The notes under the pieces were generated by a model. The model did no database searches and was not told the DNA's origin. It saw only the letters and a list, made by a program, of their open reading frames with translations. Position numbers and translations under genes: made by a program. DNA of 64,000 nt from Castellaniella sp. S9 (lineage in GTDB: Bacteria > Pseudomonadota > Gammaproteobacteria > Burkholderiales > Burkholderiaceae_B): contig NZ_JAPFGD010000009.1 in NCBI RefSeq assembly GCF_027257175.1, positions 62,001-126,000 on the forward strand. Direction: 5' to 3'. Below, piece after piece: positions 1-64,000 of this stretch (positions are counted from its first letter, which is position 1; every line of letters begins with the position of its first letter).

Positions 1-694
1 TGTCGTGGGTGACGAAGACAATGGTTTTTTGCAGGCGCTGCTGCAGGCCCAGCAATTGGTCCTGCATGTCGCGGCGGATCAGGGGATCCAGGGCCGAGAA
101 CGCCTCGTCCATCAAGAGGACCTCCGCATCGATCGTCAGGGCCCGCGCCAGGCCGACCCGCTGGCGCATGCCGCCCGACAGTTCATCGGGGTAGTTCTTT
201 TCGTATCCCTGCAGGCCCACGCGTTCGAGCCAGGCGCCGGCCGCCTCGCGCGCCTGCAGCGGGCTCTCGCCGCGCACGCGCAGGCCGAAGGCCACGTTGT
301 CGATGACGTTGACGTGCGGCAGCAGGCCGAAGTTCTGGAACACCATGCTGATGCGGTGCCGGCGCAGCTCGCGCAGTGCGGGCATGCTGAGGTCCAGGAT
401 ATTGCTGCCGTCGACCAGGATCTGTCCGGCGGAGGGGTCGATCAGGCGGTTCAAGTGCCGGACCAGGGTCGACTTGCCCGATCCCGACAGGCCCATGATG
501 CAGGATATCCGCCCCGCCGCCAGTTTGGCGCTGACCCCGGCTAGGCCCACGTTGCAGCCGGTCTGGGCCTGGACGCCGGCCTTGTCGGCCCCCTGGCGCA
601 ACAGCTCGACCGCCCGGGTCTCCTGGGGCCCGCCATCGCGCGGGCCGAAGACCTTGTACACCTCGCGGATCTCGATCTTGGTCTCGTCCATCAT
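1..694 (-). CDS. glycine betaine/proline ABC transporter ATP-binding protein (partial)
   Basis: ATPase that drives import of an osmoprotectant (betaine/proline type). Read on the minus strand it begins MMDETKIEIREVYKVFG and shows a Walker A (MGLSGSGKSTLVRHLN), Q-loop (MVFQNFGLLP), ABC signature (LSGGMRQRVGLARAL) and Walker B (VLLMDEAFSALDP), ending in IVFVTHD at the window edge, so the C-terminal part (usually including CBS domains in ProV/OpuAA) lies outside. The start codon overlaps the stop of the upstream permease gene (ATGATGA), which indicates translational coupling in one operon. The Walker A and the wording around it match the ProV/OpuAA family; the exact substrate is inferred from the partner gene. 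Confidence 0.9.
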   Translation of the reverse strand, partial: MMDETKIEIREVYKVFGPRDGGPQETRAVELLRQGADKAGVQAQTGCNVGLAGVSAKLAAGRISCIMGLSGSGKSTLVRHLNRLIDPSAGQILVDGSNILDLSMPALRELRRHRISMVFQNFGLLPHVNVIDNVAFGLRVRGESPLQAREAAGAWLERVGLQGYEKNYPDELSGGMRQRVGLARALTIDAEVLLMDEAFSALDPLIRRDMQDQLLGLQQRLQKTIVFVTHD

Positions 695-2664
695 CGTGTC
701 TCGCGCGGTGGGGCCGGGCGCCGCCGGCGCGGGCGGCCATAGGCCTGGGTGATGCGGTCGATGACGATGGCGAGGATCACGATGGCCGCCCCGGCCTGCA
801 GGCCGCGGCCCACGTCCAGCGTCTGGATGCCCGCCAGCACGTCCTCGCCCAGGCCGCGCGCGCCGATCATGGACGCCACCACCACCATGGCCAGCGCCAT
901 CATGGTGGTCTGGTTGATCCCCGCCATGATGCTGGGCCGGGCCAGCGGCAGGGTCACCCGGGTCAGCATCTGCCAGCGGGTGACGCCGAAGGCCTGCGCG
1001 GCCTCCATGATGTCGTGATCCACCTGGCGCAGGCCGAGTATGGTCAGGCGGATCAGCGGCGGCACCGCATAGATGATGGTGGCGAACAGGGCCGGCACCT
1101 TGCCCAGGCCGAACAGCATCAGCACCGGAATGAGGTACACGAAGCTGGGCAGGGTCTGCATGACGTCCAGCACCGGGGTCAGCAGCCGGCGCAGCAGGCG
1201 GCTGCGGGCGGCCATGATGCCCGTCGGCACGCCCAGCACGATGGACACCAGCGTCGACACCAGCACCAGCGCGAAGGTCTGGATGAGCTTGTCCCACAGC
1301 CCCATGGCGCCGACCAGGTACAGGCCGGCGACGTACAGCACCGGCGCCCAGGGCTTGCGCGTGGCGTGCCAGGACAGCGCCGCGACCAGCAGCAGGAACG
1401 CCCAGGGCGGGATCGCCTGCATGAGGCGCTCGACGGGCAGCAGCAGGCCGCGCAGCATGAGGTCGCTGGCCTGGCGGAATACGCCGCCGTAGGCCTTCAC
1501 CATGTCCATCAGCTGCCGGTTCACGAAAGCGGCGGCCGACCAGTCGGGGAAAAAGCCGTCCGCCTGGGCGCCGGCCGCGGTCCCCGCCGCGGCGGTGTCG
1601 GGCTCGCCCGCCCGGGCGTTCGCCGGCTGGGCGAGCCCCAGCGCGGCGGCCACGCGCCCGGCCGCGTCCGGCGGCAGCCACGCCCGCCAGACCTCCGGGT
1701 GTTCGCGCAGGAACTGGTCGGCCATGGCCTCGCCGCCTTTGCGGGTCTCGGTCATGTCCAGGATCATGCGGTTCAGCAGCGGCGGCTGGAATTGCAGCTT
1801 TTCAAAGAACGCCATCAGTTCGGGGTTGCGCGCCGCAAAGGGCGCGGACACCGCCACCGACAGGCGGGCCACCAGGAAATCCGAGGCGCACAGCGTACCC
1901 TCGCCGCTGACGATGGCGTCCCAGCAGGCCTGGTTGAAGGGACCTTGGTCGATCTTGTGGAATGTGTACTTGGCCATCAGGCCGGCGGGCTGCCAGTAAT
2001 AGAACAGGATGGGCAGGCCCCTGTCGTATGCCGAGCTGATCGCCGCATCCAGCGCGGCGCCCGTGCCTGCGCGGAAATTGGTGTAGTCGTCCTCCAGGCC
2101 GTGCAATTGCAACAGCCGGCTGTTGGTCTTTTCGCAGACCCAGCCCGACGGGCAGTTCAGAAAGCGCCCCTTGCCGGGGTCCTCGGGATCGGTGAAGAGC
2201 GACTTGTACCGCGGCAGGTCGCGCCAGCTGCGCAGCTCGGGCGCCGAGGCCTCGATGCCGCGCCCGGGATCGCCGTGGACCACGTAGTCGGGTACGTACC
2301 AGCCTTGTTCGGCGCCGCCGGCCAGGGTGTCGCCCACGATGCGGACCTTGCCGTCCCGGATGGCGTCCTCGATGATGGCGGACCGGCCCGACCAGATCTC
2401 CGCGATGATCTGCAGGTCGTCCTGCGCCAGCGCCGATTCGAGGGCGGCCGATGCACCCGGCACGATTTCCGTGGCGCAGCCGTAGCCGGCGCCGAGCAGC
2501 TTGCGCACGACTTGCGTGGTGAACGAGGCGCTTTCCCAGTTCAGGTCCGCCAGCCTGATCGGTTGCCCATCATTGCAGGCGGCCGTCTGTCCCCGAGCCG
2601 TCAACGGCAGCATGAAGGCCAGGCAGACAGATGCCGTTGCGAGCGCGCGCAGCAATCTTCCCAT
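691..2664 (-). CDS. osmoprotectant ABC transporter: binding protein fused to permease
   Basis: One polypeptide of about 657 residues combining a periplasmic betaine/choline-type binding domain (OpuAC-like, roughly residues 25-320) and a C-terminal permease domain (BPD_transp_1, roughly 450-640, with the EAA-loop region MEAAQAFGVTRWQMLTRVTLPLA). It opens with a signal peptide (MGRLLRALATASVCLAFMLPL...ARG), which is why the start at 2664 is chosen over the ATG at 2778, whose extra 38 residues are Arg-rich and unlike the family. Hydrophobic helices begin near residue 400. It translates into the ATPase gene downstream. The ProX-ProW fusion architecture is known in proteobacteria; the substrate (glycine betaine, proline or choline) cannot be told from sequence alone. 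Confidence 0.88.
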   Translation of the reverse strand: MGRLLRALATASVCLAFMLPLTARGQTAACNDGQPIRLADLNWESASFTTQVVRKLLGAGYGCATEIVPGASAALESALAQDDLQIIAEIWSGRSAIIEDAIRDGKVRIVGDTLAGGAEQGWYVPDYVVHGDPGRGIEASAPELRSWRDLPRYKSLFTDPEDPGKGRFLNCPSGWVCEKTNSRLLQLHGLEDDYTNFRAGTGAALDAAISSAYDRGLPILFYYWQPAGLMAKYTFHKIDQGPFNQACWDAIVSGEGTLCASDFLVARLSVAVSAPFAARNPELMAFFEKLQFQPPLLNRMILDMTETRKGGEAMADQFLREHPEVWRAWLPPDAAGRVAAALGLAQPANARAGEPDTAAAGTAAGAQADGFFPDWSAAAFVNRQLMDMVKAYGGVFRQASDLMLRGLLLPVERLMQAIPPWAFLLLVAALSWHATRKPWAPVLYVAGLYLVGAMGLWDKLIQTFALVLVSTLVSIVLGVPTGIMAARSRLLRRLLTPVLDVMQTLPSFVYLIPVLMLFGLGKVPALFATIIYAVPPLIRLTILGLRQVDHDIMEAAQAFGVTRWQMLTRVTLPLARPSIMAGINQTTMMALAMVVVASMIGARGLGEDVLAGIQTLDVGRGLQAGAAIVILAIVIDRITQAYGRPRRRRPAPPRETR

Positions 2665-2824
2665 CCGAAAAAATCTTACAGTAATGCCCGGATACCGTCC
2701 ACACCGCGCAGAAACCGGGCTGATGCGCCGGCGATGGCCCTGGCCGCGCGGCATGCTTGCCCGGCTGCCCGGCGCCACCCCGATGTGCTAAGGTTTTCCC
2801 GAGCGTTGAAACCAGGGGAACGAT

Positions 2825-3400
2825 ATGAGCGAACTCACACCCGGCGAGGCGAGATCTTCCGAATCCAGCCGTGCGCAGGCTGCCTTGCGCGAGAAATGGA
2901 AATGGTTCATTGCCCTGGGCGCCCTGCTCATCGTGGTGGGCCTCGTGGCCTCTTACCACATCCTGACGGCGACCCTCACCAGCGTGATTTTCATCGGCAT
3001 CCTGATGCTGATCGGCGGGGTGGGGATGCTGGTGCATGCCTGGCGGGTCCAGGGGTGGGGCAGCTTCCTGTTGTGGACTGTCAGCGGGATCCTGTATTTG
3101 GCAGCCGGCGTCGTCGCCTTTTACAACCCCCTGGTGGGCGCCACCTTATTTACCCTGTTGATCGGCGCCACACTGATCGGTTCGGGCGCCTTTCGCCTGT
3201 GGGTGTGGTTCCAGAACCGGGCCCAGCGGGGCTGGCAGTGGCTGGCGCTGTCGGGCGGGGCGTCGTTGCTGGCGGGGCTGGCCATCGCCGCCGGTTGGCC
3301 GGAAAACAGCGTCTGGGTGCTGGGACTGCTGTTGGCCCTGGACCTGCTTCTTCAAGGCTGGACGCTGATCATGGTGGGCCTGGCCTTGCATCGCATATAG
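2825..3400 (+). CDS. HdeD-family membrane protein
   Basis: A 191-residue inner-membrane protein with six predicted hydrophobic segments (for example FIALGALLIVVGLVASY, VIFIGILMLIGGVGMLV, LLWTVSGILYLAAGVVAF) arranged as repeated DUF308/HdeD pairs. HdeD in E. coli is linked to acid resistance, but most homologues have no proven role. The start at 2825 follows a purine-rich stretch (CAGGGGAAC) at good spacing and comes after a hydrophilic N-terminus of about 25 residues. It stands alone and divergent from the betaine transporter, separated by about 160 bp that must hold both promoters. Confidence 0.8.
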   Translation: MSELTPGEARSSESSRAQAALREKWKWFIALGALLIVVGLVASYHILTATLTSVIFIGILMLIGGVGMLVHAWRVQGWGSFLLWTVSGILYLAAGVVAFYNPLVGATLFTLLIGATLIGSGAFRLWVWFQNRAQRGWQWLALSGGASLLAGLAIAAGWPENSVWVLGLLLALDLLLQGWTLIMVGLALHRI

Positions 3401-3463
3401 CGCTTTCGGCCACCCCGCGCGCCAGTGCCGCGCTGAGGTGCTCCATGGGGAATGGCAAGCCCG

Positions 3464-4702
3464 TCAGGGCGCCAGTTCGGGCGTGCGCACGTGCTCCTGC
3501 CGGATCCCGTAGCCGAACAGCCGGGCCGGGCGGTTGCGCACCACACGCAATGACAGCAGCAGCCGCAACAGCCACGGGATGCGCGGCGGCCTGCCGTCCG
3601 CCTCCAGCGCCCGGCTGATGACGCGGTTCTGGATGGCCAGCTGTACCCGCTGCACCACGCGCACCGGCAGCTCGCGCCGTCGCTGGACGGCCGCAAGCTG
3701 CGCCTCGTCGATGCGGCGCCCCTCGCGCAGCGGCGTCGCCAGCGCGTTGGCCGCGGCCACGGCGTCCTGGATCGCCAGGTTGATGCCGACGCCGCCGATC
3801 GGCGACATCGCGTGCGCGGCATCCCCGATCAGCAGCAGACCGGGCGTGTGCCAGCGGTCCAGGCGATCGACTTGCACCGCCAGCGTGCTGATCGCATCCC
3901 AGCTTTCTATGCTGTCCCTCCGGTCGGACAGAAAGGGTGCCAGCCGCACGACCGCGTCGCGCAGGCGGTCGATCGGCTGGGCACGCAGCTCGGCGTCGCT
4001 GCCTTTGGGCACCACGAAGGCCGTCTGCCAGTACTCGTTGCGATTGAGCAGGACCATCAAGTGGCCGTGGTTCGCGATGCCGAACGTGCCTTGCGGATCG
4101 TGTGCCGAGCGGGGCATCCGGAACCACAGCACATCCATCGGCGCCCCGTAGTCCGTGCCTTTCAAGCCCGCCGCCGCGCGTATCGTGGAATGCCGTCCGT
4201 CGCAGGCGACCACCAGGTCGGCGCGCAATTCATAGGCCCCGTCGGGCGATTCGACACGCACGCCGGCCACGCGCCCGCCGTCCCTCATCAGGCCGGTGGC
4301 GGTATGCCGCATGCGCAGGTCGAAGCTCGGGTAGCGCCTGCCCGCATCCGCCAGGAGATTGAGGAAATCCCATTGCGGCACCAGCGCCAGGTAGTCGAAC
4401 GGCCGCAGTCCACGGAAATCCACCACCGGCTGTTCACGTCCGGCGATCAGGCCGCTGAGCAGGCTTTCGCGCCGCTGGGGCAATTGCTTGAATTTTTGCA
4501 GCAGGCCGAGTTCCTGGAGGATCTGCAGGGTCGAGGGATGCACGGTGTCGCCGCGGAAGTCGCGCAGGAAATCACTGTGCTTTTCCAGGACGGTCACCGC
4601 CACGCCCGCCCGCGCCAGCAACAGCCCCAGCATCATGCCGGCGGGGCCGCCGCCGACGACGCAGCATCGTGTGGAATGAAGGGGATTCGGATCGAGTGGC
4701 AT
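3464..4702 (-). CDS. FAD-dependent monooxygenase (PHBH/UbiH fold)
   Basis: Flavoprotein of about 412 residues related to aromatic-ring hydroxylases. It has the N-terminal Rossmann dinucleotide motif (CCVVGGGPAGMMLGLLLARAG), the DG motif (LVVACDGRHSTIR) and the second FAD motif (LLLIGDAAHAMSPIGGVGINLAIQDA). The ATG at 4702 is chosen because it lies just before the first beta strand; the longer reading from 4849 adds 49 residues of no family character. Substrate unknown; FAD and probably NAD(P)H-dependent hydroxylation is inferred from the family. It converges on the HdeD-like gene. Confidence 0.82.
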   Translation of the reverse strand: MPLDPNPLHSTRCCVVGGGPAGMMLGLLLARAGVAVTVLEKHSDFLRDFRGDTVHPSTLQILQELGLLQKFKQLPQRRESLLSGLIAGREQPVVDFRGLRPFDYLALVPQWDFLNLLADAGRRYPSFDLRMRHTATGLMRDGGRVAGVRVESPDGAYELRADLVVACDGRHSTIRAAAGLKGTDYGAPMDVLWFRMPRSAHDPQGTFGIANHGHLMVLLNRNEYWQTAFVVPKGSDAELRAQPIDRLRDAVVRLAPFLSDRRDSIESWDAISTLAVQVDRLDRWHTPGLLLIGDAAHAMSPIGGVGINLAIQDAVAAANALATPLREGRRIDEAQLAAVQRRRELPVRVVQRVQLAIQNRVISRALEADGRPPRIPWLLRLLLSLRVVRNRPARLFGYGIRQEHVRTPELAP

Positions 4703-4845
4703 GATCGTGTGCTCGAGAATAGGCGCCCGCCGGCAGGGGTCAATAGTAGCGCCAATTGGCCTCCATCCAAGCATGAGTTCCACAAACCCGGCCTGAAAAA
4801 ACCTGGTGAAACATGGACATGCGGCCTTTTGTGAGAGAGGACGAT

Positions 4846-4968
4846 TCAAGGGATTGAATCATGCGAGGGCCGCTTTGGGCGCCGATCGGCGTAGGCTTCC
4901 ACGAGCCGGTCGAGGAAGCCGTACAGCGTCCGGTTCATGGCGCCGTCATGGTTTTCCTTGAATAGAGA
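4846..4968 (-). pseudogene. orphan C-terminal gene fragment
   Basis: A short open stretch on the minus strand reading LFKENHDGAMNRTLYGFLD followed by RLVEAYADRRPKRPS and a stop. It looks like the tail of a real protein (balanced composition, codon use like neighbours), but its reading frame does not continue upstream, where the deaminase remnant begins. I do not recognise the parent gene. It marks one edge of the scrambled zone that runs to about 8.3 kb. Confidence 0.3.
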
Positions 4969-5114
4969 GCAAGGTCAGTCAGCTCGGCGTCTGGCTGGAC
5001 TCAGGCGGATGGTCAATGGCGAACATCAGGGCGCTCGAAGCGCAGGTGATAGGATTCGAGTTGGCAGGTGCAGGCTGCGGCAAGTCCTGGCCGCGACTGG
5101 TTGGAGATAGTCTG

Positions 5115-5354
5115 ATGATAAATGAACAAGATCGTATGCACCTTCGGCGGTGCGTGGAATTGGCGGCATCGGCCCTTGCCGCCGGCGATGAGCCTTTTGG
5201 TTCGCTGCTTGTGTCATCTGGCGGCGAGGTTTTGTTTGAAGACCGCAACCGTGTTTCGGGTGGCGATCACACACGGCACCCTGAGTTTGCAATAGCAAGA
5301 TGGGCCGCGGAAAACATGAGCCCCGAAGAAAGAGCCCGGGCGACCGTTGCGTGA
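5115..5354 (+). pseudogene. nucleoside deaminase, 5' fragment
   Basis: The first about 80 residues of a cytidine/deoxycytidylate-type deaminase: RMHLRRCVELAASALAAGDEPFGSLLV, then the zinc-ligand region HPEFAIARWAAENMSPEERARATV. Full-length relatives continue after ATV with a second zinc motif containing PCxxC-like cysteines (CPMC). Here the frame stops two codons later, so the second half of the active site is missing and the protein cannot be an active deaminase. The break abuts the stop codon of the convergent DUF2231 gene at 5356, marking a recombination junction. Confidence 0.72.
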
Positions 5355-5355
5355 G

Positions 5356-5781
5356 TCAGCGCCCGATGCCGTGGCCATATACCAGGCGGCCGCCCAGCCA
5401 GCCGCCGATGGCCAGTGTGATGAAGCCGACAATATCCAGAAACAGGGACAAAATGTCCGGTGCGAGCGGCTGCAGATGGTCCAGGCGCAACAGGAGGCTC
5501 GTCGAAAAAAAGACGAAAGCGGTCAGCATGAGCCCCATGTGCAGGTAGACATCGCGCAGGGCCGGGCCGTCGGGGACGCGGGACAGCTCCATGATGCCGG
5601 CCGCCATGGCCGGCAGTGCGACGACACAACCCACCACCAGCAGGCCGGCCGACCATCCCCAGGCGGATTCCCCGAACCAGAGGCCGCTGAAATCCGTCAG
5701 CGTCGCCAGCGACCAACAGGCAATCGGAAAGTGGACCAATGCGGGGTGCAGGGGATGGCGCATGGCGTCAGAGGACGACAC
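5356..5781 (-). CDS. DUF2231 membrane protein
   Basis: A 141-residue integral membrane protein with four hydrophobic helices (for example GLLVVGCVVALPAMAAGIMEL and ILSLFLDIVGFITLAIGGWLGGRLV) and the family hallmark HPLHPALVHFPIACW near the N-terminus, typical of DUF2231 proteins whose histidines may bind haem or metal. It overlaps the preceding small membrane-protein gene by 14 bp, so the two are probably co-translated. Function unknown. Confidence 0.7.
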   Translation of the reverse strand: MSSSDAMRHPLHPALVHFPIACWSLATLTDFSGLWFGESAWGWSAGLLVVGCVVALPAMAAGIMELSRVPDGPALRDVYLHMGLMLTAFVFFSTSLLLRLDHLQPLAPDILSLFLDIVGFITLAIGGWLGGRLVYGHGIGR

Positions 5782-6106
5782 TGAGGAGCGTCAGGAAGCC
5801 GATGACGGCGATTGTGGCGTGCACGACCACCACGGCTTTCGGCGGAAGCCGCTTGCGTGCATGAAAGGAGACCAGGAAGAAGCCCCCGAGCGCAGCAATC
5901 AGCAGCAGGATGAAGCCGGTCAACACGGGTTGCGAGGTGGATCCCTGGACCAGCGCGACGATGAGCAGTATCAGTCCCACCGCCCCCAGCAAGGCGTGCA
6001 GCAGCGATAAGGCCCAGGGGGCGAACTTGCCGCGCAGGACGTGAGCGGCGAGAATCAAGCCTCCCACGGCGGCAATGGCGAAGACGATGATTGCAGCGGT
6101 GATCAT
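5768..6106 (-). CDS. small four-helix membrane protein
   Basis: A 112-residue, very hydrophobic protein with about four transmembrane helices (MITAAIIVFAIAAVGGLILA; SLLHALLGAVGLILLIVALV; VLTGFILLLIAALGGFFLV; AVVVVHATIAVIGFLTLLSV). It resembles the second half of small redox or haem-linked membrane units that travel with DUF2231 genes; I cannot name it. First gene of a two-gene operon with the DUF2231 protein. Confidence 0.6.
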   Translation of the reverse strand: MITAAIIVFAIAAVGGLILAAHVLRGKFAPWALSLLHALLGAVGLILLIVALVQGSTSQPVLTGFILLLIAALGGFFLVSFHARKRLPPKAVVVVHATIAVIGFLTLLSVVL

Positions 6107-6444
6107 TTTTTTATCCTTGGATAGCAGTATCGGATCTCGAAAACGTACCCGACCATTGGGGGTACATCCGTATAGATGCTTCCTGACTGAAGGACGTTTC
6201 AGTGTTCCGCTGATTGTGATCTAGAGTGTGCTGTTTGGTTAGTTCGCATACTTGACTTCGGCGCCTGAACTTGCCATGCGGCGTTGCAAATGCTCGCGAT
6301 AGCACAGGCTATCGCTGCGCTTTGTGCCTTGCCCCGGACACGAATCCACCGATTTCATCATGGCTACGTACTTCTGAGACACGACACTAGTTTCCAAGAG
6401 CTGCATGGGAGCCACGCGGGACATTTGGCAGATCAGGCTGACGA
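6107..6444. other. non-coding, rearranged spacer
   Basis: No credible gene. It contains a perfect hairpin-like element around 6297-6316 (CGATAGCACAGGCTATCG) within a short block that looks like dispersed Burkholderiales sequence. Two small open frames on the minus strand have no recognisable features. Confidence 0.4.
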
Positions 6445-7020
6445 GTGCGGTCTTACCGGCTGACAGCCTCTGCGCAAGGCGGCCTGATCGATATCTTCGC
6501 CTGGGCTCATGAACACTTCGGTGAACAGGCGCGTTTTCGCTATGAGTCCCTGATCCTCACCGCACTGCGTGATATCGCTGCCGCTCCCGAACGGGTGGGC
6601 AGCATCGAGCGGCCCGAACTGGGTGAGGGCATTCGTTCCTGGCATGTGCGCCTGAGCCAGGATCGCGGACGCACCCCGAGCGGCATCGTGCGCCGGCCCC
6701 GGCATTTCCTGATCTATCGGCTGGAATCCGACGTGGTTGTCATCGGCCGGGTGCTGTACGACGGTACGCAAGAAGGCCCGAAACCGGAGTCTGGGCCTTT
6801 TCAAATCTTGGAACGGGAAACGAGTCACTGGATCAGGATCTCACTCTTTGATGAGAATGGGATTTTTCTATCCTGTCCGAGCAGGATGGACAAGATTATG
6901 GACAAATTCTGGTCTCACGAGAAGGCACAACGGTTGTTACAAACCAAAATCCTCTCTGAATCGGTCAATCTGGTGCATCCGGGAGTGGAGGATCGTCACG
7001 ATACCAATGTCGTTGTTTGA
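6445..7020 (+). CDS. ParE-like toxin ORF with aberrant C-terminal extension
   Basis: The first about 105 residues are a RelE/ParE-type toxin: YRLTASAQGGLIDIFAWAHE, then RSWHVRLSQD, RRPRHFLIYRLESDVVVIGRVLYDG, which is the usual end of such proteins. The frame then runs on for about 80 residues (QEGPKPESGPFQILERETSH...) that are not ParE-like and in part are antisense to the next parE gene. No ParD-type antitoxin precedes it in the same orientation. A GTG start at 6445 is used. Most likely a toxin gene that lost its antitoxin and its own stop by rearrangement, so it is probably inactive. Confidence 0.5.
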   Translation: MRSYRLTASAQGGLIDIFAWAHEHFGEQARFRYESLILTALRDIAAAPERVGSIERPELGEGIRSWHVRLSQDRGRTPSGIVRRPRHFLIYRLESDVVVIGRVLYDGTQEGPKPESGPFQILERETSHWIRISLFDENGIFLSCPSRMDKIMDKFWSHEKAQRLLQTKILSESVNLVHPGVEDRHDTNVVV

Positions 7021-7257
7021 CAGCCGGCGCCAATAGACGAAGTGCTGTTCGTAGCGGAAGAAGTAACCGTCGATGCCGAATTCAGCGGGGATGGGACGTG
7101 ATGTTGTCCGTCGGCTCTCGATTCCGTCAAAGGTCTCGAACAATCCGGTGATATAGCGGTCAGCCTGTTGCGTGCCCCAATGATCCCTCGTGTAGTGGTA
7201 GATCTCGTCGAGCCGGTAGGAGGCCGCCTCCTGGACTCGGATCTGTACCTTGGCCAC
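6937..7257 (-). CDS. parE: ParE toxin of a ParDE toxin-antitoxin pair
   Basis: Type II toxin of about 106 residues (VAKVQIRVQEAASYRLDEI then YHYTRDHWGTQQADRYITGL, FFRYEQHFVYWRR, IGIVTILHSRMHQIDRFREDF). ParE proteins poison DNA gyrase. The best start is GTG at 7257, four bases after the antitoxin stop; the TTG at 7281 would overlap the antitoxin. It directly follows parD in the same operon, the normal order. Its 3' end overlaps antisense with the aberrant toxin ORF from the left. Confidence 0.78.
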   Translation of the reverse strand: MAKVQIRVQEAASYRLDEIYHYTRDHWGTQQADRYITGLFETFDGIESRRTTSRPIPAEFGIDGYFFRYEQHFVYWRRLSNNDIGIVTILHSRMHQIDRFREDFGL

Positions 7258-7261
7258 GCAT

Positions 7262-7522
7262 TTAAGCCCGGTTGCGTGCAATCACGTCGGCCGCTGTCAG
7301 GGGCTGGTATGAAGACTCTGGGGCTGCGTAGGCATGGGCCAGCTCTGTCTTCAACCGGTCGAATGCTTCTTGTTCGGTGCGCTCCTTGTCCCGGCGGATC
7401 AGATCGCGCATGTACTCGCTGACGTTTTCGTAGGCGCCGTGCTCCCCCACGTTGGCAGCGACGAAGTCGCTGAGAGTCCCGCTGAGGCGGACCGTCATGG
7501 TCGTCGTGCGTGCTTTTGGCAT
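7262..7522 (-). CDS. parD: ParD antitoxin
   Basis: An 86-residue ribbon-helix-helix antitoxin: MPKARTTTMTVRLSGTLSDF gives the DNA-binding strand and helix, then VSEYMRDLIRRDKERTEQ and a flexible Ala/Pro-rich tail that would bind ParE. Antitoxins of this type repress their own operon; AT-rich DNA just upstream (7535-7575) is the likely promoter and operator. First gene of the parDE operon. Confidence 0.8.
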   Translation of the reverse strand: MPKARTTTMTVRLSGTLSDFVAANVGEHGAYENVSEYMRDLIRRDKERTEQEAFDRLKTELAHAYAAPESSYQPLTAADVIARNRA

Positions 7523-7800
7523 GGTGTGTTCCTACCTGAGGTATTGGTATTCAATATAATTAAATTTGAATACGATGGCAAAGGTCGTAGGACAGAGGTG
7601 CGGAAGGGCGCTAGCGCCGGCTGCCGAGGACGAAAGCCCTCCCGGCTTGCACGTATCCACCACTGAAGTCCCGGCCGGAGCAAAGGCGAGGTATCTGCAG
7701 TAGGAGTCATCAAGCAAAGAGATACTGGCGACAGCCCAGTTCCCCGTACATACCTGGTTGTATCCCATTGCTGGATTAGGCAATCTTGGGGTCGGATCGG

Positions 7801-8259
7801 CTACAAAAGCGGATGCGGGGCGGTGCTCAAGCCTTGCTGAAGCAGGCCGACGCCCATCAGACCGATTGCCGTGCCGCCCAGCAGGCCCAGCAGGTCGAAA
7901 ACCAGGCCTGTGTGATGCGACGCGGCACGGCTGCGCTGGAACACTCGCAGCGCGACGTGCCGAAACGAGACGGCAGCGGTGGCCAGCAGGCTCACGGTGG
8001 CCGTCGTGCCCAGCGACATGGCCAGCACCGCGCCGATACCGGCCCAGCGCAGGCCAAGCGAGTAGGCGACCAGCAGCACGAGAATGGCGCCCGTGCAGGG
8101 TCGCAGCCCGATCGCCAGGATGACGGGCAATGCGCTGCGCCAGATCAGCCCTTCGGTTGACAGGATGATCGTGCTGCGCACGTCGATCCAGGCATGAGGG
8201 TGGGCGTGCAGGCTGAATGGCGCGAGTGCCAGCGCCAGCACCGCAAGGAATCGATTCAC
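7801..8259 (-). pseudogene. DUF1007/NicO deletion fusion (metal exporter remnant)
   Basis: The first about 35 residues (signal peptide then HAHPHAWIDVRSTIILSTEG) are the start of a DUF1007 periplasmic protein. From residue about 37 the text becomes the C-terminal half of a NicO/RcnA-type nickel/cobalt exporter (WRSALPVILAIGLRPCTGA, then ILVLLVAYSLGLRWAG, SLLATAAVSFRHVALRVF). In intact genomes these are normally two neighbouring genes; here an in-frame deletion of about 1 kb or more has joined them. The product keeps several transmembrane helices but lacks the first half of the transporter, so activity is doubtful. The start is GTG at 8259. Its place next to znuA suggests a former zinc/metal locus. 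Confidence 0.62.
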
Positions 8260-8338
8260 GTTGTTTGGGCCTTGCAACGGGCTGAGCCGCGCGCGGCTCA
8301 AGGCATCGAGCCGCGCCGATCATGGCGTCATCGGTGAT

Positions 8339-9310
8339 TCACCGCCCCAGCGCGGCATCCCGGATGGTGCTGACATTATGCCGCATCATATCGATGTAGG
8401 TTGAGGCGGGGCCATCTGCCGTTGACAGAGCATCGGAATACAGCTCGCCGCCGATCTTCATGCCGGTTTCCTGGGCGATTTGCTGGACCAACCGGGGGTT
8501 GCTGATGTTTTCAATAAAGATGGCCGAAGCCTGCTGGTCCTTGATCTGCTGGATCAATGAGGCCACGCCCGCGGCCGAGGCGTCCGAGCCGGTGCTCACG
8601 CCTTGCGGGGCCAGGAATTGCAGGCCGTATTCGTGTCCCAGATAGCCGAAGGCATCGTGCGAGGTAATGATCGTGCGTTGGCTGGCCGGAATCTGAGCCA
8701 CCATGGCTTTCAGCTCGGCATCCAGCGCCTGCAGCTTCTCGTCATAGGATTTGGCATTGGCCTGGTAGCTGGGGCAGCCGCCGGCATCGGCGGCGCAAAA
8801 GGCCTGGGCGATGTTGTTGACGTATACCCGCGCGTTAGCCACTGACTGCCATGCATGCGGGTCGTATTCGCCATGGTGATGATGGTGGGCGTGTTCGTCC
8901 GCATGGTCATGATCGTGGTCGTCATGATCGTGATCTGCGTGCTCATGATCCTCCTCGGTGTTGCGCAGCAACTCGACGCCCTGCGTGAGCGCGATCACCG
9001 GCGCCTTGGCGCCCGATGCCTGGACGAGCCGATCCAGAAAGCCTTCCAGGTGCAGGCCATTGGCCAGCACGACATCGGCCTGACCCATGGCAACCGCATC
9101 GGTCGGCTTGGGCTCATAGGAATGGGTGTCTCCATTGGGCGGGACCAGCGTGGTCAGTTTGATCCGCTCGCCGCCCACGTTCCTGGCGAAATCGCTGATG
9201 ATGGAAAACGTGGAGACGACTTGCAATTCTTGGGCATGGGCCTGCGGCCCCGCCAGCAAGGCTGCCGTGGCAATGCCGGCCATGGCGGCGAGTTTGCGGG
9301 ATTTGGACAT
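8339..9310 (-). CDS. znuA: zinc ABC transporter substrate-binding protein
   Basis: Periplasmic zinc-binding protein of about 323 residues. It has a signal peptide (MSKSRKLAAMAGIATAALLA...AHA), the cluster A-I fold start LQVVSTFSIISDFARNVGG, conserved metal-ligand histidines (DTHSYEP; YDPHAW; TSHDAFGYLG) and a very His/Asp-rich loop at about residues 116-145, typical of zinc-specific ZnuA. The ATG at 9310 is chosen over 9382 because the signal peptide begins there. A Zur-box-like palindrome lies 51-73 bp upstream. No znuB or znuC lies next to it; the downstream partner is the NicO remnant, so permease and ATPase must come from elsewhere. Confidence 0.9.
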   Translation of the reverse strand: MSKSRKLAAMAGIATAALLAGPQAHAQELQVVSTFSIISDFARNVGGERIKLTTLVPPNGDTHSYEPKPTDAVAMGQADVVLANGLHLEGFLDRLVQASGAKAPVIALTQGVELLRNTEEDHEHADHDHDDHDHDHADEHAHHHHHGEYDPHAWQSVANARVYVNNIAQAFCAADAGGCPSYQANAKSYDEKLQALDAELKAMVAQIPASQRTIITSHDAFGYLGHEYGLQFLAPQGVSTGSDASAAGVASLIQQIKDQQASAIFIENISNPRLVQQIAQETGMKIGGELYSDALSTADGPASTYIDMMRHNVSTIRDAALGR

Positions 9311-9360
9311 GGGGTGCCTTTCGATCATGAGTGGTAGATAGGAATAATTGGTACAAGCAA

Positions 9361-9383
9361 TTGATACGTTATAACATAGCATT
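9361..9383. promoter_or_regulatory. Zur-box-like operator upstream of znuA
   Basis: A palindrome centred on GTTATAAC (9368-9375). Read on the minus strand it contains AATGCTATGTTATAAC, identical over 16 bases to the site at 12300. It matches the general TGTTATANNATAACA-type pattern of zinc uptake regulator boxes. It sits between znuA and zur, closer to znuA. Confidence 0.72.
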
Positions 9384-9515
9384 TATGGGCTGTTCGACAT
9401 GCTCGTATTCAAGCGAAATCCATGGCGCAGGCTCCGCGCACAAGGTTTTATGGAGGCGCTGTGGTTGACGGGCGGTCCGGCCGTCAAAAAGTCTGCCGCG
9501 TTGTACACTACCCCT

Positions 9516-9995
9516 ATGGTCAACCCGCGTAAATCTTCCGCTAAAACAACGGCTTCGGCGTTCGCCTCGCAGCTCGAGGCGGCCCAGGCGCATTGCCGCG
9601 CCCGGGGTGGCCGGCTGACGGCCCAGCGCAAAGAGATTCTGGAGCTGCTGTTGCGGCGTGGCGGATCGGCCAAAGCCTACGATTTGCAGGACGATATGCG
9701 CGCGCGCCACGGGCGCGTGGCGCCCTCGACGGTGTACCGGGCGCTGGAGTTCCTGATGGACCAGCATCTGGTGCATCGGGTCGATGCCCTGAATACCTTC
9801 ATCGTATGCAATGCCGAGCACACGGCGCATCATCCGCTGCTGCTGGTGTGCTCCAGTTGCGAGGCCGTCACCGAGCTGCACGACGACCAGGCCTACGAAG
9901 CCGTGCAAAAAACCCTGCGCCAGGCGGGCGGCGGCTTTGTGGAGGCCGAGATCGAGGTGAAGGGCACTTGCGGCAAATGTCGGGCACAGGTCTAG
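9516..9995 (+). CDS. zur: zinc uptake regulator, Fur family
   Basis: A 159-residue Fur-family metal-sensing repressor. The N-terminal winged helix includes GGRLTAQRKEILELLLRRGG and VAPSTVYRALEFLMDQHLVHR; the C-terminal dimerisation part has HTAHHPLLLVCSSCEAV and TCGKCRAQ, giving the two CxxC pairs of the structural zinc site. The sequence pattern fits Zur rather than Fur, and the neighbours (znuA, Zur-type boxes) support this. ATG 9516 is preferred to the upstream start at 9399, which adds 39 atypical residues. Its last four bases overlap the end of the convergent TonB-receptor gene. Confidence 0.86.
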   Translation: MVNPRKSSAKTTASAFASQLEAAQAHCRARGGRLTAQRKEILELLLRRGGSAKAYDLQDDMRARHGRVAPSTVYRALEFLMDQHLVHRVDALNTFIVCNAEHTAHHPLLLVCSSCEAVTELHDDQAYEAVQKTLRQAGGGFVEAEIEVKGTCGKCRAQV

Positions 9996-12274
9996 AACTC
10001 CACCCGCAGGTTTGCCGATACCGTCCGCCCGGGCGAGGTGTAGGCGGCCAGGCGCGGATCATTGCCGGTCAGGCCGCTGACCCGCGACCACTCGTGGTAT
10101 TTGCGGTCAAACAGGTTGAACACCGCCAGATTGAGCGTGGCCTGCTTGCCTAGGCGCACATAGCCGGTCATGTCGACCGTGGTGTAGCCGGCGGTGGTCA
10201 GGGGCACCGGGGCGGTGGGGCCGGTTTGCGTCAGATCCTCATTGACCCGCTTCTTGGCCGAGACGAAGGTGCCGATCAGCTGGCCGCCGTACTGGGCGCC
10301 CGCCGCATCCCAGGCCAGCGCCGCGACCAGTTTGAAGGGCTGCACGCTGTTGAGCGGCTGATCGTTGGTGAGGTCATTGCCCATCGCCCATTGGGCCGCG
10401 CCGATCAGGCGCCACCGATCCTGGCTGTCGATCCATGGGTTCAGCGACAGCGTGCCTTTGGCCTCGATGCCGTAGATCTCGACCTCGCCGATGTTGCGCG
10501 ACTGAAAGCGCCGGATGGCGCGCGGCCCGCCGCTCGCCCCAGACGGGATGTAGGCGATCATCTGGGTATCGATGAAGTCCTTGTACCGGTTGTAGAAGCC
10601 GGTCAGTTCGTACGTGCCGGCCGCGGACTCGCCGCGCATGCCCAACTCCACCCCACGGCTGTGCTCGGGTTTCAGGTCCGGCGCCGGAATGAAGTCGTGG
10701 ATGAAAGTGGCCACGGGCACCTGACCGATCCGGTTCAACTGATCGTAGGTCGGCATTCTGAAGCCGGTCACATAATTCGCATATAAGACCTGTCTGGGGT
10801 GCCATTCGTAACTGAGCCCCAGGCGCGGCGTGAAGGCGCTTTCGGACAGGCCCACTGGTTGGCTGTTGGCCACGTTCGCGTTGGCAAACTCGTCATCGGG
10901 CTTGGGCGACAGCTTGTAGTAGTCGTAGCGCAGGCTGGGTGTGAGTTTGATGCGTCCATCGCCAAAAGCGATCTCGTCCTGGAAGAACAGGCCGATGCTG
11001 CGCACGTCGGTGTCCGGCGCGATCTTGCGCGGGTAGACGTCGCCGTCGATCACGTGGGTGGCGGGGCCGCCCGCGGCTGAACGCTGGCTGGCATCGTTGG
11101 TAAAGCTGATCGACTTATACAGCAGGTCAACGCCGGCCACCCAGCGGTGGCTCGTCGCACCCGCGCTCGCGTGGCCATCGATCTGGAGCGAACCCGACCA
11201 TTGCGGCTCGCGGTACGAGAGCAGGGTGTCGCGCAGCAGGGCCGGCGATGCGCCTGGCGGCTGGCGATGCTCGGCGGTGCGCTCCTTGCTCGTGCTGCGC
11301 TGGTAGTCGATCTGGGCTCTGAGCGTATCGAACCATCCGGCCTGCGCATCCCAGCGATAGGCCAGCCCCAGGCGCGAGCGGGTGCTGTCGTCGTCCGCCG
11401 AGCTGCGCAGGATGCGGGTGCCTCCGGCGATCGGGCCGGCCAGCGAGTCCTGTTCGGTCTTGACGTTTTGCGTGTAGTACTCGCCGGTCAGTGTGAGGCT
11501 CTGAGCCGAGCCCAGATCGAGGATGGACTTGAGCAGCACGTTTTGCTGATCGACGTCCTGCGGGTTGGGGACGGCGCTGCTGTCGTTGTTTTCCAGCTCA
11601 TGGCCTTTGCGCGCGGTCACCGAGAGCAGGTTCTGCGTGGGGCCGGCCCGAAATGCCAGGTTGGCGGTGGCCGAGCGGCTGTTGTCGGCGCCGTCGTAGC
11701 CGATCGAGGCGTTGCCGGCAAAGCCTTGTCCCTCGTCCAGAAAGTCGGTGGGCGACAGGGTACGAAACAGCACGACGCCCGCCAGGGCATCGCTGCCATA
11801 CAGGCTGGATGCCGGGCCGCGCAACACTTCCACGCGCGAGAGCGAGGCTGGGTCAAGCTTGAGCTGGCCCAGATTGGCGCCGGCGGCCACGTAGCCGTTG
11901 GGCAGGCGCACGCCATCGACCAGCATCGCCAGGCGTTGCCCGCCGATGCCGCGCACCTCGATTCCGGCTTCGCCGCCCCGGCCGCGCGGCTCGCGCTTGA
12001 CCGCAATGCCCGGTTCGTAGCGGAACAGTTCACCAAAGTCGGTGACGAGATTTTCCTGCATCTGCGCCTGGTCGATGACGCTGATGGTGGCCGGTGTGGT
12101 CAAGGCATCGCTGGCCTGCCGGGTGGCGGTGACCACCACGGGGGCCAGTTGCGTCGTGTGCGTGACGGACGTTTGAGCGTGGTCGGAGGAGGGACTTTGC
12201 TGAGCGTATGCGCCGCCCGAGAACGCGGCGGCGAGCGCCAGGGCGAGTGGCGTCCAGTGATGAGGTCGAGTCAT
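9992..12274 (-). CDS. TonB-dependent outer-membrane receptor, Zur-linked
   Basis: A 760-residue outer-membrane beta-barrel transporter. Signal peptide (LALALAAAFSGGAYAQ), TonB box region (LAPVVVTATRQ), plug domain (about residues 50-165: GIEVRGIGGQRLAMLVDGVR, VEVLRGPASSLYGSDALAG) and a barrel ending in TVSANLRVEF with terminal Phe. It is of the haemoglobin/transferrin-type receptor subfamily by wording (YEPGIAVKREPRGRGG), but the location beside zur and a Zur box argues for uptake of zinc or a zinc complex, as in ZnuD-type receptors. Divergent from the CobN-like gene and sharing its 72-bp control region. Confidence 0.85.
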   Translation of the reverse strand: MTRPHHWTPLALALAAAFSGGAYAQQSPSSDHAQTSVTHTTQLAPVVVTATRQASDALTTPATISVIDQAQMQENLVTDFGELFRYEPGIAVKREPRGRGGEAGIEVRGIGGQRLAMLVDGVRLPNGYVAAGANLGQLKLDPASLSRVEVLRGPASSLYGSDALAGVVLFRTLSPTDFLDEGQGFAGNASIGYDGADNSRSATANLAFRAGPTQNLLSVTARKGHELENNDSSAVPNPQDVDQQNVLLKSILDLGSAQSLTLTGEYYTQNVKTEQDSLAGPIAGGTRILRSSADDDSTRSRLGLAYRWDAQAGWFDTLRAQIDYQRSTSKERTAEHRQPPGASPALLRDTLLSYREPQWSGSLQIDGHASAGATSHRWVAGVDLLYKSISFTNDASQRSAAGGPATHVIDGDVYPRKIAPDTDVRSIGLFFQDEIAFGDGRIKLTPSLRYDYYKLSPKPDDEFANANVANSQPVGLSESAFTPRLGLSYEWHPRQVLYANYVTGFRMPTYDQLNRIGQVPVATFIHDFIPAPDLKPEHSRGVELGMRGESAAGTYELTGFYNRYKDFIDTQMIAYIPSGASGGPRAIRRFQSRNIGEVEIYGIEAKGTLSLNPWIDSQDRWRLIGAAQWAMGNDLTNDQPLNSVQPFKLVAALAWDAAGAQYGGQLIGTFVSAKKRVNEDLTQTGPTAPVPLTTAGYTTVDMTGYVRLGKQATLNLAVFNLFDRKYHEWSRVSGLTGNDPRLAAYTSPGRTVSANLRVEF

Positions 12275-12299
12275 GTGAGGCCGTAAGAGAGCGTTAGAA

Positions 12300-12323
12300 A
12301 ATGCTATGTTATAACATCACATT
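12300..12323. promoter_or_regulatory. Zur-box-like operator between TonB receptor and CobN-like gene
   Basis: Palindrome centred on GTTATAAC (12308-12315) in the only intergenic space between the divergent receptor (start 12274) and the CobN-like gene (start 12347). It shares the 16-mer AATGCTATGTTATAAC with the znuA site. One operator would control both transcription units. Confidence 0.74.
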
Positions 12324-12346
12324 ATTGATGATGAAAAGAAGAACGC

Positions 12347-15300
12347 ATGAATCGGACAAGAGGGTTTGATCGATGGGCGGCGCCATGGTTGCGCTCGCGC
12401 CGTCCGCTCGGCTGGGGCATGGCGGCGGCGCTGCTGCTGGGCGTGTTGGGGGTCGCATGGCACTATTGGCTTGCCCCTACGCGCGTGGCGCTGGTGAACT
12501 ATCCGGACTTCCAGGCCGCGCGCATCATCCAGGCGCGCCCGAACGCCATGGTCCGCGTCAAGGCACTGAAAACGGAGCAGCTGGAGGACATCCGAGGCTA
12601 TGACCTGGCGCTCGTCTTTGGCCGGGGCCTCAAATTGGATGAAGCGCAGCTGGCGCGCCTGCAGTCGGTGGCCGCGGCAGGCACGCCCGTGTATGTGGAT
12701 GGCGCAACCGATCCGCGCCACGACGTGACGAACCTCGAGGGCGCCGACCTGGATGCGGTTTCGGGCTACTTGCGCAACGGCGGACGGCGCAACTATGCGC
12801 AGTTCCTGAACTACGCGCGTCGCGTCTTCGATGGCAAGCCACTGTTTTCCGCCGACGTGCGAGCGCCCGAGGAAATGCCTCGGGATGTGTTCTTTGGCCT
12901 GGATGAGGCGGCGGTCTTTACCGACTTCGCGGCGTTCCAGGCGTGGCGTAAGGACCAGCCCGGCTGGCAGGCGGGGCGGCCGCGCCTGGCGCTGCTGACC
13001 AGCGTGCCCGGCCCCTTCAATGCCAATCGCGAACACGTCGATGCGGTGATCCGCGCGTTCGAGGCCGAAGGCTTCAATGTGGTGCCGATTTCGGCGGTGG
13101 GCCGGCGCCTGGCGCTGTTGCAGCAGGTGGATCCGGCGGCGGTCGTCTACATGCCGCATGGCCGGCTGACCCTGGGCCAGGCTGACGAAGCCCAGGCCTG
13201 GCTCGCCCAACGCAATATTCCGTTGTTTGCGCCCCTGACCATTTTCAATGAACAGAGCGATTGGGAGGGCGATCAGCGCAGCTATGACGGCGGACTGCTG
13301 ACCATGTCGGTGACGCTGCCCGAGCTGGACGGGGCGATCGCGCCCATGGTGATCGCCGCTCAGGCGCGCGATGCCAACGGCCTGAAAGTCTTTCGAGCCT
13401 TGCCCGAGCGCCTGGCGCGTTTTGCCAGCCTCGTGCGGCGCACGGTGGCGCTCAAGCACACCGCCAACGCGGACAAGAAGCTGGCGATCTACTACTACAA
13501 GGGACCGGGGCTCAGCGCGCTGACCGCCGGCGATCTGGAGGTCGTGCCGTCTCTGTACGCGCTGCTCACGCATCTGAAAGCGCAGGGCTACCGTGTCGAA
13601 GGATTGCCGGATACGGTCGAAGGGTTTGCCCGCTTGCTACAGCAGCGTGGACCGAATATCGGGCCGTACGCCAAGGGCGATTTCGCGGCCTTCGCGCGCG
13701 ATGCGGATCCAGCCTTGGTGTCCGCCGCGCAGTTGGGGCAGTGGTGCGGCGCAAGCATCCCGCAGGCGCTCTGCGACCAGGTCGCCCAGCAGTTCGGGCC
13801 GGCGCCGGGTCGCTATCTGCGCATCGATGACCAGGTGGCCGTGGCGCGCGTCCCGCTGGGCAATGTCGTGCTCTTGCCGCAGCCCTTGCCCGGCATCGGT
13901 GACGATACCTTCAAGCTGGTGCATGGCACGAATCGGGCGCCACCCTGGCCTTATGTGGCTTCCTACCTCTGGACACGCCAGGTGTTCCAGGCCGACGCCA
14001 TCATGCACTTCGGCACGCACGGCAGCCTGGAGTTCACACCCTGGAAGCAGGTGGGTCTGTCCGATCACGACTGGCCCGATGCGCTGATCGGGCAAACGCC
14101 GCACGTCTATCTGTACACCATGGGCAATGTGGGCGAGGCCATGATCGCCAAGCGGCGCAGCTACGCCACCATCGTCTCGCACCTGACGCCGGCCTTTCGC
14201 GAGGGCGGGGCGCAGGCCGACGCCAAGCAGTTGGCCGATCGCCTGCAGGCCTGGGACCATGCCGAGAATGCTGCATTGAAGGCGGAATATGCCAAAGACG
14301 TTCAGCGCGAGGCGGTGGCGCTGAAGCTGAACGAGGATCTGGGTTTCTCAGCGGATATGGCCTGGAGCCCCGAACAGCTGGCGAAGCTGGCCGATCATAT
14401 GGAAACGCTGGAGCATGCCAAGATCATCGCCGGGCTGTATACGCTGGGCACCGCGTATTCGGTCGATGACCAGCACGGCTCGGCGCGGCTCATGGGGATC
14501 GATGCGCTGATACAGGCGCTAGCCGAGTTGGACGTGGCGCGCGGGGTGGTGACGCGCGCGCAGCTCGACAGCCCCGCCTGGCTGGCCGAGCACTATCGCG
14601 ACCGGGCCGATGCGTTGATCACCGAGGTCAGCGCAGAAGGCGCAGATCCCGCGCAAGTCTTGGCCCGTGTTGTCAGCGACTCGGAACTGCAACGCGCACA
14701 AGCCTGGGAGCGTGCGCGACCACAACCGGGCGATGAGGATCTGATCACGGGTTTTGCCCAAGCCGTGCTGACCCTGCGCGATCGACTGCGTGCCATTCCG
14801 GGATATGGGGCACTGCTGGCCGACAGCCCGGCGCGCGAGCTGGCCGCGCTGGATAATGCGCTGTCTGGCGGCTACACGCCGCCTTCGTCGGGCGGCGATC
14901 CCATTGCGAATCCCGCCGCGCTGCCCACGGGCCGCAATCTGTTTTCCATCGACGCCGAGAAAACACCGTCCGAGCAGGCCTGGCGCGTGGGGGTGCGGCT
15001 GGCCGACCAGTTGCTGGCCGAACATCGGGCAACACACGAGGGCGCCTGGCCCCGGAAAGTGGCCTTCACGCTCTGGGCGGGCGATTTCATCCAGACCGAG
15101 GGCGTGGCGCTTGCGCAAATCCTTTATCTGCTGGGGGTGGAGCCGGTGCGCGATCCCTTTGGCCGTATCGCCAGCCTGCGCCTGATCCCGCAAGCCGAGC
15201 TCGCGCGCCCGCGCATCGACGTGGTGGTGCAGACTTCGGGCCAGTTGCGTGATCTGGCGGCATCGCGCCTGTACCTGATCAATCAGGCCGTGGCGCTGGC

Positions 15301-16495
15301 CGCCGGCGCGCGCGATGAGGACAACGCCGTGGCGCAAGGCGTGCGGGCCGTGGAGCGTGAACTGAAGGATAAAGGCCTGTCGCCGCTGGATGCCCGGCGC
15401 TTGGCCTCGGTACGGGTCTTTGGGGGGGTCAACGGCAATTACGGCACGGGCATCCTGGGCATGGTCGAGGCGGGGGACCGCTGGCAGGACGCCTCGCAGG
15501 TGGCCGGCACCTACTTGAACAATATGGGCGCAGCCTTTGGCGAAGGGGATTTGTGGGGCGCCTTCCAGCCCGGTGTTTTCCAGGCAGCGTTGGGCGGCAC
15601 CGACCTGGTGGTCCAGCCCTTGCAGTCCAACACCTGGGGACCGATTTCGCTCGATCACGTCTACGAGTTCATGGGCGGGCTGAACCTGGCGGTGCGCGAA
15701 GTGACCGGCAAGGACCCGGCCGCCTACTTCAGCGACTTGCGCAACCCCGCGCGCCCCGTCATGCGCGAAGCGGGCGCCGCGATTGCCGTCGAGGCGCGCG
15801 CGACCCTGCTCAACCCCGCCTATATCGAGGCCATGACCCAGGGCGGCGCGTCGTCCGCCGAGACCTTTGCCGAAACCTTCCGGAATGTCTACGGCTGGAA
15901 CGTGATGAAGCCCTCGGTCATCCGGCCCGCGCTGTGGGATGCGCTGTACGAGACCTACGTGCAGGATGCGCAAAACCTGGGCGTGCGCGAATTTTTCGAG
16001 AAAACCAATCCCTACGCCTTGCAGGAGATGACGGCGGTGATGCTGGAGACGGCGCGCAAAGGATACTGGCAACCTGGCGAGCCGGTGTTGCACTCGGTGG
16101 CCAGCCTGCATGCCGAACTGGTAGCGAAATTTGGCGCAAGCGGCACCGAGTTCGTCAACGACAACCAGGCATTGCGCACGTTCATTGCGCAGCGGCTCGA
16201 TGCCGGTCAGCGCCGGCCCTACGAGGACCGTTTGCAGCAGGCCAACGAGGGCACCCTGATCGACATCGACAAAGGCGTGGTGTTGAGCAAGGAGGGTGGT
16301 GCCGCCGAGCCCGCACAGGCGGGGCAAGACAGCGACCAACCGCCTGCAAGGGCAAAGACGGATCGGGCCACCCCGTCGCCCGCCTGGCGGGGGTTGGCCA
16401 TTCCAGCGAGCGTGGTACTTGGCCTGCTGTTGATGCTGGCGGCGGTCATTGCATGGGTGCGCTGGCGCCACGCCGCTGCGGGGAGGGGGGCTTGA
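12347..16495 (+). CDS. membrane-anchored CobN-like metallochelatase subunit
   Basis: A 1382-residue member of the CobN/Mg-chelatase H-subunit family. The large-subunit hallmark MHFGTHGSLEFTPWKQVG is at about residues 552-569, and GGVNGNYGTGI and AAFGEGDLWGAFQPGVF lie further on. Unlike cytoplasmic CobN it has an N-terminal membrane anchor (GMAAALLLGVLGVAWHYWL, about 25-43) after an Arg-rich head and a C-terminal one (IPASVVLGLLLMLAAVIAWV, about 1352-1371). With positive ends inside, the chelatase body should be periplasmic. No cobalamin-synthesis genes are near; instead it sits in a Zur-type operon with ExbB-like and DUF2149 proteins. It may insert into or remove metal from a tetrapyrrole-like ligand; that is inference. 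Confidence 0.82.
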   Translation: MNRTRGFDRWAAPWLRSRRPLGWGMAAALLLGVLGVAWHYWLAPTRVALVNYPDFQAARIIQARPNAMVRVKALKTEQLEDIRGYDLALVFGRGLKLDEAQLARLQSVAAAGTPVYVDGATDPRHDVTNLEGADLDAVSGYLRNGGRRNYAQFLNYARRVFDGKPLFSADVRAPEEMPRDVFFGLDEAAVFTDFAAFQAWRKDQPGWQAGRPRLALLTSVPGPFNANREHVDAVIRAFEAEGFNVVPISAVGRRLALLQQVDPAAVVYMPHGRLTLGQADEAQAWLAQRNIPLFAPLTIFNEQSDWEGDQRSYDGGLLTMSVTLPELDGAIAPMVIAAQARDANGLKVFRALPERLARFASLVRRTVALKHTANADKKLAIYYYKGPGLSALTAGDLEVVPSLYALLTHLKAQGYRVEGLPDTVEGFARLLQQRGPNIGPYAKGDFAAFARDADPALVSAAQLGQWCGASIPQALCDQVAQQFGPAPGRYLRIDDQVAVARVPLGNVVLLPQPLPGIGDDTFKLVHGTNRAPPWPYVASYLWTRQVFQADAIMHFGTHGSLEFTPWKQVGLSDHDWPDALIGQTPHVYLYTMGNVGEAMIAKRRSYATIVSHLTPAFREGGAQADAKQLADRLQAWDHAENAALKAEYAKDVQREAVALKLNEDLGFSADMAWSPEQLAKLADHMETLEHAKIIAGLYTLGTAYSVDDQHGSARLMGIDALIQALAELDVARGVVTRAQLDSPAWLAEHYRDRADALITEVSAEGADPAQVLARVVSDSELQRAQAWERARPQPGDEDLITGFAQAVLTLRDRLRAIPGYGALLADSPARELAALDNALSGGYTPPSSGGDPIANPAALPTGRNLFSIDAEKTPSEQAWRVGVRLADQLLAEHRATHEGAWPRKVAFTLWAGDFIQTEGVALAQILYLLGVEPVRDPFGRIASLRLIPQAELARPRIDVVVQTSGQLRDLAASRLYLINQAVALAAGARDEDNAVAQGVRAVERELKDKGLSPLDARRLASVRVFGGVNGNYGTGILGMVEAGDRWQDASQVAGTYLNNMGAAFGEGDLWGAFQPGVFQAALGGTDLVVQPLQSNTWGPISLDHVYEFMGGLNLAVREVTGKDPAAYFSDLRNPARPVMREAGAAIAVEARATLLNPAYIEAMTQGGASSAETFAETFRNVYGWNVMKPSVIRPALWDALYETYVQDAQNLGVREFFEKTNPYALQEMTAVMLETARKGYWQPGEPVLHSVASLHAELVAKFGASGTEFVNDNQALRTFIAQRLDAGQRRPYEDRLQQANEGTLIDIDKGVVLSKEGGAAEPAQAGQDSDQPPARAKTDRATPSPAWRGLAIPASVVLGLLLMLAAVIAWVRWRHAAAGRGA

Positions 16496-17160
16496 ACCTG
16501 GCCCAGCTTCTCGTGTTCATGCTGGCCGCCGTGTGCCTGGCGCTGGCCGCCGCCCAGATGTCGGCGCTGCGCCCGCGTGGCCTGATGGTGCTGGCGGTCG
16601 CAATAGGCGTGGGCGTGCTGGCGACGGGCGAGGTGGCCGGCAGAATCAGTCTGGCCGAGGTCGCCAGTTGGGTGTCCGACCCGCAAAGGCGGCTGGATTT
16701 GTCGGCACTGCTGCTGCTCGAAGCGTTGGTCTTTGGCGGTCAGGCGCTGGCGGTGGCTCAGGATGGAGCGCGCCTGAGGTGGCGCATCGTGGGTGCGTGC
16801 CCGCCGCCGTCCTTGCTGGCTATTCTGTTTTTTGGGCAGGTGGCGGCCATGCTCGCCACGGACGGCGTGGACTATGGGCTGGTGTCGTGGGTGTGCGCCG
16901 TGGCATTTGCCGGCTTGTTTGTCTTGAGCGCCCGCCTGCTGCGCTGGCTGTTGCCGGATCCGCTCATGCGCTCGGGCCTGCGCGTCGTGCTGCACATCAC
17001 ACAGGCGGCCATCGGGCTCTGGTTGGCCAGGCCCGCGCAAGCGCTGCCTGCGGAGCCGGCGCCCGCCCTGTGGGGGCGCCTGGGTATTCTGGCCGCCGCT
17101 GCATTTGTCTTCATGGCGCTGGGCTGGCTTTGGCAGCGCCGCTCTACCTGGAATCGATGA
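16492..17160 (+). CDS. polytopic membrane protein of the CobN-like operon
   Basis: A 222-residue hydrophobic protein with about six to seven helices (LAQLLVFMLAAVCLALAAA, LMVLAVAIGVGVLATGEV, LLLLEALVFGGQALAV, LGILAAAAFVFMALGWLW). The start is TTG at 16492, overlapping the CobN-like stop (CTTGA) directly after a strong GGGGAGGGGGG ribosome site, which settles the start despite the rare codon. The stop overlaps an ATG of another frame. I do not recognise a named family; genes of this type recur beside CobN-like/ExbB/DUF2149 sets. Confidence 0.7.
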   Translation: MNLAQLLVFMLAAVCLALAAAQMSALRPRGLMVLAVAIGVGVLATGEVAGRISLAEVASWVSDPQRRLDLSALLLLEALVFGGQALAVAQDGARLRWRIVGACPPPSLLAILFFGQVAAMLATDGVDYGLVSWVCAVAFAGLFVLSARLLRWLLPDPLMRSGLRVVLHITQAAIGLWLARPAQALPAEPAPALWGRLGILAAAAFVFMALGWLWQRRSTWNR

Positions 17161-17161
17161 A

Positions 17162-17764
17162 TTGGAACAGTTGATACACGCCCTTTCCTGGATCTCCGCC
17201 GCCCTGCAGGTGCCGGTCGTGGTCGCCATCCTCTATTTGCTCGCGCGTGGCCTGCTGGCCGCAGGCGGCTATTATGGCCGCTGGTCGGACCGGCTGCGCT
17301 GGCGCCGGCGCATCGGCGTGGACCGCGACGGGCATTTGCCCGGGGCGGACATCGATGCGCTCGTCGAAGGGCTGGATGGCGGGCGCGGCGCGGGCCGGCC
17401 GCTGCAACGCGCCGTGGCGGCCCTGCGGCTGGCACCCACCGATGCAGCCTGGCACGAACGGGTCATCACCGAGTTTGAGCTGAGTTCGGACCGGCAGTTG
17501 GCGCTCTACCGCAGCATGACGCGGATCGGGCCCTTGCTGGGCCTCATGGGCACCCTGATTCCGCTGGGCCCGGCGCTGGTGGGCCTGGCCGCGGGCGACA
17601 TCAGCCTGCTCGCGCGCAAGATGGAAGTCGCCTTTGCCACGACGGTCGTGGGCCTGGTGATCGGCGCAATGGGATTCCTGCTGCACCAGAGCGCCAGCCG
17701 CTGGGCGCTGGACGACCTGTCGCTGCTGGAATTCCTGAGCAGCAAGCTGCGGGAAAAGCCGTGA
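17162..17764 (+). CDS. MotA/TolQ/ExbB-type proton channel protein
   Basis: About 200 residues with the three-helix layout of ExbB/TolQ/MotA: helix 1 (ALQVPVVVAILYLLARGLLA), a cytoplasmic loop of about 80 residues, then helices 2 and 3 (RIGPLLGLMGTLIPLGPALV and FATTVVGLVIGAMGFLLHQ) carrying the typical small and Thr residues. TTG at 17162 is taken as start, two bases after the previous stop; no ATG or GTG fits in frame near by. Such proteins convert proton flow into force for TonB- or Tol-type work. In this operon the partner is probably the DUF2149 protein whose gene overlaps the stop. Confidence 0.75.
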   Translation: MEQLIHALSWISAALQVPVVVAILYLLARGLLAAGGYYGRWSDRLRWRRRIGVDRDGHLPGADIDALVEGLDGGRGAGRPLQRAVAALRLAPTDAAWHERVITEFELSSDRQLALYRSMTRIGPLLGLMGTLIPLGPALVGLAAGDISLLARKMEVAFATTVVGLVIGAMGFLLHQSASRWALDDLSLLEFLSSKLREKP

Positions 17765-18120
17765 GCCGGCGCCGCTCCATCCTGCGCGGCACGGGCGCAA
17801 ACAGCGATGACATGGATCCGCTGGGCTTTCTCATCAACCTGTTCGATGTGGCGCTGGTCTTTGCGCTGGCCCTCATGATCGCGCTGGTTTCGAACCTGAA
17901 GATGGCCGATCTGCTCACCTCCAAGGACTTCACCATGGTCAAGAATCCGGGCCAGCCCGACATGGAGATCATCACCCGCGAAGGCGGCAAGGTGTCGCGC
18001 TATGTGGCCGGTGACGCCAAGGCGGGTTCGCGCCAGGGCGAACGCGTGGGCACCGCGTACCGGCTGGAGAGCGGGGAGATCGTCTACGTGCCGGATGGCT
18101 CGCCGCCTGCGGCGCAATAG
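17761..18120 (+). CDS. DUF2149 protein (ExbD-like position)
   Basis: A 119-residue protein with one transmembrane helix (LINLFDVALVFALALMIALV, about 24-43) followed by a small extracytoplasmic domain, the topology of ExbD/TolR/MotB. The start overlaps the ExbB-like stop by four bases (GTGA), so translation is coupled. DUF2149 genes are known to travel with CobN-like and MotA/ExbB genes. The asparagine-aspartate helix (LFDVALVFAL) would place an Asp within or next to the membrane, as needed for proton coupling in ExbD; that comparison is mine. Confidence 0.72.
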   Translation: MSRRRSILRGTGANSDDMDPLGFLINLFDVALVFALALMIALVSNLKMADLLTSKDFTMVKNPGQPDMEIITREGGKVSRYVAGDAKAGSRQGERVGTAYRLESGEIVYVPDGSPPAAQ

Positions 18121-18198
18121 GGCGGTCTCTGGCGTTGCGCCAGGTTTTTGGTCCGTCGTTGTGCCCGCGATGGGCGCGCAGGCAGTAGCATACGGGCC

Positions 18199-19098
18199 AT
18201 GAACCAGCCGTCAGCCAAATCCGTTTCCAATGCATCTCCTCTGGCGGGGATCGCCTGCGTGTCCGCGGGCATCCTGTTCCTGACCTGCAGCGACGCCCTG
18301 GCCAAATGGATTGGTGATTATTACAGCCCGGTGCAGATCCTGTTCCTGCGGTCGGTGATTGCCTTGCCGGTGGTGCTGGCGCTGGTCCTCGCCCTGGGCG
18401 GGCAGCGCGCGCTGCGCACGCGTCATGTGGGCCTGCACCTGTTGCGCGGCGGGCTCAATATCATTTCGGCGTCGCTGTTCTATCTGGCCCTGCGGAGCCT
18501 GCCCTTGGCGGAGACCACCGCCATTGCGTTTTCCGCGCCCTTGTTCGTGACCGCGCTGTCCGTGCTGGTGCTGAAAGAGCGTGTGGACCGCAAGGGCTGG
18601 CTGGCGGTGGCGGCCGGATTCGCGGGCGTGCTGGTCATCGTGCGGCCTGGCGCCGACAGCTTCCAGATGGCGGCGCTGTTGCCGCTGGCGACCGCGGCGA
18701 TGTATGCCGTCATGATGCTGAGCGCCCGAGGCATCAACGCCGCCGAGAGCATGCTGACGACGATGTTTTATATCGTGGCGGGCCAACTGGTGTGCAGCGC
18801 GCTTGCCGCCCCGGTGTTCTGGACGCCGCCGGCCTGGTCGCACCTGCCGTTCTTTGTCGGTATCGCTTTGTTCAGCACGCTGGGGCTGACCTTCATTACC
18901 CAGGGATTCCGCATCGGGCCCGCGTCGGTGGTTGCGCCCTTCGATTACACGGGCCTGTTGTGGGCAACGTTGCTGGGATGGCTGGTGTGGCAGGATATCC
19001 CGGATGTGCTCGACAGCCTCGGAGCGGCATTGATCGTCGGCAGCGGCCTGTGCATTGCGTGGCGGGAAACGCGTCCCGGCAAGAGGCGACGCGCCTGA
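18199..19098 (+). CDS. EamA/DMT-superfamily transporter
   Basis: A 299-residue inner-membrane exporter with ten predicted helices in two EamA repeats (first about 12-145, second about 155-292). Typical segments are [40 protein letters not shown] and [20 protein letters not shown]. Start chosen at 18199, where the helix-1 region begins; the earlier start at 18148 adds an Arg-rich leader. Substrate unknown. It converges on the sodB stub. Confidence 0.82.
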
Positions 19099-19183
19099 GC
19101 GGCGTGTGCCGCCACGGCGGCAATCGTGGAAGACGGTTTTTCGTCGCCAGCGGGAATGTCGTGCGCTTCGGCGGGGCGGTTGC

Positions 19184-19349
19184 TCATGTGGCGGCCTGGT
19201 AGCGACGCGCCACCTCGTTCCAGTCGATCACATTGAAGAACGCGGCGATATATTCCGGGCGGCGGTTCTGGTACTTCAGATAGTAGGCGTGTTCCCACAC
19301 GTCCAGCCCCAGCACGGGCGTATTGCCGTGCATCAGCGGGCTGTTGATT
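19184..19349 (-). pseudogene. sodB: Fe-superoxide dismutase, 3' fragment
   Basis: Only the last about 54 residues are present: [20 protein letters not shown], then [20 protein letters not shown] and a normal stop. The segment DVWEHAYY carries the metal-ligand Asp and His of Fe/Mn SOD, so identity is secure. The first two thirds of the gene are absent; homology stops at about 19349 and is followed by stacked terminators and the ICE attachment site. The chromosome was broken inside sodB by an earlier insertion or deletion. Confidence 0.82.
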
Positions 19350-19384
19350 CGCGATAGCAGAATATTCAGAACGAAACCATCAAG

Positions 19385-19414
19385 CGCAAAAAAGCCCAGA
19401 CCGAAATCTGGGCT
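19385..19414 (-). terminator. rho-independent terminator
   Basis: Hairpin AGCCCAGA / TCTGGGCT (arms of 8, loop of 6) followed on the minus strand by a run of six T residues. Confidence 0.65.
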
Positions 19415-19426
19415 CCAGAATGTTGA

Positions 19427-19463
19427 TAAACCCCCTGTTTTTTGAACAGTGGGGTTTATTTTT
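19427..19463 (+). terminator. rho-independent terminator
   Basis: Stem TAAACCCC / GGGGTTTA extended by CTGTT / AACAG, then TTATTTTT on the plus strand. Confidence 0.65.
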
Positions 19464-19596
19464 CGGTCACATCTATGCGGATCGGCTGCTCGAAAGCCAA
19501 TCCATCAGCCGCGAGTGCAGCTCAAAAAATGGACTCAAAAATGGCCTTAAATCGTGTGGCTGTAGGCGGACGCCGTGGATGTCACTGGACGAAAAA

Positions 19597-19628
19597 AAGG
19601 CCGAAAAACAAAGTTTTCGGCCTTCTTT
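19597..19628 (+). terminator. terminator-like hairpin
   Basis: Perfect 11-bp stem AAGGCCGAAAA / TTTTCGGCCTT followed by CTTTC; A-rich on the other side, so it may work in both directions. It is flanked by two copies of GTGGATGTC..TGGACGAAAA, a short repeat at about 19575 and 19651. Confidence 0.55.
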
Positions 19629-19671
19629 CAATCATCTATGGACGTTGGTGGATGTCCATGGACGAAAATTC

Positions 19672-19689
19672 TGGAGCGGGAAACGAGAC
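19672..19689. repeat. ICE attachment site (tRNA-Gly 3' end)
   Basis: The 18 bases TGGAGCGGGAAACGAGAC are the complement of GTCTCGTTTCCCGCTCCA, the last 18 bases of a bacterial tRNA-Gly gene and the known core attachment sequence of ICEclc-family elements. The rest of the tRNA is not present on either side, so this is the end of the element distal to the integrase and to the intact tRNA gene. ICE-type genes begin 0.8 kb to the right. Confidence 0.88.
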
Positions 19690-20481
19690 GTGCACTAGGC
19701 GCGTAAGTCGTTGTTTCCCGAACATTTTCTTCGCCGAGGTGGCCAGCGAAGACCTAAATTGTAGCCTATTTTTTCGTCCCCGCCAACAAGACCGTCCAAA
19801 GAGTTCCGCTGGCATCCATAGACCAACACTCAGCACACCAGACTCACACTCGTCACAACGTCGTCGGCGACGGCGACGGCGACGGTCTCGAACTGGCCGA
19901 CCGTGCCCCTGCTCTCAGCTCCCGCATCCGCTACCGCGATGACGCCCAGGCCGATCCTCTCGGTGGCGGCCCAGTTCGGATGCCATCTACGAGCCGCATG
20001 CAACGCGCACTGCATCGCCCGTCTGCGCAAGTCACGCAGGACGAACGCGCGCCCTGGGCGTGGCGGGTCAGCACGCGATTCTTTGTCGGTATATCAGGAT
20101 GACAGGGCGGGTATGACAGGCGTGGATTCGCTACGTTTTCCAAGACCTTGGACAACGACCACCATCTCGTCGCGCCTTGTGAAACCGCTGGCATATAAGG
20201 CCATACCGAGACAGGTTTGCAGAAGTCGCAACTTATTACGACGCTGATAGCGTGAGCGTCACTGTCGAGCCTATGTCCCGATGCTCGACCTTCTAGCGGC
20301 CGATGAATTTTTGCACATTGGGCACATTACAGCCACCAGTAAAGCGCACTGGTGAGAAGTGCTCAAGCACCCATGACGGATCGGGCCTCGGGGCTCGTTT
20401 CCTACACAGACAACTTCCCGACCACTGGGTCGGTGTCAAAGGAGTCGGCCATGTAGTTCTTCTCCTGGAAGGAGACGGAGC
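19690..20481. other. degenerate ICE end, no intact gene
   Basis: About 790 bp between the attachment site and the first ICE gene. A remnant open frame at about 19850-20105 reads VVGDGDGDGLELADRAP and ends WAWRVSTRFFVGISG; it has coding-like composition but no start and no family I know. Otherwise I see nothing. In ICEclc this end carries the mfsR/mfsABC/tciR genes, which are not present here. Confidence 0.5.
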
Positions 20482-21237
20482 ATGCACGAGAACAAGAATG
20501 ATGTACCAACATCAAAGGTGTTCTACCGCCCGATCGAAGCGTCCATCCGCTGGGCTGGGCTGCTGCGATACGAGCAGGTGATCCTGGCCTCGGTGCTATC
20601 GCCAAGGAATCTGCCACAGTCGTTGGATTGCCCACGCTGGGGCGAACTGCGGCTATACACCGACCGCATCTACGACGGCATCCTCAATGGGGAACTGCCC
20701 TTCGGGCAGAACGGCATCACAATAAGCGATACCGCACTGATCGACTCCCCTGATTTGACGGTTCGCCACGTCGATCTGAAGCGCTGGATGCGCCAGCACT
20801 ACCCCGAGCAGCGGCCCGGCTTTCTCTTCTCCCGCAGCGAACGCATCGCCCATCCCTTCATCTCGCTGGAGACCGGCCAAGCCATGCTGATCGAACGATT
20901 GGCCCTCAAATCCGCTCTGGAGCAGTGCAAGCGCCAAATGCGCGAGCTGCAAGAACAGCACGACGCGCTACTCAAGCAGTCCACGGTCATTCCCGCCTGC
21001 GCGCAATGCCCCATCAGCGACCGGGCCGAGGCCACCTACCTCCACATTATCGGCACCATGCTGGAGCTGATGCTCGGCCAATCCCCGTCGGGCACACCGT
21101 ATTCCAGTTTCAATAGCCAGGAAGCTATCGCTACCGCGATGATCGCGCATCACGGCGAACTCATGGGCATTACCGATCGCACGCTGCAAGCCAAGTTTGC
21201 ACAAGCCCGCCGCAAGCTGCGGGCCGCCGTTTCCTGA
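20482..21237 (+). CDS. BisR-like ICE activator candidate
   Basis: A 251-residue soluble protein without a recognisable domain. It has a coiled-coil-prone middle (ALKSALEQCKRQMRELQEQH), a CAQC motif and a C-terminal part with a DNA-binding-like helix pattern (ITDRTLQAKFAQARRKLRAA). It follows a clear ribosome site (GGAAGGAGACGGAG). It lies directly upstream of alpA in the same direction, and in ICEclc that place is held by bisR, a gene for a protein of the same size class that triggers the alpA promoter. The equivalence rests on position and length from memory and should be confirmed by alignment. Confidence 0.55.
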   Translation: MHENKNDVPTSKVFYRPIEASIRWAGLLRYEQVILASVLSPRNLPQSLDCPRWGELRLYTDRIYDGILNGELPFGQNGITISDTALIDSPDLTVRHVDLKRWMRQHYPEQRPGFLFSRSERIAHPFISLETGQAMLIERLALKSALEQCKRQMRELQEQHDALLKQSTVIPACAQCPISDRAEATYLHIIGTMLELMLGQSPSGTPYSSFNSQEAIATAMIAHHGELMGITDRTLQAKFAQARRKLRAAVS

Positions 21238-21356
21238 TATTTGCAAACCCGAATCTGCGGTCACGGAAACCGCATTTACGGTGGCCTGAGACAGAAGTCG
21301 ACATTTGAATAGGTGTCACGCCAACAAACGCCACTGAGCGTTCAGGAGTGACCGCC

Positions 21357-21569
21357 ATGTCGCAAACACCTGTACTGCATCCGAACGAGCGCCGCATCCT
21401 GCGGCTGGATGAAGTCGAAGCCAAGTCTGGCTTCAAACGCGCCCACATCTACAACCTGATGAAAAAGCGCCAGTTCCCCCAGGCGCTGCGTCTGGGGGTG
21501 CGAGCAGTGGGCTGGGATTCGGTCGAGATCGACCAATGGATCGCCGAACGCCTCAACAATCGCACCTGA
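21357..21569 (+). CDS. alpA: AlpA-family transcriptional activator
   Basis: A 70-residue MerR-like winged-helix protein: RILRLDEVEAKSGFKRAHI then YNLMKKRQFPQALRLGVRAVGW with the usual SVEIDQWIAERL end. AlpA proteins activate excision and transfer functions of integrated elements; in ICEclc AlpA is the first gene of the operon that sets up transfer competence. ATG 21357 is preferred to the GTG at 21348 because AGGAG sits seven bases in front of it. It heads a colinear run of genes to ssb. Confidence 0.82.
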   Translation: MSQTPVLHPNERRILRLDEVEAKSGFKRAHIYNLMKKRQFPQALRLGVRAVGWDSVEIDQWIAERLNNRT

Positions 21570-21612
21570 GCCGCTCTCCCTCGGAATTCCCTATCCCTAG
21601 ACGGAGAGCGCC

Positions 21613-22488
21613 ATGCAGGTTGTATCCATCATCTCGACCAAGGGCGGCGTCGGCAAAACGACCACCGCAGCCAACCTCGGCGGACTTGCCGCCGACGCGG
21701 GCTTGCGCGTACTGCTGCTCGACCTGGACGTGCAGCCCACGTTGTCGTCCTATTACGAACTGGCCCACCGCGCGCCCGGTGGCATTTACGAGCTGCTGGC
21801 CTTCAACGAGCGCGATCTCGACCGGCTCGTGTCCCGCACGAGCATCGCGGGCCTGGATCTGGTGCTTTCCAACGACCACCGAGGCGAACTGAACACCTTG
21901 CTGCTGCATGCGCCGGACGGGCGCCTGCGGTTACGCCATCTGTTGCCGGTGCTGGCGCCTCTCTATGACCTGCTGCTGATCGACACCCAGGGCGCGCGCA
22001 GCGTCTTGCTGGAGATGGCCGTGCTCGCCTCCGATCTTGCGCTGTCGCCCGTGACCCCGGAAATCCTTGCGGCGCGCGAGCTGCGGCGCGGCACCATGCA
22101 GTTGCTGGAGGACATCGCGCCGTACCGGCACCTCGGCATTGAGCCGCCGCCGCTCCACCTGCTCATCAACCGCGTCCATCCAGTGTCCACGAACGCCCGG
22201 CTGATCCAGCAGGCGCTGCGCGACCTGTTCCAGGACCATGCCGGCATATGCGTGCTGGGCACCGACGTGCCGGCCATCGAAGCCTATCCGCGTGCTGCGA
22301 CCCGCGGCCTGCCGGTGCATCGCGTCGAGCATCGCCAGCCACCGGGCAGAGTTGCGCCCGCTGCGCTCGACACCATGCGCGCGCTCGCCGGCGAATTGTT
22401 CCCTCAATGGCAAAACAAATTCGCCCTCGTGTCCAGCCGTCCTCCACGTTCTATTGAAACAGGGAGGCCCCATGGCGAACGCACATGA
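21613..22488 (+). CDS. parA: ParA-like partition/regulatory ATPase
   Basis: A 291-residue deviant-Walker ATPase. The KGGVGKTTTAANLGGLAA motif, switch residue region LLLDLDVQPTLSSYYEL, and LLLIDTQGARSVL are plain. In ICEclc the homologous ParA, together with the small Shi protein, arrests cell division in transfer-competent cells besides any partition role. Its 3' end overlaps the start of shi by 17 bp, showing coupled translation. Confidence 0.88.
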   Translation: MQVVSIISTKGGVGKTTTAANLGGLAADAGLRVLLLDLDVQPTLSSYYELAHRAPGGIYELLAFNERDLDRLVSRTSIAGLDLVLSNDHRGELNTLLLHAPDGRLRLRHLLPVLAPLYDLLLIDTQGARSVLLEMAVLASDLALSPVTPEILAARELRRGTMQLLEDIAPYRHLGIEPPPLHLLINRVHPVSTNARLIQQALRDLFQDHAGICVLGTDVPAIEAYPRAATRGLPVHRVEHRQPPGRVAPAALDTMRALAGELFPQWQNKFALVSSRPPRSIETGRPHGERT

Positions 22489-22732
22489 ACTGGCCCGTGG
22501 CCACAAGCGGCTGCGCGCCCTGATCGAGTTCGCGGTGAGCGAAGGCTGGCACGTCAAACGCACCCGGGGCGGACACCTCAAATTCACCAAGACCGGCTGC
22601 GCCGCCATCTACACCAGCTCGACCGCGAGCGATTACCGGGCGGATCTCAACGCCCGTGCGCAGATCCGCCGAGCCGAGCGCGAGGCCCGCATGGCCCGGG
22701 CCGCCAACGCAGAGGGATGCGGCCATGGCTGA
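22472..22732 (+). CDS. shi: Shi-like small ICE protein
   Basis: An 86-residue basic protein between parA and parB, overlapping both (by 17 bp and 8 bp). It reads HKRLRALIEFAVSEGWHVKR then RGGHLKFTKTGCAAIYTSST, a fold reminiscent of HicA/YcfA double-stranded RNA-binding domains with the histidine in GGHLKF. In ICEclc the gene in this place is shi, required with parA for division arrest of donor cells. Identity is by position and size. A HicA-like toxin is the alternative reading. Confidence 0.68.
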   Translation: MANAHELARGHKRLRALIEFAVSEGWHVKRTRGGHLKFTKTGCAAIYTSSTASDYRADLNARAQIRRAEREARMARAANAEGCGHG

Positions 22733-24389
22733 GATGACCTCCCAGGACATGGCCGGCAAGCTGCTTGCCGCCGGGTTCGAGCGCAGCGGCCCATCGGCCA
22801 CGGCCTTGAGCGACCCCATCGCCGACACCCCGATGGTCGTGACGCTGGACCAGTTGCGGCCCTACGACCACGACCCCCGCAAAAAACGCAACTCGGCCTA
22901 CGATGAAATCAAGGCCTCCATCCGAGAGCGCGGCCTGGATGCAGCGCCCGCCATCACACGCCGTCCTGGCGAGGCGCACTACATCATTCGCAACGGTGGC
23001 AACACGCGGCTCGCGATCCTGCGTGAACTCTGGGCAGAGACGAAGGACGAACGTTTTTTCCGCATATCGTGCCTGTTCCGGCCGTGGCCTGCGCGTGGAG
23101 AGATCGTCGCGCTGACCGGGCACCTCGCCGAGAACGAACTGCGTGGCGGCTTGACGTTCATCGAGCGCGCCCTCGGCGTCGAGAAGGCGCGCGAGTTCTA
23201 TGAAGAAGAAACCAGCACCACCCTGAGCCAGTCCGAGCTAGCCCGCCGCCTGGCCGCCGACGGCTTCCCCGTGCAGCAGTCGCACATCAGCCGCATGGCC
23301 GATGCGGTGCGCTACCTGCTGCCCGCGATTCCGACCGTCCTGTATGGGGGCCTCGGCCGCCACCAGGTCGAGCGGCTGTCAGTCATGCGCAAGGCCAGCG
23401 AGCGCACGTGGGAGCACTACGCGAAGGGCCGCTCCTTGCCGTTGGACTTCGACAGCTTCTTTCTGGAGGCGCTGTCGCAGTTCGACGCCCAGGCCGACGA
23501 GTTCTCGCCGCAGCGTGTACAGGACGAGTTGATCGGTCAGATGTCCGAGCTGCTGGGCATTGACTACGATCTGCTCGCCCTGGACCTGACCGAATCCGAG
23601 AGCCGTCATCGCGCCCTGGTCAGCGACCCAACCCCGCCTTCGGCGCCGCCGGCATTGCCTGAGCCTGGGCGCATCGCACGGCCGCCGATCGAACCGGCAC
23701 CGTCCCCCGCTACACCAGCACCTCCCGCAGGCCATTCCGAGGCCGTACCTGCAAGGCGCGAAAACAATGCGGCCCCGAGCGAGGCATCCACGGCGAGCCC
23801 TGCGGCAGCGGCTGGCGATCTGCTTGCCGAGCACATCATCTCCCCGGCACCCACGACGGAGCGGCTCCAGTCCATCCAGCGCATGGTCGCCGACCAGTTG
23901 GGCGATGCGCTGCCACCCGACTTCTCGGCCAACGTATTGCAGTCGATACCCGTGCAGGCTGGTGGCCTCTATCCCATCTCGGACATCTGGCATATCGACC
24001 CTGGCCTCGACACGCCTGACCGGTTGCGCATCCACATCGCGCAGTTCGCGCGCGAGATCGCGGGCGAGGCCGACCTGGACGAGTGCGTCGAGGATCGACC
24101 TGACGGCATCGGGTTCGCGTGTCGTGCCCCGACTCAGGCTTCGTCTCCACTGGGCCGCGTCGTGCTCGGGCTGCTGGTTTCCCTGGCCGGTCAGCAGCCA
24201 GCCAGCGTCGGCTTGGACAGCAGGCAACTCGCCGCCGACCTGCCAACGGTGTTGCACGGCCATGGCCAACGTCATGACGACGGGGCGCAGCGATTGAGCG
24301 ACACCGCGCTGGTCAAGCTGTTCCGGCTGCTGCGACTGGCCCGGCGCCTGTTGGATCTGGAGCCCGGCGCTGTCGGTCCTGGGACCTGA
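22725..24389 (+). CDS. parB: ParB-domain protein (BisD-like)
   Basis: A 554-residue ParB-type nucleotide-binding/DNA-binding protein. ParB N-domain at about residues 36-130 (TLDQLRPYDHDPRKKRNSAYD, IIRNGGNTRLAIL, HLAENELRGGLTFIERALG), a helix-turn-helix at about 165-190 (LSQSELARRLAADGFPVQQSHISRM), then a long Pro/Ala-rich linker (about 305-390) and a C-terminal domain. In ICEclc the ParB-domain protein of this operon is BisD, part of the BisDC master activator. The ATG at 22725 overlaps the shi stop. Strongly supported as ParB family; the BisD role is inferred from order. Confidence 0.85.
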   Translation: MAEMTSQDMAGKLLAAGFERSGPSATALSDPIADTPMVVTLDQLRPYDHDPRKKRNSAYDEIKASIRERGLDAAPAITRRPGEAHYIIRNGGNTRLAILRELWAETKDERFFRISCLFRPWPARGEIVALTGHLAENELRGGLTFIERALGVEKAREFYEEETSTTLSQSELARRLAADGFPVQQSHISRMADAVRYLLPAIPTVLYGGLGRHQVERLSVMRKASERTWEHYAKGRSLPLDFDSFFLEALSQFDAQADEFSPQRVQDELIGQMSELLGIDYDLLALDLTESESRHRALVSDPTPPSAPPALPEPGRIARPPIEPAPSPATPAPPAGHSEAVPARRENNAAPSEASTASPAAAAGDLLAEHIISPAPTTERLQSIQRMVADQLGDALPPDFSANVLQSIPVQAGGLYPISDIWHIDPGLDTPDRLRIHIAQFAREIAGEADLDECVEDRPDGIGFACRAPTQASSPLGRVVLGLLVSLAGQQPASVGLDSRQLAADLPTVLHGHGQRHDDGAQRLSDTALVKLFRLLRLARRLLDLEPGAVGPGT

Positions 24390-24404
24390 GCGAGGGAGAC
24401 CAGC

Positions 24405-24965
24405 ATGTCCGCACCGAACCCACTCAACCAGGCCGTCATCGCGCAGGCACTCTACGACCTGCGCAACGGGCAACTGCGTCGCTGCAAGGCGATGGGATTC
24501 GGCGAGGAAGAGTTGGATGCGCTCAAGCATCCGGCGCTGATCAGCGTACTGGCCAATGCCAACGTCTCCTGGTGCTCTGTCTCCGTGAACCGGGAGGTGC
24601 TCCGGCGATTGCTCAAACAGGCGCAGGACGTGGAGAAGGAGATCGCCACCGTCGATCGCATGCTGCGCCTGGGCGCCAGCACGGAAATGGTGAGCCGTTT
24701 CTATGGGTTGACGCATCAGGAAGTCGCGCTACGGCGCGAAGTTCTCGGCCTGCCCAAACGCAAGGGGCGCCATCCGGTTCTGGACGAGGAGCAGGACACC
24801 GAGCTGTGGCGGCGCTGGAAGGCCGTGACCAACAGCAGCAATGTCGAGCTGGAGGATGAGACCTCGGTTCTTGATGCAGCAATGGACCTCGCCGAAGGCA
24901 TGGAACTGCCGCTGTCGGTGGTCTGGGCTGCGATCAAGAACTGGATCGATCAGGGATTGGGTTGA
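24405..24965 (+). CDS. DUF2857 protein (BisC-like, FlhC-related)
   Basis: A 186-residue protein of the DUF2857 family, which is distantly like the flagellar regulator FlhC: LNQAVIAQALYDLRNGQLRR near the start and a helix-turn-helix-like part MVSRFYGLTHQEVALRREVLG at about residues 100-120. It lies 15 bp after the ParB-domain gene. In ICEclc the DUF2857 protein next to the ParB-domain protein is BisC, and the pair activates the late transfer promoters. A regulator here would therefore be the final switch of transfer competence. Confidence 0.75.
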   Translation: MSAPNPLNQAVIAQALYDLRNGQLRRCKAMGFGEEELDALKHPALISVLANANVSWCSVSVNREVLRRLLKQAQDVEKEIATVDRMLRLGASTEMVSRFYGLTHQEVALRREVLGLPKRKGRHPVLDEEQDTELWRRWKAVTNSSNVELEDETSVLDAAMDLAEGMELPLSVVWAAIKNWIDQGLG

Positions 24966-24968
24966 ATC

Positions 24969-26219
24969 ATGGCCGTGGACGACGCTGCACCACGAGCACC
25001 ACGCCAAGGCCCGGTCGCCCTCGCTGATCTGTTCGACAGCGCGCTGAAAGACCTTGCACCGAAACCTCGCCCACCCGCGCCGGCTCCCGCCTTCGCATCC
25101 GCGACGTCTCCTGTGTCTGCAACCGGCGACGGTTTCCTGTTCAGTGGAAATCGGCACGAGAGCGTGCCGCGACGGCTGTTCCTCGACCGACGCCTGACGC
25201 CGCTGGAACGCAATGCCTGGCAAGTCTTCCGGATGATGCTCAACGAGGATGGCGTCACGGCGTTTCCGACGTATGAGCAACTTCGCCCGTGGCTCGCGTC
25301 AATGCCCTGCGCCGGACAGGCCTCCCACGAGACCGTGGCACGGGCGCTGACGCTGTTGCGCCTGACGCGCTGGTTGAGTCTCGTGCGCCGCAGGCGCGAC
25401 CCCAAGACCGGGCGCATCCTCGGCAACCTCTACGTCCTGCACGATGAGCCCCTGACCCCGTTCGAGGCGATGCAGCTTGACCCGGACTACCTGCAGCTCG
25501 TCAGCCAAGCCCTGGGCCATTCGGCCAGGGCCGTTCAGGTCGTGGGCTTGCACACGCTCAATGAGATCGCCGAAGACCCGCTGCTGTCTGGCCGCATGCT
25601 GCCCTCGCGGCTGCAGGTCCTTGCCGAACGCCTCGCAAGCCAAGGCATTGGGTCGCAGGAGAGTTATCCACAGGAGGACACGGTTCACGATTCCGAAGAA
25701 GGGGCTCCGAGCCTTCTTCGGAGTTCTGATCGGCCCTCTTCGGATTCCGAAGTAGGGCCGAAACACGCAGCAGACGGCGCTCTTCGGAATCCGAAGCAGG
25801 ACCGTACTGTACGTAGTAGTCGTATTAATGAAGTACGTACTACCGCGCGTGAGCGTGGGCAGGCGCGCGCGATGCCGGGAGTTCGTTTGCCTGATCGCTT
25901 TCTCGGCTTGAAAGATGAACAGCAGGCCGGCGCCATGGTGGCATTGCAGCAGGTCGATGCCCCGCTACGCCAGGCCGTGCTGGACGAATGGGCGGATCGC
26001 TGTCGTGGCAGCACCATCCGCAACCCGGCAGGCTACCTGTTCGGCATCATCCAACGTGCCATCCGTGGCGAGTTCAACGCATGGGCCAAGCAAGCTGGGT
26101 CAGCACCGCCACCTGCCCCTGCACGAGATGCACCGCCTGAGCCACCCCGCAATGTGGCTCCGCCCGAGGTAGCCCGGCAGCACATCGACCGGCTGCGCGA
26201 CCTTCTGCGCAGTAGCTGA
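24969..26219 (+). CDS. STY4528-family island replication protein
   Basis: A 416-residue protein of the STY4528 pathogenicity-island replication family. The N-terminal third is Pro/Ala-rich, then a winged-helix block (RLFLDRRLTPLERNAWQVFR, HETVARALTLLRLTRWLSLV), and a C-terminal part shared by the family (DEWADRCRGSTIRNPAGYLF then GIIQRAIRGEFNAW). It follows the DUF2857 gene by three bases. The stretch around codons 240-290 is built from short palindromes (separate entry), which distorts codon use there and suggests that the gene carries its own replication origin. Confidence 0.8.
   Translation: MAVDDAAPRAPRQGPVALADLFDSALKDLAPKPRPPAPAPAFASATSPVSATGDGFLFSGNRHESVPRRLFLDRRLTPLERNAWQVFRMMLNEDGVTAFPTYEQLRPWLASMPCAGQASHETVARALTLLRLTRWLSLVRRRRDPKTGRILGNLYVLHDEPLTPFEAMQLDPDYLQLVSQALGHSARAVQVVGLHTLNEIAEDPLLSGRMLPSRLQVLAERLASQGIGSQESYPQEDTVHDSEEGAPSLLRSSDRPSSDSEVGPKHAADGALRNPKQDRTVRSSRINEVRTTARERGQARAMPGVRLPDRFLGLKDEQQAGAMVALQQVDAPLRQAVLDEWADRCRGSTIRNPAGYLFGIIQRAIRGEFNAWAKQAGSAPPPAPARDAPPEPPRNVAPPEVARQHIDRLRDLLRSS
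25692..25839. repeat. palindrome/iteron cluster inside the STY4528 gene
   Basis: Inside the coding sequence lie an 11-bp inverted repeat (TCCGAAGAAGG at 25692 / CCTTCTTCGGA at 25712), two 15-bp palindromes (CTTCGGATTCCGAAG at 25738 and CTTCGGAATCCGAAG at 25782, the first extended by GGCCCT/AGGGCC), and two copies of GTACGTA (25809, 25833) around a short AT-rich core (CGTATTAATGAAG). This is the layout of an iteron-type origin. Confidence 0.6.
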
Positions 26220-26267
26220 GCGCGACGAGCGACAAGGGCGTGAAGCAGACGCCCATGGCCGTCAGTA

Positions 26268-26287
26268 GAGCTATCCCCTGGGGATAG
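26268..26287. repeat. interspersed palindrome, copy 1
   Basis: CTATCCCC-T-GGGGATAG preceded by GAG; one of three near-identical palindromes in the replication module, lying in the 330-bp space after the STY4528 gene. Confidence 0.75.
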
Positions 26288-26409
26288 ATGTGATGCAAGG
26301 CGTAACACCGACAGGCACAGGCTGGGTGCTTCTGTCCACGGAGCTGCAGTGGCGTCCGTTTCATGAGCGCCCGACCATCTGCGCGAGCAGCGCTCTGTGG
26401 CGTTTGATG

Positions 26410-26432
26410 GAGCTATCCCCTGGGGATAGCTC
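26410..26432. repeat. interspersed palindrome, copy 2
   Basis: The longest copy: perfect 11-bp arms GAGCTATCCCC / GGGGATAGCTC around a central T, in the same intergenic space 123 bp after copy 1. Nothing else was found in the 26220-26549 gap. Confidence 0.75.
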
Positions 26433-26549
26433 GCATTGCGGGCCGCCACCACGACGACAACCGGGGACCAGTTCATTTCGGTTTGTTGACTGACTGCCTT
26501 CCGCTGCGTGCCGATCCTGACCGCTCCTTTTCCCAAGCGAGCGGACACC

Positions 26550-27329
26550 ATGGCAACCAACGAACCTCTGCAACTCAATCTCGGCTCTTTGCGCAGCGCG
26601 ATGTCGCTGACGCTTCACACCCACCACGCCTCGCGCATCTGGCATGGCCGCGCCGCCGCCGAGGGACGACCCGGCATCGTCGGCCTGAACGGCTACATCG
26701 CCGTGATGAACAAGATGAAGCGCGGCTCGGAACAGGACGACCCGTACAGCGACTGGTGGATGTTGCGCATCGAGGAAAAGCTCGACCAGGCCAAGACCAC
26801 GTTGCAATCGCTGCGCGAGCAGGTGGACCAGGCATTGGCCGGCGTGCCTGCGGCGTTGAGCCTGGGCGAGAACCTCAACGTGCAACCGGTGAAGCTCCCC
26901 TTGTTCGTGAACGCGCAGCTCGGCTTTGCCGCGGTCTATCTCCTGGCCGACTATGACGACATCGCCCGCAAGCTGATCCTCGCCCATCACACCGCACTGA
27001 TCGATCGCTCGACATTGGAGCGCTGGCTCAACGAAGGCGCTCACACGCTGCGCAGCCTGTTCAGCCTGGCCCAGCAGTACCGCTACTCGGGATGCACCCG
27101 CGACGACTTCGCGGCCAAGAACGCCGCAGCGCGGGCGGCGCTGGAGAAGTTCGGCGACCTGCCGCAGGACGTGCTCGAAGGCGCTCGCCGCTCGAAGTTT
27201 GCGCCGCCCGTCGTGCGCCGCGGCCTGCAACAGCGCAGTGATAGCGCTGCCGCAGACGCACCTCCCAGCGACGAAGGCACTGCCGCCGATCCGGCCGAGG
27301 CCAGCACCGGCGAGGACGAACAGGCATGA
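26550..27329 (+). CDS. TIGR03761-family ICE protein
   Basis: A 259-residue conserved ICE protein of the TIGR03761 (PFL_4669) family, beginning MATNEPLQLNLGSLRSAM and containing TLHTHHASRIWHGRAAAEGR, GIVGLNGYIAVMNKMKRGSE and YSDWWMLRIEEKL, with a disordered acidic tail. It lies between replication genes and overlaps the DUF3158 gene by four bases (ATGA). Function unproven; the conserved place beside STY4528, ssb and topB suggests a role in element DNA processing. ATG 26550 fits the family start. Confidence 0.8.
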   Translation: MATNEPLQLNLGSLRSAMSLTLHTHHASRIWHGRAAAEGRPGIVGLNGYIAVMNKMKRGSEQDDPYSDWWMLRIEEKLDQAKTTLQSLREQVDQALAGVPAALSLGENLNVQPVKLPLFVNAQLGFAAVYLLADYDDIARKLILAHHTALIDRSTLERWLNEGAHTLRSLFSLAQQYRYSGCTRDDFAAKNAAARAALEKFGDLPQDVLEGARRSKFAPPVVRRGLQQRSDSAAADAPPSDEGTAADPAEASTGEDEQA

Positions 27330-27853
27330 GCGACCCGAACCGCGAACCTCGCTACTTCCGTGGTCTGGAACAGCCAGCCTTCATGCGGCTGGAACACGCG
27401 GCCTCTCTAAAAGGCCTTTTAAAGCCTTTTAAAGGTAAAGGGGACTTCGAGGCCTGGGCCAGCCAGTGCTTCGCCATGCGCGACGAGTTGATTGCCCTGG
27501 CGCAGCGACAGGTGCTGCCACAGGCGTGCGGGCATCCCTTCCACCTGCTTCCCATCGAGCTGGCCCAGCAGACCACTGGCGCAGGCACGACCTTTCTTCG
27601 CTGGCGCAGACACGACCGATCGGCCATGGGCGTGGCCCTGTGGCAGGAGCTGGTCGCCAGCACTAGCACGCCGGTCAACCTGCTGACCGATCTGCACGTG
27701 ATCGAGTTGCAGCGCATCACGCTGAACATGCAGATCAGCCTGCTGCACACCTTGGGCAGGCAGGCGCAGGAATGCGCCAGCAAGGCGGCCGAGGCGGACG
27801 ACGCCTACCTGCGCCGGCTCAAGTCCACCCCACCCGCAATGCGTGATCGGTGA
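27326..27853 (+). CDS. DUF3158 protein (InrR-like)
   Basis: A 175-residue protein of the DUF3158 family: FRGLEQPAFMRLEHAASLKG then LFRP-like basic run KPFKGKGDFEAWASQCF, and HVIELQRITLNMQISLLHTLG. It overlaps the TIGR03761 gene and is followed by ssb. In ICEclc the gene just before ssb is inrR, which boosts bistable expression of transfer genes; this is the positional counterpart. The codons for KGLLKPFKGKG are made of a 10-bp tandem repeat (CCTTTTAAAG at 27415 and 27425) next to the palindrome AAAAGGCCTTTT. Confidence 0.68.
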   Translation: MSDPNREPRYFRGLEQPAFMRLEHAASLKGLLKPFKGKGDFEAWASQCFAMRDELIALAQRQVLPQACGHPFHLLPIELAQQTTGAGTTFLRWRRHDRSAMGVALWQELVASTSTPVNLLTDLHVIELQRITLNMQISLLHTLGRQAQECASKAAEADDAYLRRLKSTPPAMRDR

Positions 27854-27926
27854 TTGCGCCAGACATCCCAGCACGCGCCCGGCGCCGACGAGGCACGGGT
27901 ATTTCAACCACCACGGAGATATCAAC

Positions 27927-28367
27927 ATGAGCACACAATTCATCGGCGAGGGCAACATCGGCTCGCCTCCCGAGTACCGCGAATTCCCCAACGGCAACGA
28001 CGATCCTCGCCGGTTGCTCCGGCTGAACGTGTACTTCGACAACCCCGTTCCCACCAAAGGCGGCGAGTTCGAGGACCGTGGCGGCTTCTGGGCGCCGGTG
28101 GAACTCTGGCACCACGACGCCGACCGCTGGCAGCAGCTCTACCAGAAGGGCATGCGGGTGCTGGTCGTCGGCCGCATGGAGCGCGACCCCTGGACGGACA
28201 ACGAAGATCAGCCGCGTGAGACTTGGCAGGTCAACGCGCGCAGTGTCGGCATCCTGCCGTACCGCATCGAGTCCGCGACCCTCAGCCCGAAGCCACAGGA
28301 GGCAGAGCCGAAGCCCCAGGCCACCCAGGAACCAGCGGCACCGAAGGAAACGAAGCGCAGGAAGTGA
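27927..28367 (+). CDS. ssb: single-stranded DNA-binding protein
   Basis: A 146-residue ICE-type SSB with OB-fold sequence (LLRLNVYFDNPVP, GFWAPVELWHHDADRWQQLY then QKGMRVLVVGRMERDPWTD) and a Pro/Lys-rich tail lacking the acidic DDDIPF tip of chromosomal SSB. It should coat the transferred or replicating strand of the element. ATG 27927 lies after ACGGAGATATCAAC; the upstream frame start at 27843 is not supported. Last gene of the alpA-ssb run. Confidence 0.85.
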   Translation: MSTQFIGEGNIGSPPEYREFPNGNDDPRRLLRLNVYFDNPVPTKGGEFEDRGGFWAPVELWHHDADRWQQLYQKGMRVLVVGRMERDPWTDNEDQPRETWQVNARSVGILPYRIESATLSPKPQEAEPKPQATQEPAAPKETKRRK

Positions 28368-28372
28368 CCCTA

Positions 28373-28412
28373 CATGGAGGGCGGCTGCTGCAGTGCTTCG
28401 CCGCCCTCCATG
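28373..28412 (+). terminator. strong hairpin after ssb
   Basis: Perfect 13-bp stem CATGGAGGGCGGC / GCCGCCCTCCATG with a 14-base loop, six bases after the ssb stop. It lacks a T-run, so it is either a terminator of reduced strength or an RNA-protecting structure. Confidence 0.55.
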
Positions 28413-28421
28413 CGCTGCGAA

Positions 28422-28441
28422 CTATCCCCAGGGGATAGCTC
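28422..28441. repeat. interspersed palindrome, copy 3
   Basis: CTATCCCC-A-GGGGATAGCTC; same element as at 26268 and 26410 with the central base changed. The remaining spacer to topB (28442-28647) holds nothing I can name. Confidence 0.75.
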
Positions 28442-28647
28442 CACCAACGTCCACCGACTTCCAGGCGCTCCCGGAAATCGTGGCTATCGGCCCGCACACG
28501 TCCGGCCACGCGCCTTCCTCCGCACACGCCATTTCATCCCGTGAAAGCGGTCGCCACCGCATGCAGCTTGTTTGCTGCTGCCCTCAGTGGTGCTTGGCAT
28601 CCTCGATCCCAGCAACTCCATGAACCACGGGAATCGGATGAACGGAC

Positions 28648-30678
28648 ATGCGGCTGTTCTTGTGCGAGAAGCCCTCCCAGGGCAAAGACATTGGCCGGAT
28701 TCTAGGCGCCACACAACGCGGTGAAGGCTGCCTCAACGGTTCCGGCGTCACGGTCACCTGGTGCATTGGCCATCTCGTAGAGGCGGCAGCGCCGGAAGCC
28801 TACGACGAGCAACTCAAGCGCTGGTCCATCGAGCAGTTGCCCATCATTCCCCAGCACTGGCGGGTCGAGGTCAAACCGAAGACCGCCACGCAATTCAAGG
28901 TCGTCAAGGCGCTCTTGGCGAAGGCGACTCACCTGGTTATCGCCACCGATGCCGACCGCGAGGGCGAATTGATCGCCCGCGAGATCGTGGAGCTTTGCGG
29001 CTACCGCGGCCCCATCGAACGCCTGTGGCTGTCGGCGCTCAACGATGCGTCCATTCGGGCGGCACTGGGCAAGCTGCGGCCTTCGGCCGAGACGCTTTCG
29101 ATGTACCACTCGGCGCTGGCGCGCTCCCGTGCGGATTGGCTCGTGGGCATGAACCTGAGCCGGCTGTTCACGGTGCTGGGGCGACAGGCGGGTTACGACG
29201 GCGTGCTGTCGGTCGGCCGCGTACAGACCCCGACGCTCAAGCTCGTTGTGGACCGCGACCGCGAGATCGCGCGCTTCGTGTCCGTACCATACTGGGCCAT
29301 CGCCGTGTCCCTGTTCGCAGGCGGTTCGACTTTCGCCGCGCAATGGGTTCCACCCGATGCGTGCACCGACGACGCAGGCCGCTGCCTGCGGCAGCCGGTC
29401 GCACAGCAGACCATGCAGCAGATCCGCGCTGCGGGCAGTGCCCACGTCGTGTCGGTGGAGACTGAGCGTGTCCGCGAAGGCCCGCCGCTGCCGTTCGACC
29501 TGGGCACCTTGCAGGAAGTGTGTTCCAAGCAGCTTGGGCTGGACGTGCAGGAAACCTTGGAGATTGCCCAAGCCCTGTACGAGACGCACAAGGCCACGAC
29601 GTACCCCCGCTCGGACTCCGGCTACCTGCCCGAGAGCATGTTTGCCGAAGTGCCCACCGTTCTCGACAGCCTGCTCAAGACCGATCCCTCGCTGCGCTCG
29701 ATCATGGGCCAGCTCGACCGCTCGCAGCGCTCGCGCGCCTGGAACGATGGCAAGGTCACGGCGCACCACGGCATCATCCCGACGCTCGAACCGGCGAAGC
29801 TCTCCGCCATGAGCGAGAAGGAACTGGCCGTGTACAGGCTCATCCGGTCGCATTACCTGGCGCAGTTCCTCCCTCACCACGAGTTCGACCGCACTGTGGC
29901 CAAGTTTTCGTGCGGGGGGCAGAACCTGGCGGCCACGGGCAAGCAGGTTGTCATCCCGGGTTGGCGCCAGGTGCTCGCCGAGCCGCAGGCCGAAGACGGT
30001 GATGGCGAGGGCGATACTGCGGTCCGCGCCCAGGTGCTGCCCGCGCTGCCGAAACTGTATGAGGGCCTGGCATGCCAGGTGGCCGACGTCGATCTCAAGG
30101 CACTCAAGACGCTGCCGCCCAAACCGTACACGCAAGGCGAGTTGGTCAAGTCCATGAAAGGCGTCGCCAAGCTGGTGTCCGATCCCCGCCTGAAGCAGAA
30201 GCTCAAGGATACGGTTGGCATCGGCACCGAAGCGACGCGGGCCAACATCATCGGCGGCCTGATCGCTCGCGGCTACCTCGTGAAGAAGGGGCGCGCCATC
30301 CGCGCCTCGGATGCGGCTTTCACTTTGATCGATGCCGTGCCTGCGGCGATTGCCGACCCTGGCACCACCGCCGTCTGGGAACAGGCGCTCGACATGATCG
30401 AGGCCGGACAGCTCACCCTGGACGTGTTCATCGGCAAGCAGGCCGCGTGGATTTCGCAGTTGATTGCGCAGTACGGCAGCGCCTCCCTGTCCATCAAGGT
30501 TCCCCAAGGGCCGGCATGCCCGCAGTGCGGCGCACCCACGCGCCAGCGCAGCGGCAAGAGCGGCCCGTTCTGGTCGTGCAGCCGCTACCCGGACTGCAAA
30601 GGCACGCTGCCAGTCGAATCCGGCAGCTCCAAGCGCGGCGCCTCGCGCCCGCGCCGTAGCGGCCGCAAAGGCTCCTGA
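28648..30678 (+). CDS. topB: DNA topoisomerase III
   Basis: A 676-residue type IA topoisomerase. TOPRIM domain at the start (MRLFLCEKPSQGKDIGRILG; VIATDADREGELIAREI with the DxD acidic set), catalytic tyrosine in KATTYPRSDSGYLPE near residue 319, and a C-terminal four-cysteine zinc ribbon (CPQCGAPTRQRSGKSG...CSRYPDC) followed by a basic tail. Plasmid/ICE TopB proteins of this length help resolve replication and transfer intermediates. It stands alone between two intergenic hairpins. Confidence 0.92.
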   Translation: MRLFLCEKPSQGKDIGRILGATQRGEGCLNGSGVTVTWCIGHLVEAAAPEAYDEQLKRWSIEQLPIIPQHWRVEVKPKTATQFKVVKALLAKATHLVIATDADREGELIAREIVELCGYRGPIERLWLSALNDASIRAALGKLRPSAETLSMYHSALARSRADWLVGMNLSRLFTVLGRQAGYDGVLSVGRVQTPTLKLVVDRDREIARFVSVPYWAIAVSLFAGGSTFAAQWVPPDACTDDAGRCLRQPVAQQTMQQIRAAGSAHVVSVETERVREGPPLPFDLGTLQEVCSKQLGLDVQETLEIAQALYETHKATTYPRSDSGYLPESMFAEVPTVLDSLLKTDPSLRSIMGQLDRSQRSRAWNDGKVTAHHGIIPTLEPAKLSAMSEKELAVYRLIRSHYLAQFLPHHEFDRTVAKFSCGGQNLAATGKQVVIPGWRQVLAEPQAEDGDGEGDTAVRAQVLPALPKLYEGLACQVADVDLKALKTLPPKPYTQGELVKSMKGVAKLVSDPRLKQKLKDTVGIGTEATRANIIGGLIARGYLVKKGRAIRASDAAFTLIDAVPAAIADPGTTAVWEQALDMIEAGQLTLDVFIGKQAAWISQLIAQYGSASLSIKVPQGPACPQCGAPTRQRSGKSGPFWSCSRYPDCKGTLPVESGSSKRGASRPRRSGRKGS

Positions 30679-31401
30679 CCGCCCCCGTTCCCCGTGAGCC
30701 GTGCCCGCCTTCGGCGGCGTGGCCCCTGTCCCGCACTCCGCCGCATGCCCTGCGGGACGCCCAGCGCGCAACGCCTTCTTGATCCGTGTGCGCGTCCCGC
30801 CCAGCCGTCCCCGGCCGCGGGACCTGAAGGTAGCTTCTCTGCGAGCCGCACCACGCGCGTTCTGTTGATCTGCGTTTCTTCCGCCCTCTGCGAAGGGTCT
30901 CCCGGTGGCTTGCCAGGCTGCACGAGCCACCGGGAGACCCTTCGTGGTCAGCGGTAATCGGTGCCGGTGCCCGCCGGTGCAAAAACGGGCTCCCTTTGTG
31001 CGCGGATGTGCGCCAGACGATGCCGGCCCCAGCCACGACATGGGCCGGGTGTGATTGCTTGATGAGCAGACGGTTCTAGCGACGACCGGGCCTGCCAATC
31101 AGCCCACGGGTGGTTCCTCTTTTCTCCCGAGCCGAAGGCCGTTGGGCCTTCGGCGCCATTCTCCTGCCCATCAACGTCCCGGCCCGGCCATTGGCCTGGG
31201 CCACACGAACAGGAGAGACGACATGCACCCTCAACCTTGCGCACCGCTGCTGTACGGCAGACGGAGGTCGAGAACGGCATGCCCGCCTATCGCGCGGCCA
31301 TCGCCAATGGTACGCTCGGCTGCAGCCGAGGCCGTAGCCCAAAGGCTGGACTACCTCTTTTGCAGAGGTAAACCTCGGGATGAACTGGGCGAAAACATGC
31401 C
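30679..31401. other. intergenic region at the edge of the metal cargo
   Basis: About 720 bp with no convincing gene. It carries the 20-bp inverted repeat (30891-30944), further GC-rich hairpins (GCCGAAGGCC/GGCCTTCGGC near 31130; CCGGCCC/GGGCCGG near 31023) and, from 31223, a ribosome-site-preceded ATG whose frame reads MHPQPCAPLLYGR and then looks frame-broken (VENGMPAYRAAIANGT in another frame). This seems to be the start of an ICE gene cut off by insertion of the metal block. Confidence 0.5.
30891..30944. repeat. 20-bp perfect inverted repeat downstream of topB
   Basis: Arms CGAAGGGTCTCCCGGTGGCT and its exact complement, separated by 14 bases. It is the longest perfect hairpin in the ICE part. 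No T-run follows, so a plain terminator is unlikely; a processing site such as a transfer or replication origin hairpin is possible. Confidence 0.7.
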
Positions 31402-32037
31402 TTATGTGCCCGCCTTACGGCGAGCTGTTTCCGATGCTTCGCGCAGGATTTCCCGCCCCCCATTCGCTGCGATTGCGGCCACGATGACGCCCAGCACCAG
31501 ATCCGGGATGTTCGACCCGAACCCCATCACCAGCACCCCGGACAGCACAATCGCACCATTGACGATGGAGTCGTTGCTGGTAAAGATCGCTGACGCCTTG
31601 AAGTTCACATCTTCCCCGCGATGGCGGCGCAGTAGTCTGAGGCACACTAGGTTCAAAGCCGCGTTCAGCGCGGCCATGGCCATCATGGCTGGGCCGACAG
31701 GCTCTTCCCCTCCAGCGAAGCGGCGTAGGACTTCCAACAGCAGCAGCGCGGCCAGGCCGATTAGCAAGAAACCCGACAAGCGGGCCGCGCCCACCTTGAC
31801 CGTTGCCGCACGACCGACGGCATACAGGCTAACCGCATAGACCGACGCATCGGCGAGGTTGTCCAACCCGGCGCCCATCAGCGCCGTAGAGCCAGCCCAG
31901 ATGCCAAGGGCAATGCCGGCGGCGGACTGCGTCAGGTTGATCAGCAACACAGTCAGAAGAATCTTTCGGTCCTTCGCATCGCTCGCATCTAGGCGGCCCA
32001 ACTCGTCGTTTTCGTGATTTCTGTGGTTTTCAGCCAT
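31402..32037 (-). CDS. cation diffusion facilitator-type metal transporter (short form)
   Basis: A 211-residue inner-membrane protein with six helices like CDF/CzcD efflux proteins (ILLTVLLINLTQSAAGIALG, GAGLDNLADASVYAVSLYAV with the family LDN-LADA site; FTSNDSIVNGAIVLSGVLV with the second acidic site). It lacks the long His-rich loop and the cytoplasmic C-terminal domain of larger CDF proteins; such short forms are common next to cadA on mobile elements. ATG 32037 follows GGAAGGAA. Likely exports a divalent metal (Zn, Cd or Co) with a MerR-type promoter in front. Confidence 0.78.
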   Translation of the reverse strand: MAENHRNHENDELGRLDASDAKDRKILLTVLLINLTQSAAGIALGIWAGSTALMGAGLDNLADASVYAVSLYAVGRAATVKVGAARLSGFLLIGLAALLLLEVLRRFAGGEEPVGPAMMAMAALNAALNLVCLRLLRRHRGEDVNFKASAIFTSNDSIVNGAIVLSGVLVMGFGSNIPDLVLGVIVAAIAANGGREILREASETARRKAGT

Positions 32038-32061
32038 GCATTGTTCCTTCCAAATCGATGG

Positions 32062-32092
32062 ATGCTGAAGCCTGTAGCGGCTGGAGAGTCAA
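32062..32092 (-). promoter_or_regulatory. MerR-type promoter of the CDF gene
   Basis: On the minus strand TTGACT (32092-32087) and CAGCAT (32067-32062) are separated by 19 bases holding the dyad CTCCAG...CTACAGG. The over-long spacer is the mark of MerR-family metal-activated promoters. Confidence 0.55.
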
Positions 32093-32136
32093 GGCGCAGA
32101 TGCAACGAACTTGCCACAGGGTCTTCCCGGACGCCC

Positions 32137-32168
32137 TTGACTCTACCGTAGCTAGAAGGTTTTCCAAT
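32137..32168 (+). promoter_or_regulatory. MerR/CadR-type promoter of the desaturase pseudogene
   Basis: TTGACT (32137) and TCCAAT (32163) with a 20-base spacer containing CTCTACCGTAGCTAGAAGG, closely like the cadA promoter at 33530. It faces the broken sterol-desaturase gene and is divergent from the CDF promoter 45 bp away. Confidence 0.6.
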
Positions 32169-32194
32169 CCAGTCAGAGCTTTAGGACAGAACAG

Positions 32195-32658
32195 ATGAGC
32201 ACCAATGCGCCCCCTTCATTGCGACTGTCATCCGGTATGGCTGCTATCCACTGATCCGTGGCGCCACTGCGGTTGTGCTCTTCGGCGAGCTCGCGACCGG
32301 CCGGCCGTCTTTTCCGACGGAGCTACTCACAGTGATCGTCGCGCTCGCTTGTGCCGCCTTGCTAGAGGGCGGGCGGCCTTTCCACTCCCCGTTGAGCCAG
32401 TAGCGGCGTTCCAAGCTGTGGTTGGCCGTCGGCGCATGGCTCGGCTTCTTGGTCGTGCATCTGGCCTTCCAGCACTCCAATCTGGGATACCGGGTCGGGC
32501 CGTTGGGATTGTTGATCGGGGTGGCTGAAGCCCATCGCTGGCATCACAAGCGTGAGCACGAAGACGCCCAAGTCAACTACGGCGATTTCTGGATGCCCGG
32601 GGGCCACTTGTTCAGCGCTTTCCGGTCGCAAAAGCACACGCTGGGCGCCAAAGAGTGA
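32195..32658 (+). pseudogene. sterol desaturase/fatty-acid hydroxylase, frameshifted
   Basis: Three frames together encode a diiron membrane hydroxylase: MSTNAPPSLRLSSGMAAIH in the first, YPLIRGATAVVLFGELATGR in the second (ending PFHSPLSQ and a stop), and VHLAFQHSNLGYRVGPLG then AEAHRWHHKREH in the third. The EAHRWHH histidine cluster is the family's iron-binding motif, but the upstream histidine box region is broken by a stop and at least two frameshifts. The gene is dead although its metal-type promoter is intact. Confidence 0.7.
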
Positions 32659-33112
32659 CACTCAAGAAAGATGGACTTTCCAATGGACTACGGCCCGCAG
32701 CTTGTCTATCCCTTCCGGAGCCGGCCAGCAGCGGCAAACGCTTGCGCTGCTGGCTATACGATCTTGCCCACGTCGCATTCTTGCGCGAGTCGGGCCTTGC
32801 GGCTTCTTGCGAAGCGATCGCGAGTTGCGTGGCGTGCCCATGAGTCGGGCCGCGTCGTGGCGCACTGCTACCTTGGCCTGCACCTGCACCTGCGCAGCCA
32901 CGCCGCGATGCTCGGTCTGGCCTGGAGAACCCGTAAGGTGGCGGAGATTGCGGCGCGCAGGTCGTCCGGCTCGCGCTGGCTCCTGTGGGCCACGCCCTCG
33001 GTCGCACGCCGTCTCAAAACGTCAGAACCGCGCGCTTTCGCATGATGGAGCGCGGCACGTGGCTCTCAGAACTGGACCCGATCACTTCCAGCACCGATGA
33101 CACGCTCGAGCT
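32659..33112. other. spacer without a supported gene
   Basis: About 450 bp between the desaturase pseudogene and cadR. A plus-strand frame at 32671-33045 (MDFPMDYGPQLVYPFRSRP...) exists but shows no family traits or ribosome site. Probably debris from earlier insertions in the cargo. Confidence 0.4.
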
Positions 33113-33509
33113 TCAGGCGGGCTCGGCCAAGCTGTTGAGAATGCCGCACTCGCGCGAGGTTCGGGCGCTATCGCAGGAGCGTCGCAGATCCATTAACTCG
33201 CGCTCCAAGGCGCGCAATTCCTTCATCTTGGTCCGCACTTGCGCGATATGAGCGTCGACCAGCGCGTTCACCTCGCCGCAGCCCAACTCTGGCCGATCCC
33301 GTAAGTTCAGCAGTTGACGGATCTCATCCAGCGTCATGTCCTTCGCCCGGCAGCGGCGGATGAACAGCAAGCGCTGCAAATGGACTTCGTCATAGAGCCT
33401 GAAGTTGCCCTCGCTACGTGCAGGCGGGCAGCAAGCCTTCTGACTCGTAAAAGCGCACGGTCTGCACCAAGCAATCTGCCTTCTTGCCCAGTTCACCGAT
33501 CCGCATCAT
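33113..33509 (-). pseudogene. cadR: CadR/PbrR-type MerR regulator, frameshifted
   Basis: The start MMRIGELGKKADCLVQTVRF then YESEGLLPA is the MerR DNA-binding domain; a frameshift at about 33425-33428 (two bases missing or one added) gives a stop after 31 codons, while the rest continues in the next frame: PARSEGNFRLYDEVHLQRLL, the coiled coil, and the metal site CGEVNALVDAHI plus SRECGILNSL. All three cysteines expected for Cd/Pb sensing are present, so apart from the frameshift the protein is complete. It is divergent from cadA over a normal operator. A sequencing error is possible. Confidence 0.78.
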
Positions 33510-33529
33510 GGTTGCTTCCTATAAAAAAC

Positions 33530-33560
33530 TTGACTCTATATCTACTAGAGGTTTTCTAAT
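33530..33560 (+). promoter_or_regulatory. CadR-regulated cadA promoter
   Basis: TTGACT (33530-33535) and TCTAAT (33555-33560) with a 19-base spacer carrying the dyad CTCTATATCTACTAGAG. It matches cadA/pbrA-type promoters bound by MerR-family regulators. Transcription should start near 33567, which excludes the ATG at 33484 as the cadA start. Confidence 0.75.
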
Positions 33561-33600
33561 GATGGCATCCGGGGAAAACCTTGTCAATGAAGAGCGATCT

Positions 33601-36513
33601 ATGAACAAAGAACCTTCCAGCCCATGCGCCTGCTCCGGCGGCAATGGCCAACAGACGGCGTGCGCCAGTGAGCAGGCCAGCACTGAAACCACCGTTTTCC
33701 ACGTGAGCAACATGGATTGCCGCAATGAGGAAGCACTGGTGCGGCGAACGCTGGAGGGCATGCCCGGTGTCGAGCGGCTCCTGTTCGATCTTCCGCAGCG
33801 TTTGTTGACCATTTCGCACCGCGAAGTCTCGGCCGATGCCTTGGAGCAAGCGCTGAATTCGGTGGGCATGAAGGCTCAGGCTGTCCGAGACGCCGCCGTG
33901 TCGACCACCTACCGCATCGAGAACATGGACTGCCCGAGCGAGGAGAAACTCATCCGCTCGCACCTCGGGGCAGTCGAGGGAATTCAGGACCTCGACTTCG
34001 ACCTCGCTGAGCGCACCCTGTCGGTGAAACACCTCGCTCAGGCACGCGCGCAGATGGAGCAGGTCCTGGCCTCGATCGGCATGCGCGCCAAGGAGCAGAC
34101 CTTCGGCCACACGGGGCCGATCGAAGCCGCGGCTGTGATCCCATCCTCGGCCCTGCAGCAGCAACCAACCGCTGCCGTTTCCGCGCCGCCGATCGGCGAG
34201 CGGGTGACGTACCGGATCGAGAACATGGATTGCCCGACGGAAGAAGCGCTGATCCGCGACCGGCTGGGCAAGCTGCCGGGTGTGACCGCGCTCGACTTCA
34301 ATCTGATGCAGCGTGTGCTGGGAGTCCAGCACACGCTGGCGACCTCAGCGCCGATCGAGAAGGCGCTTGCTTCCATTGGAATGCAGGCTGCGCGGCAGGA
34401 CATGCAGACAGCCACCACGGTACTTCGCATCGCGAAGATGGACTGTCCGACCGAGGAAAGTCTGATCCGCGGCAAGCTGCAAGGCATGCCGGGCGTGCAG
34501 GGAATGGATTTCAACCTGATGCAGCGCACGCTCACGGTTCGGCACACACCCGACGCGATCAAGCCGGCAGTCGAAGCCATCGAATCGCTGGGCATGGAAG
34601 CCGAGGTCCAGAGGACTGATGAGCCGCGCGATGCCCCGGTGGCCGCGCACAAGACCAATTGGTGGCCGATGGCGGTTTCGGGCGTTGCGGCGGTGGCCGC
34701 CGAAGGCGTGTACTGGGTCAACGACGGCAATCATTGGGCCGTGATCGTGCTGGCACTGGTTTCGATCTTCACCGGCGGCCTCAGCACCTACAAGAAGGGC
34801 TGGATCGCGCTGAAGAACCTCAACCTGAACATGAACGCCCTGATGGCCATCGCGGTCACCGGCGGCATGGCGATCGGCCACTGGCCGGAGGCCGCCATGG
34901 TCATGTTCCTGTTCGCGTTGGCGGAAGTGATCGAGGCGAAGTCGCTGGACCGCGCCCGCAACGCCATTCGGGGGCTGATGGACTTGGCGCCCGAGACCGC
35001 GACCGTGCGGCAGGCCGATGGCTCATGGACAGAGCTGCCGGCCAAGGAGGTCGCAAAGGGCGCGGTGGTCCGCGTGCGTCCTGGCGAGCGCATCGCACTG
35101 GACGGCCTGATCACCTCGGGTCGATCGGCCATCAACCAGGCGCCCATCACCGGCGAGAGCCTGCCCGTCGAGAAGGCCGAAGGTGACCAGGTCTTCGCCG
35201 GAACCATCAATGAGACCGGCTCTTTCGAATACAAGGTGACCGCAGGCGCCAGCGACTCGACGCTCGCGCGCATCATCCATGCCGTGGAGTCCGCGCAGGG
35301 CAGCCGTGCGCCCACGCAGCGCTTCGTCGACCAGTTCGCCCGCGTCTACACGCCGGCGGTGTTCGCGGTGTCCGTGCTGGTTGCCGTCGTGCCGCCGCTC
35401 GCCTTCGGCGGCGCATGGTTTGACTGGGTCTACAAGGCCCTGGTACTGCTGGTGATCGCCTGCCCCTGCGCTCTGGTCATCTCCACGCCGGTCACCATCG
35501 TCAGCGGCTTGGCCGCTGCCGCCCGACGCGGCATCCTGATCAAGGGTGGCGTCTACCTGGAGGGCGGGCGCAAGCTCAAGGCGTTGGCCCTGGACAAGAC
35601 CGGCACACTCACACATGGCAAGCCCGAGCAGACCGACTTCGTGCCGCTGATCGGCGAGGCGCAGGAAGTTGCCGCCTGGGCCGCAAGCCTCGCGGCACGC
35701 TCGGACCATCCTGTGTCTCAGGCCATCGCCCGCAAGGCGAACCGTGACGGCATCGCGCTGCACGAGGTCGACGACTTCGCGGCGCTGCCTGGCCGCGGCG
35801 TGCGCGGCCGCGTCGCCGGGCGCATGTTGCACATGGGCAACCACAGGCTCGCCCAGGAGCTGGGCCTGAGCGAAGCGACGCTCCAGGCTCGGCTGGAGAC
35901 CCTGGAGCGCCAAGGCAAGACAGCGATCCTGCTGATGGACGATGCGACCGTGCTCGGCATTTTTGCAGTGGCCGACACCGTGAAGGAAACCAGCCGTGAG
36001 GCGGTGGCCGACCTGCAGGCGCTGGGTGTGCGCACGCTGATGCTGACGGGGGACAACCAGCACACGGCCGCGGCCATCGCTGCCCAGGTCGGAATCTCTG
36101 AAGCCCGTGGTGACCAACTGCCCGAAGACAAGCTCAAGACCATCGAAAGCCTGGTCGGCGGCGAGGGCCAGGTGGGCATGGTGGGCGACGGCATCAACGA
36201 TTCGCCCGCGCTCGCCCGTGCCGACATCGGCTTCGCCATGGGCGCGGCCGGCACCGACACCGCGATCGAAACAGCCGACGTCGCCCTGATGGACGACGAC
36301 CTGCGCAAGATCCCCGCCTTCATCCGGCTGTCGCGTAGCACTGCGGCGATCCTCACGCAGAACATCGTTCTGGCCCTTGGCATCAAGGCGGTGTTCCTTG
36401 CGTTGACGTTCACAGGGCATGCCACCATGTGGATGGCTGTGTTCGCTGACATGGGGGCAAGTCTTTTGGTTGTCGTCAATGGGCTGCGCCTCCTGAAGTT
36501 CAAGGCGGCATGA
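33601..36513 (+). CDS. cadA: heavy-metal P1B-type ATPase with four N-terminal HMA repeats
   Basis: About 970 residues, some 150-250 longer than usual CadA/ZntA. It opens with a Cys-rich head (CACSGGNGQQTACA), then four HMA-like repeats at about residues 31-95, 101-165, 202-265 and 273-335, each with MDCxxEE (NMDCRNEE, NMDCPSEE, NMDCPTEE, KMDCPTEE) instead of the usual CxxC. The pump core follows: actuator ITGESLPVEK, membrane motif ACPCAL (about 620), phosphorylation site DKTGT (about 665), SDHPVSQ, and GDGINDSPALA. The CPC motif fits Cd/Zn/Pb(II) efflux. ATG 33601 lies 34 bases after the expected transcription start. lspA follows after three bases. Confidence 0.92.
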   Translation: MNKEPSSPCACSGGNGQQTACASEQASTETTVFHVSNMDCRNEEALVRRTLEGMPGVERLLFDLPQRLLTISHREVSADALEQALNSVGMKAQAVRDAAVSTTYRIENMDCPSEEKLIRSHLGAVEGIQDLDFDLAERTLSVKHLAQARAQMEQVLASIGMRAKEQTFGHTGPIEAAAVIPSSALQQQPTAAVSAPPIGERVTYRIENMDCPTEEALIRDRLGKLPGVTALDFNLMQRVLGVQHTLATSAPIEKALASIGMQAARQDMQTATTVLRIAKMDCPTEESLIRGKLQGMPGVQGMDFNLMQRTLTVRHTPDAIKPAVEAIESLGMEAEVQRTDEPRDAPVAAHKTNWWPMAVSGVAAVAAEGVYWVNDGNHWAVIVLALVSIFTGGLSTYKKGWIALKNLNLNMNALMAIAVTGGMAIGHWPEAAMVMFLFALAEVIEAKSLDRARNAIRGLMDLAPETATVRQADGSWTELPAKEVAKGAVVRVRPGERIALDGLITSGRSAINQAPITGESLPVEKAEGDQVFAGTINETGSFEYKVTAGASDSTLARIIHAVESAQGSRAPTQRFVDQFARVYTPAVFAVSVLVAVVPPLAFGGAWFDWVYKALVLLVIACPCALVISTPVTIVSGLAAAARRGILIKGGVYLEGGRKLKALALDKTGTLTHGKPEQTDFVPLIGEAQEVAAWAASLAARSDHPVSQAIARKANRDGIALHEVDDFAALPGRGVRGRVAGRMLHMGNHRLAQELGLSEATLQARLETLERQGKTAILLMDDATVLGIFAVADTVKETSREAVADLQALGVRTLMLTGDNQHTAAAIAAQVGISEARGDQLPEDKLKTIESLVGGEGQVGMVGDGINDSPALARADIGFAMGAAGTDTAIETADVALMDDDLRKIPAFIRLSRSTAAILTQNIVLALGIKAVFLALTFTGHATMWMAVFADMGASLLVVVNGLRLLKFKAA

Positions 36514-36516
36514 ACA

Positions 36517-37017
36517 ATGGATGAACCATCTCTTCGCAAGACGCAGTGGTACTCACTCGCGATCGTTATATTCGCCGGCGATCAGGCAGCTAAGAGCTAC
36601 ATTGACGCGACAACTCCCTTGGGTTGGTCGCACGAGGTGGCGTCATTCTTCAACCTAGTTCACGCTCTCAATCCCGGCGCGGCGTTCAGCTTCCTTGCTG
36701 GCGCGGGCGGCTGGCAGCGGTGGTTTTTTCTGGCGATCGCGTTCGCAATATCGGCATGGCTCGCATGGCTGCTCTCCCGGCCGCTGCGCAAAACGGAAGG
36801 CCTTTCGTACAGCCTCATTCTGGGCGGCGCATTGGGCAACGCGTTCGACCGCGCCACGCGCGGGCACGTTATCGACTACATCGACTTTCACCTGCACGGC
36901 TGGCACTGGCCCGCCTTCAACATCGCTGACATGGCCATCGTGGGCGGGGCGATCGCGCTGGTGGCCCAGTCGTTCATGAGCGTGGAGAACCCGGCCGCCA
37001 CAAAGGAGTCCCAGTGA
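36517..37017 (+). CDS. lspA: lipoprotein signal peptidase II (cargo copy)
   Basis: A 166-residue, four-helix membrane protease of the LspA family. The catalytic aspartates are in NAFDRATRGHVIDYIDFH and FNIADMAIVGG; the N-terminal DQAAKSYI box is also typical. It is the second gene of the cadA operon. LspA-like proteins (PbrC) are regular partners of Cd/Pb pumps on mobile elements, where they are thought to process a metal-binding lipoprotein or to help in lead resistance; the exact reason is unproven. Confidence 0.9.
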   Translation: MDEPSLRKTQWYSLAIVIFAGDQAAKSYIDATTPLGWSHEVASFFNLVHALNPGAAFSFLAGAGGWQRWFFLAIAFAISAWLAWLLSRPLRKTEGLSYSLILGGALGNAFDRATRGHVIDYIDFHLHGWHWPAFNIADMAIVGGAIALVAQSFMSVENPAATKESQ

Positions 37018-37042
37018 CATTGGGACGATCCGGAAATTCGCA

Positions 37043-37201
37043 ATGCACACGGTGCAGGACACCAATCTGAAGAGAACGGCCCCCAGCATGAGCGGCCGCG
37101 GCTTGGCCCTCATGCTAGCGCCCACCGCCGCTTTTGCTGCAACGCCCTGTTGCGATGGCGGCGATTGCTGCAACGACGTCGCAATGCCTTGCTGTGAATA
37201 A
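37043..37201 (+). CDS. tiny Cys-rich exported peptide
   Basis: A 52-residue open frame 25 bp after lspA: a basic start, a hydrophobic stretch (GLALMLAPTAAFAATP) resembling a signal peptide with an AFA-A cleavage site, then a mature part of about 19 residues with three CC pairs (PCCDGGDCC...PCCE). Such a peptide could bind soft metals in the periplasm. Its place at the end of the cadA-lspA operon supports a metal role. No strong ribosome site is seen, so expression depends on the operon. Confidence 0.55.
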   Translation: MHTVQDTNLKRTAPSMSGRGLALMLAPTAAFAATPCCDGGDCCNDVAMPCCE

Positions 37202-37353
37202 ACAGCACGCAAGCCAGTTGACCTGGCAATTATGAAAGTCCATCACGGCGATGCTGGCCTTTTTCGTTCCAATGAGCCGTCACGGAGAGGTGATGATGAA
37301 GCTATGCCGGGATCCTGCAAGCTTTAGGACGGTCTTCTTTACCGCATAGCGAT

Positions 37354-37665
37354 ATGCTGATGTCACCCGTTCGCCTCGCCTGGCAAGTACAAGTAGTTCG
37401 TCGCGGTTTTCTGGCCGTGTCCGCCCGCTTCGCTGGCCCTTTTGCCCCAAACAAGCGCAATCATGCCTGCGTTACCACCAAAGTTCGCCCCCGCCAGTTG
37501 CTGTTCCTAAAGGGCATCAAGCTCAACGCCATCGCCGACCGGCCAGCGTATTTCGCATCGCTGCGTGCCCGTCGGGGCCAGCCCATCGTCATCCTCGCAG
37601 AGCTGGGACCGGACGAGGCATTCGCCCTGTGGAAGCAGCATGTACTGGGCGACAGGCCTCGCTGA
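37354..37665 (+). CDS. small ORF of unknown origin at the cargo boundary
   Basis: An open frame of up to 103 residues, whose second half (LLFLKGIKLNAIADRPAYFA then SLRARRGQPIVILAELGPDE) looks like real protein sequence. It may be the 3' part of an ICE gene that the metal block interrupted, since it ends just before a strong terminator. I see no start with a ribosome site. Low certainty. Confidence 0.35.
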   Translation: MLMSPVRLAWQVQVVRRGFLAVSARFAGPFAPNKRNHACVTTKVRPRQLLFLKGIKLNAIADRPAYFASLRARRGQPIVILAELGPDEAFALWKQHVLGDRPR

Positions 37666-37690
37666 CCCAGTTTCGCCTCATCCTCCTGAC

Positions 37691-37722
37691 AGCCCCGCAC
37701 TTATTGCGGGGCTTTCTTTTTT
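37691..37722 (+). terminator. rho-independent terminator
   Basis: AGCCCCGCA / TGCGGGGCT with a 5-base loop, followed by TTCTTTTTT. It ends the cargo/ORF transcription before the small-gene array. Confidence 0.85.
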
Positions 37723-37806
37723 CCGCGTTCGCCAATCGGGGCTGTTGCAAATGCCGATTTCCGGCTGACGCGGCTCGCCTCGCGCATGAAGCTGCCCGCA
37801 TGTGTC

Positions 37807-37868
37807 GCTGATTCGTCAGCACCATGCCAGCAGCCAGAGTTTCCAGGCTGCCGCGGATTCTTTCCGCG
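37807..37868 (+). ncRNA. three-hairpin leader RNA, copy A
   Basis: Hairpin 1 GCTGA-TTCG-TCAGC (37807-37820), linker ACCATGCCA, hairpin 2 GCAGCC / GGCTGC (37830-37851), hairpin 3 CGCGGA-TTCTT-TCCGCG (37852-37868, arms 37852-57 and 37863-68). It lies 134 bases before the ATG at 38003. Same layout as at 40073 and 41698 with different bases in the stems, so pairing is kept by covariation. Resembles in setting the radC-type leaders known from ICEs; identity not tested. Confidence 0.72.
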
Positions 37869-38002
37869 CTACCCGCCAGTCCGCCATCGCATCGAGTCTG
37901 CGGACGCGCGTCACCCGTGACGCCGATGCTTTTTTCTCAACCGCGTGCGGGAGCTGCCATCCCGTGAGGGACGAGGCCCCGCTTTTTCCAAGGAGCCCGT
38001 CC

Positions 38003-38215
38003 ATGTCCCAGCAAGCCTCTTTCGGCCAGTTGGCCTTGATCCATTGCGGCAAGTTCCTGCCGCTCGAAATCCTGCATAGCGCCGCCGGCCACTACATCGG
38101 CACGCGCGATACAGAAGGTCCCGTTTCGCGGGAATCCTGCCAGTACTTCCGCAGCTATGCCGCGGCTCAACGTGCCCTCGAAAGAGGCGGCTGGTCCCAG
38201 CTCGCCACACCCTGA
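38003..38215 (+). CDS. small ICE protein of unknown function
   Basis: A 70-residue soluble protein (MSQQASFGQLALIHCGKFLP then LEILHSAAGHYIGTRDTEG). The start follows AAGGAGCCCGTCC. Its second half, with YFRSYAAAQRALERGGWSQ, reads like a compact domain. First gene of the array after leader RNA copy A. No family recognised. Confidence 0.6.
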   Translation: MSQQASFGQLALIHCGKFLPLEILHSAAGHYIGTRDTEGPVSRESCQYFRSYAAAQRALERGGWSQLATP

Positions 38216-38236
38216 TCCAACTGGAGGAACCACGTC

Positions 38237-38629
38237 ATGAACCAGCTTTTGCCCCAGGAAGTCGTCGATCAGATCATGCGGGAAGAGCAGCATTTCGCCG
38301 CCGCGCCCCAAGCCTTCTTCGAGGTCTGGAAGCGCGGCGTCGAGATCGCAGGCCCGCAATGGTTTGGCGACGGCACGCGCGAAGGCCTGAACCAGGCAAA
38401 GAGCAAGTGGGATCTGCGTCCCGACATGCTGCGTGCCAACGACGCACTCGGCGTCCTGAGCAGCGGGGAACGCATGTTCCTGTCCGCCATGTTCAGCTTC
38501 TACAACGCGCGCGAGGGCGGTGCCATGCTCAAGCGCTGCCACTTCCAAGGACTGTCGGACTTCGATGGTCTCGATCTGCAACGCCGCAAGGTCATCGCCG
38601 ATCTGTTGGTGAACTACAGCGGTTGGTGA
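38237..38629 (+). CDS. conserved ICE protein of unknown function
   Basis: A 130-residue soluble protein (MNQLLPQEVVDQIMREEQHF; GERMFLSAMFSFYNAREGGA; DLQRRKVIADLLVNYSGW). It begins 21 bp after the previous stop with a GGAGGAACC ribosome site, so the two are co-transcribed. The type is common in clc-like ICEs, but I know of no function. Mostly helical by composition. Confidence 0.65.
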   Translation: MNQLLPQEVVDQIMREEQHFAAAPQAFFEVWKRGVEIAGPQWFGDGTREGLNQAKSKWDLRPDMLRANDALGVLSSGERMFLSAMFSFYNAREGGAMLKRCHFQGLSDFDGLDLQRRKVIADLLVNYSGW

Positions 38630-38671
38630 GCCGGTCTGCGGCATACCACCGTCTTTTTGTTCACTGCCCAT

Positions 38672-38711
38672 GAGGGACATGCGTCCACGCGGCCATGTCC
38701 CTCGATTTTTC
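38672..38711 (+). terminator. rho-independent terminator
   Basis: GAGGGACATG / CATGTCCCTC (10-bp perfect stem) followed by GATTTTTCTT. Confidence 0.8.
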
Positions 38712-38842
38712 TTCCGTCAGCCTGCGCCGATTGGCCCAAAGCCCTCGATCAGTGCCGCCTGACGCTTTTTCCACTTTCAACCCACCGGGGTTCAATTCCC
38801 GGTGGCGGGAATTGGCTCCATTATTCAATCTGGAGAAATTCC

Positions 38843-39580
38843 ATGACCCAGAATCCCAATCCCTTTGTACGCGGCTACTGGAATCTGAGAGTCGTCCGAA
38901 CGCTGTGCATCTGCTACGGGGACGGAAGCCCGCATGTCTGGCGATCCATCCACACGAGCCAAGCGCATCTTTCCGACAACGACCTGATCTCATCGCCTTG
39001 CATCGTCACCAGCGACTTCGCGTTGATCAAAAGCGGCACTGACGCCATCAGCGACGAGCTGATTGCTGAATGTGATGCTGTTGAAGGCATCAACGGCGAA
39101 GGCGTGGTGGGCGCCGTGGTCTATGCCATCCATGGCGACGACCTCGACGGCCGCCCGGTCCATGTCGGTGATACCTATTCGGCCGAAGCCGCGCGAGACG
39201 TGGTGCAGCGGTTGAGTTTCGAGACCGGCTATTACAGCCGGTGCTGGGAAGTCAGCAGCGCGCACATCTGCCAGGAAACCGGCCAGTACCTCGCCAACCT
39301 GGCAGACCTCGCCACGCCGGAGGCTTTTCTGTTCATCGCCTTTCGGGTTCCGTACAGCCCGGCGATTGGCGTCAAGCTGATCTCCACGCCCTGGACAGAC
39401 AAGAACCTGGAATATGCCGAGGGCATCAGCGCTGAGCAGCTTCGACAGGAGCACCGCGACAAGGGCATGCCTGACGACCTGGCGAACATCCTTGAACTGG
39501 CCGGCCAGGCAGATGTGCGCATCCTCATCCTCGATGCCGACGCACCCGCGCTACTGGGCTTGCCACTGGCCGAGACCTAG
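38843..39580 (+). CDS. ICE protein, possibly DUF5983 family
   Basis: A 245-residue soluble protein starting MTQNPNPFVRGYWNLRVVRT. A middle part HGDDLDGRPVHVGDTYSAEA is followed by a C-terminal segment DVRILILDADAPALLGLPLA that I associate with DUF5983 ICE proteins, though from memory only. The ATG is preceded by CTGGAGAAATTCC and by a hairpin CACCGGG/CCCGGTG. Function unknown. Confidence 0.55.
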   Translation: MTQNPNPFVRGYWNLRVVRTLCICYGDGSPHVWRSIHTSQAHLSDNDLISSPCIVTSDFALIKSGTDAISDELIAECDAVEGINGEGVVGAVVYAIHGDDLDGRPVHVGDTYSAEAARDVVQRLSFETGYYSRCWEVSSAHICQETGQYLANLADLATPEAFLFIAFRVPYSPAIGVKLISTPWTDKNLEYAEGISAEQLRQEHRDKGMPDDLANILELAGQADVRILILDADAPALLGLPLAET

Positions 39581-39676
39581 CAGACACGCGACGCGCAAGC
39601 CTTCCCCTTTATCCCCCATATGCCAGCCCGCCTCCCACCAGGAGCCGGGCTGGTTCAATTCCATAGGAGCAATCTC

Positions 39677-39955
39677 ATGTTCCCCGATCTCATCTTGCCC
39701 ACGCCCGACTTCGAGAATCAGCTTGGAGCCTGCGTCAACGCCATGAGCCAGGACGACGCCATCGGCCAGATCCTGGTGTTCGAGCGCATGAGCGGTACGC
39801 TGCACATGCGCCATATCGACAGCGCCGATCTGGTGGACACCGACATTGACGACTACGAAATGGTCGTATTCGACGGTGGCAACACAAGCGGCGACACGTG
39901 GAAGCACGTGTTCTTCCCGCGTCAGCGAGAACACTACTTCGTGTACGAAGCCTGA
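39677..39955 (+). CDS. small acidic ICE protein
   Basis: A 92-residue acidic protein (MFPDLILPTPDFENQLGACV; SADLVDTDIDDYEMVVFDGG; ending HYFVYEA). It has its own ribosome site (ATAGGAGCAATCTC) after a CCAGCCCG/CGGGCTGG hairpin and is closed by a terminator six bases after its stop. Acidic small proteins on ICEs can be anti-restriction or DNA mimics; there is no direct evidence here. Confidence 0.58.
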   Translation: MFPDLILPTPDFENQLGACVNAMSQDDAIGQILVFERMSGTLHMRHIDSADLVDTDIDDYEMVVFDGGNTSGDTWKHVFFPRQREHYFVYEA

Positions 39956-39960
39956 CCCCC

Positions 39961-39985
39961 AAGCCCCTTTCGAGGGGCTTTTTCT
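39961..39985 (+). terminator. rho-independent terminator
   Basis: AAGCCCC-TTTCGA-GGGGCTT followed by TTTCT, six bases after the stop of the preceding gene. Confidence 0.85.
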
Positions 39986-40072
39986 CGCCCGCAGCGCTGG
40001 AAAGCGGGTGCGATGGGGTGCCGTTTCCTGCAAGCGGGCCGCTTACTCCCGGGCCATTCTTGCCCCATGTTC

Positions 40073-40139
40073 GTCGGCGTTGCCGACACATGCCCAGGCA
40101 GCCAAGACCTTCAAGGCTGCAAGCACGGGAAGCCGTGCT
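40073..40139 (+). ncRNA. three-hairpin leader RNA, copy B
   Basis: Hairpin 1 GTCGGC-GTT-GCCGAC (40073-40087), linker ACATGCCCAG, hairpin 2 GCAGCC / GGCTGC (40098-40120), hairpin 3 AGCACGG-GAAG-CCGTGCT (40122-40139). It lies 103 bases before the ATG at 40243 and is preceded by TTGCCCCATG, a block also found before copy C. Every stem differs from at least one other copy while still pairing. Confidence 0.75.
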
Positions 40140-40242
40140 GGTCGATGTTTTCCACGGACGTACCGCGTCCATCCACACCACCCACAAGGGACCTCTCCCT
40201 TGCGGGCGGGGAATCCCTTGTTTCTTCCTCAAGGAGATTCCC

Positions 40243-41055
40243 ATGGACCGTTCCCTCATCAAATCCATGATGCCTTCGCTAGTCGCAGGCCACGTGCCCC
40301 GCAACGTGCGGTCGTTCAAGTACCGCGTGTTCGACGATCAGCCGCAATCTTCGACATTGGGCTTCGCCGTCGACCCCCAGCCCTTCGACGGGAAGGTAGT
40401 CGCCATCACCGACGATGCCATCGTCGTCAAGCTCAAGCCGAGCGAGTTCGCTGTGCTCGATTCCAAGCTGGTGACCACCGTCCCCGACGAAGGCGCCAAG
40501 GTGCATGTCCAACCCTACGCACGGCGCCGTTTCGATGGGCTGCGGGCGGACACGCCGGAAGAGCGCACCGAGATGACGTCCGACGGCATTCCCTACACCG
40601 TCAAGACGCACATCCTCGGCTCCGCGCCGGCCAAGCTGCCCATTCCCGAGCCGCAGTGCATGGAGCTGGGTCAGCTCATCCAGCAGTTGGAGGAAATGCC
40701 GGCGCCCGATGGCTTCCGGCGCATCACCCACATGCTGGTCGATGCGGGTGCCCGGGATTTCACCTGGGTCGATCCGACGCCGTCCAAGATCATCGAGACG
40801 CCTCCGGCGATCAGCTTCACGGTCTCGACCGCGAAGTTCGAGGGCCGGGTGACGGTGCTGTACGACCGAGGCGGCGACACCTACGTGGTGGAGCTGCATC
40901 GCGACGGCGAATTGGTCGATCGGCATGACGAGGTGTATTTCGACATGCTCGGCGAAGTGCTGGAGCGACTCATCGACGACGGACGTTGGCGCCTGATCGA
41001 TGTGAGCGTGATCGACGCCAAGGCTACCCGGCAGCGCCAGGCGGTGCCGGCATGA
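40243..41055 (+). CDS. conserved ICE protein of unknown function
   Basis: A 270-residue soluble protein (MDRSLIKSMMPSLVAGHVPR; DGKVVAITDDAIVVKLKPSE; RFDGLRADTPEERTEMTSDG; VTVLYDRGGDTYVVELHRDG). The start has a clear AAGGAGATTCCC ribosome site. Homologues in ICEs have been labelled GTPase, but I see no P-loop (no GxxxxGKS/T), so that label is not supported. Preceded by leader RNA copy B. Confidence 0.62.
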   Translation: MDRSLIKSMMPSLVAGHVPRNVRSFKYRVFDDQPQSSTLGFAVDPQPFDGKVVAITDDAIVVKLKPSEFAVLDSKLVTTVPDEGAKVHVQPYARRRFDGLRADTPEERTEMTSDGIPYTVKTHILGSAPAKLPIPEPQCMELGQLIQQLEEMPAPDGFRRITHMLVDAGARDFTWVDPTPSKIIETPPAISFTVSTAKFEGRVTVLYDRGGDTYVVELHRDGELVDRHDEVYFDMLGEVLERLIDDGRWRLIDVSVIDAKATRQRQAVPA

Positions 41056-41137
41056 CGCCGGAAACTGAATCCTGCCGGTTCTACGGCTGACCCGTGGGTC
41101 CCGCCACGAAGTTTCGCCCATGGGCCATGTGCCCACA

Positions 41138-41171
41138 GGCCCTCCATCCATGCGGATGGAGGGCCTTTTCT
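41138..41171 (+). terminator. rho-independent terminator/leader hairpin
   Basis: GGCCCTCCATCC / GGATGGAGGGCC, 12-bp perfect stem, loop ATGC, then TTTTCTCT; it ends only 26 bases before the next start codon. Confidence 0.8.
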
Positions 41172-41196
41172 CTATTCCACATAGGAGATTTCAACC

Positions 41197-41550
41197 ATGT
41201 CACTGCGATTCAAAGGCTCCGACCTGCGCCCCGTGCTGACCGAGGCCATCGCCAGCCAATGCCGCGTCATCCTGGTCAAGGACCAGGGCGTGTACTTCCT
41301 CGCCGAGCAGGGAGAGCGCCGCCCGGATGGGCGTGTGAAGCTGCTGGCCTATGCCGTCGGCTGCAACCCGGATACCGACCCGTTCGACGACTGGTGGGAA
41401 CTGGCGCGCGCCGAACTGGGCGGCGACGACTTCGGGGAGTACTTCGACCCGAAGGACGGCGTATTCACGCGCATCCTGCACACCGAAGACGACCTGATGC
41501 TGTCGGCCACCGCCACACATCTGTCGCTGGAGGTGGTGCCTCCCGCATAG
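41197..41550 (+). CDS. DUF3085-family ICE protein
   Basis: A 117-residue protein of the DUF3085 family: MSLRFKGSDLRPVLTEAIAS then RVILVKDQGVYFLAEQGER, and NPDTDPFDDWWELARAELGG. Domain function unknown; it is regularly found on plasmids and ICEs, sometimes near anti-restriction genes. Ribosome site TAGGAGATTTCAACC. Bracketed by terminators on both sides, so it is expressed as a single unit or by read-through. Confidence 0.7.
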   Translation: MSLRFKGSDLRPVLTEAIASQCRVILVKDQGVYFLAEQGERRPDGRVKLLAYAVGCNPDTDPFDDWWELARAELGGDDFGEYFDPKDGVFTRILHTEDDLMLSATATHLSLEVVPPA

Positions 41551-41576
41551 CGCGGCAACCGCCACTCGACTCTCGC

Positions 41577-41604
41577 AGCCCCCCACACCGGGGGCTTTCT
41601 TTTG
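41577..41604 (+). terminator. rho-independent terminator
   Basis: AGCCCCC / GGGGGCT with a 6-base loop followed by TTCTTTTG. Confidence 0.8.
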
Positions 41605-41697
41605 CGCTGAGCCGGGCTGCGTGGACAAAGGGAAACGCGCGGATGCCAATTGATTGCTGTCGCGCGCGCGAGGCCCGGCCATGCTGACCCCATGCCT

Positions 41698-41764
41698 GCT
41701 GACGCTGTCAGCGACATGCCAGGCAACCATCGGTCTTCGAGGTTGCGGCGCAGTTTCCACTGCG
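41698..41764 (+). ncRNA. three-hairpin leader RNA, copy C
   Basis: Hairpin 1 GCTGAC-GCT-GTCAGC (41698-41712), linker GACATGCCAG, hairpin 2 GCAACC / GGTTGC (41723-41746; the G-C pair of copies A and B is here A-T), hairpin 3 CGCAGT-TTCC-ACTGCG (41749-41764). It is 152 bases before the STY4534 start and shares GACCCCATG just upstream with copy B's TGCCCCATG. Confidence 0.75.
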
Positions 41765-41916
41765 TGACCGAGCCAGCTCGCACCGCATCCATCCGCGAGC
41801 GGCCACCAGTCCCTGGTGGCGGATGCTTTCGCCTTATCAACCCACCGCGGGGTTACGCACCTTTCCTCGCATGCGTGGGCTCGGTGTGTCTCCGCTTTTC
41901 CCTATGGAGATTCACC

Positions 41917-42846
41917 ATGAACACCACTTCCAACGAGAAATCGTATTTCGACCTCCACACCTCGGGCATCGGCTACCTCCAGCGTGTCCGTGAGGTGCCC
42001 GTCAGGGGCGGCCGCCGTGCGCAGCCCTTCCTGGCCTGCACCATCGCCGCGCTGGTCGGCCCCGCCAGGGACCCGAGCTACCGCTACTTCGACGTCAAGG
42101 TCTCGGGTGCCGAGGCCAAGAAGCTCGTTCAGCGCTACATCGGCGTTGACGATTCCAAGCAGCGACCGCTGGTGCGCTTTCGCCTCGGCGACCTCTGGGG
42201 CGATGCCTACATCCGCGACAAGGGCGAACAGAAAGGCCAGGCCGCCGCATCCCTCAAGGCGCGACTGCTCAAGGCCGAGCTGATCGAGCGGGCCGAACTG
42301 GCTTCGATCGAGCAGCACGAGTTGATCACCCGTGGCATCGGCTACCTCAACCGTCCGAAGGACGTCACCCCCAAGGATGGTGACCCGTTCCTGTCGTGCT
42401 CCATCGCCGCGCTGGCCGGACCTGTCGATGAACCGGAATATCGGTACTTCGACACGATCGTCGCCACCCCTGAAGCCGAGCATCTGGTTCGCCGATGCGT
42501 GCAGGCCATCGAAGGGGATCGCAAGGTGCTGATCGCCTTTCGTCTGAACGACATGAAGATCGATCCGTACATCCGCACCAAGGGCGAGCACGCTGGGGAA
42601 CCGGCCGCAAGCCTGGAATCGACGCTGGTCCACATCGGTCTGATCAAGATCGACGGCACCCAGGTCTATCCGACGAGCCAGGCGCATGCCGAGGCAGCGC
42701 CAGCGGAGGACGCACCCGCGTCCGAAGCCGCCAACGCCATCGACACTGCCGCCGACGCCGTTTCCTACCAATCTGCCGAGCCCGCCGAGCGCGAGCCCGA
42801 ATGTGCAGTCGAGGAGCAGGAGCCGGCATTGGCTGCTTCGTTCTGA
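41917..42846 (+). CDS. STY4534-family ICE replication protein (tandem domain)
   Basis: A 309-residue protein of the STY4534/DUF3577 family. The domain occurs twice: GIGYLQRVREVPVRGG...PFLACTIAALVGPARD at about residues 14-115 and GIGYLNRPKDVTPKDG...PFLSCSIAALAGPVDE at about 135-230, each followed by YRYFD and a DPYIR/DAYIR block. An acidic, Ala/Glu-rich tail follows. Usual relatives carry one copy. The family is linked to island replication by name, without biochemical proof known to me. Ribosome site ATGGAGATTCACC; preceded by leader RNA copy C. Confidence 0.78.
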   Translation: MNTTSNEKSYFDLHTSGIGYLQRVREVPVRGGRRAQPFLACTIAALVGPARDPSYRYFDVKVSGAEAKKLVQRYIGVDDSKQRPLVRFRLGDLWGDAYIRDKGEQKGQAAASLKARLLKAELIERAELASIEQHELITRGIGYLNRPKDVTPKDGDPFLSCSIAALAGPVDEPEYRYFDTIVATPEAEHLVRRCVQAIEGDRKVLIAFRLNDMKIDPYIRTKGEHAGEPAASLESTLVHIGLIKIDGTQVYPTSQAHAEAAPAEDAPASEAANAIDTAADAVSYQSAEPAEREPECAVEEQEPALAASF

Positions 42847-42854
42847 TCCGGCAC

Positions 42855-42881
42855 GGCCCCTCACGGGGCCTTGCCTTTTTC
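42855..42881 (+). terminator. rho-independent terminator
   Basis: GGCCCC-TCAC-GGGGCC then TTGCCTTTTTCC, eight bases after the stop of the preceding gene and 23 bases before the next start. Confidence 0.75.
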
Positions 42882-42904
42882 CTATTCGTCCAAGGAGAAC
42901 CATC

Positions 42905-43594
42905 ATGGCAGCCACATCGGCACCTACGAGATCAGCCCTACCCATCGTCGTCCCGGGCCAGCTCACGTTGCGGACCATCCGGGGCAAGAACGGCCCGTTC
43001 ACGGTTGGGCGCCTTTCTACCCCCATCGGCGAGTTCGCGGTTAAAGACGCGGAGTTGGAGCAGTACCCCGAAGGAAAGTACGACGGGGATTTCGTCATTC
43101 GCTACATCTTCGCGAAGTCCTATCCGGTCGCGGGCGGCGCGCGGTTTGAAGTGCGCGCAAACCTCGACGGCATGACGCTCAACGGCATCGACAAACTGAG
43201 TCGTGATGAGGCCCGCAGCTTCGCCACCCAGGAAGTCGATCCACTCGATGAAGAGCTGGGGACGCAGCCTGCGGAAACGCCGGCCAAGCCCGCCAAGGCC
43301 TCCAGACCCGCCAAGCCCGCACCCGTGCAGGCCTCGGCGGACCCGCTGGTCGATACCACGCCCTTCGGTGTGGATGCACCGACGCCCGCTGCGGCGGCTG
43401 CCCCTGGCAGCACCGAAGAGGGCGACGTTGCTTTGTTCGGCTTGCTCTGGCCGCTGGGCGATTCCGTGAAATTGGATTCGACCATCGACCGCCGCGCCCT
43501 GCGCGCGCAGATCGCCCGCCTGGGCGATCTGGGCTACGCGCTGGACTTCAAAACGCAGGAGTGGAGCCGCCAGGCCGAACTGCAACCTGCGTGA
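42905..43594 (+). CDS. DUF3275-family ICE protein
   Basis: A 229-residue protein of the DUF3275 family: PIVVPGQLTLRTIRGKNGPF, TVGRLSTPIGEFAVKDAELE, KYDGDFVIRYIFAKSYPV, then a Pro/Ala/Lys-rich linker (about 120-165) and a conserved end DVALFGLLWPLGDSVKLDST. Function unknown; a steady member of clc-type ICE cores. Ribosome site AAGGAGAACCATC. Confidence 0.75.
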   Translation: MAATSAPTRSALPIVVPGQLTLRTIRGKNGPFTVGRLSTPIGEFAVKDAELEQYPEGKYDGDFVIRYIFAKSYPVAGGARFEVRANLDGMTLNGIDKLSRDEARSFATQEVDPLDEELGTQPAETPAKPAKASRPAKPAPVQASADPLVDTTPFGVDAPTPAAAAAPGSTEEGDVALFGLLWPLGDSVKLDSTIDRRALRAQIARLGDLGYALDFKTQEWSRQAELQPA

Positions 43595-43688
43595 TCGCAG
43601 ACACCGCATGCGCGGTGTTCTTCATCCACCCGCCGGGGCTCTTTCCCTATGCGGGGAGGCCCCCGGCTTTCTTCTGGAGGTCTCCATC

Positions 43689-44015
43689 ATGTCCACCATC
43701 GATTGCGATACACCCCGTTCTTCGCTGGGTGAACCCGCGTGGCGAGCTGTTTGCAAGACAGCCGCCGAGCACGCCCAGCGTGGTTGTGGCCTGTCCTGGG
43801 ACCACTGGGTCACGCTTTTCAGTTCGGAGATCGACGCGCAAGCCAGTCGATTGCCGGAAGAGCAACGCGCACAGGCGCTGCAGATCGCACAGGAATGGGG
43901 CTACGCCACACCGGCCGAAAGGCAGGAAACCCAGGACTGGAACGCCGAAAACGGCTACTGCTCGCACGGAATCGAACTGGGTTATTGCCCGTCCGGTTGC
44001 GATTCGGACTATTGA
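43689..44015 (+). CDS. conserved ICE protein of unknown function
   Basis: A 108-residue protein with a C-terminal Cys motif (GYCSHGIELGYCPSGCDSDY), which might bind zinc, after a helical body (LSWDHWVTLFSSEIDAQASR). Start at 43689 after CTGGAGGTCTCCATC. The leader holds a CGCATGCG-type hairpin and a CCGCCGGGG/CCCCCGG pair with a pyrimidine tract. Confidence 0.58.
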   Translation: MSTIDCDTPRSSLGEPAWRAVCKTAAEHAQRGCGLSWDHWVTLFSSEIDAQASRLPEEQRAQALQIAQEWGYATPAERQETQDWNAENGYCSHGIELGYCPSGCDSDY

Positions 44016-44117
44016 GGTCCGGCACACGTCATCGCCGCTTGCGCGGCTTTTCTCCACCCCTTGGGGCAGCACCTGCCTCAGGGGCGGTGCTGTTTCCGAT
44101 TCACCGAGGACATCACC

Positions 44118-44459
44118 ATGAGTCGGCACTACTTCGACACCGTTCACAAGGGCTTTCCCATCACCGTCGTACTGGGCTGGGACCGGCCGGCAAATTACTT
44201 CTTCCTATTCATCGAAAAGCCGGCCGAGCTGATCGACGATACCGCGAAGGTCGAGAGCGACGACTTCTTGTACAGCAACCTGCACGAGAGCGACCCGTTC
44301 AACCACTACCTGGACTACTACCGAGTGGTCCTGCGCCATTTCCACATCGACGTGCCCGAAAGCATGTTCACCGAAGTCCAACAGGACTGCGAGGGCAACG
44401 TTGGCAACCGTGTAGTCAAGCATCAGGCCGACGGCTCGTTCACCGAACAGACGTTCTGA
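44118..44459 (+). CDS. conserved ICE protein of unknown function
   Basis: A 113-residue, acidic, His/aromatic-rich protein (SRHYFDTVHKGFPITVVLGW; YFFLFIEKPAELIDDTAKVE; FNHYLDYYRVVLRHFHIDVP). No family known to me. The leader contains GCCGC-TTGC-GCGGC followed by TTTTCT and a second GCACC/GGTGC hairpin, then GAGGACATCACC before the ATG. Confidence 0.58.
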   Translation: MSRHYFDTVHKGFPITVVLGWDRPANYFFLFIEKPAELIDDTAKVESDDFLYSNLHESDPFNHYLDYYRVVLRHFHIDVPESMFTEVQQDCEGNVGNRVVKHQADGSFTEQTF

Positions 44460-44563
44460 ACGCCCAAGCGGATCGAACACCTTATCCGCATTCCTTCATC
44501 CCTAACGGGGCATTCGCTGCCCCTGCGGGCGGTGCTGCCCCTCATTTCATCGAGGACACCACC

Positions 44564-45214
44564 ATGCACGCACACACTTCATCCACCACGCTGTTCCACA
44601 TCGACGAATGCCCGGACCTGATGGCCGACGCCTGCGTCGGCGACGACCAGGGCAGCCTGATCTTCCTGTCCATCTGGGCGCGCGACACCGCCGTCCAGCA
44701 GTTCCTCGCCCGCCTGACCCTCGGGCGCGACGAGCAGGGACTGGACCAGTTCCACATCCTCACCGACCAGGGCGGCAGCGTCCCGGTGTTCATCGGCAAC
44801 GTCGATCATCTGGAGAAGCGCATCACGCGGGCCTACCGGCGCACGCTGTTCGGCTCCCTCTCCAACGTGTGGCTGTTCGACCGGCGCTGCGTCAAGCCCG
44901 ACAAGGCCAACGCCAGCGCACTGGCATTGCTGCCACGCGACAGCGCCCACCGGCTTGACCGCCTGTGGACGCTGGTGCGCGACACCTGCCCGTTGCCGCT
45001 ACTCGACCACTGGCGCGAAACCGTGCTGGAGCTGCTGCAGACCCGCGAGATGCTGGCCCGCCTTCCGTTCGCCCTTGGGCCGTTGGAAGGCCATCGGCTC
45101 GCCATCGACGTGCCGGCGCTGACCCTGGCGCTGGGCTCTCTGATCCGCAGTGACGCACTCACCGCCTATCCCTATCCGGCCAAGATTTGGACGCCGAAAG
45201 CGGTAGCGGCTTGA
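44564..45214 (+). CDS. conserved ICE protein of unknown function
   Basis: A 216-residue soluble protein (LFHIDECPDLMADACVGDDQ; WARDTAVQQFLARLTLGRDE; HLEKRITRAYRRTLFGSLSN). The N-terminal part has the look of a small alpha/beta regulator, the C-terminal part is helical. Start at 44564 after CGAGGACACCACC. The leader's GGGGCA/TGCCCC hairpin resembles that of its neighbours. Function unknown. Confidence 0.58.
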   Translation: MHAHTSSTTLFHIDECPDLMADACVGDDQGSLIFLSIWARDTAVQQFLARLTLGRDEQGLDQFHILTDQGGSVPVFIGNVDHLEKRITRAYRRTLFGSLSNVWLFDRRCVKPDKANASALALLPRDSAHRLDRLWTLVRDTCPLPLLDHWRETVLELLQTREMLARLPFALGPLEGHRLAIDVPALTLALGSLIRSDALTAYPYPAKIWTPKAVAA

Positions 45215-45278
45215 TCCACCCGCGGAGGCACGCCTTGGCGTGCTTCCGCCATTCCTTCCCGCCAACCAGGAGACTTCC

Positions 45279-46388
45279 ATGGCCCGCATGTTCCCGCGGC
45301 TCGCCCGCAATTTCGCCAAGAACGGTTACTACCCGACCGACGAACCCACGCTCGAAAGAGCCCTTAACGCACTGATGCCCAGCGACGGGACGATGTGCAT
45401 CCTCGATCCCTGCGCCGGCGAAGGCGTGGCTGTCGCCGAAGCCGCCCATGCCCTCGGGCGCGAGCAGACCAAGGCGTTCGCCGTCGAGTTCGACGCGGAG
45501 CGGGCACGCCATGCCCGCGGCCTCGTCGATCATTGCCTGCACGCGGACCTGATGGACACAATGGTCTCCAAGCAGTCGTTCGGACTGCTCTGGCTCAACC
45601 CGCCGTATGGCGACCTATCCAAGGATGTCAATGGCAACATCGGCTATCAAGGCCAGGGCCGTGCCCGCCTCGAAAAGCTGTTCTACCAACGCACCCTGTC
45701 GCTGCTGCAGTACGGCGGCGTGCTGGTCTTCATCGTCCCCGGCTACGTGCTCGACGCGGAGCTGGTCGGCTGGCTGACACGCCACTACACCGATTTGCGG
45801 ATCTACCGAGCGGTGGAGACGCAGTTCAAGCAGGTGGTGATCTTCGGCCGCAGGGCACGCCAGCGCGAGCAGGCCCTCGATGGCGTCAAGGCCATGCGCA
45901 ATCTGCTGCTGCAGGTGGGGCTTGGCGAAGTCGAAGCCGAGGAACTGCCGAGCGATTGGCCGTTCCTGCCGTACATCGTCCCCGCCACTCCGGCCGAGCC
46001 GGAGCATTTCTTTCGCGTGACGATGGAGCCCGAGCAGTTCGCCGACGAAGTTGGCCGGTTGCAAGGCCTCTGGCCGTCGCTGGACACGCACCTGGGGGCC
46101 GCGCAGCAGTCGCTGCGTCCACCGGCGCGTGCTCTTTCCCACTGGCATCTTGCCCTGGCGTTGGCCGCGGGTGCGATCTCCGGCGTGGTGCGCTCCAAGA
46201 CCGGGCGTGTGCTTGTCGTCAAGGGGGACACCCACAAGGACAAGACGCTCCAGCGGGAATTCACCGAACGCGACGATGGCTCCATCGCCGAGACCCGCAT
46301 CTTCACCGACAAGTTCGTTCCCGTCATCCGCGCGTGGGACATGACGCCTGGCTCCCCAACTCGGGGCGAGGTGTTGACCATTCGCTGA
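45279..46388 (+). CDS. DUF6094 adenine-methyltransferase-like protein
   Basis: A 369-residue protein with a methyltransferase fold: SAM-binding motif ILDPCAGEGVAVAEAA at about residues 38-53 and the adenine-N6 catalytic motif LLWLNPPYGDLS (NPPY) at about 103-114. The C-terminal half is unlike known restriction methylases. It is followed by the large helicase. NPPY points to N6-adenine methylation of the ICE's or host's DNA; loss of activity cannot be excluded. Ribosome site CAGGAGACTTCC. Confidence 0.75.
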   Translation: MARMFPRLARNFAKNGYYPTDEPTLERALNALMPSDGTMCILDPCAGEGVAVAEAAHALGREQTKAFAVEFDAERARHARGLVDHCLHADLMDTMVSKQSFGLLWLNPPYGDLSKDVNGNIGYQGQGRARLEKLFYQRTLSLLQYGGVLVFIVPGYVLDAELVGWLTRHYTDLRIYRAVETQFKQVVIFGRRARQREQALDGVKAMRNLLLQVGLGEVEAEELPSDWPFLPYIVPATPAEPEHFFRVTMEPEQFADEVGRLQGLWPSLDTHLGAAQQSLRPPARALSHWHLALALAAGAISGVVRSKTGRVLVVKGDTHKDKTLQREFTERDDGSIAETRIFTDKFVPVIRAWDMTPGSPTRGEVLTIR

Positions 46389-46431
46389 CCTCTTTCCACC
46401 GCCGACGGTTCGGCGTTTCTTCTCCCACCAC

Positions 46432-46478
46432 GGGGCATGCCATTGCCCCTGTGGGGGTGGTGCATGCCCCATTTTTCT
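46432..46478 (+). terminator. terminator-like hairpin before the helicase gene
   Basis: GGGGCATGC / GCATGCCCC with an internal, partly paired loop, followed by ATTTTTCTTC; only 14 bases before the helicase start. Confidence 0.65.
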
Positions 46479-46491
46479 TCGGAGCATCACT

Positions 46492-48771
46492 ATGTCCCTC
46501 GATCTTGAATCTACTGCCGCAGAAGCCACTCCCGTGCAGGGTGAACTGCTCGACGCGGCACCTTCTCCTCTGACCCTGAGCCTTCAGGATTTCGTCGGTG
46601 AGTTCGGCGACGAATTGCTGGACTCTCTCAATCGGGCTAACCCGCCGGTCTATACCGGCCAGCCACAGGCGCACCGCCAGCTCATCGTCGCCAGCCTCAA
46701 ACGCAAGCTGTTTGAGGCCCAGGCCGAAGTCGTCTATGCCGCCGCCGAGCTGCTGGTCGATCGTGGCGAACGCGCCGCGATCGTTAATGGCGAGATGGGG
46801 TGCGGCAAGACGACCGTCGGCATCGCCACGGCCGCCGTCCTCAACGCCGAAGGCTACCGCCGCACCCTGGTGCTTTCGCCGCCACACCTGGTTTACAAGT
46901 GGCGACGCGAGATCCAGGAGACGGTGACGGGCGCCAAGGTCTGGGTCCTCAATGGTCCGGATACCCTCGTCAAACTTATCAGGCTGCGCGAGCAGTTGGG
47001 TGTGCAGCCCACGGGCCAGGAGTTCTATGTCCTGGGGCGCGTCAGGATGCGGATGGGGTTCCATTGGAAGCCTGTCTTCACCCGGCGGCGCACCCGCCAC
47101 GGAGACGTGGCGGCCTGCCCGGACTGCGGCACTGTCATCACCGACCTTGACGGCGAGCCGGTCAACCCGATCGCACTCGAAGCCGAGGAGTACCGCAGGA
47201 AGTGCAGCCATTGCGCCGCGCCCTTGTGGACGCTGATCCGTCCGAGAAGCCTGTCCGGCAGTGACCAGTCCTCGGCTGTCCTCAAAGCCTTGAAGCGCAT
47301 CCCGACCATCGGGGAAGTCACCGCGCAGAGGCTGATGCAGAAGTTCGGTGATGGCTTCCTGGCCTCGATGCTGGGCGACAACATCCATGAGTTCATCAAC
47401 CTCATGGATGGCAGCGGCGAGCTGGTGTTTTCCGACCGTCAGGCCACGCGCATGGAACGTGCGATGGCCAACATGGAGTTCGGCTTCGGCGAGGGCGGCT
47501 ACCAGCCGTCCGAGTTCATCAAGCGCTACCTACCGCAAGGCACGTTCGACCTGCTCATCGCCGACGAGGCACACGAGTACAAGAACGGCGGAAGCGCCCA
47601 GGGCCAGGCCATGGGCGTGTTGGCGGCGAAGGCTCGCAAGACCTTGCTGCTGACCGGCACGCTGATGGGCGGCTACGGCGACGACCTGTTCTACCTGCTG
47701 TTCCGAGCCCTACCCGGGCGAATGATCGAAGACGGCTACCGCCCGACCACGAGCGGCAGCATGACCTCGGCCTCGATGGCGTTCATGCGCGATCACGGTG
47801 TCCTCAAGGACATCTATTCCGAGAGCACTGGCACGGCGCACAAGACCGCGAAAGGCACGAAAGTCAGTGTCAGAACGGTCAAGGCTCCGGGCTTCGGCCC
47901 CAAGGGCGTGTTGCGTTGCATCCTGCCGTTCACGATCTTTCTCAAGCTCAAGGACATCGGCGGCAACGTCCTGCCGCCGTATGACGAGGAGTTCCGTGAA
48001 GTCGCGATGGACACGGCGCAAGCCGCGGCCTACCGCGATCTGGCGGGTCGGCTCACCGCGGAGCTGAAACAGGCTCTGGCGCGACGCGATACGACCTTGC
48101 TGGGCGTGGTCCTCAACGTGCTGCTGGCCTGGCCGGATTGCTGCTTCCGGTCGGAGACCGTGGTGCATCCGCGCACGCGCAACACCTTGGCGTTCGTCCC
48201 GGCTCAGTTCTCTGAGTTCGAGCTGACGCCGAAAGAGCGCGAGCTGATCGACGTCTGCAAAGAGGAGAAGGCGCAGGGCCGCAAGGTTCTGGCCTATACG
48301 GTCTATACCGGCACGCGCGACACCACGTCGCGCCTGAAGGTGCTGCTGGAGCAGGAAGGCTTCAAAGTGGCGGTACTGCGCGCAAGCGTGGATGCCAGCC
48401 GCCGCGAGGACTGGATCGCCGAGCAGTTGGACCGTGGCATCGACGTGCTCATCACCAACCCCGAACTCGTCAAGACGGGATTGGACCTGTTGGAGTTTCC
48501 GACGATCGTGTTCATGCAGTCGGGCTACAACGTGTACTCGCTCCAACAGGCGGCACGCCGCTCCTGGCGCATCGGGCAGAAACAGCCTGTGCGCGTGATC
48601 TACCTCGGCTACGCCGGCTCCTCGCAGATGACCTGCCTTGAGTTGATGGCCAAGAAGATCATGGTCTCGCAGTCCACCTCGGGCGATGTGCCCGAATCCG
48701 GGCTCGATGTCCTGAACCAGGATGGTGATTCCGTCGAGGTTGCACTGGCCCGGCAACTGGTAACCGCCTGA
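46492..48771 (+). CDS. SNF2/DEAD-like helicase of ICE
   Basis: A 759-residue superfamily 2 helicase: Walker A NGEMGCGKTTVGIATA (about residue 101), motif Ia LVLSPPHLVYKWRREI, a four-Cys zinc finger (CPDCGTVITDL...CSHCAAP, about 205-245), DEAH box LLIADEAHEYKNGG (about 357), motif III LLTGTLMGG and the C-terminal lobe ending VYSLQQAARRSWRIGQKQPV. The QQAARRSWRIGQ motif is SNF2-like. It follows the DUF6094 methylase, so the two may act together. Whether it serves transfer or defence is unknown. Closed by a strong terminator. Confidence 0.82.
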   Translation: MSLDLESTAAEATPVQGELLDAAPSPLTLSLQDFVGEFGDELLDSLNRANPPVYTGQPQAHRQLIVASLKRKLFEAQAEVVYAAAELLVDRGERAAIVNGEMGCGKTTVGIATAAVLNAEGYRRTLVLSPPHLVYKWRREIQETVTGAKVWVLNGPDTLVKLIRLREQLGVQPTGQEFYVLGRVRMRMGFHWKPVFTRRRTRHGDVAACPDCGTVITDLDGEPVNPIALEAEEYRRKCSHCAAPLWTLIRPRSLSGSDQSSAVLKALKRIPTIGEVTAQRLMQKFGDGFLASMLGDNIHEFINLMDGSGELVFSDRQATRMERAMANMEFGFGEGGYQPSEFIKRYLPQGTFDLLIADEAHEYKNGGSAQGQAMGVLAAKARKTLLLTGTLMGGYGDDLFYLLFRALPGRMIEDGYRPTTSGSMTSASMAFMRDHGVLKDIYSESTGTAHKTAKGTKVSVRTVKAPGFGPKGVLRCILPFTIFLKLKDIGGNVLPPYDEEFREVAMDTAQAAAYRDLAGRLTAELKQALARRDTTLLGVVLNVLLAWPDCCFRSETVVHPRTRNTLAFVPAQFSEFELTPKERELIDVCKEEKAQGRKVLAYTVYTGTRDTTSRLKVLLEQEGFKVAVLRASVDASRREDWIAEQLDRGIDVLITNPELVKTGLDLLEFPTIVFMQSGYNVYSLQQAARRSWRIGQKQPVRVIYLGYAGSSQMTCLELMAKKIMVSQSTSGDVPESGLDVLNQDGDSVEVALARQLVTA

Positions 48772-48781
48772 TCCTCTGTCT

Positions 48782-48815
48782 GCCGGCATCCCTTTTGGGG
48801 TGCCGGCGGTTTTTC
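48782..48815 (+). terminator. rho-independent terminator
   Basis: GCCGGCATCCC / GGGTGCCGGC with a TTTTG loop, then GGTTTTTC. Confidence 0.85.
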
Positions 48816-48911
48816 TAGGAAATTGCTGCTCGGAGGATTTGATCGCCGCCCCCGTTTCCAACGCCGGGAAGGCTAAACTGATCGGACAATATCGAAATCT
48901 AAGGAGGCACT

Positions 48912-49691
48912 ATGGCTATGGTGATCGAAGCCGCATATGCAGACGGCACTGGTGTAGCCAATGCACTGCGTATGTCTCAGGTGCAGTGGCACGAGTTGCA
49001 ACGGAATTACCGCGTTGGTGATCTGCAGATGCCTTGCTGCAGCGCTCCAGCGGTCCCCAAGGTCAGTGCTAATGGCTACCCATTCTTCGCACATCTAGGA
49101 GGTGCGTGCACTACTTCCGAAGAAAGCCAATGGCATCTGGCGGCCAAGATACTTGTGCGCAGCGTGCTCGAAGACTTGGGTTGCCGCGCTTCGGTTGAAA
49201 TGCCGGGTTCGGGTGACGCAGGCCGCTGGCAGGCTGACGTTTGGGGTGAGCGCAATGGTGTTAGGTTGGCCGTCGAGATCCAAAGGTCGTATCAGTCGCT
49301 CCGCGACTACCGTAAACGCCAAGGGCGGTACAGCGACGAGGGCGTCAAGTCGCTTTGGTTGTTGGGGCAGGAGCGATACAGCACTCTCGCAAAGAGCATG
49401 GGCAAGGAGCGCTTGCGCACCGAATTTGGGGGTAAGTTCCCGCCAGGCGGACACTTCGGCCCGTGCCTTCCTGATCTACCCGTCGCGATGCTTGAGCTAG
49501 AGCCAGTGCCCACGATCAAAGGTGCCGGATTCTTTACTGCGACCCTTCCAGACCTGCTTGAGGCAGTGCTAAGCAATCGCTTTCTCTGCATTGACGGTCT
49601 TTGGTGTATTAATAACCTGGACTCGATGAGTAGCGCCGCCAAACGCTCACACGAGCTCGCCGCAGCCAAGCGCGTGGCGGCAAACACGTAG
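48912..49691 (+). CDS. CoiA-like nuclease-domain protein
   Basis: A 259-residue protein with the CoiA layout: an N-terminal metal-binding-like part (MPCCSAPAVPKVSANGYPFF then AHLGGACTT) and a PD-(D/E)xK-like core (GRWQADVWGERNGVRLAVEI then QRSYQSLRDYRKRQGRYSD) with the D and ExQ residues of the fold. CoiA is a competence protein in Gram-positives; related domains occur in mobile elements. Start ATG 48912 after AAGGAGGCACT. It converges on gajB with 68 bp between. Its lower GC than the ICE core suggests it arrived with the Gabija genes. Confidence 0.65.
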   Translation: MAMVIEAAYADGTGVANALRMSQVQWHELQRNYRVGDLQMPCCSAPAVPKVSANGYPFFAHLGGACTTSEESQWHLAAKILVRSVLEDLGCRASVEMPGSGDAGRWQADVWGERNGVRLAVEIQRSYQSLRDYRKRQGRYSDEGVKSLWLLGQERYSTLAKSMGKERLRTEFGGKFPPGGHFGPCLPDLPVAMLELEPVPTIKGAGFFTATLPDLLEAVLSNRFLCIDGLWCINNLDSMSSAAKRSHELAAAKRVAANT

Positions 49692-49759
49692 TTCGGCTGT
49701 GGTGCTCCTTGTCATGTGCCGAAGAAACGCCCGGGCTCCTCAGTTCCTATGGCCAGTAC

Positions 49760-51574
49760 TCAAATGCCGGTGGCACGCATTCGAGCCTCTAGCTCATCTA
49801 AGAATGGCGAGCGCCCAAGGCGCATCGGGCCATAGCGCCCCTCAACGAACCCCGAATACAACATGTGGACCTCGTCACGCGCACGTGTGAGACCCACGTA
49901 GAACAGCCGGCGGCTTTCTCGCAACTTCTCTGGACTCTCGTTGCGCCACGGTAGATTTCCGAGGTCGAGACCGACCATGATGACCACATCGTACTCGCAC
50001 CCTTTTGCGGAGTGGAGTGTCAGCAGATTTAGATGATCAGGCGAACCGTCCCTACCGCCCAAACTCGTCATGTCCAGCGTAGCCAGTGCGCCGCCTTCGG
50101 CGAGCGCTGCCGTCATGCGATCGAGTTGTTCCTTCTGATCGGCAAGCGCCAATTCAGCAGCCAACAGACGGTCAACGATGCCGCTACGCAGCGAAGCGAC
50201 AAAATCACGCGCAGGTTGCTGGTCGGAGCGTAACGCCCATAGCAAAGCGGTTAGCTCTTGTCCCTCGCGCCTAGCTTGTGCATCGTCCAAGCTCGCTCGA
50301 TGAAATGCGAGATAGCGGTCGATCAGTCCGCGCAATTGTGGGCGTCCGACACGCCAGCCGCCCGCGCACCACGCCGCACAATCTTCCACCCAGCTCGTCA
50401 GGGAAACCTTGCGGTAAGGCGCCGCAGTGTCCACGCGGATGTAATCTAAACCGCCGGCGGTCACAGCTTCGGAGACGATATCGCCTGCGCGGTAGTCTTT
50501 GTACAAGATTGCGATATCACCCAGTGTTCGTCCCGGCTTAGAAGCCAATGCTGCCGGAATAATTTGCGCGACAACGTGCGCGGCTTGATCGGCCATACCA
50601 CCTGGCCGCAGGACGAATTCAATGGTCGCTTGTCGAGCTGGATCGCTCGCTTGATAGCCCCGGACTTCTCCGAGCGCCATCTCCGACGCCGTCACGATCC
50701 CTGTGCCAGAGCGATAATTCAGTTGGAGCCTAACAGGCTCGATGTCTCCGCGTGCGGCCAGCTCCATGAGCAACGCGCCGTCAGCGCCCGTGAATCCATA
50801 GATCGACTGATCCGCATCACCGACCGCGAAAAGTCGGACACCCCCGTCGAAGGCAAGGCGTTTGACGATGCGATGCAGTGCCACGCCTAAATCCTGGTAC
50901 TCATCCACCGCGAGCACGGGGAATTTTGCCTGAACCAGAGGTAGTACCCAGTCGTGCTCGGCGATCAAACGCTGGCCGAAGACGACCATGTCATCGTAGT
51001 CAATCAGCCCCTCGTCGCGCAGAGCGGCCTCGTAGGCCTCGGCCCACGCAGCGAGCTCCTCCTCGCTACGCCAAGCGACGCTATTTCGATTGAGCACGGA
51101 ACGGCGATGCCGCCCGAGGTCAATGACCTTGTACGGATGGTTCTGCCCGAAAATTGCGTCTCCAGTTTGCTTCAACAACCGATCACTGACTCGTTGAGTG
51201 GCCACCGAAAGCGGGAAGGATATGGGCAGGCCGGCCAAGCGTCCATACGGCATCAAGAGATGACGCAGACAGAACCCATGGACTGTACCAATGAAAAGAT
51301 TAGGTGCCTGCTGAAGTCCCAAGCTTTCAATTCGGCGAACGAGTTCGCGAGCGCACTCCTGACTGTACGTGATGCACGCAACGCCACGAGGGGACTCGAC
51401 GTCTTCGGCCAGGATTCGGGCGAGCTTTAGGACGAGCGTCTTGGTCTTACCGCTCCCGGGACCGGCGAGTACCACACAATGTCCTTGAGAGTTGTAAGCT
51501 GCCAACTGCCCTGGATTTCCAGCCAACTCGGCAGCCTGAGCCAGGTAGGCTGTACCGACGTTACGCGACGGCAT
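49760..51574 (-). CDS. gajB: Gabija protein GajB, UvrD/Rep-like helicase
   Basis: A 604-residue superfamily 1 helicase. Walker A VVLAGPGSGKTKTLVLKLA (about residues 35-53), motif Ia ACITYSQECARELVRRIESL, Q/III ADQSIYGFTGADG, DEYQDL as the DExx box (VLAVDEYQDLG), and motifs V-VI (LLTLHSAKGCEYDVVIMVGL; RRLFYVGLTRARDEVHMLY). It starts within the end of gajA (14-bp overlap), the standard Gabija gene order. In Gabija, GajB senses or processes DNA ends and licenses the GajA nuclease. ATG 51574 is preferred to 51676 because the longer N-terminus is Arg-rich and overlaps gajA. Confidence 0.85.
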   Translation of the reverse strand: MPSRNVGTAYLAQAAELAGNPGQLAAYNSQGHCVVLAGPGSGKTKTLVLKLARILAEDVESPRGVACITYSQECARELVRRIESLGLQQAPNLFIGTVHGFCLRHLLMPYGRLAGLPISFPLSVATQRVSDRLLKQTGDAIFGQNHPYKVIDLGRHRRSVLNRNSVAWRSEEELAAWAEAYEAALRDEGLIDYDDMVVFGQRLIAEHDWVLPLVQAKFPVLAVDEYQDLGVALHRIVKRLAFDGGVRLFAVGDADQSIYGFTGADGALLMELAARGDIEPVRLQLNYRSGTGIVTASEMALGEVRGYQASDPARQATIEFVLRPGGMADQAAHVVAQIIPAALASKPGRTLGDIAILYKDYRAGDIVSEAVTAGGLDYIRVDTAAPYRKVSLTSWVEDCAAWCAGGWRVGRPQLRGLIDRYLAFHRASLDDAQARREGQELTALLWALRSDQQPARDFVASLRSGIVDRLLAAELALADQKEQLDRMTAALAEGGALATLDMTSLGGRDGSPDHLNLLTLHSAKGCEYDVVIMVGLDLGNLPWRNESPEKLRESRRLFYVGLTRARDEVHMLYSGFVEGRYGPMRLGRSPFLDELEARMRATGI

Positions 51575-53345
51575 CGCGGATATGCTCCAGCGCAGAGCGA
51601 ATGTAGGCCGGGCAAACGCCCTCAGACACCGACGGCGCAAGTGCCTGTGCAAATCTCCCCTTGCCAATCCGTTCAATCAACTTCAGCAGCCGGTCTTCAT
51701 CGACCTGATCCGGATCAGCCACCCACTCTTGTAATGCGTCCCGGGTGACTTGCCTCAGCGGCAACTCCTGCTCGATTACCGCCTTCATCGCCTCGGCCAT
51801 TCCGGCAGCGAATAGGTCGGATTCCAGCGTGCTCTCGTTGACGAAGTATCCAAACTCCGCGGCGTACTTGAGCACATCATCTATATCCAGGTCATCGTAG
51901 CCATATTCTTCATCGACCTCGTTCAAGAGATTAATTAATCGCCTGTGGGCCAGTGGAGGTTTGCCATTGACCGGGTCGCGATCTGTCAAAATTACATGTG
52001 GAATATTTAGCCCTTTAGGGCCCAAAAGCTTCACATAAGGAGTGAAGTTCGTCCCCCCGACCGAGCACACAGTGATTCCAAGTATGTCGAAAGGAATCCC
52101 GAGGGCCTCGGCGAACGCGGGGATGATGAAGCGCTCAGCGTCCCCTTCAACCAGAATCACTCCCCGGGAAAAGAATATTTCTCCGCGAGTGACGTCGATG
52201 TAGCGCTGGAGGTCGTCTTCATCCCTCTGTGTGAAAGGTGCGTTTGCGGTTGAAACCGCGATGGTTTTTCCGTCCGCTGCGTTATGGCGCAGGAGAACGA
52301 TGGACCTAATCGGTGCAACGCTTGCGATATGCGGTGAGTGAGTAGTGAGAATTGTCGTCAGCGGAGGGGCTTCGTCCTCATCTTCAGCTCTTGTGCCGAG
52401 GAAGTAGCGATAGACAAGACGCTGGACATGCGGATGCAGGTGCGCTTCGGGCTCCTCGACGACGAAGAATGTGTGGTCGCGCTCCCCCTCGGAGACGAAG
52501 CGGTCGAGTTCGAGGCTCTTCAAGGCCAGGAAGATCAGATTTGCCGTTCCTAGGCTGGCATCGCCGACACCGCGAACACCGTTGTCGATGAGCAGCCGAA
52601 GGCTACGCAGCAACGCATCGACTCGCGTAGGTGCAAGTCCGAGCGATACCGGGACGGCATGCTGCCCACCGGCGATGGCGATCAACCGTTCGCTGATTCG
52701 TTCCGCTGTCGCGACCACTTCCTCATGACCGGCCAGCTCTCGCTGTGCTTCATCGACCTGATTCTGGATCTCCTCGCGGGCGTCATCATCCAGGGATGCT
52801 GCGAGATCCTCAATGAGCGGTCTCAATGGCGAATTACGCCAGCTCGCAAGGTCCTTTTCAGCGTCGCGCAGCGCTACCTGAACATCTATTGGCAACATTC
52901 GGCGAAGTGCGCCACCAATGAGCATATCGGGATCGTTACCACCGAAGATTATGTACTCATAGTCTTTCAACGATTCTGGGGCGCGCCCCAGTCCCGCTTT
53001 AGGCTGGAAGCGATAGGTGAGTCGGGCCACCATAGGAGGGCCAGGATTAATCACGCAGTCGTTGAGGTGGGCCATCAACCGGGGATCGTTTGTGAAGTCC
53101 GTTAGATCCACAGAGACCTCAATGGTCGCACCAACCTTGTCTTCGCCAAGTCCGTCCCAGAAATACTCAAGCCCCAGTTGTCGATCGCGTTCAGACAAAC
53201 CTGGATCAAGGATCAACTGCAGGCCGCGAATGAAATTGCTCTTGCCAACCTTGTTCTCTCCAACGATGACGATGCTTTCCCCCGTCTCGACATCAACATC
53301 CGAGAAATTGGCGAAATTGATCAACCTGACCCGAGAAACCCTCAT
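51561..53345 (-). CDS. gajA: Gabija protein GajA, OLD-family ATPase-nuclease
   Basis: A 594-residue OLD-family endonuclease. N-terminal ABC-type ATPase (SIVIVGENKVGKSNFIRGLQ at about 25-44; signature region and Walker B TFFVVEEPEAHLHPHVQRLV near 300; ILTTHSPHIA H-loop) and a C-terminal TOPRIM domain (GVILVEGDAERFIIPAFAEA; VILTDRDPVNG) with the catalytic Glu and DxD. The pair with gajB is the defining content of the Gabija anti-phage system, in which GajA nicks phage DNA when nucleotide pools fall. Lower GC than the ICE core marks it as cargo. Confidence 0.87.
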   Translation of the reverse strand: MRVSRVRLINFANFSDVDVETGESIVIVGENKVGKSNFIRGLQLILDPGLSERDRQLGLEYFWDGLGEDKVGATIEVSVDLTDFTNDPRLMAHLNDCVINPGPPMVARLTYRFQPKAGLGRAPESLKDYEYIIFGGNDPDMLIGGALRRMLPIDVQVALRDAEKDLASWRNSPLRPLIEDLAASLDDDAREEIQNQVDEAQRELAGHEEVVATAERISERLIAIAGGQHAVPVSLGLAPTRVDALLRSLRLLIDNGVRGVGDASLGTANLIFLALKSLELDRFVSEGERDHTFFVVEEPEAHLHPHVQRLVYRYFLGTRAEDEDEAPPLTTILTTHSPHIASVAPIRSIVLLRHNAADGKTIAVSTANAPFTQRDEDDLQRYIDVTRGEIFFSRGVILVEGDAERFIIPAFAEALGIPFDILGITVCSVGGTNFTPYVKLLGPKGLNIPHVILTDRDPVNGKPPLAHRRLINLLNEVDEEYGYDDLDIDDVLKYAAEFGYFVNESTLESDLFAAGMAEAMKAVIEQELPLRQVTRDALQEWVADPDQVDEDRLLKLIERIGKGRFAQALAPSVSEGVCPAYIRSALEHIRDAVA

Positions 53346-53375
53346 TTACGTCCCCATCCATTGGTGTTTTAACAA

Positions 53376-53384
53376 ATTGTAGCA
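53376..53384 (-). promoter_or_regulatory. possible extended -10 promoter of gajAB
   Basis: On the minus strand TGCTACAAT is an extended -10 (TGnTACAAT) 31 bases before the gajA start codon in AT-rich DNA. No good -35 is seen at the right distance. Weak evidence. Confidence 0.4.
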
Positions 53385-53548
53385 GTCATGCGGCCGGCCT
53401 CCATCCGCCGACCACGACCGAGCTTTTCCGTTACAGCCCCCCCTCGAGGCCGATTTTGTTCGACTAGACCGCTGCCGGTAAATCGGACGCAGCGTGGTCC
53501 GCATTGTTTGCTGCTGCTCCCGGCCTAAGCGGCGATGGTGAGGGCTCG

Positions 53549-54169
53549 ATGTTTCAGGACGCCGAGCTTATGTGCCCAACTCCACCTTGGTTTCACCATC
53601 CCGAACGCCGCCTGCTGGCGGGAGTCCTCGGCCTGCTCTGGTCGGTGCTGGCTGGCGGTTGCGCGACGACGACTGCGCCACCCGCGCCTGATGTCATCGA
53701 GGAAGTCTCGGCCGCACCCGAACCCGAGACGCCCGAGTACATCCCCGTTGTGCGTTACGGTCGCTACACGCTAGTCGAGCTAGCACCCCCGGCTGCACAG
53801 CGGGACCTGCTGTTGCAGACCATCGACGTGTCCATGCCCGAAGATGCCCGCGCCACCGTCGGCGATGGGCTGCGGCATGTGCTCAAGCGCAGTGGTTACG
53901 GCCTGTGCCAGACGGCGCACGCGGTGACCGAGCTGTATGCCCTGCCGCTGCCGGCGGCGCACCTGCACCTCGGCCCCATGACCTTACGCGATGCGCTGCT
54001 CACACTGGCTGGCCCGGCTTGGGAACTGCACGCGGATGATCGCGCACGACAGATTTGCTTCGAACGGCCCGCCGACAGCGCGGCTATCGAACCTGCATCC
54101 GAGCCATCCGCCGCCGACGCGGTGCAGACGTTCCCGGTGGAGCCTTCGGTTTCGGGAGGCCAGCTATGA
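53549..54169 (+). CDS. pilL: PilL-type conjugative transfer lipoprotein (TIGR03748)
   Basis: About 206 residues; signal peptide with a lipobox (LLWSVLAGGC-ATT), so a lipoprotein. The body has a family segment YIPVVRYGRYTLVELAPPAA, SMPEDARATVGDGLRHVLKR and LHLGPMTLRDALLTLAGPAW, typical of the PilL N-terminal/TIGR03748 ICE proteins. It is the first gene of the colinear transfer operon and overlaps the next by four bases. ATG 53549 is used; the ATG at 53570 would also give a signal peptide. Confidence 0.8.
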   Translation: MFQDAELMCPTPPWFHHPERRLLAGVLGLLWSVLAGGCATTTAPPAPDVIEEVSAAPEPETPEYIPVVRYGRYTLVELAPPAAQRDLLLQTIDVSMPEDARATVGDGLRHVLKRSGYGLCQTAHAVTELYALPLPAAHLHLGPMTLRDALLTLAGPAWELHADDRARQICFERPADSAAIEPASEPSAADAVQTFPVEPSVSGGQL

Positions 54170-54816
54170 ACGCCCCGCGGTCTGCCCGGCGCTCGGCCGC
54201 CGCCGTGGTGGTGCAGAGCCTTCTGTGGCTGTGGCTGATCGGCCTCAGCGTCTTCGTAGCTTTGGGCTACCAGACCATGAACGACCAAGCCGACCAGGAG
54301 CGGCTCGATTCCCGCCTGCAACGCCTGGAAGCGCAGGCGACGGGCCTGGCCGAGACCATCGAGGCCATCCAGCAGCGTCCGGCCGTCGCAACGGCGGCAG
54401 ACCTCAAAGACACCCGCCAAGTCCTGGAAGCACGCGCTGCCCAAGTTGAGAAAACGCTGAGCGGCTATGCCGCTGCCGACGACCTCCAGGCGCTGCGCGC
54501 GGAGGTCGAGCAGATCAAGGCGCGCCAGACCGCTGCGCCTGTTCCGCGCGCCGCAGCACCCGCCCGGCGGCGCACATCGGGCAAGGCCGTTGCCAAGCCC
54601 GAACCGCCGTCGCTGCCGTTCCGTGTCGTCGGCGCCGAATTGCGCGCTGGCCAGCGCAGCGTGTCCGTCGCGCCGAGCAGCGCGGACTCCACGCCCGACC
54701 AGCTTCAGGTGCTGCTGCCAGGTGATGCGCTCGGCCCGTGGCGCTTGCGGGCTGTCGAGGGCAACACCGCCGTGTTCCTGGCCGGCGATCGGACCCGTCG
54801 CGTGGCGATTCCCTGA
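54166..54816 (+). CDS. membrane-anchored coiled-coil transfer protein
   Basis: A 216-residue protein with one N-terminal helix (VVVQSLLWLWLIGLSVFVAL, about 13-32), a coiled coil (about 40-125: ERLDSRLQRLEAQATGLAET, EVEQIKARQ) and a C-terminal globular part (LPFRVVGAELRAGQRSVSVA). It overlaps the pilL stop (CTATGA). I do not know a named family for it; this place in the operon is often a hypothetical gene. Probably spans the periplasm as part of the mating channel. Confidence 0.65.
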   Translation: MNAPRSARRSAAAVVVQSLLWLWLIGLSVFVALGYQTMNDQADQERLDSRLQRLEAQATGLAETIEAIQQRPAVATAADLKDTRQVLEARAAQVEKTLSGYAAADDLQALRAEVEQIKARQTAAPVPRAAAPARRRTSGKAVAKPEPPSLPFRVVGAELRAGQRSVSVAPSSADSTPDQLQVLLPGDALGPWRLRAVEGNTAVFLAGDRTRRVAIP

Positions 54817-54830
54817 CCGGAGCACACGAC

Positions 54831-55556
54831 ATGCAGCCGTCGATCATCCTTTTCGCGCTCCTGCTGGCATCCGCCCAGTTGCCCGCCTGGGCGCAGCAGC
54901 CGGCCACCGCCCCGGCCCGCAATGCGCAGAGCCAGGAGCGTCCGCTGGTCGCCCGAACCCCAGATGACAAGGTAGCAAGCGACTGGGGCCTGCAACCGCA
55001 GGAATGGACGCGCTATCGCGAGTTGATGGACGGGCCGCTAGGCATCTACTCGCCCAACCTGGACCCGCTGTCCGCCTTGGGTATTGAGGCCCGCACCGAC
55101 GAGGAACGGCGGCGCTACGCAGAACTGCAGGTGCAAATCGAAGCGCGCCGCGTCGAGAAGCTGCTTGCCTATCAACGTGCCTACGACGAAGCCTGGCAGC
55201 GCTTAAACCCCGGCATGCAACGGGTGAACCTGCCTGACGATAAGCCCAGCGCCGGCGCAGTGCGCGGCAGCGGCCGCATGGCGGTGTTCGTCAAGGACGG
55301 CTGCGCGGCCTGCGGACAGCTCGTGCAGCGCCTGCAATCCTCGGGTACCGAGTTCGACCTGTACATGGTCGGCAGCCGCCAGGACGATGCACGCATCCGT
55401 GATTGGGCCAAGCGCGCGCAAATCGATCCGGCCCGCGTGCGCAGCGGCAGCATCACGCTCAACCACGACGGCGGCCGCTGGCTGTCGCTGGGCCTGCCCG
55501 GCGACTTACCAGCGGTCGTACGCGAGGTGAACGGCCAATGGCAGCGCCAACCCTGA
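54831..55556 (+). CDS. TIGR03759-family ICE protein
   Basis: A 241-residue exported protein (signal peptide MQPSIILFALLLASAQLPAWAQ). The family region ASDWGLQPQEWTRYRELMDG then PLGIYSPNLDPLSALG is clear, and a C-terminal thioredoxin-like part has the redox motif FVKDGCAACGQLVQRL (CxxC). This suggests a disulphide role in the periplasm for pilus or channel assembly. It overlaps the transglycosylase gene by 19 bp. Confidence 0.8.
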   Translation: MQPSIILFALLLASAQLPAWAQQPATAPARNAQSQERPLVARTPDDKVASDWGLQPQEWTRYRELMDGPLGIYSPNLDPLSALGIEARTDEERRRYAELQVQIEARRVEKLLAYQRAYDEAWQRLNPGMQRVNLPDDKPSAGAVRGSGRMAVFVKDGCAACGQLVQRLQSSGTEFDLYMVGSRQDDARIRDWAKRAQIDPARVRSGSITLNHDGGRWLSLGLPGDLPAVVREVNGQWQRQP

Positions 55557-56128
55557 CGGCGCCGCTGCGCGCACTGGTGGTCGCTGCTGGCCTGTACGTC
55601 AGCACCGTCTATGCCCAGGAGGTTCCGCCGCCGGCCTACCAGCTTGCCGCCCAGCGCGCGGGCATCCCTTCGACGGTGCTCTACGCCGTGGCCCTGCAAG
55701 AGAGCGGTATCCGACGCAACGGGCGCATCGTCCCGTGGCCTTGGTCCCTCAACGTCGCCGGCCAGTCGCGCCGCTACACGACCCGAGCCGACGCCTGCGC
55801 GGGTTTGCAGCGGGCGATGCGCTCGACGCCTCATACGCGCATCGACGCGGGCCTTGGGCAGATCAACCTCGGCTACCACCAGCAGCGCTACAGCACCGCG
55901 TGCGACCTGCTTGACCCGTACCGCAACCTCGCCATCGCCGCCGAGATTCTGAAAGAACAGCACACCCCCGGTGAGGACTGGCTGGTGGCGGTCGGCCGTT
56001 ACCACCGCCCCGCGGGTGGTGAGCCGGCCGCCCGCTACCGGCGCAGCGTATCCCGCCACCTCGCCCGCGTGCAGGGTGCGCGCTCAACCACTGCGGCGTC
56101 CGCCGCGCGCCAGGAGACCTCCCCATGA
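55538..56128 (+). CDS. lytic transglycosylase of the transfer apparatus
   Basis: A 196-residue SLT-fold peptidoglycan hydrolase. Signal peptide (LVVAAGLYVSTVYAQ), catalytic Glu in LYAVALQESGIRRNGR, and the downstream motif RIDAGLGQINLGYHQQR and NLAIAAEILKEQ. It opens the cell wall for the mating channel (VirB1-like). It overlaps the following gene by four bases. Confidence 0.85.
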   Translation: MAAPTLTAPLRALVVAAGLYVSTVYAQEVPPPAYQLAAQRAGIPSTVLYAVALQESGIRRNGRIVPWPWSLNVAGQSRRYTTRADACAGLQRAMRSTPHTRIDAGLGQINLGYHQQRYSTACDLLDPYRNLAIAAEILKEQHTPGEDWLVAVGRYHRPAGGEPAARYRRSVSRHLARVQGARSTTAASAARQETSP

Positions 56129-56673
56129 CGAAATCCCATCTGGCCCATCTCACGTTCAAGGGCCTGCTCATGCTGCTGACGATCCTGCCGCTGGCCTCGC
56201 GTGCCGGCGTGCCGCTGATCGTGGTCGAGGACCGTGGCGGTGCATCGGCGCTGCCGTACTACGAAGCACTCAACCTCCAGCCGCGGGACAACGGTGCAGC
56301 GCGGTCGCCCATCCCGATGCCGCAGGTTCCCGCGACACCCGCGGATGAGGCTGCGATGCTGCCGGTGCGCAGCGCCAAGCTCACGCCCGGCACCGTCGCG
56401 CGACGGGTGATCGAGGCACCGGGCCTGCGGCCGTTAGTGGTCATTGGCGACGACAAGGCTTCCCGGGACTGGCTGCAGCGCCATGCGGGCTCCTTGCACG
56501 AGCGCGGCGCGGTCGGCCTGGTGGTCAATGTCGAGACCGCACAAACCTTGGCGCGGCTGCGCGCACTGGCGCCCGGCGTGCCACTGGCACCCGTGGCGGG
56601 CGATGACCTGGCTGAGCGTCTGGGCTTGAGGCACTACCCGGCGCTGATCACGGCCACCGGCATCGAGCAATGA
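56125..56673 (+). CDS. TIGR03765-family ICE protein
   Basis: A 182-residue exported protein (signal peptide then SRAGVPLIVVEDRGGASALP). The family core PYYEALNLQPRDNG, PLVVIGDDKASRDWLQRHAG and HYPALITATGIEQ at the end is typical of TIGR03765. Its role in transfer is unproven; it always lies just before the coupling protein TraD, as here, with four bases between. Confidence 0.8.
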   Translation: MTKSHLAHLTFKGLLMLLTILPLASRAGVPLIVVEDRGGASALPYYEALNLQPRDNGAARSPIPMPQVPATPADEAAMLPVRSAKLTPGTVARRVIEAPGLRPLVVIGDDKASRDWLQRHAGSLHERGAVGLVVNVETAQTLARLRALAPGVPLAPVAGDDLAERLGLRHYPALITATGIEQ

Positions 56674-56677
56674 AGCC

Positions 56678-58879
56678 ATGTCGGGCAAACAGCCGGTTGA
56701 GGTTCTGCTTCGCCCTGCGGTGGAGCTATATACCGTCGCAGCGTGTGCAGGTGCCGCGTTTCTGTCCCTGGTGGCCCCGTGGTCGCTCGCACTGAGCCCC
56801 GGCATGGGCGTCGGCAGCGCGCTGGCGTTCGGCGCCTACGGTGCCATCCGCTACCGCGATGCCCGCGTGATCCTGTGCTATCGGCGCAACATCCGCCGCC
56901 TGCCGCGGTACGTGATGACCAGCCGCGACGTGCCGGTCAGCCAGCAGCGGCTCTTCATCGGTCGGGGCTTTCTCTGGGAGCAGAAGCACACCCATCGGCT
57001 GATGCAGACGTACCGGCCGGAGTTTCGCCGCTACGTTGAGCCGACACCCGCTTATCGGCTGGCGCGGCGTCTGGAAGAACGGTTGGAGTTCGCGCCGTTT
57101 CCGCTTTCACGCCTGCCGAGGCTCACAGGCTGGGATGTGCCTTTCAACCCCGTTCGGCCGTTGCCGCCCGTGGGGGGCCTGCCGCGATTGCACGGCATCG
57201 AGCCGGAGGAGGTGGACGTCAGCCTGCCGCTGGGCGAGCGCGTCGGGCATTCGCTGGTCTTGGGCACCACCCGCGTGGGCAAGACCCGGCTGGCCGAGTT
57301 GTTCGTGACGCAGGACATCCGGCGCAAGAACGCATCCGGCGAGCATGAGGTCGTCATCGTCATCGACCCCAAGGGCGATGCCGACCTCCTGAAGCGCATG
57401 TACGTCGAGGCCAAGCGCGTGGGCCGCGAGGGTGAGTTCTACATCTTCCATTTGGGCTGGCCGGAAATCAGCGCCCGCTACAACGCGGTGGGTCGCTTCG
57501 GTCGGATCTCGGAAGTGGCGACACGCATCGCGGGACAGCTCTCCGGCGAAGGCAACAGCGCGGCATTCCGCGAGTTCGCATGGCGCTTCGTCAACATCAT
57601 CGCCCGCGCCTTGGTGGAACTGGGGCAGCGCCCGGACTACATGCTGATCCAGCGGCACGTCATCAACATCGACGCGCTGTTCATCGAGTACGCCCAGCAC
57701 TTCTTCGCCAAGACCGAGCCCAAGGCCTGGGAGGTGATCGTCCAGATCGAGGCCAAGCTCAATGAGAAGAACATCCCGCGCAACATGATCGGGCGCGAGA
57801 AGCGCGTGGTGGCGCTGGAGCAGTACCTTTCCCAGGCGCGCAACTACGACCCGGTACTCGACGGCCTGCGCTCTGCAGTCCGCTACGACAAGACGTACTT
57901 CGACAAGATCGTCGCATCGTTGCTGCCGCTGCTGGAGAAGCTCACCAGCGGCAAGATCGCCCAGCTCCTGGCCCCGAACTACTCCGACCTGGCCGATCCG
58001 CGCCCGATCTTCGATTGGATGCAAGTCATCAGAAAGCGCGCCGTGGTCTATGTGGGCCTGGATGCGCTCTCGGACGCTGAAGTCGCCGCAGCGGTCGGCA
58101 ATTCCATGTTCTCGGATCTAGTATCCGTCGCAGGGCACATCTATAAGCACGGGATCGATGATGGCTTACCCGGTGCATCGGCAGGCACACGCGTGCCGAT
58201 CAACGTGCACGCGGACGAATTCAATGAGTTGATGGGCGACGAGTTCATACCGCTCATCAACAAGGGTGGCGGCGCCGGCCTGCAAGTTACTGCGTACACG
58301 CAGACGCTCTCGGACATTGAAGCCCGCATTGGCAACCGCGCGAAAGCCGGCCAGGTGATCGGCAACTTCAACAACCTGTTCATGCTCAGGGTCCGGGAGA
58401 CGGCCACCGCCGAACTGCTGACCCGGCAATTGCCGAAGGTCGAGGTCTATACGACCACCATCGTCTCCGGTGCGACCGACAGTTCGGACATCCGCGGCGC
58501 GACGGATTTCACCAGCAACACGCAGGACCGTATCAGCATGTCCAGCGTGCCAATGATCGAGCCCTCCCACATCGTCGGCCTGCCCAAGGGGCAGTGCTTC
58601 GCGCTGCTGCAGGGCGGCCAACTCTGGAAAATCAGGATGCCACTGCCGGCGCCGGACCCCGATGAGGCCATGCCGCAGGATCTGCAACAACTGGCGGGCT
58701 ACATGCGCCAGAGCTACACCGATGCCACCCAATGGTGGGAGTTCACCAGTTCCCCAGCCTTACAGGATGCGGCCTTGCCCGACGATCTGCTCGATGACGC
58801 CGAGCTGGCCAAGCCGGTCGAGTCTGCCGCGGCGGCCACCGGCGCCGACGACAGCGCCGAAAACGAGGCCTCGCCATGA
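56678..58879 (+). CDS. traD: type IV coupling protein TraD
   Basis: A 733-residue membrane ATPase of the TraD/VirD4 type (SXT/TOL subfamily). N-terminal helices (about 14-60), then FIGRGFLWEQKHTHRLMQ, Walker A LVLGTTRVGKTRLAELF (about residue 197), Walker B-like HADEFNELMGDEF, and a C-terminal part ending in an acidic tail. It passes the DNA-relaxase complex to the secretion channel. It overlaps the TIGR03747 gene by four bases. Confidence 0.9.
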   Translation: MSGKQPVEVLLRPAVELYTVAACAGAAFLSLVAPWSLALSPGMGVGSALAFGAYGAIRYRDARVILCYRRNIRRLPRYVMTSRDVPVSQQRLFIGRGFLWEQKHTHRLMQTYRPEFRRYVEPTPAYRLARRLEERLEFAPFPLSRLPRLTGWDVPFNPVRPLPPVGGLPRLHGIEPEEVDVSLPLGERVGHSLVLGTTRVGKTRLAELFVTQDIRRKNASGEHEVVIVIDPKGDADLLKRMYVEAKRVGREGEFYIFHLGWPEISARYNAVGRFGRISEVATRIAGQLSGEGNSAAFREFAWRFVNIIARALVELGQRPDYMLIQRHVINIDALFIEYAQHFFAKTEPKAWEVIVQIEAKLNEKNIPRNMIGREKRVVALEQYLSQARNYDPVLDGLRSAVRYDKTYFDKIVASLLPLLEKLTSGKIAQLLAPNYSDLADPRPIFDWMQVIRKRAVVYVGLDALSDAEVAAAVGNSMFSDLVSVAGHIYKHGIDDGLPGASAGTRVPINVHADEFNELMGDEFIPLINKGGGAGLQVTAYTQTLSDIEARIGNRAKAGQVIGNFNNLFMLRVRETATAELLTRQLPKVEVYTTTIVSGATDSSDIRGATDFTSNTQDRISMSSVPMIEPSHIVGLPKGQCFALLQGGQLWKIRMPLPAPDPDEAMPQDLQQLAGYMRQSYTDATQWWEFTSSPALQDAALPDDLLDDAELAKPVESAAAATGADDSAENEASP

Positions 58880-59625
58880 AAGATGCCGCCTCGACCGCGC
58901 AGCGGGAGCAGAACCAGCGCCAAGGTCTGATCGTCGGCACCATCACCTTGCCGTTCCGGCTGCTCGGGGTGCTGATCGGCTCGCTGCTGTTCTCCATCGT
59001 GGTGGAGTGCGTCGGCATGCACCTGTTCTGGAAGGAACAGGGCTGGCGCCATTCTCAGCAGATGTTGCAGTACGAAATGGGGCACCTGTCCAATCACTTC
59101 ACGCGCAGCGTGGTCGTGCAGGAGCCGGGGCGCACGGCGCACGAGCTGGTGGATACCGGCTACGAATGGGTGTTCGTGCGCTCGGGGCTGCTGGAACGCA
59201 TGAGTCAGACCGCTGAGCGCGCCCGCACGCCCAGCCAGGGACAGACGCGGAACTTTCGGTACTTCATCAGCCAGGTCTATGTCTGGGCCGAGAGCTATCT
59301 GATTGCCGCCGCGTTCACGACGTTGACCTTTCTTGTGCGGCTGTTGGTTCTGGCGCTCACGCTGCCCTTGATCTTCACGGCGGCATTCGTCGGGCTGATC
59401 GACGGCTTGGTTCGGCGTGACGTGCGTCGATTTGGCGCCGGGCGTGAATCGGGCTTCATCTACCATCGTGCGAAAGCCAGCCTGATGCCGCTGGCCGTGC
59501 TGCCGTGGATCACCTACCTGGCACTGCCGATCTCGGTGCATCCGCTGCTGATCCTCCTGCCGAGTGCCGCCTTGCTGGGCTTGGCCGTGAGCCTGACCGC
59601 CGGCAGCTTCAAAAAGTATCTCTAG
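58876..59625 (+). CDS. TIGR03747-family ICE membrane protein
   Basis: A 249-residue inner-membrane protein with about four to five helices (GTITLPFRLLGVLIGSLLFS; AFTTLTFLVRLLVLALTLPL; WITYLALPISVHPLLILLPS), matching TIGR03747. The DVRRFGAGRESGFIYHRAKA loop is conserved in the family. Starts within the traD stop (ATGA overlap). Likely assists the coupling protein. A 98-bp spacer with no evident signal follows. Confidence 0.8.
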   Translation: MKDAASTAQREQNQRQGLIVGTITLPFRLLGVLIGSLLFSIVVECVGMHLFWKEQGWRHSQQMLQYEMGHLSNHFTRSVVVQEPGRTAHELVDTGYEWVFVRSGLLERMSQTAERARTPSQGQTRNFRYFISQVYVWAESYLIAAAFTTLTFLVRLLVLALTLPLIFTAAFVGLIDGLVRRDVRRFGAGRESGFIYHRAKASLMPLAVLPWITYLALPISVHPLLILLPSAALLGLAVSLTAGSFKKYL

Positions 59626-59723
59626 ACCATCAATCCGGTCGCCCGCGAGTTCCTATTGTTTGCGGCCTGAAGTCGCCCTGATCTCCACGATCGAGCCATT
59701 GCTGATCACACAGGAATGGCGCG

Positions 59724-60107
59724 ATGGTGGCTTCAACCTGGCTGCGCGCCGCGCATCGCGGCGTGCCCACTTTTCTCGTGACGGCCCTCCTGATGGGTCA
59801 GTCCCCGATGGCGGTGGCCGAGTCCCCGGCACAGCGCCAGGAACTGGCCGGCGCGCTGCGCCAGCTCGACGCGCTGGAGCGCACCGTGACCGACAGCGCC
59901 GCGCACACCGCCGTCATTCCGGGCGAGCGCTACCACTTCGACTACCCGCGGCTGCTGGCCGACCTGGCCCGCGTGCGCGCTGGCATCCAGGCCCATCTCA
60001 CACCGTCGCGCGCTCAGCCGCGCGACCCCTCCGAACTGGCCGGCGACTATCGCACCGAGCGGCCGGCTGAGCCGCTGCCGGCTACGACTGCGGAGGGCAA
60101 GCCATGA
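59724..60107 (+). CDS. RAQPRD-family ICE protein
   Basis: A 127-residue exported protein named for the motif RAQPRDPSELAGDYR, seen here near residue 97. Signal peptide GVPTFLVTALLMGQSPMAVA; a helical pair ALRQLDALERTVTDS and LLADLARVRAGIQAHL precedes the motif. It belongs to the core of clc/PFGI-1 transfer regions. It overlaps the next gene by four bases. Confidence 0.85.
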   Translation: MVASTWLRAAHRGVPTFLVTALLMGQSPMAVAESPAQRQELAGALRQLDALERTVTDSAAHTAVIPGERYHFDYPRLLADLARVRAGIQAHLTPSRAQPRDPSELAGDYRTERPAEPLPATTAEGKP

Positions 60108-60337
60108 ACGGCGCCCAGGTCTCGGCTTTTCAAGCCAATAGCGGCATCGCGCCTTCCGCGATGGCGACCGTCCTGGTCGGTGTCGTGCTCGCGGTCCTGC
60201 TCGTCTGGGGCGTCTGGGCCATCCGAACGGCCTACGTGGGGTGGTCCGAGAGCCGCCTCAACCAACGCCAGTTCCTCGGCGTCTGCATCCGCTTCGTCGC
60301 GATGTACCTCGTCCTGACTTTCTTCCTCCTCTCCTGA
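60104..60337 (+). CDS. TIGR03758-family ICE membrane protein
   Basis: A 77-residue protein with two helices (VLVGVVLAVLLVWGVWAIRT; IRFVAMYLVLTFFLLS). The family signature FQANSGIAPSAMATVL is at the start. Likely a small inner-membrane subunit of the type IV channel, by size and place like a VirB2/VirB3-type protein. Confidence 0.8.
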   Translation: MNGAQVSAFQANSGIAPSAMATVLVGVVLAVLLVWGVWAIRTAYVGWSESRLNQRQFLGVCIRFVAMYLVLTFFLLS

Positions 60338-60353
60338 CCTGAAAGGCCTGACC

Positions 60354-60713
60354 ATGCATAACCGCATCCTCACTTCCCGTTTTGCCCAGCGCGCCGCCGT
60401 GGCCCTGGGTGCAGCCGCGCTGCCTGCGCTGTCGTACGCGCAGGGTCTGCCGCAGTTGGAGAACCCGACTCGCGGCACGGGCAACGGCATCATGGAGACG
60501 ATCCGCAACTACGGCTACGACATCATCATGCTCGTGGCCCTCCTGGTGGTGGCGTCGATGTTCATCGGTGTCTGCTATCACGCCTACGGCACCTACGCGG
60601 AGATCCACACCGGCCGCAAGACCTGGGGCCAGTTCGGCCTCACGGTCGCCATTGGCGCCGTGCTGCTCGTGATCGGCATCTGGCTGCTCACCGAAGCCAC
60701 CGGCATCCTGTAA
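60354..60713 (+). CDS. TIGR03745/DUF2976 ICE protein, VirB2-like
   Basis: A 119-residue protein with a signal peptide (MHNRILTSRFAQRAAVALGA...SYAQG) and two helices (IIMLVALLVVASMFIGVCYH; VAIGAVLLVIGIWLLTEATG), the layout of pilin-like VirB2. The family motif NPTRGTGNGIMETIRNYGYD is seen. Likely the pilus or channel subunit. Confidence 0.82.
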   Translation: MHNRILTSRFAQRAAVALGAAALPALSYAQGLPQLENPTRGTGNGIMETIRNYGYDIIMLVALLVVASMFIGVCYHAYGTYAEIHTGRKTWGQFGLTVAIGAVLLVIGIWLLTEATGIL

Positions 60714-60724
60714 GCGAGGTCGGT

Positions 60725-61135
60725 ATGTCCGAGCAGCAGCACGTCCGTGCGGACGGGACGGTCACGTTCCTTCCACACCGGCTCAACCGCCATCCCATTG
60801 TGGTGCGCGGCCTTACCGCAGACGAACTGTGGATCTGCTGCGGCTTGTCTGGCGGCGCCGGCTTGCTGATCGGCGCGCCGCTGTCCTGGGTGTCCCGCAC
60901 CATTGCGCTGGCGCCCACATTCATCGTGCTGGGCGTGGCGTTTGGTGTGTTCGTGGGCGGCGGTATCCTACGTCGGCTCAAGCGCGGCCGTCCCGACACC
61001 TGGCTGTACCGGCAGTTGCAGTGGCGCATCGCCACGAAGCATCCGTTGGCTGCCGGCTGGGTGGGCGGCCACGTGCTGATCTCGCGTTCCGGCTTCTGGA
61101 CCACCCGAAGGTCTGTTGCAAGGGGGACGCGATGA
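60725..61135 (+). CDS. TIGR03750/DUF3487 ICE protein, VirB3-like
   Basis: A 136-residue inner-membrane protein with FLPHRLNRHPIVVRGLTADE at the start and two helices (GGAGLLIGAPLSWVS; APTFIVLGVAFGVFVGGGIL), then a basic tail (RRLKRGRPDTWLYRQLQWRI). This is the family layout of VirB3-type proteins. Overlaps the next gene by four bases. Confidence 0.82.
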   Translation: MSEQQHVRADGTVTFLPHRLNRHPIVVRGLTADELWICCGLSGGAGLLIGAPLSWVSRTIALAPTFIVLGVAFGVFVGGGILRRLKRGRPDTWLYRQLQWRIATKHPLAAGWVGGHVLISRSGFWTTRRSVARGTR

Positions 61136-61821
61136 GCCGTTTCAAGAACGAGATCACCCACCTGCAGGCGCACATTAAGACGCTGCGCCTGGGCGCGGGC
61201 GCGCTGGTCATCGTCGCGCTGGTCATGGGTGGCGGTTGGTGGAGTGCCCCGCGCGATCTGACCATCCACGTCCCGCCTGACCTGCGCTCCGGCAGCACCC
61301 GCAAGTGGTGGGAAGTGCCACCCGAATCGGTCTATGCCTTCACGTTCTACGTGTTCCAGCAGCTCAACCGCTGGCCGACCAATGGCGAGGAAGACTACCC
61401 GCGCAACCTGCACGCGCTCTCGCCATACCTCACGCCAGCCTGTCACGCCTTTCTGCGTGCCGACTACGACTACCGGCGCAGCACCGGCGAGCTGCGCCAG
61501 CGCGTGCGCGGCATCTATGAAATCCCGGGCCGTGGTTATGGCGACGATCCCACCGCCCGCGTGCGCGTCGTCTCCGACCGCGACTGGGTGGTGACGCTAG
61601 ACATCAGCGCCGACGAGTATTACGGCGCTGAGCAGGTCAAGCGCGCCCTGGTGCGCTACCCCATCAAAGTCACGCGGGTGGACGTCGATCCCTCACGCAA
61701 CCCGTTCGGCCTGGCGCTCGATTGCTACGACGGCACGCCCCAGCGCATCAACGTCCCGGAGCCGACGCGCCCGACATCTGGCAGGTTGCCTTCGCAAGCG
61801 CCTCAAGGAGAAACCCCATGA
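61132..61821 (+). CDS. TIGR03746/PFL_4703-family ICE protein (VirB8-like)
   Basis: A 229-residue protein with one N-terminal helix (LGAGALVIVALVMGGGWWSA) and a periplasmic domain (DLTIHVPPDLRSGSTRKWWE; VYAFTFYVFQQLNRWPTNGE; VVTLDISADEYYGAEQVKRA). The topology and size are like VirB8 channel proteins, and the family is TIGR03746/DUF2895. It overlaps the next gene by four bases (ATGA). Confidence 0.82.
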   Translation: MSRFKNEITHLQAHIKTLRLGAGALVIVALVMGGGWWSAPRDLTIHVPPDLRSGSTRKWWEVPPESVYAFTFYVFQQLNRWPTNGEEDYPRNLHALSPYLTPACHAFLRADYDYRRSTGELRQRVRGIYEIPGRGYGDDPTARVRVVSDRDWVVTLDISADEYYGAEQVKRALVRYPIKVTRVDVDPSRNPFGLALDCYDGTPQRINVPEPTRPTSGRLPSQAPQGETP

Positions 61822-62744
61822 AGCACTCCTTACAGCATTACTCCCTCGCCTTGCTGGGGCTGCTGGCCGTGGCCTTGGCATCTGCGGCCCAGGCGGTGGA
61901 GATCCTGCGCTGGGAGCGCATGCCGCTGGCCGTTCCCCTGAAGGTCGGCCAGGAGCGCATTGTGTTCATCGACCGGAACGTGCGCGTGGGCGTGCCGGCC
62001 GCCGTGGGCGAGCGCCTGCGGGTGCAGAGCGCGGGCGGCGCGGTGTACCTGCGCGCCAGCGAGCCAATCGAGCCCGCACGGCTGCAACTGCAAGACGCCG
62101 ACACGGGCGCATTGATCCTGCTGGACATTGCGGCCGAGCCGCCCAAGGACGGCGAAGCGGAGCTGGAGCCGGTGCGCATCGTCGAGGGCAATACCGCTTC
62201 AGCGCGCTATGGCGGTCAGCCAGCGGGCGCCGATAAAGTGTCGGCACGCTCTGGTGATTCGACGGGCGCGCCGCCGGCCCGGCGCGAAACGCCGGTCGCG
62301 GTCGTGCTGACGCGGTTTGCCGCGCAGAACCTGTACGCACCGCTGCGTACGGTTGAGCCACTTGCGGGCGTGATGCGCGTCAACCTGCGCCGCAACCTGG
62401 ACCTCGGCACGCTGATGCCGACGTTGTCGGTGCGCGCCGTCGCGCTCGCATCCTGGCGCTTGGAGGATCAGTGGGTCACTGCCGTGCGTCTCACGAACAG
62501 CAGTGCCGCCTGGATCACGCTCGACCCGCGCGTGCTGCAAGGCGATTTCCTCACCGCCACTTTCCAGCATGAGGCGTTGGGCCCGCGCGGCACACCGGAG
62601 GACACCACCACCGTGTACCTGGTAACGCGCGGGCGGGGCCTTGCGCAATCGCTGCTGCCCGCCATTCACCGCTTCGACCCGGCCGTGCATCTGCCGCAAC
62701 CGAATGCGGATGAGAACGGCAAGGAGGCCCGTCATGCGCAGTAA
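61818..62744 (+). CDS. TIGR03749-family ICE protein (VirB9/TraK-like)
   Basis: A 308-residue exported protein (signal peptide LALLGLLAVALASAAQA) of TIGR03749/DUF3438: EILRWERMPLAVPLKVGQER at the start, LRRNLDLGTLMPTLSVRAVA and LEDQWVTAVRLTNSSAAWIT in the C-terminal domain. Size and periplasmic nature match TraK/VirB9-type outer-membrane partners. It overlaps the next gene by 11 bp. Confidence 0.82.
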   Translation: MKHSLQHYSLALLGLLAVALASAAQAVEILRWERMPLAVPLKVGQERIVFIDRNVRVGVPAAVGERLRVQSAGGAVYLRASEPIEPARLQLQDADTGALILLDIAAEPPKDGEAELEPVRIVEGNTASARYGGQPAGADKVSARSGDSTGAPPARRETPVAVVLTRFAAQNLYAPLRTVEPLAGVMRVNLRRNLDLGTLMPTLSVRAVALASWRLEDQWVTAVRLTNSSAAWITLDPRVLQGDFLTATFQHEALGPRGTPEDTTTVYLVTRGRGLAQSLLPAIHRFDPAVHLPQPNADENGKEARHAQ

Positions 62745-64000
62745 CGGACTCCTGAAGTGGCTGATGATCCCAGTGGCCCTCCTGGTGCTGTTCATCGGCG
62801 TCCGTCTGTTCTCGGGCGGCGGACCTTCGACACTTTCCCAAGCCGACGCGGGGAGCCAGCTCACGCCCGAAGAGATGAAGGCGCTGGGCATCGAGGGCGA
62901 TACCCCGCGCGATACCGTCGCCACGCTGGTCGCGCAGGTCAAGCAACTGCGCACCGAGCTTCAGACCGCGCTGTCCGACAACAAGTCTCAGCGCGAGGAA
63001 AACCAACGCCTGCGCCAGCGCGAGAACTCGATCGATCAGCGCATCAACGCCGCGCTCGAAGCCGAGCGTTCCAACCTGCGGCGCGACCAGCAGCAAGCCG
63101 CGAGCGAGCGCCAGCAAACCGAAGGCTTGCTCGCGGACTTGCAGCGACGCCTGGAGGCGATCGGCGGTCGTGGCGGCGGCCATGCCGACCTGCCGGTGGG
63201 CCTGGGACTGCGCGACGGCGACGAGGCCGGGATGGAAGGCGGCGTGCGCTGGGTGGAACCGGACGACGCGAAGAAGGCTGAGGCGCGCGGCTCGTCCAGT
63301 GGCGCCATGAGCTTTCCGACGAGCTTTGGACCGGCGCAGCGCACGCTGGAAACCACGGCGGAAACCGTGGCGAACGCGGGCGCACGCGCCGCCGGCGTCA
63401 AGACCGCCAAGGCTGTTTATACGGTTCCGACAAACTCCACCCTCATGGGATCGGTGGCGATGACCGCGCTAATCGGCCGTGTGCCGATCGACGGCACCGT
63501 GAACGACCCGTACCCCTTCAAAGTCCTGGTGGGCCCCGACAACCTCACGGCCAACGGCATCGATATTCCCGACGTGGCGGGCGCCGTGTTCAGCGGCACA
63601 GCCTCGGGCGACTGGACGCTCTCGTGCGTGCGCGGCCAGGTGCGCAGCATTACGTTCGTCTTTCATGACGGAACCATCCGCACCATTCCCGAGGACCGCG
63701 AGGGCAACCAGCAGAACAACCAGCAACGCGATGGCCTGGGCTGGATCAGCGATCCCTATGGCATTCCCTGCGTCAGTGGGGAGCGGCGCAGCAACGCCCA
63801 GCAGTACCTCGGTTCGCAGGCCCTGATCACCGCGGCCGGTGCCGGCGTGGCCTCGCTCATCGAAAGCGACAGCGGCCAGATGTCCTACGTCGGCTCGGAC
63901 GGCTCCATCGGCACTGTGGGCATCAGTGGTCAGGAGGCCGTGGGCCGGATTCTCGCCGGTGGCGTCCAGGAAATGTCGAACTGGGTCAACAAGCTCTACG
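62734..64000 (+). CDS. TIGR03752-family ICE protein, TraB/VirB10-like (partial)
   Basis: The first 422 residues are present; the gene runs off the window. It has one N-terminal helix (WLMIPVALLVLFIGVRLFSG), a coiled coil (about 62-140: VAQVKQLRTELQTALSDNK, QRQQTEGLLADLQRRLEAI), and the TraB-like beta domain (VYTVPTNSTLMGSVAMTALI, PYPFKVLVGPDNLTANGIDI, SGTASGDWTLSCVRGQVRSI). These are VirB10/TraB features that link inner and outer membranes. The C-terminal part is unseen. Confidence 0.88.
   Translation, partial: MRSNGLLKWLMIPVALLVLFIGVRLFSGGGPSTLSQADAGSQLTPEEMKALGIEGDTPRDTVATLVAQVKQLRTELQTALSDNKSQREENQRLRQRENSIDQRINAALEAERSNLRRDQQQAASERQQTEGLLADLQRRLEAIGGRGGGHADLPVGLGLRDGDEAGMEGGVRWVEPDDAKKAEARGSSSGAMSFPTSFGPAQRTLETTAETVANAGARAAGVKTAKAVYTVPTNSTLMGSVAMTALIGRVPIDGTVNDPYPFKVLVGPDNLTANGIDIPDVAGAVFSGTASGDWTLSCVRGQVRSITFVFHDGTIRTIPEDREGNQQNNQQRDGLGWISDPYGIPCVSGERRSNAQQYLGSQALITAAGAGVASLIESDSGQMSYVGSDGSIGTVGISGQEAVGRILAGGVQEMSNWVNKLY

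Follow-up and report, generated by a model that had tools for sequence, protein, structure and literature searches.

The 18 bases at 19672-19689 of the window (by which we mean the whole stretch of 64,000 nucleotides analyzed, C33:62001-126000 in an assembly of 3,807,583 bases and 33 contigs) very probably represent the far-end att site of an ICE of the ICEclc family, which is integrated in a tRNA-Gly(GCC) gene and was inserted beside an older island devoid of an integrase. On the strand as read, these bases are TGGAGCGGGAAACGAGAC; their reverse complement, GTCTCGTTTCCCGCTCCA, is identical at all 18 positions to the direct repeat of ICEclc as printed in PMC10732049. The features of the window are as follows.

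6766-6808, minus strand: native terminator, which follows tRNA-Gly in four of the five congeners aligned
6809-6826, minus strand: third att copy, GACTCGTTTCCCGTTCCA, the outer end of the older island
6925-7573, minus strand: gene for a ParE-like toxin (6937-7281; ParE_toxin) and the small frame before it (7262-7522), 85.8% identical to a stretch beside tRNA-Gly in congeners G006 and G007
7800-18122, unstranded: cluster of ZnuA, TonB receptor, CobN-like and ExbB-like genes, syntenic with two genomes of other genera
18148-19098, plus strand: gene for an EamA-type transporter
19184-19351, minus strand: C-terminal fragment, 55 aa, of an Fe/Mn superoxide dismutase (Sod_Fe_C, E = 3e-21)
19469-19671, minus strand: integrase-side arm of a second tRNA-Gly element, followed by no integrase here, with matches in G006, G007, and G039
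19672-19689, minus strand: far-end att copy of the ICE, at which homology to ICEclc-LB400 begins
19690-64000, plus strand: body of the ICE, far-end side, recognized by the match of 19666-21195 to LB400 and by ICE protein families, and presumed to extend past those genes
20482-21237, plus strand: 251-aa protein adjoining the ICE end, with 97% identity over 238 aa in LB400
21613-22488, plus strand: ParA-like ATPase, below the NCBI cut-offs
22656-24389, plus strand: ICE_PFGI_1_parB (TIGR03764, 399.8 bits)
24969-26219, plus strand: STY4528-family island replication protein (NF040582)
26508-27329, plus strand: PFL_4669-family ICE protein (TIGR03761)
28648-30678, plus strand: topoisomerase III (NF005829, TIGR01056)
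56125-62744, plus strand: conjugation genes PFL_4695, TraD, TIGR03747, TIGR03745, and TIGR03749 (NCBIfam)

At up to three mismatches, the 18-mer matches the window twice, against 0.10 matches expected (100 shuffles, with a largest count of 1). At up to two mismatches, three copies are found in the assembly and none by the backwards control: the sole exact copy at 19672-19689, one with a single mismatch at C29:379811-379828, and one with two mismatches at 6809-6826, with no further att copy at this threshold. The notion that the 18-mer is a chance occurrence or a conserved sequence without function, in favor of which nothing was found, deserves next to no credence, as these counts stand above the shuffles and the control and the homology to the far end of ICEclc-LB400 begins precisely at the repeat. 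No tRNA gene was called within the window.

The copy on contig C29 constitutes the final 18 bases of an intact tRNA-Gly(GCC) gene (C29:379753-379828; tRNAs were called with ARAGORN), the one tRNA-Gly gene found in the genome with this 3' end (anticodon GCC). It is followed by a gene for a tyrosine recombinase of 660 aa (C29:380013-381995) with arm-binding, central, and catalytic domains. This copy agrees with that in the window at 17 of 18 positions, differing at position 2 alone, which is A at the tRNA and T in the window. The phage-integrase family (PF00589) has 12 matches in the genome, 11 of them over the cut-off, and none on C33; thus, the end seen in the window is the integrase-free far end. 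Two further tRNA-Gly-like matches in the genome were rejected, as both proved to be tRNA-Val. The preliminary description had taken the 18 bases for the tRNA-Gly 3' end used by integrases of the ICEclc family, which holds but for the one base at the C29 tRNA. It had also predicted a second copy with an intact tRNA-Gly and an integrase gene at the other end; the search of the assembly that it proposed recovers all three on C29, although the copy is not exact and lies on a different contig. The ICE end that it placed at 19672-19689 is real and correctly positioned, being resolved to within the 18 bases of the repeat.

The genome of Paraburkholderia xenovorans LB400 contains ICEclc-LB400, with a reported size of 122,836 bp (PMC6050381), and shows three matches to the 18-mer at up to two mismatches. 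Two are the integrase-side repeat, GCCTCGTCTCCCGCTCCA, and the far copy, GTCTCGTCTCCCGCTCCA, which are 122,832 bases apart and display an asymmetry at position 2 in the same sense as here, with another base at the tRNA and T at the far end. The third is the end of a further tRNA-Gly, which, along with a tRNA-Cys, is faced by the far end of ICEclc-LB400, whereas the far end in the window faces an island remnant. The match of 19666-21195 to the far end of ICEclc-LB400 has 94.3% identity over 1536 bases, starting at the repeat and stopping where the compared LB400 stretch was cut. On the opposite side, the arm on C29 is 98.4% identical over 190 bases to the LB400 integrase arm, and the C29 integrase is 92.6% identical over 622 aa to that of ICEclc-LB400, the protein against which, rather than against IntB13 itself, its likeness to IntB13 is judged. 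The element has an IntB13-like integrase beside tRNA-Gly(GCC), and each of its ends carries the repeated tRNA-Gly 3' sequence (18/18 at the far end and 17/18 at the tRNA); in common with the ICEclc-LB400/ICEclc-B13 family are the 18-bp core, the tRNA-Gly(GCC) target, the integrase, both termini, and the parB and conjugation families. The cargo differs: genes for transposases, sulfite-oxidase-like proteins, and a P-type ATPase for metals are among those seen here, as opposed to the chlorocatechol and aminophenol cargo described for ICEclc (PMC6050381).

Among 20 proteins scanned against NCBIfam, hand-picked from the gene calls and including the C29 integrase, 11 score above the cut-off of a family that, in ICEs of the ICEclc class, represents conjugation, partition, or island functions, namely, parB TIGR03764, STY4528, PFL_4669, PFL_4695, TraD, TIGR03747, TIGR03745, TIGR03749, TraC PFL_4706, TIGR03755, and the MOBH relaxase. 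The core set of the family (MOBH relaxase, TraC/TraD, PFL ICE proteins, and parB) is therewith present. The 251-aa protein at 20482 has no match in NCBIfam or Pfam. A heavy-metal P-type ATPase of 1009 aa is encoded inside the ICE (window 33484-36513), and the right-hand part of C33 codes for Tn3-family and IS91-type transposases, two sulfite-oxidase-like proteins, and a COX1-like oxidase. The ICE body probably continues to the end of C33 (182104 in contig coordinates).

The same arrangement recurs in named genomes, where 399 stretches match a pattern, 374 of which encode a relative of the integrase; in the best 80 that we kept, tRNA-Gly(GCC) lies directly upstream of the integrase in 72 (ARAGORN). 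The eight without a tRNA-Gly call comprise four loci in which fewer than 300 bases separate the integrase from the contig edge where the locus starts (L102, L113, L134, and L144), two with the 18-mer and no tRNA body (L123 and L135), a pattern such as might be produced by tandem insertion, and two with neither (L079 and L098). Within 700 bases upstream, the 18-mer is found at up to three mismatches in 71 of the 80, and exactly in 32. Where a locus had several matches with the fewest mismatches, the last of them was counted, which for L142 was not the tRNA copy; the exact match of L135, a locus with no tRNA body, is not a tRNA end either. Of the nine loci in which it is absent at this threshold, six (L094, L095, L107, L108, L117, and L120) do possess a tRNA-Gly, with a more divergent 3' end; hence, the core is not invariant. 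Far copies with a single mismatch are known elsewhere too, since one mismatch in the putative attR is reported for 50 elements of Pseudomonas aeruginosa (PMC10732049).

The ICE material amounts to 100,415 bases on C33 and 12,618 on C29, or 113,033 in all, and we infer that the two contigs join through a gap in the assembly. A different reading is that the integrase end on C29 and the far end on C33 come from two distinct ICEs of this family, of which one is truncated. This would agree with the lack of a contig joining the ends: the pieces do not overlap at their ends, the terminal 500 bases of C33 have no match besides themselves, and the last 800 of C29 match themselves and two partial stretches, with no joining copy. 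It would also agree with the presence of another ICE of this class at C12:71500-82000, where ICE_PFGI_1_parB lies about 4 kb from an integrase; because of this second ICE, the interior genes cannot be uniquely assigned by class alone. However, the ICE on C12 carries an integrase of its own and sits at tRNA-Gly(CCC), the 18-mer occurs in the assembly once at a tRNA and once as an exact far copy, and no similar DNA is shared between the C29 and C33 pieces at an E value of 1e-5. Moreover, a single tRNA-Gly in congener G003 is flanked on one side by dapB and murB, the genes upstream of the tRNA on C29, and on the other by the genes at the left of C33. Taken together, these gene neighborhoods tie C29 and C33 to a single tRNA locus, and we consider the two-ICE reading improbable.

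The preliminary description further held that chromosomal genes end and ICE genes begin around the repeat. ICE genes indeed start to its right; the left neighbor, however, is not native chromosome but a tandem tRNA-Gly island without an integrase, with the native flank resuming at 6808. Read away from the site, 19469-19687 shows 92% identity to the bases immediately following tRNA-Gly in G006 and G007, out of nine congeners, and some 50 bases of the arm, no more, match in G001. In G006, the arm runs into a 56-aa stub matching Arm-DNA-bind_3 (E = 6e-9) and then a ParE-like gene, before which lies a small frame that is ParD-like by eye alone and has no Pfam match. In G039, which belongs to another genus, the same arm (94%) is followed by a frame with the arm-binding domain only. 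Since the arm follows tRNA-Gly and runs into integrase stubs in G006 and G039, 19469-19671 belongs, by sequence comparison, to a different tRNA-Gly element as its integrase-side arm, and the integrase of that element is missing here. Matches to the arm are found in 58 of 200 genomes drawn from the larger family, many extending little beyond the 18-mer. The G039 locus is itself an island of 3.25 kb at tRNA-Gly (L207, 14148-17415), with the integrase stub, an AbiEii toxin gene, and a DUF6088/AbiEi-like partner; another att copy lies 3.25 kb further along, and past it there is a frame with another integrase arm-binding domain.

The outer end of the older island is marked by the att copy at 6809-6826, which matches the 3' end of the host tRNA at 17 of 18 positions. 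Directly outside it, the 43 bases at 6766-6808 align with the terminator following tRNA-Gly in congeners G005 and G009 (85% over 62 bases including the repeat, E = 3e-9, in a table of alignments longer than 60 bases); a multiple alignment shows that the terminator is also shared with G003 and G004, that of G008 being different. Further left, the genes at window positions -840, -6685, -7593, and -8453 follow in the same order downstream of tRNA-Gly in G003 and G004, the first of them lying 129 bases from the tRNA in G004. On the other side, murB, which precedes the tRNA on C29, is just upstream of tRNA-Gly in G002, G003, G005, G008, and G009, as is dapB in G003 and G009, while the G004 contig ends there (matches above 45% identity with E of at most 1e-10). 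Other congeners complicate this picture. In G001, murB and the -840 gene are adjacent, about 17 kb away from the tRNA, and G006 has murB 13.8 kb downstream of it; thus, the locus has been rearranged in these genomes, and in G007, too, it is arranged differently. The stretch from window -184 to 6766, which separates the native terminator from the conserved neighbors, encodes an OpuAC-type transporter, an FAD monooxygenase, and a DUF2231 protein; up to 6766, no further att copy was found inside the window at up to three mismatches. A point against the island reading is an open frame at 6445-7020, ParE-like in its first part, that spans the terminator and the outer att copy.

One could alternatively regard all the DNA up to 19671 as ordinary chromosome, the match at 6809-6826 as fortuitous, and the ICE as having landed between tRNA-Gly and native genes. 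The TonB receptor, CobN, and EamA genes do look like ordinary metabolism, and the third copy departs from the tRNA at one base. Against this, 19469-19671 directly follows tRNA-Gly and enters integrase stubs in G006, G007, and G039 (those of G006 and G039 matching Arm-DNA-bind_3); a chance origin of 6809-6826 was rejected, given that its single mismatch to the host 18-mer was equaled by 0 matches in 100 shuffles and that it is succeeded by the terminator found after tRNA-Gly in congeners. The genes lying further left are the downstream neighbors of tRNA-Gly in those congeners, and among the matches listed, none from a congener covers the receptor stretch to a comparable extent. This alternative is hence very improbable, and we favor an older island, 6827-19671, whose 12,845 bases lie between two att sites belonging to the tRNA locus.

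The small frame at 7262-7522, beside the ParE-like toxin gene of this island, is again ParD-like by eye alone, with no Pfam match. The greater part of the island is syntenic with loci in two other genomes: window 7800-18099 largely with G028 (76-86%) and 9994-18122 with G070 (79-82%), both from other genera, with no tRNA-Gly called in the 20-kb stretches of these two genomes that hold the ZnuA-CobN-ExbB cluster. Among the matches listed for 200 genomes drawn from the larger family, the best from a congener is that of G002, with 73% identity across about 550 bases in the ZnuA part. The gene families suggest that the cluster serves zinc or cobalt uptake. As 27 terminator-like bases at 19388-19414 are 96% identical to a stretch just past the zinc cluster in G028, the intervening DNA with the EamA gene and the superoxide dismutase fragment may be a later insert; for its source, only short matches were found among the loci compared, the outer 600 bases being searched within the genus. 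No conjugation gene was found in the island among the genes tested by family, nor any PF00589 match that could represent its integrase anywhere on C33.

Based on these observations, we propose that the older island, with its own outer att at 6809-6826, was probably present at tRNA-Gly first. The IntB13-like integrase would then have recombined attP of the circular ICE with attB at the tRNA 3' end. The tRNA would thereby have stayed intact on the integrase side (C29), with an 18-bp copy deposited on the far side, in the window. Entry of the ICE would have pushed the older island away from the tRNA, such that the far copy now lies between both units. The T of the far copy and the A of the tRNA fit strand exchange 3' of position 2, the 5' part of the far copy, with its T, having come with the element; a later point mutation is the alternative origin of the T. 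The ICE may still be active. Excision between the tRNA and 19672 would release the ICE alone, and that between the tRNA and 6809 the ICE together with the island. It is conceivable, if somewhat doubtful, that the two form one composite mobile unit, in which the ICE integrase can also recombine the tRNA copy with the outer att and the zinc/cobalt-uptake-like cluster is captured cargo; were this so, position 2 would report the event, with T denoting excision of the ICE alone and A that of the composite.

In cis-mobilizable elements (CIMEs), which are best described in streptococci, att-flanked DNA without an integrase likewise adjoins an ICE, mobilization in the present case being putative. The idea of composite excision is already known, since it is reported for tandem clc-like islands in Bordetella petrii (PMC2717098) and ICEclc-type elements in tandem are reported in P. 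aeruginosa (PMC10732049). As described for GI1-GI3 of B. petrii (PMC2717098), clc-like elements stand here in tandem at one tRNA-Gly with repeats in common; unlike in GI1-GI3, the second unit has no integrase and no conjugation gene among those tested, and its excision is putative.

Provided that C29 and C33 join, the analysis fixes the two ends of an ICEclc-family element that is at least 113 kb long. The element belongs to a known family, tandem composites at tRNA-Gly are already published for B. petrii, and the tandem island remnant is the one point that the earlier reading missed. The end of an ICE need not face native chromosome, as older islands pile up at the same tRNA; here, about 12.8 kb would be misassigned if everything beyond the repeat were labeled as chromosome. 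Mismatches among the three att copies would furnish natural markers for composite excision.
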